Source: Streptacidiphilus anmyonensis
GTDB taxonomy: Bacteria; Actinomycetota; Actinomycetes; Streptomycetales; Streptomycetaceae
DNA: 57,568 nucleotides
Direction of reading: 5' to 3'
Assembly (NCBI RefSeq): GCF_000787855.1
Contig: NZ_BBPQ01000020.1
Span: 1 to 57,568 of the forward strand
The position numbers and the translations under genes are program-made. The notes below the pieces were generated by a model, which saw nothing but the letters and a program-made list of their open reading frames with translations, ran no database searches and was not told the DNA's origin. Below are positions 1 through 57,568 of the stretch, one piece after another (within the stretch, counting starts at the first letter, position 1; each line of letters begins with the position of its first letter).

Positions 1-3000
1 GCCAGAACTGAAGCAGCTCCAGCGCGCGGTGCACCGCCTCGCGCACCTGCTGCGGGGAGTCCGCAGCGCTACCGTCCCCGATCGGCAGGTAGAGGATGCC
101 GGGCGCGTGGTCCTCGGCGTCCAGGCGGGCGGCCAGCGCGGCCAGGTCGAGCGGGGTGTCGACGCCGTGGCCGGCGGCCAGCAGTCCGGAGGCCAGGCCC
201 AGCTGGTCGGGGCCGGCCACGGTGTGCCGCTCGGTCGGGGTCTCGGCGCCGTCGGGCAGGGTGAGCGCGGTCCAGGCCTGGGCGAAGAGGGCGTCGGCGA
301 CCGCGGCGGTACGGGTGTCGCCGCCGGTCAGCTGCTCGGGGGCGAGCGGCCGCAGCATCAGGCTCTCCACCGTGGAGACCGGCGTGCCGGTGACGTCCAC
401 GGCGGCCAGCGTCACCGCGTCGGGGCCTGCGGGCGCGATCCGCACCCGCAGGGCGGCGGCGCCCACCGCGTGCAGCGTCACCCCGCTCCAGGAGAACGGC
501 AGGCGGCCCTGGGCGGGCCGGCCGCTCTCGGCGGTCCCGGCGCCGGGCAGCGCGGCGCTCTGCAGCGCGGTGGCGTGCAGGGCGGCGTCGAGCAGCGCCG
601 GGTGCAGGCCGAAGCCGGCGGCGTCAGCGGCGCTCTCCTCGGGAAGGGCGACCTCGGCGAAGACCTCCTGACCGCGCACCCAGGCCGCGCGCAGACCCCG
701 GAAGGTCGGGCCGTAGCCGAACTGGGCCTCGGTGAGGGCCGGATAGAAGTCGGCCAGGTCGACCGGGCGGGCGTCGGCGGGCGGCCAGACGGCCGGGTCG
801 AAGCCGACCTCGGGGGCCGCGGCGGCCGTGGTGCCGAGCAGACCGTCGGCATGCCGGGTCCACGGCTCGTCGTCGGCGCCGTCCTCGGGGCGGGAGTAGA
901 CGGTCAGCGGACGCAGGCCCGACGCGTCGGCCTGGCCGACCCACAACTGCACCTGGACACCGCCCGCTTCCGGCAGCACCAGGGGCGCTTCCAGGGTCAG
1001 CTCCTCCAGCCGGTCGCAGCCGACGTGGTCGCCGGCGCGGATCGCCAGCTCGACGAAGGCGGTGCCGGGGAGCAGCACCGAGCCGGCCACCGCGTGGTCG
1101 GCCAGCCAGGGGTGGGTGGCAAGCGCGAGCCGGCCGGAGAAGAAGAAGCCGTCGCTGTCGGCCAGTGCCACAGCGGCGCCCAGCAGCGGGTGGTCGGCGG
1201 AGCCGAGGCCGATCGCGCGGGCGTCGGCGGGCAGCGCGGCCGACCGGTCGATCCAGTAGGCCTCGTGTTGGAAGGCGTAGGTGGGCAGGTCGACGCGGTG
1301 GGCGTCGAGTCCGGCGAAGACCGCGGGCCAGTCGAGCTTGACGCCGCGGGAGAAGAGCCGGCCGAGAGCGGCGGTGAAGGTCCGCGCCTCGGGGCGGCCG
1401 GGCCGCAGCACGGGGGTGAAGGCGGCCTCGCGGGTCGCGCACTCCTGGGCCAGGGCGGTGAGGGTGCCGTCCGGACCGAGCTCCAGGAAGGTGCGCGCGC
1501 CCTCGGTCTCCAGGGCCAGCACCGCGTCCTGGAAGCGGACGGCCTCGCGGACGTGCCGGACCCAGTAGTCCGGCGAGCACAGCTCCTCGGCGGTGGCGAG
1601 CCGACCCGTGAGGGTGGAGACGATCGGGATGCGCGGCGCGGCATAGGTCAGCCGCTCGGCGACCGCGCGGAAGGTGTCCAGCATGCCGTCCATCAGCGGC
1701 GAGTGGAACGCGTGACTGACCGTCAGCCGCTTGGTCCTGCGCCCCTGGGCCTCGAGCAGCTCGGCCACCTCCTGGACGGCCTGCTCGGTGCCGGAGATCA
1801 CCACGGAGGCGGGCCCGTTGACGGCGGCGATGCCGATCTCGTCGGCACGGCCGGCCAGCAGCGGCAGCACCTCGTCCTCACTCGCCCGCACGGCGGTCAT
1901 CGCGCCGCCGGCGGGCAGTTGCTGCATCAGCCGTCCGCGCGCCGCGACCAGGGCGGCGGCGTGACCGAGGGAGAGCACGCCGGAGACGTGGGCGGCGGCC
2001 AGTTCACCGATCGAGTGCCCGGCCAGGAAGTCCGGACGGACGCCCCAGGACTCGGTCAGCCGGAACAGCGCCACTTCGAGGGCGAACAGCGCGGGCTGGG
2101 TGTAGCCGGTCTGGTGGATCAGCTCGGGGTCGGCGACGGCGTCCTTGAGCGGACGGTCCAGGTAGCGGTCGAGCTCGGCGCAGACCGTGTCGTAGGCCTC
2201 GGCGAACGCGGGGAACGCCTCGTACAGTTCGGCGCCCATGGCGAGACGCTGGCTGCCCTGCCCGGCCAGCAGGTAGGCCACCTTGCCGGCCGAACCGGTG
2301 ACGCCCTGCGCCGCGTCGGCCTCGCCGCGCGTGAACGCGGCGAGTGTCTCGCGCAGTTCGGCGCGGTCGGCGCCGACCAGGACGGCGCGGTGCTCGAAGG
2401 CGGCGCGGGAGGTGGCCAGCGAGTAGGCGACGTCGGCGACGGTCGGCGCGGGCTCGGCGTCCAGGCGCGCGAGCAGCCGCTCGGCCTGGTCGGTGAGCGC
2501 CTGGGCGGTGCGGCCCGACAGCACCCACGGCACCACCGGCGTACGCGGCGTGCCGGCGACCCGCGTGTCGGTGCTCGGCGCGTCAGCGCCCTGCGTGTCG
2601 GTGCTCGGCGCGTCAGTGCCCTGCTCGGGCTCCTGGGACTCCGCCGCCGGGACAGCAGGAGCCGGGGCCGGGGCCTGCTCGATGATGGCGTGCGCGTTGG
2701 TGCCGCTGAAGCCGAAGGAGGAGACACCGGCGCGGCGCGGCTCCTCGCGCTCGGGCCAGTCCTGCTCGGTGGAGAGCAGCCGGACCGCGCCGGCGCTCCA
2801 GTCGACGACCGGTGAGGCCGTGTCGGCGTGCAGGGTGCGCGGCAGCAGCCCGTGCCGCATCGCCATCACCATCTTGATGACACCGGCCACGCCGGCCGCC
2901 GCCTGGGTGTGGGCGATGTTGGACTTCACCGAGCCCAGCCACAGCGGGTGGTCCTCGGGGCGGTCCTTGCCGTAGGTGGCCAGCAGCGCCTGGGCCTCGA

Positions 3001-4051
3001 TCGGGTCGCCGAGGGAGGTACCGGTGCCGTGCGCCTCGACCACGTCGACCTGCTGGGCCGTCAGCCGGGCGTTCTCCAGCGCCTGGCGGATCACCCGCTG
3101 CTGTGCGGGACCGCTGGGGGCGGTCAGGCCGTTGCTGGCGCCGTCCTGGTTGACGGCCGTGCCGCGCACGACGGCCAGCACCCGGTGGTTGTTGCGCCGG
3201 GCGTCGCTGAGCCGCTCCAGCAGCAGCATGCCGACGCCCTCGCCCCAGCCGGTGCCGTCGGCCTCGGCGGAGAACGCCTTGCAGCGCCCGTCGGCGGCCA
3301 GGCCGCGCTGGCGGCTGAAGTCGACGAAGGCGTCGGGGGTGGACATGACGGTCACGCCGCCGGCCAGGGCCAGCGTGGACTCGCCGCGCCGCAGCGACTG
3401 CACGGCCAAGTGGAGGGCGACCAGCGACGAGGAGCAGGCGGTGTCGATGGTGAGCGCCGGGCCTTCCAGACCGAGCGCGTAGGCGACCCGGCCGGACGCG
3501 ATGCTGGCCGAGCTGCCGGTGCCCAGGAACGCCTCGACGCCCTCCGGCACGGCGTGCAGGCGGGCGGCGTAGTTGTGGTAGATGACACCGGCGAACACGC
3601 CGGTCCGGCTGCCGCGCAGGGTGGTCGGGTCGATGCCGGCGCGCTCGAAGGCCTCCCAGGAGGTCTCCAGCAGCAGCCGCTGCTGCGGGTCCATCGCCGT
3701 CGCCTCGCGCGGCGAGATGCCGAAGAACGCCGGGTCGAAGTCGGTGGCCCGGTGCAGGAAGCCGCCCACGTCGACGTACGAGGTGCCCGGGTGGTCGGGG
3801 TCCGGGTGGTAGAGGTTGTCCAGGTCCCAGCCGCGGTTGACGGGGAACCCGTCGACGGCGTCCCGCCCCTCGCTGACCAGCTGCCACAGCTCCTCCGGCG
3901 AGCCGACGTCGCCCGGCAGGCGGCAGGCCATGCCGACGATCGCGATCGGCTCGTGGTCGGTGTCCTCCACCTCCTGGAGGCGCTGGCGGGTCTGCGCCAG
4001 ATCGGCGGTCACCCACTTGAGGTAGTCACGCAGCGTCTCTTCATTCGCCAT
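1..4051 (-). CDS. Modular type I PKS, KS-AT-DH-(KR...) module, 3' end outside window
   Basis: This is the first 1350 codons of a modular PKS that extends one malonate unit. The ATG at 4051 follows GAGGTGGG about 9 nt upstream. Residues 1-32 form the N-terminal docking coiled coil ([12 protein letters not shown]...). The KS spans about 35-455 with DTACSSS, HGTGT and NIAH; the last normally reads NIGH, so the residue before the catalytic His is Ala. The AT spans about 590-900 with GHSIGE and HAFH, a malonyl signature. The DH spans about 935-1215 with [11 protein letters not shown] and LLDAALH, so both catalytic residues are present. The sequence then enters the structural half of the KR region and leaves the window, so the KR, any ER and the ACP cannot be judged. 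The docking helix implies that an upstream PKS protein hands over the chain. The family is certain; the module position is unknown. Confidence 0.96.
2563..2622 (-). repeat. Two tandem 30-bp units in the KS-AT linker
   Basis: Units 2563-2592 and 2593-2622 differ at one base. In frame they encode the decapeptide QG(T/A)DAPSTDT twice, inside the proline-rich linker between KS and AT of the first gene. This looks like a recent in-frame slippage duplication in a tolerant linker. Confidence 0.85.
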
Positions 4052-4256
4052 CTAATTGCCCACCTCTTCAGCGCATCCGGTCGGCGCACGTCGGGCTTCG
4101 ACGGTTCTCACCGGCCGGAGTTCGCAGCAACGACCCCGACGGCATGCAGGGCCGCCGATCGGAGTCCTCGGCGACCTCGGGCGACGGGAGCTTCTCCCAG
4201 GTCGCCTACGCATTTCGCTATCCGAGATGATGGGCGGCGGCCCGACCGCCCCTCAA

Positions 4257-4273
4257 CCCCTATCCGTCCCCTA
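4257..4273 (-). promoter_or_regulatory. TAGGGG direct repeat with 11-bp spacing, candidate activator site
   Basis: On the minus strand this region reads CTAGGGGACGGATAGGGG (4274-4257), two TAGGGG boxes 11 bp apart. It lies 206-222 bp upstream of the ATG at 4051. The same arrangement occurs upstream of PKS gene C. One-turn spacing of direct repeats suits SARP-type activators, but the regulator is not known. Confidence 0.5.
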
Positions 4274-4288
4274 GGCCCTGGAGTCGGG

Positions 4289-4323
4289 GCTGCCCGCCGA
4301 CCTGCGGTGAGGCGGCGGGCAGC
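4289..4323 (-). terminator. Hairpin downstream of the NRPS gene
   Basis: An 11-bp perfect GC-rich stem (4289-4299 with 4313-4323, GCTGCCCGCCG) with a 13-nt loop lies about 40 bp past the NRPS stop codon. It has no U tract, which is common for Streptomyces terminators. Confidence 0.55.
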
Positions 4324-4364
4324 GCGGCGGCGGGCAGTGCGCGGGCACGGCGCCGCGAGGGCGG

Positions 4365-7300
4365 TCAGGCCCGCCGTTCGGCGCGGGCGAGCTCGGCCAC
4401 CCGGCCGAGGGTGGGCTCGCGCAGGATCGAGCCCAGGTGCGCCATGAACGCCTTCTCCTGGCCGGGCGTCAGTACCTCGGCGCAGACGCCGGCGAGCATG
4501 GCCAGCAGTGCCACCGAGTCACCGCCCAGGCGGTGGAAGTCGGCCGTCCCGTCGAGGCGCGAGCGTGGCACGCCGAGGGTACGGGCCCAGATGCCGGCCA
4601 CCGCCTCCTCCACCGGGTCCACCGGTACTCCGCGGTCGGGGGCGTCGCGGGCGTCGGCCGCCTCGGCCTCGGCGAACGGGTCGGGCAACGCCCGTGCGTC
4701 GACCTTACCGCTCACGGTGTAGGGCAGTTCGGGGAGCGCCATGACGGCCGCGGGCAGCATGTACGCGGGCAGGCGGCCCACCAGGTGCTCGGCCAGCTCG
4801 TCCTCGGTGACCGGCGCGTTCGTCAGCACGTAGCCGTACAGGCTCTTGCCGTGGCCGCCCTGGCTGCCCGGGCGGGTCCGGGCGATCACCACCGCGCGGT
4901 CCACGGCCGGGTGCTCCTCCAGGGCCTGGGCCACCTCCGCGGGCTCCACCCGGTGGCCGCGGATCTTGACCTGGTCGTCGATCCGCCCGACGCACTCCAG
5001 CTCGCCGGAGGGCAGGATGCGGACCAGGTCGCCGGTCCGGTAGACCCGGGTGCCGTCGGCCAGTTCGACGAAACGCTCCCGGTTGAGGTCGGGCCGCCCG
5101 AGGTAGCCGCGGGCGAGCTGGGCGCCGCCCAGGTGGAGCTCACCGATCTCGCCCGGGGCGACGTACCGCCGGTCCTCGTCCAGCAGGTGGACGGTGGTGT
5201 TGTCGGCCGGGAGGCCGATCGGCACGACCGCGCCGCGGGCGTCCCGCACCGGGTCGAAGGTGTGCGCGGTGCAGCCGATCGTCGCCTCGGTCGGCCCGTA
5301 CTCGTTGATGATCCGGCAGCCGGGGCCGAACATCTGCTGCGCCCGGGCGGCGACCTCCACCCGCAGCTGCTCGCCGATCACGATCACCGCGCGGTAGCCG
5401 CTGGGCGCGAGGTCGAGGCGGCCGATCAGGTCCAGGTGGGAGGGGGTCAGGTTCAGCATGGTGGCGCCCGAGTCCACCAGCAGCTCGCGCAGCGAGAGGT
5501 GGTTGGGCTCCGCGCGCATCAGCACCACCTCGCCGCCCGCCAGCAGCGGCAGGAAGACCGAGGTGCCTGTGACGTCGAAGGAGAGCGAGGTGACCAGCGG
5601 CAGGCGGGTGTCGGCGTCCACCCCGAACGCGCGGGTGCCCCAGTGCACGTAGTTGAGCAGGGCGCGGTGCTCGATCTGCACGCCCTTGGGCCGGCCGGTC
5701 GATCCGGAGGTGTAGATGACGTAGCAGAGGTCCGCCGGATCGATCACGGCGTCCTGGAACTCCCCCGGCGGGACGCCGTCCAGGGCCAGGTCGTCCAGGA
5801 TCAGCGGGCGGCAGCCGGGCGGGACGCAGGCGCGCTCGTCGTAGGGGCGTTGCGTCAGGCAGAAGGTGCTGCCGGAGTCGGTGAGCAGGTCGGCGATCCG
5901 CGCGTCGGGGTGGCGGGTGTCCAGCGGCAGGTAGGCGGCGCCCACCCGCAGCACGCCCCAGAGCCCGGCCATCGCCGCCACCGTGCGGTCCGCCAGCAGG
6001 CCGACCACCGTGCCCGGTCCGACGCCCTGGCGGCGCAGTTCGGTGGCGACGGCGTCCGCCCGGCGGCTGAGCTCCGCGTAGGTCACCTTGCCCTCCGGGC
6101 CGCTCAGCGCGACGCGGTCCGGGGTCCGGTCGACCTGCTCGCGGAAGAGCTCGACCACCGAGCGCTCGGACGGCAGCGGGCGGTCGGTGCGGTTGCCGGC
6201 CCACCGGCGGTTCGCCGCCGGGGAGAGCGCCTCGGCCGCGGTCTCCAGCAGCGCCTCGGCGCGCTCGGCCAGCCCCGGCGCGTCGTGCCAGGCGACGGTG
6301 ATCTCGGTACGGCCGGGGCTCTCCAGCAGGTCGATCTCCGGCGGGCCGCCGGGGCTGACTCCGCCGAGCGAGTAGACGGCGGTGGTCCGGAAGCGGTCGG
6401 TGGACAGCTCGTCGTGGTCGACGCCGCCGAGCTGCGAGAGGTAGGCGCCGGCCTGGTAGCGGCCCCGGCGCCGGGCGGCCCGGTCGATCCCGGCGTTGAC
6501 GGCCCTCATCGCCGGCACCGGCATCCTGAGCAGCCAGGAGGCGAACGGCAGGGTTAACTCCTCACGCTCGGCGAGCGAGCCGAGCAGCCGCCGCTGCACC
6601 TCCTGCCAGTCCTCCCCGGCCGCGACGTCCACCCGCAGCGCGTGGACCAGCATGGCGGTGGAGCGCAGCTCGGGGGCGTGGCGGCGCAGGTCGACGGGGA
6701 CGAAGAAGCGACCGTCGCCGGTCTCGGTGCTCGCGGCGAGCGCGGCGGCGACCTTGGCCACCGACGCCGGGTGGCGGCCGTCGACCGAGCGGCGGCGCCA
6801 GAGCAGACGCGAGGTCTGCTGCGCCGGGCTGCCGGCCAGGGCGGGCCATTCGAGTGGTGCGGCGGGCGCAGTCCGCAGCCCGGTGGCGGACGCGGCGACG
6901 CTCCGGGCCAGGTCGTGGTGGTTCAGTGGCGAGTCGTGGCCCAGCGGCGGCTCCCCGCGCAGGACCCGGAAGACGTCGCCCATCCACAGCAGCAGGCCGC
7001 GGGCGTCGGTGACGCCGTGGAAGGCGCGGAAGACCAGCGTGGTCGGCGTGGTCGGCGTTCCGGGGACCAGCACCGCCTCGCAGGTGGCGCCGGCGCCGTC
7101 CAGTCCCCGGTGCAGCGCGGGGCTGTCGAGACGCCCGCGGTCGAAGGCGCCGGGCGGAAGGACGTGCAGCTCGGGCGCGACGCCGCTGTCCACCCACCGG
7201 CGGCCCTCGCGGACCAGGCGCATGCCCGGGGACGTCTCGGCGGCGATCGCCATCGCCTCGGCCAGCTCGCCGGGCGCGAGTTCGCCCGCGCCCTCCACCA

Positions 7301-7445
7301 CGTGCTGGACCAGGCACAGCGCCGGGCGCAGGCCCAGGAAGGCCCACTCCATGGCCGTCATGTCCCGGCCGTAACGCCCGGGACCGGGCGCGGCTCCCAC
7401 CCGCGGCGGGAGGGAAGGACGTTCGTCTTCGTGTTCGGTTGTCAC
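4365..7445 (-). CDS. NRPS module: condensation-like, adenylation and carrier domains
   Basis: The protein is about 1026 aa. It should activate one amino acid as its adenylate, load it onto its own carrier and possibly condense it. Residues about 30-420 are an atypical condensation/acyltransferase-like domain: the usual HHxxxDG reads HGVTDARG (about 142), keeping His and Asp. The A domain spans about 435-920 with YTSGSTGRPKG (about 575), SFDVTGTS, NEYGPTEATIG, KIRGHRVEPAEV and SGKVDARAL. The carrier has LGGDS near 972. There is no epimerase or thioesterase. A hand-aligned specificity code is roughly D-V-T-N-I-I-E-I-G-K. This resembles Asp/Asn-type pockets but with unusual positions, so the substrate is open. 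The start is uncertain. GTG 7445 avoids translating the upstream hairpin; ATG 7361 is an alternative because codons between them are weakly GC-biased. The gene lies between PKS genes with hairpins on both sides. Confidence 0.9.
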   Translation of the reverse strand: MTTEHEDERPSLPPRVGAAPGPGRYGRDMTAMEWAFLGLRPALCLVQHVVEGAGELAPGELAEAMAIAAETSPGMRLVREGRRWVDSGVAPELHVLPPGAFDRGRLDSPALHRGLDGAGATCEAVLVPGTPTTPTTLVFRAFHGVTDARGLLLWMGDVFRVLRGEPPLGHDSPLNHHDLARSVAASATGLRTAPAAPLEWPALAGSPAQQTSRLLWRRRSVDGRHPASVAKVAAALAASTETGDGRFFVPVDLRRHAPELRSTAMLVHALRVDVAAGEDWQEVQRRLLGSLAEREELTLPFASWLLRMPVPAMRAVNAGIDRAARRRGRYQAGAYLSQLGGVDHDELSTDRFRTTAVYSLGGVSPGGPPEIDLLESPGRTEITVAWHDAPGLAERAEALLETAAEALSPAANRRWAGNRTDRPLPSERSVVELFREQVDRTPDRVALSGPEGKVTYAELSRRADAVATELRRQGVGPGTVVGLLADRTVAAMAGLWGVLRVGAAYLPLDTRHPDARIADLLTDSGSTFCLTQRPYDERACVPPGCRPLILDDLALDGVPPGEFQDAVIDPADLCYVIYTSGSTGRPKGVQIEHRALLNYVHWGTRAFGVDADTRLPLVTSLSFDVTGTSVFLPLLAGGEVVLMRAEPNHLSLRELLVDSGATMLNLTPSHLDLIGRLDLAPSGYRAVIVIGEQLRVEVAARAQQMFGPGCRIINEYGPTEATIGCTAHTFDPVRDARGAVVPIGLPADNTTVHLLDEDRRYVAPGEIGELHLGGAQLARGYLGRPDLNRERFVELADGTRVYRTGDLVRILPSGELECVGRIDDQVKIRGHRVEPAEVAQALEEHPAVDRAVVIARTRPGSQGGHGKSLYGYVLTNAPVTEDELAEHLVGRLPAYMLPAAVMALPELPYTVSGKVDARALPDPFAEAEAADARDAPDRGVPVDPVEEAVAGIWARTLGVPRSRLDGTADFHRLGGDSVALLAMLAGVCAEVLTPGQEKAFMAHLGSILREPTLGRVAELARAERRA

Positions 7446-7479
7446 CGGTGCTCGTGGTCTTTTCTGACGGTCGGAAAGC

Positions 7480-7501
7480 GGATGCCGCAGCGACGGCATC
7501 C
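7480..7501 (-). other. Small hairpin in the NRPS leader
   Basis: A perfect 8-bp inverted repeat, GGATGCCG (7480-7487) and CGGCATCC (7494-7501), has a 6-nt loop. It lies between the larger terminator-like hairpin and the NRPS start. It could be a second part of the terminator or a leader structure affecting NRPS expression. Confidence 0.45.
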
Positions 7502-7514
7502 GGCGGAACAGGAG

Positions 7515-7557
7515 GCGGCCCGGGCCCGGACGCGCTCGGCGTCCGAGCCCGGGCCGC
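7515..7557 (-). terminator. Strong hairpin after the C-B-A PKS operon
   Basis: A 19-bp stem with one mismatch (GCGGCCCGGGCCCGGACGC at 7515-7533 against 7539-7557) and a 5-nt loop begins about 21 bp past the stop of PKS gene A. The loop and stem are almost entirely GC, and no U tract follows. It probably ends or attenuates the operon before the NRPS gene. Confidence 0.7.
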
Positions 7558-7578
7558 ATCGGCTTCGTGCTCAGGCGG

Positions 7579-19419
<11,841 letters not shown>

Positions 19420-19427
19420 TGTTGGAA

Positions 19428-19435
19428 CCTCACCC
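19428..19435 (-). promoter_or_regulatory. Ribosome binding site deciding the gene A start
   Basis: The minus strand reads GGGTGAGG, with an 8-nt spacer to GTG 19419. The alternative GTG at 19446 has no purine-rich site in the preceding 15 nt. Confidence 0.65.
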
Positions 19436-19479
19436 AATTCGTTCACTGCTGAAGGTAGTTGCGGGACGGTGCGGGCCCG

Positions 19480-22400
19480 TCAGGCCATGCCCAGCTCGTT
19501 GTCGATGAAGGCGAAGAGCTCGTCGGCGGAGGCCGACTGGAGCTTCTCGGTCACCTGGGCCTCGGCCTCCCGCTCGCGCGGAGCTCCGCTCCACCGGGTC
19601 AGCAGGGCCTGGAGGCGGGCGGCGACGTCCGCCCGGGTGTCCTCGTCCTCGGAGACCGCCGCCAGCGCGGCTTCCAGCCGGTCGAGGTCGGCCAGCGACG
19701 CCGGGCCGCCCGTGCCGGCGTCCGGCAGCAGGTCCGCCCGCAGGCGGGTGGCCAGCGCGGCCGGGGTCGGGAAGTCGAACACCAGCGTCGCCGGAAGCCG
19801 GAGCCCGGTGGCGGCGCTGAGCCGGTTGCGCAGCTCCAGGGCTGTCAGCGAGTCGATGCCGAGCTCCTTGAAGGCCCGGCTGCCGACCACCTCGTCCGCC
19901 GTCTCGTGTCCGAGCGCGGCTGCCGCGTGGGCCCGCACCAGGTCGAGGACGGCCTGCTCGCGCTCGAGTTCGGCCATCTCCGCCAGACGCCGGCGCAGGT
20001 CGGTGGCGTCGGCGGGCACCGCCTGAGCGGTGGACCCGCCGCCGTCGGTGGTGCGCCGCGCCGCAGGCAGTTCGTCCAGCAGGGCGGACGCACGGACGGC
20101 CGTGAAGCCGGGCGCGAAGCGCTCCCAGACGATGTCGGCGACCGTGACCACCGTCTCGTCCAGGTCCAGGGCCCGCTGGAGGGCGGCGATCGCCGCCTCC
20201 GGCTGCATGCCCGGGAGCCCGGCCCGGTCCAGGCGGTCGCCGATCATGCCGTCCGCCGCCATGCCCGTCTCGCCCCAACGGCCCCAGGCCACCGAGGTGG
20301 CGGGCAGGCCCTCGGTCCGGCGCTGCTCGGCGAAGGCATCCAGGAAGGCGTTGGCGGCCGCGTAGTTGCCCTGGCCGGGGTCGCCGAGGGTGCCCGCGAT
20401 GCCGGAGAACAGGACGAACGCCGTCAGCTCCGACTCCCGGGTCAGCTCGTGCAGGTTGAGCACGGCGTCCACCTTCGGACGCAGCACGCCCGCGATCCGG
20501 TCGGGCGTCAGCGAGTCGAGCACGCCGTCGTCCAGGACGCCCGCGGTGTGGACCACGGCGGTCAGCGGGTGTTCCGCCGGCACGGCGGCCAGCAGTCCGG
20601 CCAGCGCCGCACGGTCGGCCGCGTCGCAGGACGCGATCGTCACCTGCGCGCCGAGGGCGAGGAGTTCCTCGCGCAGCTCGGCGGCGCCCTCGGCATCCGG
20701 GCCGCGGCGGCTGGTGAGCAGCAGGTGCGCGGCGCCGCTGCGGGCCAGCCAGCGTGCCACGTGCGCGCCGAGCGCGCCGGTGCCGCCGGTGACCAGGACG
20801 GTCCCGCTCGGGCGCCAGCCCTCGGCCGGCGTCAGGCCCGCGGGGGCGTGCACCAGTCGGCGGACGAAGACGCCGGAGGCCCGCACCGCGAGCTGGTCCT
20901 CGACCCCGGCGCCGGCCAGCACGCTCACCAGCCGGTCCAGCGCGCGCTCGTCGGAGCGCTCGCCCAGGGTCGCGGGAAGGTCCACCAGGCCGCCCCAGCG
21001 CTGCGGCTGTTCGAGCGCCGCGACCCGGCCCAGACCCCACACCAGCGACTGCGCGGGGCCCGTCGGCCGCTCGGCGCGGTTGACCGCGACCGCGCCCCGG
21101 GTCGCGCACCACAGCGGCGCCTCGATCCCGGCGTCACCCAGCGCCTGCACCAGCCCGACGGTCCCGGCCAGGCCGAGCGGCAGACCCGGGTGGTCCTGGT
21201 GCGGCCGCTCGTCCAGCGCGAGCAGCGACAGCACACCCGTCAGCTCCACGACGTCGCCCAGCTGCTTGCGCAGCACGTCGACCAGCGCCTCACGGCCCAC
21301 GTCGCGCCCGTCGAGGCCGAACGTGCGGACCTCCGCGCCGCGTCGGACCAGCGCCCGGGCAGTGTCGGCGACCCACTCCTCCTCGACCAGCGCCTCGGGG
21401 ACGACGACCGCCCAGGTGCCGGAGAGGCTCGCCGTGGGCAGGTCTCCGAGCGGCTGCCAGCTGACGCGGTAGCGCCAGCCGTCGACGGTGGACTGCTCGC
21501 GGCGGTGCCTCCGCCAGGACGACAACGCGGGCAGCACGGCGCTGAGCGGGGCGTCGTCGGTGAGGTCCAGCGAACCGGCGAGGGTCGCCAGGTCCTCGTT
21601 CTCGACGACCTCCCAGAAGGCCGCGTCCATGGGGTCGCCTGCGACGCCTGCGGACTGCTCCTCGAACCCGGCCGCCTCGGGCCAGTAGCGGCGGCGTTGG
21701 AAGGCGTACGTGGGCAGCTCGGCGCGGCGGGCGCCGGTGCCCGCGAAGACGGCGGCCTGCCAGTCCACCGCGACGCCGCGCACCCACGCCTCGGCGAAAG
21801 AGGCCAGCACCCGGCGGGCGTCCCCCTCACCGCGCCGCAGCGTGCCGAAGGCCACCGCGTCGCGGTCGGCCGCCTCGATGCTCTCCTGAAGCGCCATCAC
21901 CAGCACCGGATGCGGGCTGACCTCGATGAAGGTCCCGCAACCGCTGGTGAGAAGCGACTCGGTCGCCTCCTGCAGCCGGACCGTCGTGCGGAGGTTGGTG
22001 TACCAGTACTCGGCGTCCATCCCGGAGCCGTCGACGAGCTCGGCGGTCACCGTGGACAGCAGCGGCACCTGGCCGGGGCGCGGTTCGATGTCCGCCAGGA
22101 CCGTGAGGAGCTCCTCGCGGATCGCCTCGACCTGCGCCGAGTGCGACGCGTAGTCCACGGGAACGCGGCGCGCCCGGATGCCGTCGGCCTCGCACGAGGC
22201 CAGCAGCTCGTCCAGGGCGGCCGGTTCGCCCGAGACCACCACAGAGGTCGGGCCGTTGACGGCCGCGACCGAGATGCGGTCCTCACCCCACACTGTCAGG
22301 CGCTCGCGCACCTGCTCGACGGGCAGCGCCACCGACACCATGCCGCCGAGGCCGGCCAGGCCACCGGCGATCGCCCGACTGCGCAGCGCCACCACGCGCG

Positions 22401-24335
22401 CACCGTCGTCCAGCGACAGCGCACCCGCGACCACCGCAGCAGCGATCTCACCCTGCGAATGCCCGACCACCACGGAGGGCTCCACGCCCGCCCCGCGCCA
22501 GACCTCGGCGAGCGAGACCATCACCGCCCACAGCACCGGCTGCACCACGTCCACCCGGTCCAGCCAACCGTCACCGGCCTGGCCACGGACGACGTCCAGC
22601 AGCGACCAGTCCTCCGCAAAGGGTGCCAGCGCGGCAGCGCACGCGGCCATCCGCTGCGCGAACACCGCCGAGCACTCCAGCAACTCGACCGCCATCGCGG
22701 CCCACTGCGAACCCTGCCCCGGGAAGACGAACGCCACCTTCCCCGGAGTGCCCGCCACGCCGTGCACCACGCGCGCGTCGGGTCCGCCGGCGGCCAGCGC
22801 GGCCAGGCCGCGCCCGAGTTCGGCGGTGTCCTCGCCGAGCACCACGGCCCGGTGCTCCAGCACCGTACGACCCACCGCCAGGCTGAGGCCGAGACCCAGC
22901 GCGTCCGGCTCCGGCTGATCCGCGGCGAAGGCCCGCAGCCGTGCCGCCTGACCGCGCAGGGCGTCCTCGCCCCGGCCCGACAGCACCCACGGCACGACCG
23001 GGGCGGCGACCGCCGGAACCTCGTCCGACTGCCCGTCCGACTGCTCCGCGACGGGCTCCTGCTCGATGATCACGTGCGCGTTGGTGCCGCTGAACCCGAA
23101 GGAGGACACGCCCGCCCGACGCGGCTGCCCGGTCTCGGGCCACTGCCGCTGTTCGGTCAGCAGCGCCACCGCGCCCGTCGACCAGTCCACCTGCGGGGTG
23201 GGCTCGTCGATGTGGATGCTCTCCGGCAGCACCCCGTGGCGCATCGCCAGCACCATCTTGATGACGCCGGCCAGACCGGCCGCCGCCTGGGCGTGGCCGA
23301 TGTTGGACTTCACCGAACCCAGCCACAGCGGCCGGTCCTCGGGACGGTCCTTGCCGTAGGTGGCCAGCAGCGCCTGCGCCTCGATCGGGTCGCCCAGCGA
23401 GGTGCCCGTGCCGTGCGCCTCGACCGCGTCGACCTGGTCGGCCGTCAGGCCCGCGTTCGCGAGCGCCTGACGGATGACCCGCTGCTGCGAGGGGCCGTTC
23501 GGCGCGGTCAGCCCGTTGCTCGCGCCGTCCTGGTTGATCGCCGATCCACGGACGACGGCCAGCACCGGGTGCCCGTTGCGGCGGGCGTCGCTGAGCCGCT
23601 CGACCAGCAGCATGCCCACGCCCTCGGACGGGGTGAAGCCGTCCGCGGCGGCCGAGAACGGCTTGCAGCGTCCGTCGGAGGCCAGGCCCTGCTGACGGCT
23701 GAACTCGACGAAGGTGCCCGGCGTGGACATCACCGTGACGCCACCGGCCAGCGCCAGCTCGCACTCGCCGTTGCGCAGCGACTGCACTGCCAGGTGCAGG
23801 GCCACCAGCGAGGCCGAGCACGCGGTATCCACCGTCATCGCGGGGCCTTCGAGGCCGAACAGGTACGAGACGCGGCCCGACACCACGCTGGCCGCCGTGC
23901 CGGTGGCGACGTGGCCCTCCGCCGACTGCGCCGCGCCGGCCAGCAGGCCGAGGTAGTCGGAGCCGTTGGTGCCCGCGAAGACGCCGGTCCGGCTGCCGCG
24001 CAGGGCGGCCGGGTCGATGCCGGCGCGCTCGAAGGCCTCCCAGGAGGTCTCCAGCAGCAGCCGCTGCTGCGGGTCCATCGCCAGCGCCTCACGCGGCGAG
24101 ATCCCGAAGAAGGCGGCGTCGAAACGGCTCGCGTCGTGCAGGAACCCGCCCTGGCTGATGTAGGAGGTGCCCTGGTGGTCGCGGTCCGCGTGGAAGACGG
24201 AGTCGAGGTCCCAGCCGCGGTCAGCGGGGAACTCCGACAGCCCGTCACCGGCGTTGACCAGCAGCTGCCACAGGTCCTCGGGCGAGGACACCCCGCCGGG
24301 GAAGCGGCAGCTCATGCCGACGATCGCGATCGGCT
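19480..24335 (-). other. Gene B module 2: KS-AT(methylmalonyl)-KR(altered)-ACP
   Basis: The KS (residues about 1596-2013) has DTACSAS, HGTGT and NIGH. The AT (about 2127-2473) has GHSQGE and YASH. The KR (about 2770-2948) has [11 protein letters not shown] and NYAAAN (Tyr 2918), but LFSGIAG puts Gly 2905 at the catalytic Ser position. The ACP has GIDSL near 3087. Output is a methyl-branched hydroxyl, or a ketone if the KR is inactive. Confidence 0.9.
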
Positions 24336-27300
24336 CGTCGTCGGCGGCCCGGACCACGACCGGGGCGACGGCGGCGCTCACGGCGCCCGAGAGCTCCTCG
24401 TCGAGGTGGCGGACCAGCGCGACGGTGTTGGGGTGGTCGTAGATCAGGGTGGCGGGCAGCTTGATCCCCGCTGCCGCGCCCAGCCGGTTGCGCAGCTCGA
24501 CGGCGGTCAGCGAGTCGAAGCCCAGCTCCTTGAACGCACGGCCGGTGTCCACCGCCTCCGGGCCGGGGTAGCCCAGCGCGGCAGCGACGTGCGAGGTCAC
24601 CAGCTCCAGCAGGAGCCGCTCGCGCTCGGCGGCCGGCAGACCCGTGAGCCGGGCGGCGAAGCCGCCGTCGGCGCTCTCGACACCGCCGTCGCCGCCCGCG
24701 CCGCTCTCCAGGGCGCGCACGGCCTCGGGCACCTCGAACAGCAGCGGGCGGACCCGTCCGGAGGTGAAGGCGAGCGCGAAGCGCTTCCAGTCGATGTCGG
24801 TGACGGTCAGCACGGTCTCGCCCCGGTCCAGCGCCTGCTGGAGGGCGGTCACGGCCAGGTGCGGCGCCATCTCCAGGATGCCGTGGCGGCGCATCCGGTC
24901 GCCGACGCCGCCCTCGGCCGCCATGCCGCCCTCGCCCCACGGCCCCCAGGCCACCGAGGTGGCGGGCAGGCCGTCGGCACGGCGCTGCTCGGCCAGCGCG
25001 TCCAGGAACGCGTTCCCTGGCGCGTAGTTGCCCTGGCCCGGCGCGCCGAAGGTGGCGGCGAAGGAGGAGAAGAGCACGAACGCGGACAGGTCGAGGTCGC
25101 GGGTCAGCTCGTGCAGGTGCAGGGCGGAGTCGACCTTGACCCGCAGCACCCGCTCCAGCTGGTCGGCGGTCAGCGCCCGGATCACGGCGTCGTCGAGCAC
25201 GGCGGCGGTGTGCATCACGGCGGTGAGCGGCCGCTCGGCCGGGACGGACGCCAGCAGACCGGCCAGCGCCGCGCGGTCCGACACGTCGCACGAGGTGATC
25301 GTCACCTCGGCGCCCAGCGCGGTGAGTTCCTCGCGCAGTTCGGCGGCGCCCTCGGCGTCCGGTCCGCGGCGGCTGGTGAGCAGCAGGTGCGGGGCGCCGT
25401 TCTCCGCCAGCCAGCGGGCCACGTGCGCGCCGAGCGCGCCGGTGCCGCCGGTGACCAGGACGGTGCCGCTCGGCCGCCACGGCTCGGCCGCAGTGGATCC
25501 GGCCGGCGTCGGTCCGGCGGGGGCGTGGACCAGTCGGCGGGCGTACACGCCGGTGCCGCGCAGCGCGAGCTGGTCCTCGCCGCCGGTACCGGCCAGCACG
25601 CCGACGAGGCGCTTCAGGGCGCGCTCGTCCGGCTGCTCGGGCAGGTCCAGCAGACCGCCCCAGCGCGCCGCGTCCTCCAGCGCGGCCACCCGGCCCAGGC
25701 CCCAGACCAGCGCCTGGGCGGGCCCGTTCAGCCGCTCGGCGGCGTTCACCGCGACCGCGCCGCGCGTGGCGGTCCACACCGGCGCCTCGATCTCGGCGTC
25801 GCCCAGCGCTTGGAGCAGGATCACCGATCCGGCCAGACCGAACGGCACGGCCGGGTGGTCCGGGCATCCCTGCTCGACCAGGCCGAGTAGGGACAGCACC
25901 CCGGCGGGTGCGGCGTCCTCGGGGAGTTCGGCGCGCAGCCGCCCGGCCAGCGCCTCGCGGTCCAGGTCCGCCGGACCGACCACCAGACGCCGCACGTCGG
26001 CGCCGTGGCGGGCCAGTGCCTCGGCGGTGTCGTCCACCCACGCGTCACCGGCGAGCGCCTCGGGCACCACGAGCGCCCAGGTGCCGGAGAGCACCGGCGC
26101 GGGCAGCTCGGTCAGCGGCTGCCAGACGATCCGGTAGCGCCAGCCGTCGACGGTGGACTGCTCGCGGCGCTGTCGTCGCCAGGTCGACAGGGCCGGCAGC
26201 ACCGCGCTGAGCGGAGCGTCGTCGGCGAGGTCCAGCGAACCGGCCACCGCGGCCAGGTCCTCGCCCTCGACAGCGGCCCAGAACTCGGCCTCGACCGGGT
26301 CGAGGGCCGCCTCCCGGGGCTCGGCGGCAAGGGCGGCGGGCGCGTCCAGCCAGTAGCGGCTGCGCTGGAAGGCATAGGTGGGCAGCTCGACGCGCTGCGC
26401 GCCGGTGCCCGCGTAGACGGCGGCCTGCCAGTCCACCGCGACGCCGCGCACCCACGCCTCGGCCAGGGAGGCCGCGATCCGGCGTGCCCCGCCCTCGCCG
26501 CGTCGCAGCGTGCCGACGGTCACCGCCGACGCGTCGGCCTCCTCCAGGCACTCCTGAAGTCCCGTCAGCAGCACCGGGTGCGCGCTGACCTCGACGAAGC
26601 CGTCGATGCCGTGCGCGGTCACGGCCGCCTGGACGGCCTCGCCGAACCGCACGGTCGAACGGAGGTTGGTGTACCAGTACTCGGCGTCCATCGCCGCGCC
26701 GTCGAGCAGCTCGCCGGTCACGGTGGACAGCAGGGGGATGCGCCCGGCGCGTGGGGTGATCCCGGCCAGGGCCGTGCGCAGCTCGTCGCGCAGGGACTCG
26801 ACCTGGGCGGAGTGCGAGGCGTAGCTGACCTGCACCCGGCGCGCCCGGATCCCGTCCGCCTCGCAGGCGGCGAGCAGTTCGTCCAGCGCGGCCGGCTCGC
26901 CCGAGACGACCACCGAGGTCGGGCCGTTGACGGCCGCCACGGAGATCCGCTGCTCGCCCCAGGCGGCCAGCCGCTCGCGCGCGGCGTCGACCGGCAGGGC
27001 GAGCGAGACCATGCCGCCATGGCCTTCGAGTCCGGCGGCGATGGCCTGGCTGCGCAGCGCGACGACCTTCGCGCCGTCCTCCAGCGAGAGCGCTCCGGCC
27101 AGGACGGCGGCGGCGATCTCGCCCTGCGAGTGGCCGACGACGAGCGCGGGCTCGACGCCGCAGGCCCGCCAGACCTCGGCGAGCGACACCATCACGGCCC
27201 ACAGCACCGGCTGCACGACCTCGACCCGGTCCAGCCACTCCGTTCCGGCTCGGCCGAGCAGCACGTCCTCCAGCGACCAGTCGGTGAACGGCGCGAGAGC

Positions 27301-29115
27301 GGCGGCGCAGTCCTGGATCGCGGCGCGGAACACCGGCGACTCGTCCCACAGCCGGGCGCCCATCTCGGCCCACTGCGAGCCCTGCCCGGGGAAGACGAAC
27401 GCCACCTTGCCGACCGCCTGGGCGGTCCCTTCGACCACGTCGGCCGCGACACCGCCAGTGGCCAGCGTCAGAAGTCCCCGGCCCAGTTCGGCCTTGTCGG
27501 CCCCCAGCACCACGGCCCGCTGCTCCAGTCGGGCCCGGCCGACGGCCAGCGAGAGCCCGACGTCCAGCGCGTCCGGCGTCGACTCGCCGTCGACGAAGGC
27601 GTGCAGGCGGGACGCCTGCCCGCGCAGCCCTGCCGCGCCCCGGGCCGACACCGGCCACGGCAGCACGGTGGCGGCGATCGCCGCCACCGGCGACTCGGCG
27701 GGCTCCTCGGCCGGCGCCTGCTCCTCCGCCGTCGGCGCCTGCTCGACGATCACGTGCGCGTTGGTGCCGCTGAAGCCGAAGGAGGAGACGGCGGCCCGGC
27801 GCGGCTGCCCGGTCTCGGGCCACTCCCGCTGTTCGGTCACCAGCTCCACCGCGCCGGCCGACCAGTCCACATGCGTGGACGGCTCGGTGACGTGCAGCGT
27901 CTGCGGCAGCACGCCGTGACGCATCGCCATCACCATCTTGATGATGCCGCCGACCCCGGCCGCCGCCTGGGTGTGGCCGATGTTGGACTTGAGCGACCCG
28001 AGGAGGAGCGGCCGTCCGTCCGCCCGCTCCTGGCCGTACGTGGCCAGCAGCGCCTGCGCCTCGATCGGGTCGCCCAGCGTGGTGCCGGTGCCGTGCGCCT
28101 CGACGGCGTCGACCTGGGACGGCGTCAGACCTGCCGACGCCAGCGCCTGGCGGATCACGCGCTGCTGCGACGGGCCGTTGGGGGCGGTGAGGCCGTTACT
28201 GGCGCCGTCCTGGTTGATCGCCGAACCACGAACCACGGCGAGCACCGGGTGCCCGTTGCGCCGGGCGTCGCTGAGCCGCTCGACCAGGAGCATCCCGACG
28301 CCCTCGCCCCAGCCGGTGCCGTCGGCGTCGTCGGAGAACGCCTTGCAGCGCCCGTCGGTGGCCAGGCCGCGCTGGCGGCTGAACTCCACGAACGTGCCGG
28401 GCGTGGCCATCACGGTCACGCCACCGGCCAGCGCGAGCGTGCACTCACCGCTGCGCAACGCCTGCACGGCCAGGTGCAGGGCCACCAGCGAGGACGAGCA
28501 GGCGGTGTCCACGGTCACCGCCGGGCCCTCCAGGCCCAGCGTGTAGGAGACCCGCCCCGAGGCGACGCTGCCGAAGCTGCCGGTGCCGAGGTGCCCCTCG
28601 ACGCCCTCCGGCACCGCGCCGAGCCGGCTGGCGTACTCGTGGTACATGAGACCGGCGAAGATGCCGGTCCTGCTGCCCTTGAGCCCCGTCGGGTCGATCC
28701 CGGCCCGCTCGAACGCCTCCCAGGACGCCTCCAGCAGCAGCCGCTGCTGCGGGTCCATGGCGAGCGCCTCACGCGGCGAGATCCCGAAGAACGCCGGGTC
28801 GAACTGGCACGCGTCGTGCAGGAAGCCGCCCTGGCTGACGTAGCTGGTGCCCTGCCGGTCCGGGTCGTCGTCGATCAGCGACTCGACCTCCCAGCCCCGG
28901 TCGGTCGGGAAGCCCCCGATGGCGTCGCCTCCGTCCGACACCAGCTGCCACAGCTCCTCCGGCGAGGACACACCACCGGGGTAGCGGCAGCTCATGCCGA
29001 CGATCGCGATCGGCTCCTGGTCGCGCTCCTCCAGCTCCCGCACCCGCCGACGAGCGTTGCGCAGATCAGCGGTGGCGCGCTTGAGGTAATCGCGCAGCTT
29101 GTCCTCGTTCACCAT
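19480..29115 (-). CDS. Modular type I PKS gene B, two methylmalonyl modules (KS-AT-KR-ACP twice)
   Basis: This protein of about 3211 aa adds two methylmalonyl units and has no DH or ER. ATG 29115 is chosen because GAGGAACG lies about 6 nt upstream and the protein then begins directly with the docking helix MVNEDKLRDYLKR. A longer frame back to 29289 would overlap gene C and encode Arg-rich sequence. The C-terminus ends in the docking motif SADELFAFIDNELGMA. Both AT domains carry GHSQGE and YASH, unlike every other AT here. Both KRs are B-type (LDD), but that of module 2 has Gly in place of the catalytic Ser. It is the middle gene of the C-B-A operon, 59 bp after C and 60 bp before A. Confidence 0.97.
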   Translation of the reverse strand: MVNEDKLRDYLKRATADLRNARRRVRELEERDQEPIAIVGMSCRYPGGVSSPEELWQLVSDGGDAIGGFPTDRGWEVESLIDDDPDRQGTSYVSQGGFLHDACQFDPAFFGISPREALAMDPQQRLLLEASWEAFERAGIDPTGLKGSRTGIFAGLMYHEYASRLGAVPEGVEGHLGTGSFGSVASGRVSYTLGLEGPAVTVDTACSSSLVALHLAVQALRSGECTLALAGGVTVMATPGTFVEFSRQRGLATDGRCKAFSDDADGTGWGEGVGMLLVERLSDARRNGHPVLAVVRGSAINQDGASNGLTAPNGPSQQRVIRQALASAGLTPSQVDAVEAHGTGTTLGDPIEAQALLATYGQERADGRPLLLGSLKSNIGHTQAAAGVGGIIKMVMAMRHGVLPQTLHVTEPSTHVDWSAGAVELVTEQREWPETGQPRRAAVSSFGFSGTNAHVIVEQAPTAEEQAPAEEPAESPVAAIAATVLPWPVSARGAAGLRGQASRLHAFVDGESTPDALDVGLSLAVGRARLEQRAVVLGADKAELGRGLLTLATGGVAADVVEGTAQAVGKVAFVFPGQGSQWAEMGARLWDESPVFRAAIQDCAAALAPFTDWSLEDVLLGRAGTEWLDRVEVVQPVLWAVMVSLAEVWRACGVEPALVVGHSQGEIAAAVLAGALSLEDGAKVVALRSQAIAAGLEGHGGMVSLALPVDAARERLAAWGEQRISVAAVNGPTSVVVSGEPAALDELLAACEADGIRARRVQVSYASHSAQVESLRDELRTALAGITPRAGRIPLLSTVTGELLDGAAMDAEYWYTNLRSTVRFGEAVQAAVTAHGIDGFVEVSAHPVLLTGLQECLEEADASAVTVGTLRRGEGGARRIAASLAEAWVRGVAVDWQAAVYAGTGAQRVELPTYAFQRSRYWLDAPAALAAEPREAALDPVEAEFWAAVEGEDLAAVAGSLDLADDAPLSAVLPALSTWRRQRREQSTVDGWRYRIVWQPLTELPAPVLSGTWALVVPEALAGDAWVDDTAEALARHGADVRRLVVGPADLDREALAGRLRAELPEDAAPAGVLSLLGLVEQGCPDHPAVPFGLAGSVILLQALGDAEIEAPVWTATRGAVAVNAAERLNGPAQALVWGLGRVAALEDAARWGGLLDLPEQPDERALKRLVGVLAGTGGEDQLALRGTGVYARRLVHAPAGPTPAGSTAAEPWRPSGTVLVTGGTGALGAHVARWLAENGAPHLLLTSRRGPDAEGAAELREELTALGAEVTITSCDVSDRAALAGLLASVPAERPLTAVMHTAAVLDDAVIRALTADQLERVLRVKVDSALHLHELTRDLDLSAFVLFSSFAATFGAPGQGNYAPGNAFLDALAEQRRADGLPATSVAWGPWGEGGMAAEGGVGDRMRRHGILEMAPHLAVTALQQALDRGETVLTVTDIDWKRFALAFTSGRVRPLLFEVPEAVRALESGAGGDGGVESADGGFAARLTGLPAAERERLLLELVTSHVAAALGYPGPEAVDTGRAFKELGFDSLTAVELRNRLGAAAGIKLPATLIYDHPNTVALVRHLDEELSGAVSAAVAPVVVRAADDEPIAIVGMSCRFPGGVSSPEDLWQLLVNAGDGLSEFPADRGWDLDSVFHADRDHQGTSYISQGGFLHDASRFDAAFFGISPREALAMDPQQRLLLETSWEAFERAGIDPAALRGSRTGVFAGTNGSDYLGLLAGAAQSAEGHVATGTAASVVSGRVSYLFGLEGPAMTVDTACSASLVALHLAVQSLRNGECELALAGGVTVMSTPGTFVEFSRQQGLASDGRCKPFSAAADGFTPSEGVGMLLVERLSDARRNGHPVLAVVRGSAINQDGASNGLTAPNGPSQQRVIRQALANAGLTADQVDAVEAHGTGTSLGDPIEAQALLATYGKDRPEDRPLWLGSVKSNIGHAQAAAGLAGVIKMVLAMRHGVLPESIHIDEPTPQVDWSTGAVALLTEQRQWPETGQPRRAGVSSFGFSGTNAHVIIEQEPVAEQSDGQSDEVPAVAAPVVPWVLSGRGEDALRGQAARLRAFAADQPEPDALGLGLSLAVGRTVLEHRAVVLGEDTAELGRGLAALAAGGPDARVVHGVAGTPGKVAFVFPGQGSQWAAMAVELLECSAVFAQRMAACAAALAPFAEDWSLLDVVRGQAGDGWLDRVDVVQPVLWAVMVSLAEVWRGAGVEPSVVVGHSQGEIAAAVVAGALSLDDGARVVALRSRAIAGGLAGLGGMVSVALPVEQVRERLTVWGEDRISVAAVNGPTSVVVSGEPAALDELLASCEADGIRARRVPVDYASHSAQVEAIREELLTVLADIEPRPGQVPLLSTVTAELVDGSGMDAEYWYTNLRTTVRLQEATESLLTSGCGTFIEVSPHPVLVMALQESIEAADRDAVAFGTLRRGEGDARRVLASFAEAWVRGVAVDWQAAVFAGTGARRAELPTYAFQRRRYWPEAAGFEEQSAGVAGDPMDAAFWEVVENEDLATLAGSLDLTDDAPLSAVLPALSSWRRHRREQSTVDGWRYRVSWQPLGDLPTASLSGTWAVVVPEALVEEEWVADTARALVRRGAEVRTFGLDGRDVGREALVDVLRKQLGDVVELTGVLSLLALDERPHQDHPGLPLGLAGTVGLVQALGDAGIEAPLWCATRGAVAVNRAERPTGPAQSLVWGLGRVAALEQPQRWGGLVDLPATLGERSDERALDRLVSVLAGAGVEDQLAVRASGVFVRRLVHAPAGLTPAEGWRPSGTVLVTGGTGALGAHVARWLARSGAAHLLLTSRRGPDAEGAAELREELLALGAQVTIASCDAADRAALAGLLAAVPAEHPLTAVVHTAGVLDDGVLDSLTPDRIAGVLRPKVDAVLNLHELTRESELTAFVLFSGIAGTLGDPGQGNYAAANAFLDAFAEQRRTEGLPATSVAWGRWGETGMAADGMIGDRLDRAGLPGMQPEAAIAALQRALDLDETVVTVADIVWERFAPGFTAVRASALLDELPAARRTTDGGGSTAQAVPADATDLRRRLAEMAELEREQAVLDLVRAHAAAALGHETADEVVGSRAFKELGIDSLTALELRNRLSAATGLRLPATLVFDFPTPAALATRLRADLLPDAGTGGPASLADLDRLEAALAAVSEDEDTRADVAARLQALLTRWSGAPREREAEAQVTEKLQSASADELFAFIDNELGMA
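24360..29015 (-). other. Gene B module 1: KS-AT(methylmalonyl)-KR-ACP
   Basis: The KS (residues about 34-452) has DTACSSS, HGTGT and NIGH. The AT (about 572-918) has GHSQGE and YASH. The KR (about 1215-1395) has [25 protein letters not shown] and NYAPGN, with Ser, Tyr and Lys present. The ACP has GFDSL near 1532. Predicted output is a 2-methyl-3-hydroxy unit of the B-type series. Confidence 0.92.
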
Positions 29116-29174
29116 CTCGTCCGTTCCTCGCGGCATCTCAGTCGCGCCTGCGTCATGGGGGGCGGGAGCCCGGG

Positions 29175-32100
29175 TCAGGAGGTCTCGAGCTCGTCGTCGA
29201 GCAGGTCGAACAGCTCGTCGTCGGAGGCCGACTCGATGTCGCTGTCGTCCTCGGCCGGTCGCCCGTCGGTTCCGACGAGGTCCCGCCACTGCGCCAGCAG
29301 GGCCTGGAGGCGCAGGGTGACCCGCGTCCCGGTCTCCTGGTCGGTGGGAGTGGCCGCCAGGGCCTCAGAGAGCCGATCCAGCTCGGCGAAGACGCCCGCC
29401 CCGGCGGCCTGCCCGTCCAGCGGAAGCGCGGTGCGCAGCTGTCCGGCGAGCTCGGCCGGGCTCGGGTAGTCGAAGACCAGCGTCGCGGGCAGTCGCAGGC
29501 CGGTCACCGCGTTCAGCCGGTTGCGCAGCTCGACGGCGGTCAGCGAGTCGAAGCCCAACTCGCGGAATCCGGCGGTCGCCTGGACCGCGGCTGCGCCGGC
29601 GTAGCCCAGCACCGCGGCGACCTGCCCGCGCACGACGTCGAGGAGGATGCGCTCCTGCTCGTCGGCGACCAGACCGGTCAGCTGCCGCACCAGCGCGGCG
29701 CCCGGGTCGGCCTCCGCGGTCCCGACCGCGCGCCGGGCCGGCTGCCGGATCAGGCCCCGCAGCAGCGCGGGCACCTCGCCCGACTCCGCCGCCTGGGAGC
29801 GCAGTTGTCCCAGGTCCAGGCGGGCCGGCAGCAGCACCGGGTCCGGCAGGCCGAGCGCCGTGTCGAGCAGCGCCAGCCCCTCCGCCTCCGACAGCGCCGC
29901 CACGGCCCGCGTCATCCGACGCGAGTCGGCGTCGGCCAGCTCGCCCGCCATGCCTCCGCCGTCCTCGGCCCACAGGCCCCAGGCGAGGGAGTTCGCGGGC
30001 AGACCGGCGGCGTGCCGCTGCTGCGCGAGCGTGTCCAGGAAGCTGTTGGCCGCCGCGTAGTTGGCCTGGCCGGCGTTGCCGAAGACCCCGGCGGCAGAGG
30101 AGAACAGCACGAAGGCGGAGAGGTTCTGGTCTCGCGTCAGCTCGTGCAGGTGCCAGGCCGCGTCCACCTTCGGACGCAGCACCGCGTCGACCCGGTCCGG
30201 GGTGAGCGAGGCGATCACGCCGTCGTCCAGCACACCGGCCGTGTGCACCACGGCGGTCAGTGGGTGCGCAGGCCCGGTCTCCAACAGCTCGGCGAGGGCG
30301 GCGCGGTCGGCCACGTCACAGGCCGCGAACCGGACCGACGCGCCCAGCTCCGCCAGCTCGGCGGCCAACTCCGCAGCGCCCGGCGCTGCCTCACCGCGCC
30401 GCGAGACCAGCAGCAGGTGCCGCGCGTGGTGCCGGACCACCAGGTGCCTGGCCACCGCCCGACCGAGCGAACCCGTCGCGCCGGTCACCAGGACGGTTCC
30501 TGCGGCGTCGAACTCCGGGGTCGCCTCGGGTTCGTCGGTGGCCACCGCCGCCAGGCGCGGGGCGAGGGCCGCCCCGGCGCGCAGCGCCAACTGCGGCTCG
30601 CCGGAGTCGGCGGCGGCAGCGAGCAGGGCCTGGGACGCCGCGTCCTGGTCGAGGTCGACCAGCACGATGCGGCCCGGGTTCTCCGCCTGCGCGGAGCGCA
30701 CCAGGCCCCAGACGGCGGCCGAGGCCAGGTCGTGGACTTCGTCGCCCTGGGAGGTGGCCACCGCGCCGCGCGTCACCAGGACCAGCCGGGAGTCGGCGAA
30801 CGCCTCCTCCGCAAGCCACGTCTGCAGCAGCTCCAGGGCATCGTGCACAGCCGCATGGGTGGCCGCCGCCACGTCCGGGGAGGCCGGATCCGCCAGCGGC
30901 ACCACGACCGTGTCGGCGAGAGCGAAGCTCAGCGTCGCCAGGTCGTCGAAGCACTCGGCATCCGGCAACCCGAGGTCGTCGCCGCCGAGCACGGCCACCG
31001 CGCCGAGCGACATGGACGAGGGCAGCGTCACGGCCGTCCATTCCTGGCGGAACAGCGCCTCGTGCCGACCTCCGCCACCGCTCAACTGCTCCGGCGAGAA
31101 GGACCGAAGCGTCAGCGAGTCAATGGAGGCCACCGGCGCGCCGGTGCCGTCCGCCACCGCGAGCGAGACCGCGTCCGAACCGACGACCGACAGCCGCACC
31201 CGCAGCTCGGCCGCGCCGGCCGCATGCAACGACACACCCGACCACGCGAACGGCAGTCGACCCTGCCCGGTGTCCTCCAGCAGTCCGCCCAGCCCGATCG
31301 CGTGCAGCGACGCATCCAGCAGGGCCGGATGCAGACCGAACAGGCCCGCCTCCGAGCGGTTCTCCTCGGGCAGCGACACCTCGGCGAACACCTCACCACC
31401 CAGACGCCATGCCCTCCGCAGCCCCTGGAAGACCGGACCGTAACCGAAGCCTGCCGCCGCGAAGGCGTCATAGACCGACGCGACCGAGGCCGACTCCGCA
31501 CCCACCGGTGGCCACGTCGCGAGCTCGAAGTCCGGTACCCGCTCGCCCTCCGCGAGCAGACCGGCCGCATGCCGCGTCCACGGCTCGTCCAGCCCGGCAT
31601 CCTCCGACCGCGAGTACACGCTGATGCCGCGCCGACCGTCACCGTCGGACGCACCGACCGACACCTGCACCTGCACCCCGCCACGCTCCGGCAGGACCAG
31701 CGGCGCCTCCAGCGTCAACTCCTCCACCAGCGAGCAGCCGACCTGGTCACCCGCACGGATCGCCAGCTCCACGAACGCCGTCCCCGGCAGCAGCACCCGC
31801 TCAGCCACCGCGTGGTCGGCCAGCCATGCGTGGGTGTCCAGCGCGAGCCGACCCGTGAACACGTGACCGTCGGCGTCCGCCAGGACGAGGGACGCACCCA
31901 GCAGCGGGTGGTCGGCCGCACCGAGACCGGCGGACGCGACGTCGCCCGCCCAGCCGGTCACCGGCCGGGGCCAGTACCGCTCGCGCTGGAAGGCGTAGGT
32001 CGGCAGCTCGACGAATCGCGCTCCGGTCCCGGCGTACAGCGCGGCCCAGTCGACCCGGACCCCGCGCACGTGCAGACGTCCCAGCGCCGAGGCGACCGTC

Positions 32101-34575
32101 TCGGTCTCCGGGCGGTCGCGCCGCAGCAGCGGCGTCAGCAGTGCCGCGCTCTCGTCGAGCAGACAGTCCTGCGCCATCGCGGTGAGCGTGCCGTCCGGGC
32201 CCAACTCCAGGTAGGTGCGCACGCCTTCGCGCTCCAGCGCCGCGACGGCGTCGCGGAAGCGGACCGCCTCGCGGACATGCCGCACCCAGTACTCGGGCGA
32301 GGTGAGGTCGGCGTCCTGGTCGAGAGTGGAGACCATCGGGATCCGGGGCTCGTGGAAGGCCAGACCCTCCACCACCGCGCGGAACTCCTCCAGCATCGGG
32401 TCCATCAGCGGCGAGTGGAACGCATGACTGACCGTCAGCCGCTTCGTCCTGCGCCCGTCGGCCGCCAGCTTCTCGGCGACTTCGAGGACGGCCTGCTCGA
32501 CGCCGGAGAGCACCACGGCAGCGGGGCCGTTGACGGCGGCGAGGCCGATCTCGTGCTCCCGGCCCTCCAGCAGCGGCAGCACGTCCTCCTCGGCGGCCTG
32601 CACGGCCACCATCGCGCCACCGGCCGGCAGTGCCTGCATCAACCGGCCGCGCGCGACGACCAGTTCGGCCGCGTCCGCCAGCGACAGCACGCCCGCCACA
32701 TGCGCGGCCGCGATCTCACCGATCGAATGGCCCGCCAGGAAGTCCGGCCGGAGACCCCAGGACTCCACGAGACGGAACAGCGCCACCTCGACGGCGAAGA
32801 GGGCGGGCTGCGTGTAGGCGGTCTGGTCGATCAGCGCCTCGGCGTCCTTCAGGGGCTGATCCAGGTGCCGGTCGAGCTCCGCGCAGACCGCGTCGTACGC
32901 CGTCGCGAACACCGGGAACGCGCCGTACAGCTCTCGGGCCATGCCGGCCCGCTGGCTGCCCTGTCCGGTGAACAGGAAAGCCGTCCTGCCGCCGCCGACC
33001 GTCCCGACACTGACGGCCGCCTCGCTCGCGACCTCGCCGCCCGCCAGCAGCTCCAGGCCGCGCAGCAGCTCCGCGCGGTCGTGCGACACCAGCGCGGCAC
33101 GGTGGTCGAAGGCCGCTCGTGCGGTGGCCAGCGAGTAGGCGACGTCGACGGTGTCCAGGTCCGGACGGGCGACGAGGTGCCGCCGCAGTCGGGCCGCCTG
33201 CCCGCGCAGCGCGTCCGGCGTCCGACCCGACAGCACCAGCGGCACCAGGGGCGCCTGACCCGTCGAAGCGGTCTCCGCCTGCGGCACCTCGACGGACGGA
33301 GGCTGCTCGATCACGGTGTGCGCGTTGGTGCCGCTGATCCCGAAGGAGGACACGGCGGCTCGACGCGGACGCCCGGTCTGCGGCCACTCGCGTGCCTCGG
33401 TCAGCAGCTCGACCGCGCCCGCCGACCAGTCCACGTGCGTGGACGGCTCGGTGACGTGCAGGGTCTTCGGCAGCACGCCGTGCCGCAACGCCATGACCAT
33501 CTTGATCACACCCGCGACACCCGCCGCGGCCTGCGTGTGGCCCAGGTTCGACTTCACCGACCCCAGCCACAGGGGGTGTTCACGGTCCTGGCCGTAGGTG
33601 GCCAGCAGCGCCTGGGCCTCGATCGGGTCGCCCAGGGAGGTGCCCGTGCCGTGCGCCTCGACCGCGTCGACCTGGTCCGCCGTCAGCCCCGCCGAGGCCA
33701 GCGCCTGCCGGATCACCCGCTGCTGCGACGGACCGTTCGGCGCGGTCAGACCGTTGCTGGCGCCGTCCTGGTTCACGGCCGAGCCACGCACGACCGCCAG
33801 CACCGGGTGCCCGTTGCGCCGCGCGTCGGAGAGCCGCTCGACGAGCAGCATGCCGACGCCCTCACCCCAGCCGGTGCCGTCCGCGCCGTCCGAGAACGCC
33901 TTGCACCGGCCGTCCACGGACAGGCCGCGCTGACGACTGAAGCCCACGAACGTCGCCGGGGTCGCCATCACGGTCACACCGCCGGCCAGCGCCATCGTGC
34001 ACTCGCCGCTGCGCAGCGCCTGGACCGCCCAGTGCAGCGCGACCAGCGAGGACGAGCACGCGGTGTCCACCGTCACCGCCGGGCCCTCCAGCCCGAAGGT
34101 GTAGGAGACCCGGCCCGAGGCGACACTGCCCGTGTCGCCGCCCCCCAGGTAGCCGTCGCCGGCGGCCGGGTCGTCCTGGAGGCGGGTGGCGTAGTCGTGG
34201 TACATCACGCCGACGAAGACACCGGTCCGGCTGCCCCGCAGGGCGGCCGGGTCGATGCCGGCCCGCTCGAACGCCTCCCAGGACGTCTCCAGCAGCAGCC
34301 GCTGCTGCGGATCGGTGGCCACCGCCTCACGCGGCGAGATGCCGAAGAAGGTGGGGTCGAACTCGGCCGCGTCGTGCAGGAAGCCGCCCTCGCGGGTGTA
34401 CGAGGTGCCGGGGTGCTCCGGGTCCGGGTGGTAGAGGCGCTCGATGTCCCAACCACGGTCCTCGGGGAAGCCGGATATCGCATCCCGTCCGCCGGCGACC
34501 AGGTCCCACAGCTCCTCGGGCGAGGAGACACCGCCGGGGAAGCGGCAGCTCATGGCGACGATCGCGATCGGGTCG
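29175..34575 (-). other. Gene C module 2: KS-AT(malonyl)-DH(altered)-KR-ACP
   Basis: The KS (residues about 1760-2180) has DTACSSS and NLGH. The AT (about 2289-2622) has GHSIGE and HAFH. The DH (about 2645-2917) has His 2679 in [11 protein letters not shown], with Glu 2683 where Gly is expected; the second catalytic site LLDASLH is kept. The KR (about 3118-3300) has [14 protein letters not shown] and NYAAAN. The ACP has GFDSL near 3433. Confidence 0.91.
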
Positions 34576-37500
34576 TCGGCCGACGCGACCACGGCGGCGG
34601 CGCCGTCCCGCTGGTCGAGCGCGGCTCCACCGACGAGCTCGGCGTGCAGCTGCCGGGCGAGGGCGTGCGGGTTGGGGTGGTCGAAGACCACCGTGGCCGG
34701 CAGGCGCAGCGCGGTCGCCGCGTTGAGGCTGTTGCGCAGATCGAGGGCGCTCAGCGAGTCGAAGCCCAGATCACGGAAGGCCCGGGTCGGGTCGACGGCC
34801 TCCGGACCCCCGTGGCCCAACACGGCGGCGACGTGGGTCCGGACCAGGTCGAGGAGCAGCGCGTCCTGCTCGGCCGGGAGCAGGCCGACGAGCCGCGCAC
34901 CGAACGCGGAGTCCTCCGTTGCGGTCGAGGCGGCGGCGACGCGACGCATCGGCGCCCGGACCAGGCCGCGCAGCAGGGGCGGCAGCGTCCCGGCCCCGGC
35001 CTGGGCCCGCAGACCGGCGCGGTCCAGCCGGACCGGCACCACCACGGCCTCGTCCGACCGCAGCGACGCGTCGAACAGGGCCAGTCCCTCGGTGGGCGAG
35101 AGCGGCAGCACGCCGCCACGGCCCATCCGCTCGACGTCGGCCGCCATGCCGCCGTCCTCGGCCCACAGGCCCCACGCGAGGGAGGTCGCCGGCAGGCCCG
35201 CCGAGCGGCGGTGCTCGGCGAGGGCGTCCAGGAAGCTGTTGGCCGCCGCGTAGTTTCCCTGACCGGCGGGACCGAACACCCCGGCCGCCGAGGAGAACAG
35301 CACGAAGGCGGAGAGGTTCTGTCCCTGGGTCAGCTCGTGCAGGTGCCAGGCCGCGTCCACCTTCGGACGCAGCACCGCGTCGACCCGGTCGGGAGTGAGC
35401 GAGGGGATCAGCCCGTCGTCCAGCACACCGGCCGTGTGCACCACGGCGGTCAGCGGGTGCTCCAGCGAGCCCAGCAGCTCAGCCAGAGCGGCGCGGTCCG
35501 CCACATCGCAGGCCGCGAACTGCGCCTCGGCGCCCAAAGCCGCCAGCTCGGCCGCCAACTCCGGTGCGCCCTGCGCCGCAGCGCCGCGTCGGGAGACCAG
35601 CAGCAGACGGCGCGCCCCGTACTCGGTCACCAGGTGCCGGGCGAACAGAGCACCCAACGCACCGGTCGCGCCCGTAAGCAGCACGACGCCTTCGGGGTCC
35701 AGCTCCACGGGCGTCGCCTCGACGCTCGCAGGCACCCGTGCCAGACGGGGCGCGAACGCCTCCCCGGCCCGCAGGGCCAGCTGCGGCTCCCCGGCATCCA
35801 CCGCCCGGGACAGCGCCGACAAGGACGACGGATCCTCGTCCAGGTCCACCAGCACGATCCGGCCCGGGTCCTCCGACTGCGCCGAGCGCAGCAGACCCCG
35901 GACGGCAGCCGACGGGAGATCACCAGCGGTCGCACCGCGCGTCACCACCACCAGGCGGGACCCGCCGAACGCCTCCTCCGCCAACCAGCGCTGGACGAGG
36001 GCGAGCACCCGCTGCACGGAGGCGTGGGCGGCAGCGGCGACATCACCGGGCTCCGGTCGCACCGGCAGCACGACCGTGCCCGGCACGGAATCCGCCAGCT
36101 CGCTCAGATCGTCGAACAACACCGCGTCCGCGAGCCCGAGGTCGTCGTCGCCCAGCACCGCCATGGCACCGAAGGATCCCGTGGCCGGCAGCGGCACCTC
36201 CGTCCACTCCTGGCGGAACAGCGCCTCATGACCACCCTCGCCGGAACCCGCCACCTGCTCGGGCGCGAAAGCCCGCAGCACCAGCGAGTCGACGGTTGCG
36301 ACCGGCGCACCGGTCCCGTCAGCGACCGCCAGCGAGACCGCGTCCGCACCGGCCGGGGCGATCCGCACCCGCAGCTCGCCCGCGCCCGCCGCGTACAGGG
36401 ACACACCCGACCACGCGAACGGCAGCCGGCCCTGTCCCGTGTCCTCCAGCAGGCCCCCGAGCCCGATCGCGTGCAGCGAGGCGTCCAACAGCGCCGGATG
36501 CAGACCGAACAGGCCCGCCTCCCCGCGATGCTCCTCCGGCAGCGAGACCTCAGCGAAGATCTCCCCGCCCTGCCGCCAGGCCTTCCGTAGGCCCTGGAAC
36601 ACGGGGCCGTAGCCGAACCCGGCCGCGGCGAGCCCGTCGTACACCGACTCGATCGGGACCCGCTCAGCCCCGGACGGCGGCCACTGCACCAACTCGAAGC
36701 CCGCCGAGCGCTGACCCTCCGCCAGCAGACCGGAAGCATGCCGCGTCCAGGACCCGTCCAGCTCGGCATCTTCCGAGCGCGAGTACACGCTCAGCGACCG
36801 ACGCCCCGAGCCGTCGGGCTCGCCCACGGCCAGGCAGAGACGAAGTGCGCCCTCAGCCGGCACGACGAGCGGTGCCTCCAGCGTCAGCTCCTCCAGCCGC
36901 CCGCAGCCCGCCTGGTCGCCCGCCACGACCGCCAGCTCCACGAACGCCGTTCCCGGCAGCAGCGCGCTGCCCGCCACCGCGTGGTCGGCCAACCACGGCT
37001 GCGCGTCGAGCGACAGCCGACCGAAGAGCAGGAGACCGTCCGCGTCAGGCAGCGCGACGACGGCGCCCAGCAGCGGGTGATCGACGGGCTCGAGGCCGGA
37101 CGCGGTGACATCGCCGCTGGGGGCGGCACCGCTGTCGAGCCAGTAGCGCTCCCGCTGGAAGGCGTAGGTCGGCAGGTCGATCCGCCGGGCCTCCGTCCCT
37201 GCGAAGACCGCCGACCAGTCGAGCTTGACCCCGCGCACGGACAGCTGGGCCAGCCCGGCTGTGAACGTCTCCACCTCGGAACGGTCGCCGCGCAGGACCG
37301 GCGCGAACACCGCGTCCTCGGCCACGCACGCCTGGCCGAGCGCGGACAGCGTGCCGTCCGGACCCAACTCCAGGAAGGTGCGCACGCCCTCGCGCTCCAG
37401 GGTCTCCACGGCGTCGCGGAAGCGGACGGCCTCGCGGACGTGGCGCACCCAGTACTCGGGGTCGGTCAGGTCCGCGTCCTGGTCGAGGGTGGAGACGATC

Positions 37501-39848
37501 GGAGTCTGCGGAGCCTGAAAGGTCAGACTGGCGACGACTGTGCGGAACTCGTCCAGCATCGGGTCCATCAGCGGCGAGTGGAACGCGTGACTGACCGTCA
37601 GCCGCTTCACCTTGCGACCCTCGGCGGACAGTTGGTCCGCAACCTCCAGGACGGCCTGCTCGGCGCCGGAGATCACCACCGAGGTGGGCCCGTTGACGGC
37701 GGCGATCCCCGCCTCGTCGGTGAGCAGCGGCAGCACCTCGTCCTCGGACGCCTGCACCGCCACCATCGCGCCACCGGCAGGGAGGGCCTGCATCAACCGA
37801 CCGCGCGCCGCCACCAACTTGGCAGCGTCCGCCAGCGACAACACACCCGCCACGTGCGCGGCTGCGATCTCACCGATCGAATGACCCGCGAGGAAGTCCG
37901 GCCGCACGCCCCACGACTCCACGAGCCGGAACAGCGCCACCTCAAGCGCGAACAACGCCGGCTGCGTGCACGCCGTCTCGTCGATCCGCTCACCCGCGAA
38001 GACGACCTCCCGCAACGGCAGGCCCAACTCCCCATCGAACTCTGCGCACACCGCGTCGAACGCCACCGCGAACACCGGGAACGCCTCGTACAGCTCGCGG
38101 CCCATCCCGGCCCGCTGACTGCCCTGACCGGTGAACAGGAACGCCATCCGGCCCGCCGTGTCGGCGCTGCCCAGCACCGCACGCGCCGACGGCGCGCCGC
38201 CCGCCAGCGCCTCGACCGCGGCCAGCGCCTCGTCGCGGTCACGGACCAGCAGCGCCGCCCGTTGCTTGAGCGCCGCTCGGGACGTGGCCAGCGAGAAGCC
38301 CAGGTCCGCCACGTCGAGGTGGTCGGCGTCGTCGGCCAGGTGCTCGCGCAGGCGCGCCGCCTGGGCGCGCAGGGACGCCTCGTCCCGCCCGGAAAGGACC
38401 AGCGGCACCGGGCGACCAGGGCCCGTCGGACCGACCGTTCGCGCGGCGGGCTCGACCACCGGGCCCTGCTCGACGATGACGTGCGCGTTGGTGCCGCTGA
38501 CGCCGAACGACGACACCGCCGCGCGGCGCGGCCGCCCGGTCTCGGGCCAGTCCCGCGCCTCGGTGAGCAGCTCCACCGCGCCCGCCGACCAGTCCACGTG
38601 GGGGGTCGGCTCGTCCACGTGCAGCGTCTGCGGCAGCACGCCGTGCCGCATCGCCATCACCATCTTGATGACGCCGCCGACGCCGGCAGCCGCCTGGGTG
38701 TGCCCGATGTTCGACTTCAACGAACCCAGCCACAAGGGGCGCTGGCGGTCCTGTCCGTACGTCGCCAGCAGCGCCTGGGCTTCGATCGGGTCACCCAGCC
38801 GGGTTCCCGTGCCGTGGGCCTCGACGGCGTCGATCTGGTGAGCGGTCAGCCGCGCGGACGCCAGCGCCTGGCGGATCACCCGCTGCTGGGCCGGCCCGTT
38901 GGGAGCGGTCAGCCCGCTGCTGGCGCCGTCCTGGTTGACGGCGCTGCCGCGCACGATCGCGAGCACCGGGTGCCCGTTGCGCTGGGCGTCGGAGAGCCTC
39001 TCGACGAGCAGCATGCCGACGCCCTCGCCCCAGCCGGTGCCGTCCGCCGCCGCCGCGAAGGACTTGCAGCGGCCGTCGGCCGCGAGTCCGCGCTGACGGC
39101 TGAAGTCGATGAAGGCGTTGGGGGTGGACATCACCGCGACGCCGCCGGCCAGCGCCAGCGAGCACTCGCCCGCGCGCAGCGCCTGGATCGCCCAGTGCAG
39201 CGCGACCAGCGACGAGGAACAGGCCGTGTCGACGGTCACGGCCGGGCCCTCCAGGCCCAGCGCGTACGCGACCCGGCCCGAGGCGACGCTGCCGGAGTTG
39301 CCGTTGCCCAGGTAGCCGGCGACGCCCTCGGGCACGTCCCACAGCCGGGAGGCGTAGTCGTGGTACATCACGCCGGCGAAGACGCCGGTGGCGCTGCCGC
39401 GCAGCGAGTCGGGGTCGATGCCGGCCCGCTCGAAGGCCTCCCAGGACGTCTCCAGCAGCAGCCGCTGCTGCGGGTCCATCGCGAGGGCCTCGCGCGGCGA
39501 GATGTTGAAGAAGTCGGGGTCGAACTCCGCCGCGTCGTGCAGGAAGCCGCCCTCGCGGGTGTACGAGCTGCCGGGCTGCTCGGGATCCTCGGCCGACAGG
39601 GCGCTGAGGTCCCAGCCACGGTCGAGGGGGAAGTCGGAGACGCCGTCGGAGCCGGTCGCGACGAGCTGCCAGAGGTCCTCGGGCGAGCGGACGCCGCCCG
39701 GGTAGCGGCAGGCCATGCCGACGACGGCGATCGGCTCGGGCTCCTGTTCCTCCAGCTCGCGCAGCCGCCGACGGGTCTCACGCAGATCGGCGGTCGCCCG
39801 CTTGAGGTAGTCGAGGAGCTTCTCTTCGTTCTCCACGTTTTCCGTCAC
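29175..39848 (-). CDS. Modular type I PKS gene C, two modules (KS-AT-DH-KR-ACP twice)
   Basis: This protein of about 3557 aa adds two malonate units, each predicted to be reduced and dehydrated to a trans alkene. The start is GTG 39848 with AGGGGT just upstream. GTG 39836 is nearly as good and would give [13 protein letters not shown], like the starts of its neighbours. The C-terminal docking segment is [18 protein letters not shown]. The DH halves of both modules share the string [19 protein letters not shown], a sign of internal duplication. The DH of module 2 has Glu in the conserved Gly position of HxxxGxxxxP. This is the first gene of the C-B-A operon, and the divergent region 39849-40265 should hold its promoter. 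Confidence 0.97.
34590..39740 (-). other. Gene C module 1: KS-AT(malonyl)-DH-KR-ACP
   Basis: The KS (residues about 37-456) has DTACSSS, HGTGT and NIGH. The AT (about 567-898) has GHSIGE and HAFH. The DH (about 920-1191) has [11 protein letters not shown] and LLDASLH. The KR (about 1387-1566) has [20 protein letters not shown] and NYAAAN. The ACP has GFDSL near 1697. All catalytic residues are seen. Confidence 0.93.
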
Positions 39849-39921
39849 ACCCCTGAACCGGCCGTGAGGGTCCTGCCGGTCACCGCGCGACGTCTGAACA
39901 CGTCGCGAGCGGACCGGGCAG

Positions 39922-39951
39922 GACCATCAATTGATCGACCACCAATTGATT
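39922..39951. promoter_or_regulatory. Tandem 15-bp direct repeat with CAATTG cores, candidate operator
   Basis: GACCATCAATTGATC (39922-39936) is followed directly by GACCACCAATTGATT (39937-39951), 13 of 15 bases identical. Each unit has a palindromic CAATTG core, and the first core extends to the 10-bp palindrome ATCAATTGAT. The element lies about 75-105 bp upstream of PKS gene C, where an operator or activator site would be expected. Confidence 0.5.
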
Positions 39952-40060
39952 CGTGATGAATAGCGCGCGCCCGCAGCCGTCCGCCGCCCGGGAGAATTCT
40001 CCGACATTTCCGCATCATTGCTGCTCCGCCACGCTAGCAGCGGCTCAGGGCCGGAAGCAT

Positions 40061-40077
40061 CCCCTACCCTCCCCCTA
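40061..40077 (-). promoter_or_regulatory. TAGGGG direct repeat with 11-bp spacing, candidate activator site
   Basis: On the minus strand this reads CTAGGGGGAGGGTAGGGG (40078-40061). It lies 213-229 bp upstream of the gene C GTG. It shares the consensus CTAGGGGNNGGNTAGGGG and the spacing with the element upstream of the first PKS gene. It is also about 190 bp upstream of the ATPase gene on the other strand, so one site could serve both directions. Confidence 0.5.
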
Positions 40078-40079
40078 GC

Positions 40080-40096
40080 CCCCCTGTTCCAGGGGG
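40080..40096. promoter_or_regulatory. GC-rich inverted repeat beside the TAGGGG pair
   Basis: CCCCCTG (40080-40086) and CAGGGGG (40090-40096) form a perfect 7-bp inverted repeat with a TTC centre. It directly adjoins the TAGGGG repeats and may be part of the same regulatory site, or a small hairpin. Confidence 0.35.
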
Positions 40097-40265
40097 CGGC
40101 GAATCAGGGGAGGCATGCCCGAGCGGCGCCCATGCTATACATGGTCCACGCAATTCCGTGTCCCATTTCATCCGGCGCATGACGTCGTATCAGGATGCGC
40201 GTGAACTCATCGCCGCGCAGCTCTCATGCCGCCGTTGTCGCGTCCCGGCCGATTCGCAGGCATCA

Positions 40266-41321
40266 ATGAATACAGCACGCGCACCACACGACGTGGATTC
40301 CGCCGTCGTCGTCGACCGGCTGGTCAAGAGATATCGCAATCGCGAACACCCCGCGGTGGACGACCTCAGCTTCCGGGTCAGTCCCGGAGAGGTCTTCGGC
40401 CTGCTCGGCCCGAACGGCGCCGGCAAGTCGACCACGATCGGCGTCATGACGACGCGGGTGGCCCCGACCTCGGGGCGGGTCACCATCCTCGGGGTCGACG
40501 TGGCGGCCGACCCGGCCACCGCCCACCGCACGTTCGCGGTCGTCCCGCAGCGCATCAACCTCGACCGCTCCCTGACGATCCGCCAGAACCTCCTCTTCCA
40601 TGCCGGCTACCACGGCATGCGCCGGGCCGAACGCGCCCGGCTCGCGGACGGGAGCCTGGAGTGGGTCGGCCTCACCGACCACGGCAAGGCCCGGGTGGAC
40701 GAGCTGTCCGGCGGCCAGGCCCAGCGGGTGATGATCGCCCGCGCGCTGATGCACCGACCTCGGGTGCTCTTCCTGGACGAGCCGGCCACCGGCCTGGACC
40801 CGCAGTCCCGTCTCTTCATCCACGAGCGGGTCGCCGAACTGAGCGCCGGCGGAGTCACCGTGGTGATCACCACGCACGACATGGAGGAGGCCGCCAAGCT
40901 CTGCGACCGGGTCGGCATCGTCGACCACGGCAAGCTGCTGGCGCTCGACTCACCCCGGGCGCTGACCGAGTCGCTGCGCGGCACCGGCAGCCTGACGGTC
41001 TCGCTGCGCACCCCCGACCCTGAGGGGCGCAACGACGTGGTCCGCGCGCTGGAGAAGATCGCCGGAATCGAACGGGTCGAGCCCGTCGGGCCCGCCGACG
41101 CCGGCACCGGCACCGGCACCGACCAGGACGATGCCGCAGCCGCCGAACCCGCCCCGAACGCCGTGCGGCTGAGGATCTACACCGCCGGGCGACCGACGGC
41201 CGCGCTGCCGGCCGTCGTCGGCGTGCTCACCGACCTGCACTGCGACCTCGACGACGTGTCCCTCGGCAAGCTGACCCTGGAGGACGTCTTCATCGAACTG
41301 ACCGGGAGAGAACTCCGTTGA
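40266..41321 (+). CDS. ABC transporter ATP-binding protein, DrrA-like (ABC-2 export)
   Basis: This 351-aa ATPase should power export of the cluster product together with the permease that follows. It has Walker A GPNGAGKST (about 48-56), a Q-loop region VVPQRINLD, signature LSGGQAQRVMIARAL (about 145-159), Walker B VLFLDEPATGLDP (about 168) and an H-loop TTHDMEEA (about 202). A C-terminal extension of about 120 residues resembles the accessory domain of antibiotic-resistance ATPases. ATG 40266 is chosen because the frame upstream to GTG 40158 lies in AT-richer promoter DNA and its translation does not look like this family; the ribosome site is weak (GCAGG). The stop overlaps the permease TTG start. 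Family assignment is firm, the exported substrate is inferred. Confidence 0.94.
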   Translation: MNTARAPHDVDSAVVVDRLVKRYRNREHPAVDDLSFRVSPGEVFGLLGPNGAGKSTTIGVMTTRVAPTSGRVTILGVDVAADPATAHRTFAVVPQRINLDRSLTIRQNLLFHAGYHGMRRAERARLADGSLEWVGLTDHGKARVDELSGGQAQRVMIARALMHRPRVLFLDEPATGLDPQSRLFIHERVAELSAGGVTVVITTHDMEEAAKLCDRVGIVDHGKLLALDSPRALTESLRGTGSLTVSLRTPDPEGRNDVVRALEKIAGIERVEPVGPADAGTGTGTDQDDAAAAEPAPNAVRLRIYTAGRPTAALPAVVGVLTDLHCDLDDVSLGKLTLEDVFIELTGRELR

Positions 41322-42160
41322 GCAGCACCGCACCCACCCTGCCCCTCAGCGGCGGCGACCGCCACGGCGCCGCCCGCCCCGGTGCCTCCGCGGCCCGCGC
41401 GTTCTTCTTCATCCTCTGGCGGGACGTCTTCGTGACAGGCCGTGAACTGGTGCCGTTCCTGGCCCAGGTCGTGGTGGAGCCGTTCTTCATGCTGTTCGTC
41501 TTCGGCAAGGTCCTGACCGGTCTCGGCTACGCGGGCCACGGCTTCCAGCAGGTGCTGCTGCCGGGCGTGGTGGCGCTGAGCGCCTTCCTGGTGGCCCTGC
41601 AGAACACGGCCTTCCCGCTCATCGTGGACTTCTCGTTCACCAAGGAGATCGAGGACCGGCTGCTCTCCCCGATCCCGCTCGCCCTGGTCGCCGTCGAGAA
41701 GCTGGTCTTCGGCGCGCTCCGCGGCATGATCGCCGCCGCGGTGATGGTCCCGATCGGCTTCCTGCTGCTGGACGACGTGTCCTGGCCGCTGTCGAGTCTG
41801 CTGCCGGTCACCGGTGTGCTCGTGCTCGGCTCGCTGGCCGGCGCCACGCTCGGCATGACCATCGGCACGGCCGTCGAGTCGCGGCACATCAGCATCATCA
41901 TCACGGTGGTGCTGACCCCGCTGATGTTCACCGGTGCCACCCAGTTCCCGTGGTTCGGCCTCGCGAGCATGCGGCCGTTCCAGGTGATCTGCGCGCTCAA
42001 CCCGCTGACCTACGTCAGCGAGGGGATGCGGGCCGCCCTGATCCCGCGCTCGCAGCTGCACTCGATCCCGCTCTGGGCCGACGCCGTCGCGCTCACGGCG
42101 GCCTGCCTGCTGTACGGGCTGCTCGGCATCCGCGGCTTCCGCAAGCGAGCACTGGACTGA
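41318..42160 (+). CDS. ABC-2 type permease, DrrB-like
   Basis: This 280-aa integral membrane protein is the channel partner of the preceding ATPase. It starts at TTG 41318, which overlaps the ATPase stop TGA (TTGA), with GGGAGAG about 7 nt upstream, so translation is coupled. About six hydrophobic segments are visible near residues 43-66, 79-102, 134-152, 160-183, 191-212 and 252-270. The motif LNPLTYVSEGMR near the C-terminal third is typical of ABC-2 permeases. The N-terminus is short and cytoplasmic. Size and gene order (ATPase then permease) match daunorubicin-type DrrAB pairs. It probably gives export and self-protection for the polyketide. Confidence 0.93.
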   Translation: MSSTAPTLPLSGGDRHGAARPGASAARAFFFILWRDVFVTGRELVPFLAQVVVEPFFMLFVFGKVLTGLGYAGHGFQQVLLPGVVALSAFLVALQNTAFPLIVDFSFTKEIEDRLLSPIPLALVAVEKLVFGALRGMIAAAVMVPIGFLLLDDVSWPLSSLLPVTGVLVLGSLAGATLGMTIGTAVESRHISIIITVVLTPLMFTGATQFPWFGLASMRPFQVICALNPLTYVSEGMRAALIPRSQLHSIPLWADAVALTAACLLYGLLGIRGFRKRALD

Positions 42161-42184
42161 CCACCGTGGAGGAGTGGAGAAACC

Positions 42185-43750
42185 GTGACCCAAGCAACTG
42201 ACCCCGCCGCGACCGCGGCCCAGGCGACAGGGCCCGCGCCTGGTCCGGAGTCGTCGGCGTCCGGACGGCCGCCGAACGGCTGCGAACCGTTCGCCCTGCG
42301 GCCGGTGGCGATCATCGCCGGCGTCCTGACCCTGGCCCTGCTGGCGACCAGCGCCCGATACGGCTACTACGGCGACGAGTTGTACTTCCTCGCCGCCGGA
42401 AAGCACCTGTCCTGGGGATACGTCGACCAGCCGCCGCTGGTGCCGCTGCTCTCGCACGCCCTGGACGGGCTCGCCCCGGGCAACCTGGTCGTCCTGCGAC
42501 TGCCCGCCACCCTGCTGAGCGGGCTGGGCGTGGTGCTCTGCGCCCTGACAGCCCGGGAGTTGGGCGGACAGCGGCGCGCCCAACTGCTCGCCGCGGGCGC
42601 GTTCGCCGTGTCGCCGATCGTGGTGGTCTTCGGCCACCTGCTGATCACCCCGACCCTGGACGTCTTCTTCTGGACGCTGATCAGCTGGCTGCTGGTGCGC
42701 TGGATCCGGCTGCGCGACGACAGGCTGCTGCTCTGGCTCGGCCTCGCCGCGGCGCTGGGCCTGCAGAACAAGTACCTGGTCGGCGTCTTCCTGCTGGCCC
42801 TGCTGGTCGCGGTGGCCGCCGTGGGCCCGCGTGAGCTGCTCACCCGGCCCGCGCTGTGGGTGGCCGGCGCTTTCACGGTGCTGGCGACGACGCCGAGCCT
42901 TCTGTGGCAGGCCCAGCACGGCTGGCCGCAGTCGCAGATGACCAGCGTGATCGCCGCCGAGGACGACCGCCTCTTCGGCGGCCAGGCGCTCTTCCTGCCG
43001 CTCGCGTTGGCCTTCGCCGGCTTCCCGCTGCTGATTCTGCTGTGCGCGGGTCTGTGGCGGCTGCTGCGGATGGAGGAACTGCGCGCCTACCGCTTCCTCG
43101 GCTGGGCCGCCGTCGGCACGACGGCGTTCTTCCTCGTGACCGATGGCCGGCAGTACTACGTCGCGGGGCTGTTCCCGGTCCTCTGGGCCGCGGGCGCGGT
43201 CTCGCTCCAGTACCGGCCGGCCGCGCGCGGCTGGCGCTGGGCGTTCAGCCGGGTCGCCTTCGTGATCTCCGCGCTGGTCGCCGTGGCCGAGTTGCCGCTC
43301 TACCCGCTCGGCTCGGCCACCGGCGCCCTGCAGGCCGTCAACTTCGCCGCCGCCGACACCATCGGCTGGCCGCAGCTGTCCCGCACGGTCGCCGCCGCGT
43401 ACCGCGCGCTTCCCGCTGACGAGCGGCGACAGGCCGTCGTCGTCACCGACACGTTCTGGGCCGAGGGCGCGCTGGAACACTACGGTCCGACCCTCCGCCT
43501 GCCGAAGGCCTACAGCCCGCAGCGCGGCGCCTGGTACTTCGGGCCCCCGCCGGACACCGCCGGCGTCGTGCTGTACGTCGGCGGCGACGAGTCCAAACTG
43601 CGCGCCGAGTTCACCTCCGTGCGCCGGGTGGGCACCGTCGACAACGGCTACGGGGTGAAGAACAGCCAGCAGGGCAAGCCGCTCTGGCTCTGCCAGGGAC
43701 CGCACACGCCGTGGTCCAAGCTCTGGCCCTCCCTACGCGAACTCGCCTGA
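42185..43750 (+). CDS. Membrane glycosyltransferase of the GT-C fold (GT39/PMT_2-like)
   Basis: This 521-aa protein begins at GTG 42185 with GGAGGAGTGGAG upstream, 24 bp after the permease. A Pro/Ala-rich cytoplasmic N-tail (1-40) precedes about 9-11 hydrophobic segments up to roughly residue 400. A soluble C-terminal domain of about 120 residues follows. The first predicted external loop carries YYGDELYFLAAGKHLSWGYVDQ. The Asp-Glu pair sits where GT-C enzymes such as ArnT and protein mannosyltransferases keep their catalytic acid. Such enzymes use a polyprenyl-phosphate sugar on the outer face of the membrane. Its place in the transporter operon suggests glycosylation of the exported polyketide, but the acceptor and sugar are inferred. 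A housekeeping lipid or protein glycosylation role is possible. Confidence 0.88.
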   Translation: MTQATDPAATAAQATGPAPGPESSASGRPPNGCEPFALRPVAIIAGVLTLALLATSARYGYYGDELYFLAAGKHLSWGYVDQPPLVPLLSHALDGLAPGNLVVLRLPATLLSGLGVVLCALTARELGGQRRAQLLAAGAFAVSPIVVVFGHLLITPTLDVFFWTLISWLLVRWIRLRDDRLLLWLGLAAALGLQNKYLVGVFLLALLVAVAAVGPRELLTRPALWVAGAFTVLATTPSLLWQAQHGWPQSQMTSVIAAEDDRLFGGQALFLPLALAFAGFPLLILLCAGLWRLLRMEELRAYRFLGWAAVGTTAFFLVTDGRQYYVAGLFPVLWAAGAVSLQYRPAARGWRWAFSRVAFVISALVAVAELPLYPLGSATGALQAVNFAAADTIGWPQLSRTVAAAYRALPADERRQAVVVTDTFWAEGALEHYGPTLRLPKAYSPQRGAWYFGPPPDTAGVVLYVGGDESKLRAEFTSVRRVGTVDNGYGVKNSQQGKPLWLCQGPHTPWSKLWPSLRELA

Positions 43751-43764
43751 CCCCAGCCCCTCCT

Positions 43765-43802
43765 CACTGCGGCCCGCCGGCACCCGCCGGCGGGCCGCAG
43801 TG
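43765..43802. terminator. Perfect 16-bp hairpin after the transporter-GT operon
   Basis: CACTGCGGCCCGCCGG (43765-43780) pairs perfectly with 43787-43802 around a 6-nt loop, 15 nt after the glycosyltransferase stop. It probably ends the plus-strand operon. Its symmetry could also stop minus-strand transcription arriving from the right. Confidence 0.8.
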
Positions 43803-43851
43803 CGTTCCGGGGACGGGTGCGACAGGGGCGGCTTCGCTTCAGAAGGATGGC

Positions 43852-44037
43852 TCAGCGGGCGCGGGGCGTACACGTAGGCCACCGCCCCGGGTCTACCGAG
43901 ACCTCGTAGTAGTCCTCGGCGAACCGTTGGAACGCTTCCAGCGAGCGGTCGACCAGGAGCTCGAACAGGTACGTCGCCCCGTCGGGGTCAACCCTCCCCT
44001 CGGGGAAGTCGATCGCCCCGTGGTGCCACACCGACAC
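43852..44037 (-). CDS. Small ORF of 61 codons, hypothetical or gene remnant
   Basis: GTG 44037 to TGA encodes a 61-aa acidic peptide with aromatic residues, beginning MSVWHHGAIDFPEG. I do not recognise it. Third codon positions are strongly G/C, as in true genes here, and the frame stays open some way upstream without a good start. The peptide could therefore be a live small protein or the tail of a decayed gene. A weak GTGAAG precedes the GTG. The ORF lies between two terminator hairpins in the convergent gap, just beyond the terminator of the right-hand PKS gene. No signal peptide or membrane segment is seen. Confidence 0.4.
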   Translation of the reverse strand: MSVWHHGAIDFPEGRVDPDGATYLFELLVDRSLEAFQRFAEDYYEVSVDPGRWPTCTPRAR

Positions 44038-44065
44038 TTCACCAGTCGGCCGCAGCGGAGAAACA

Positions 44066-44110
44066 ACCGTCCCCTTGGACCGGGACGGTGCTTCGGTCCA
44101 AGGGGACGGT
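44066..44110 (-). terminator. Intrinsic terminator of PKS gene D
   Basis: A perfect 17-bp stem, ACCGTCCCCTTGGACCG (44066-44082) against 44094-44110, has an 11-nt loop and lies about 40 bp after the gene D stop. On the minus strand the stem is followed by TGTTTCTCC, giving a T-rich tail. This is the most classical terminator in the window. Confidence 0.85.
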
Positions 44111-44148
44111 CGGTCTTTCGGGCGCCTGGACGCCCCGACCCGGGAGGG

Positions 44149-57568
<13,420 letters not shown>

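Follow-up and report, generated by a model that had tools for sequence, protein, structure and literature searches.

In the lipstatin operon of Streptomyces toxytricini, LstE and LstF reportedly add N-formyl-leucine as an ester. LstE itself is believed to esterify the lipstatin beta-lactone, and this reaction serves as analogy for the step proposed below. Judged from the lst-type operons found in our searches, LstE shares with the gene described here the family of its N-terminal X domain and the domain order, in which X is followed by an adenylation (A) and a carrier (T) domain (X-A-T). However, our gene is located in a polyketide synthase (PKS) cluster, carries a different A-domain code, falls into a separate clade and looks like a single-gene unit. 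A study on the fungal enzymes AneB and ThmA describes that they likewise consist of one module, transfer an amino acid to a hydroxyl group in trans and carry an xHxxxD motif without the first His; AneB, a single-module NRPS, makes amino-acid esters (PMC10720950). These enzymes differ from our gene in their domain order (A-T-C), their fungal origin and their terpene acceptor, and the likeness is one of description.

The closest described relatives of the surrounding cluster are the arginoketide clusters of the desertomycin/monazomycin type, which, according to passages of the two sources, contain an amine oxidase, a carbon-nitrogen hydrolase, a ligase, a loading ACP, an arginase-family enzyme and a large type I PKS, as does the cluster described here (PMC4737276, PMC10322714). 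The same passages list an arginine monooxygenase, an amidohydrolase, a CoA ligase, a loading ACP and an agmatinase-type amidinohydrolase as core of arginoketide (amino-marginolactone) formation. In these passages no NRPS gene is described for the known marginolactone clusters, whereas X-A-T is present here. Amino-acid decoration of arginine-derived macrolides was not mentioned in the parts of the literature covered by our searches.

We favor the reading that X-A-T is an accessory, trans-acting, LstE-like single-module NRPS (C*-A-T) which adds one amino acid to the macrolactone of the surrounding arginoketide cluster, and we put its probability at about 0.6. The A domain would activate one amino acid with ATP and load it onto its own T domain, and X would transfer it to a hydroxyl group, or less likely to the terminal amine, of the macrolactone. 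From the comparisons given below we infer acyl transfer, formation of an ester rather than an amide and the product of this PKS as acceptor. The broader form, in which one amino acid is put on a hydroxyl or amino group of a polyketide, be it an arginoketide or a similar compound, is most likely. In favor of the reading are the fold and the HxxxD motif of X, the absence of a docking domain, the provision of starter and release functions elsewhere and two other genomes in which the same junction lacks the gene. The lst-type loci, in which a formyltransferase accompanies A-T, the ester precedent of AneB and the co-occurrence of the gene with an amine oxidase also speak for it. If this is true, the family of arginine-derived macrolides (antibiotics, fungal signals) bears amino-acid decoration.

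The window, which is the whole stretch of 57,568 nucleotides analyzed, lies on a contig that we call C134 and ends at a 20-base gap (C134 57569-57588). Its X-A-T gene has the following parts.

4365..7445, minus strand: X-A-T, single-module NRPS-like gene, 1026 aa, GTG start
6192..7376, minus strand: X domain (residues 24-418), condensation/CAT fold according to AlphaFold2 and structural matches, without Pfam match
6996..7019, minus strand: HGVTDARG motif (residues 143-150), catalytic HxxxD retained
4674..6176, minus strand: adenylation domain (about residues 424-924), pocket DVTNIIEIG
4491..4604, minus strand: carrier (T) domain match with LGGDS (residues 948-985; Pfam and sequence)

Translation of the open reading frame indicates that the gene is real, and its GTG aligns with the start codons of three close homologues (L002, L023, L024). 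Pfam returned AMP-binding (residues 434-782, E 1.9e-77), AMP-binding_C (837-914) and PP-binding (948-985), and neither a thioesterase nor a docking domain was detected by Pfam in the protein. These data agree with the initial annotation, which had described a solitary NRPS module between PKS genes without thioesterase or docking helix. The annotation had also called the adenylation pocket Asp/Asn-like with odd residues, and this description holds. When we mapped the pocket positions via GrsA motifs, we found DVTNIIEIG to be similar to the code DLTK[IV]GE[IV]G, which is carried by sister enzymes, apart from N278 and I301. We take DLTKxGExG in these sister enzymes to be a code of the Asn/hydroxy-Asn type. 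The best PDB scores of the A domain (LgrA) are sums over two separate domains and give no specificity. The X family is single-copy in its own genome; a PF00668 (Condensation) search of this genome hit 10 places, one of them below the cut-off, and the X-A-T gene was not among them.

Residues 1-430 gave no Pfam match even at E 10. Among 394 genomes of the bacterial family, 60 contained an X match. From a scan with one genome per species the best 80 of 172 loci were kept, and the final alignment of 80 rows holds the window sequence and 79 loci (L123, truncated at a contig end, was omitted); an earlier one had 30 rows. None of the 80 members matched a condensation or acyltransferase model of Pfam at E 1, a threshold at which 16 families of other kinds matched one to three members each (best value 0.0035, for a docking model). 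In the PDB, a single X sequence found nothing up to E 10 and the 30-row profile found three unrelated chains (E 0.42-0.69). These searches, which followed the proposal of the initial annotation to compare the domain with condensation subtypes and PapA-like families, gave no placement as an ordinary LCL/DCL condensation domain (no PF00668 match, no HHxxxDG), and the Pfam and PDB profile searches did not place X among the PapA/WES-type acyltransferases. X-A-T belongs to a little-described family, and if our favored reading is right, self-contained aminoacyl transferases of this kind, whose transfer domain is invisible to the Pfam condensation model (0/80), would be open to genome mining.

AlphaFold2, run on the 80-row alignment, predicted a confident condensation-domain fold (pLDDT 92.2, pTM 0.90) with the two lobes of the Condensation/CAT superfamily, and the listed matches of this model in Foldseek and VIA-align belonged to the condensation/acyltransferase (CAT) superfamily. 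The earlier view of a non-canonical, condensation-like N-terminal domain is supported by the Pfam result and the predicted fold. The same annotation had placed the domain closer to acyltransferase-like relatives than to standard condensation domains. This was not borne out: X shares fold and HxxxD with canonical condensation domains and with free-standing acyltransferases of the PapA5/SgcC5 type, but has no Pfam or PDB sequence match to either group, and in VIA-align the best condensation domains (Z 26-28) and PapA5 (25.7) are nearly tied, with SgcC5 at 22.5. The best chain was AzeD (33.3; next chain 28.2). That the top structural match is a dehydratase counts against our favored reading. X might instead modify the T-bound amino acid, for instance by dehydration as in AzeD/AmbE-like domains, and leave the final step to another enzyme. 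The Z value of AzeD and the second rank of AmbE-Cmod in Foldseek point in this direction, but X has no sequence match to AzeD, profile search included, and in five Nocardia loci of the beta-lactone type, which are not cut by a contig end, X occurs without A-T, and such a gene does not itself yield a T-bound amino acid. We consider such a modification very improbable.

Within the motif, the initial annotation had correctly read HGVTDARG in place of HHxxxDG, but the residues that matter are kept: in FHGVTDARG, the second His and the Asp are present, the first His is replaced by Phe and the Gly of DG by Ala. H143, D147, G150 and R254 are invariant in all 80 aligned X domains. Position 142 is F in 42, S in 13, A in 10, D in 6, R in 4, W in 2, H in 2 and C in 1 of them, which means that the first His is missing in 78 of 80, and at position 148, A and G are found 38 times each and L 4 times. 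Mutagenesis of the QHxxxDxxS motif of AneB showed that His and Asp are essential and the first position is dispensable (PMC10720950). According to its predicted structure, X is a diverged condensation-fold domain with an intact HxxxD.

The genes surrounding X-A-T in the window are the following.

2..4051, minus strand: downstream PKS gene, cut by the contig end, N-terminal docking domain
7579..19419, minus strand: upstream PKS gene, two modules, N-terminal docking domain, C-terminal docking tail seen by eye
19480..29115, minus strand: further PKS gene of the same cluster
29175..39848, minus strand: further PKS gene of the same cluster
40293..42160, plus strand: ABC transporter pair (the Pfam run covered the first gene)
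42305..43750, plus strand: PMT/ArnT-like glycosyltransferase (PF13231)
44149..57568, minus strand: PKS gene continuing past the 20-base N gap

C134 was joined to a second contig (C105) solely by synteny with the unbroken clusters of two other genomes (G164, G178). On these two contigs we found starter-type genes (a loading-ACP PKS, a CoA ligase, a VinK-like acyltransferase, a carbon-nitrogen hydrolase and an amine oxidase) together with a PPTase, a metallophosphatase, a LAL regulator, a type II thioesterase and an arginase-family enzyme, and the last PKS of the cluster ends in a thioesterase. The families of arginoketide clusters are present, ureohydrolase and loading ACP included (Pfam); substrates are inferred, and roles were assigned by family and arrangement rather than from published marginolactone sequences. 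On this basis, we regard the cluster as a probable arginoketide (amino-marginolactone) PKS that has starter genes of its own, a terminal thioesterase and an amidinohydrolase. The starter is probably 4-guanidinobutyrate and the chain is probably released by the thioesterase. Since the starter set and the thioesterase are encoded elsewhere in the cluster, X-A-T need be neither a starter nor a release module.

Two roles considered in the initial annotation were dropped for this reason. Supply of an amino-acyl starter gave way to the separate set of amine oxidase, carbon-nitrogen hydrolase, CoA ligase, VinK-like acyltransferase and loading ACP, which resembles a 4-guanidinobutyrate-type supply. 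Addition of a terminal amino acid, towards a tetramate or amide, or release of the chain gave way to the thioesterase on the last PKS and to a related genome (G006) whose junction lacks X-A-T.

At the PKS junction occupied by X-A-T in the window, the gene is also present in G164 and G178, and in S. neutrinimicus it adjoins the same upstream PKS gene, where the contig ends. In G006, which belongs to the same genus and has an amine-oxidase match of 88%, no X match was obtained at E 1e-5. Both flanks of its PKS junction align with the window (91% and 97%), but X-A-T is gone: the hairpin stretch is directly followed by a 64-bp remnant of the 3' end of X-A-T (84%, E 1.9e-12; next best 0.069), and the PKS frames are open over the approximately 1.2 kb read on either side. 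X-A-T seems to have been deleted in this related strain, with flanking PKS genes that still appear readable. Strains that differ in this gene thus form a natural knock-out pair in which the product could be sought.

This junction also bears on an in-line module, which would insert an amino acid into the chain between two PKS proteins or supply the starter. The gene does sit between two same-strand PKS genes, but both of these carry PF08990 N-terminal docking domains, whereas X-A-T has none, the PKS frames of G006 are open without it and the cluster has its separate starter set. The in-line role was dropped because of the missing docking domain and the G006 deletion, and we rate its chance as minimal. 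Action in trans, another option of the initial annotation, is supported by the same absence of a docking domain and by the accessory nature of the gene at the G006 junction.

In other genomes the junction is occupied differently. G148 has two small ORFs there and its X-A-T on another contig, and G178 carries three additional genes between X-A-T and the next PKS gene. The G162 junction consists of about 490 bp of non-coding DNA without an X-A-T trace above chance, and a gene of the X-A-T family with a different code is found elsewhere in that genome; this combination counts against our favored reading. Presence, absence and extra genes across strains suggest that gene content varies at this junction and that X-A-T is accessory.

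The gaps on both sides of X-A-T contain the following elements.

7515..7557, minus strand: hairpin with 19-bp stem in the gap that separates the upstream PKS gene from X-A-T, resembling a terminator but without T run
7480..7501, minus strand: second upstream hairpin, 9-bp stem
4052..4281, minus strand: non-coding stretch ahead of the downstream PKS gene, conserved whether or not a strain has X-A-T here

The initial annotation had reported hairpins on both sides. On the upstream side this holds, since the gap 7446-7578 with its two stems folds more stably than shuffled sequences (z -4.46), but the downstream gap, although it folds as well, does not clearly exceed shuffled controls (4232-4364: z -0.43; 4052-4200: z -1.50). 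A T-tailed terminator was not found in either gap. The first upstream hairpin is nearly identical in S. neutrinimicus (G007), and G164 and G178 have long hairpins of different sequence at the same place (each without shuffle control). The stretch 4052..4281 is 97% identical in G006, 85% in G148 and 86% in G162 (the latter two from 4274), and these alignments extend into the downstream PKS gene. It is likely the promoter or leader of that PKS gene.

Beside X, 19 of the 80 loci have KASIII, OleC-like and OleD-like genes (domains checked on representatives). We take these lst-type operons to be of the lipstatin-operon kind, in which an ester is formed. They are 35-43% identical to the window gene (best segment), which has the features of an LstE-type enzyme: a homologous X with conserved H, D, G and R, and A and T on the same chain. 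Of the 12 lst-type loci with A-T, 10 contain a formyltransferase; the 7 loci that have X but no A-T, two of them truncated at a contig end, contain none. L114 and L137, in which the gene caller had split X from A-T, were counted as X-A-T. Formyltransferase thus tracks A-T, which suggests that a free amino group is available for formylation where A-T is present. The lst-operon neighbors (KASIII pair, OleC/OleD homologues, formyltransferase) do not accompany the window gene on C134 and C105: among the genes called there, KASIII, OleD and formyltransferase had no match at E 1e-5, and an OleC query matched the CoA ligase and X-A-T itself (25%), nothing else. Another 11 X loci contain a TauD-like dioxygenase; 9 of them have a KS, and 10 have X-A-T with the code DLTK[IV]GE[IV]G. 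An lst example (L102) follows its upstream gene at 4 bp and a TauD example (S. atratus plasmid) at 6 bp.

The code DVTN is common to the window gene and 29 loci (..EIG in the window and 16 loci, ..LIG in 9, ITQVG in 4). On a tree built from X only, these 30 members form one clade (SH-aLRT 96, quick method) apart from the lst type, to which it is sister clade, not orthologue. This relationship counts against our favored reading. None of the 29 DVTN loci has a same-strand neighbor called within about 100 bp (crude gene caller; some are flanked by a contig end), and the genes look monocistronic, as single-gene units. A KS lies within the fetched flanks (up to 10 kb a side) of 6 of the 29 loci; the other 23 are without, so that DVTN genes may be tied to this PKS only loosely, which counts against our favored reading.

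The mean identity within the clade is 53.9% for X, 71.3% for A and 61.2% for T. When we considered pairs with 40-50% identity in X, the A domains averaged 68.3% in the DVTN clade (176 pairs) versus 45.5% in the lst type (42 pairs). The far stronger conservation of A than of X would fit one amino acid and many acceptors; homogenization of the A domains by recombination is an alternative explanation. Tentatively, the DVTN clade may represent a portable aminoacylation gene, a single-gene unit in which A-T supplies all hosts with one and the same unusual amino acid, small or polar, X diverges with the acceptor polyketide, and gain and loss at hairpin-marked sites between PKS genes lets strains make a plain or an amino-acid-decorated macrolide. 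If our favored reading is right, the nearly fixed A-T and the variable X would make the clade a natural set of acceptor-specific parts for amino-acid esters of complex polyketides.

Co-occurrence was analyzed with the arginine-monooxygenase-like amine oxidase; this query also picks up a relative at 62-67% in the majority of genomes, with 296 of the 394 matching at E 1e-100. Of the 22 genomes whose match reaches 69% identity, 10 have DVTN X-A-T, compared with 11 of the remaining 372 (odds ratio 27, Fisher p 7e-9, uncorrected for kinship); where the match reaches 81%, it is 5 of 7. The 69% cut was set after inspection of the list, the next genomes being at 64-67%. Among the 60 X-positive genomes, loci were available for 31 and codes for 29, the other 31 being counted as non-DVTN; the best locus per genome was used, and three DVTS relatives were excluded from DVTN. 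The association is incomplete in both directions, since 11 of 21 DVTN genomes lack the match and 12 of 22 matched genomes lack DVTN X-A-T, and this counts against our favored reading.

These data touch on two further explanations. The same enzyme may instead form an amide, with the terminal primary amine that the amidinohydrolase releases as acceptor, e.g., for masking or self-protection. Condensation-domain folds usually form amides, and the cluster encodes an arginase/agmatinase-family enzyme; such an enzyme frees the amine of amino-marginolactones according to the two cluster studies (PMC4737276, PMC10322714). However, X-family relatives belong to lst-type operons, where an ester is made, and DVTN genes also occur in the 11 genomes without close amine-oxidase match, so that we regard the amide as unlikely. 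Alternatively, X-A-T could be a passenger that acts on another metabolite and merely sits at a tolerant spot between PKS genes. The isolated position of all 29 DVTN genes, with varying neighbors, and the small ORFs and extra genes of G148 and G178 at the same junction would be expected of a passenger, but its co-occurrence with a starter-type amine oxidase and its repeated presence at this junction, or by the same upstream PKS gene in S. neutrinimicus, speak for a connection with the cluster, and we have considerable doubts about a passenger. As to the flanks of other members, four further DVTN loci contain a type II thioesterase and a LAL regulator, and in S. naganishii a PKS with a match to the loading PKS of G164 (63%) is found at a distance of about 10 kb from the DVTN gene.

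The PKS gene at the right end of the window was called as two pieces (44149..57531 and 57558..59744), cut by a 20-base run of N. In two genomes with unbroken related clusters, G164 and G178, its counterpart is a single open reading frame of 5176 and 5203 aa, respectively. The split of this PKS gene is an assembly gap and no biological break.

Contig C134, 57569-57588: run of N, 20 bases, directly past the right window end

Within the cluster, a gene resembling PMT/ArnT-like glycosyltransferases was found. At the corresponding position G178 carries a similar-looking gene of 481 aa and in G164 no gene was called, and for this reason the glycosyltransferase, too, may serve as an accessory gene for tailoring.

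Window 42305..43750, + strand: PMT/ArnT-like glycosyltransferase

In G178, the single-module X-A-T gene (X, the condensation-fold domain) is separated from the next PKS gene by the following genes.

G178, joined-stretch coordinates 52012-57167: a 932-aa and a 521-aa gene, both ligase-like as judged by eye, and a 221-aa gene

A TauD-like dioxygenase gene adjoins X-A-T in the PKS clusters of L093, L097, L103-L106 and the S. atratus plasmid locus L161; another gene of L161 bears the annotation menaquinone biosynthesis protein. At L093, L097 and L103-L106 the X-A-T code is Asn-like and a metallophosphatase gene is present; that of L105 is 66% identical to the metallophosphatase of the window's cluster. 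Hydroxy-asparagine esters of polyketides are possible products of these TauD-type clusters.

On the 616-kb plasmid p1 of S. angustmyceticus, an X-family NRPS gene (L160, 50% identity) neighbors an ACP S-malonyltransferase, a futalosine menaquinone gene set, KASIII and a PKS.

The Dactylosporangium cluster (L098, L100, L107, L135) contains two complete X-A-T genes and, at the edge of the stretch, the 3' part of a further A-T gene. A KS-bearing gene and, with families assigned by eye, an ABC transporter, a glycosyltransferase and an FkbM-like gene are also present.

In Nocardia (L116, L120, L129, L130, L139), X is a separate gene within KASIII-OleC-OleD loci, which carry an MMPL transporter and gave no formyltransferase match. 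Here, stand-alone X may acylate nocardiolactone-type products with an acyl group other than an amino acid.
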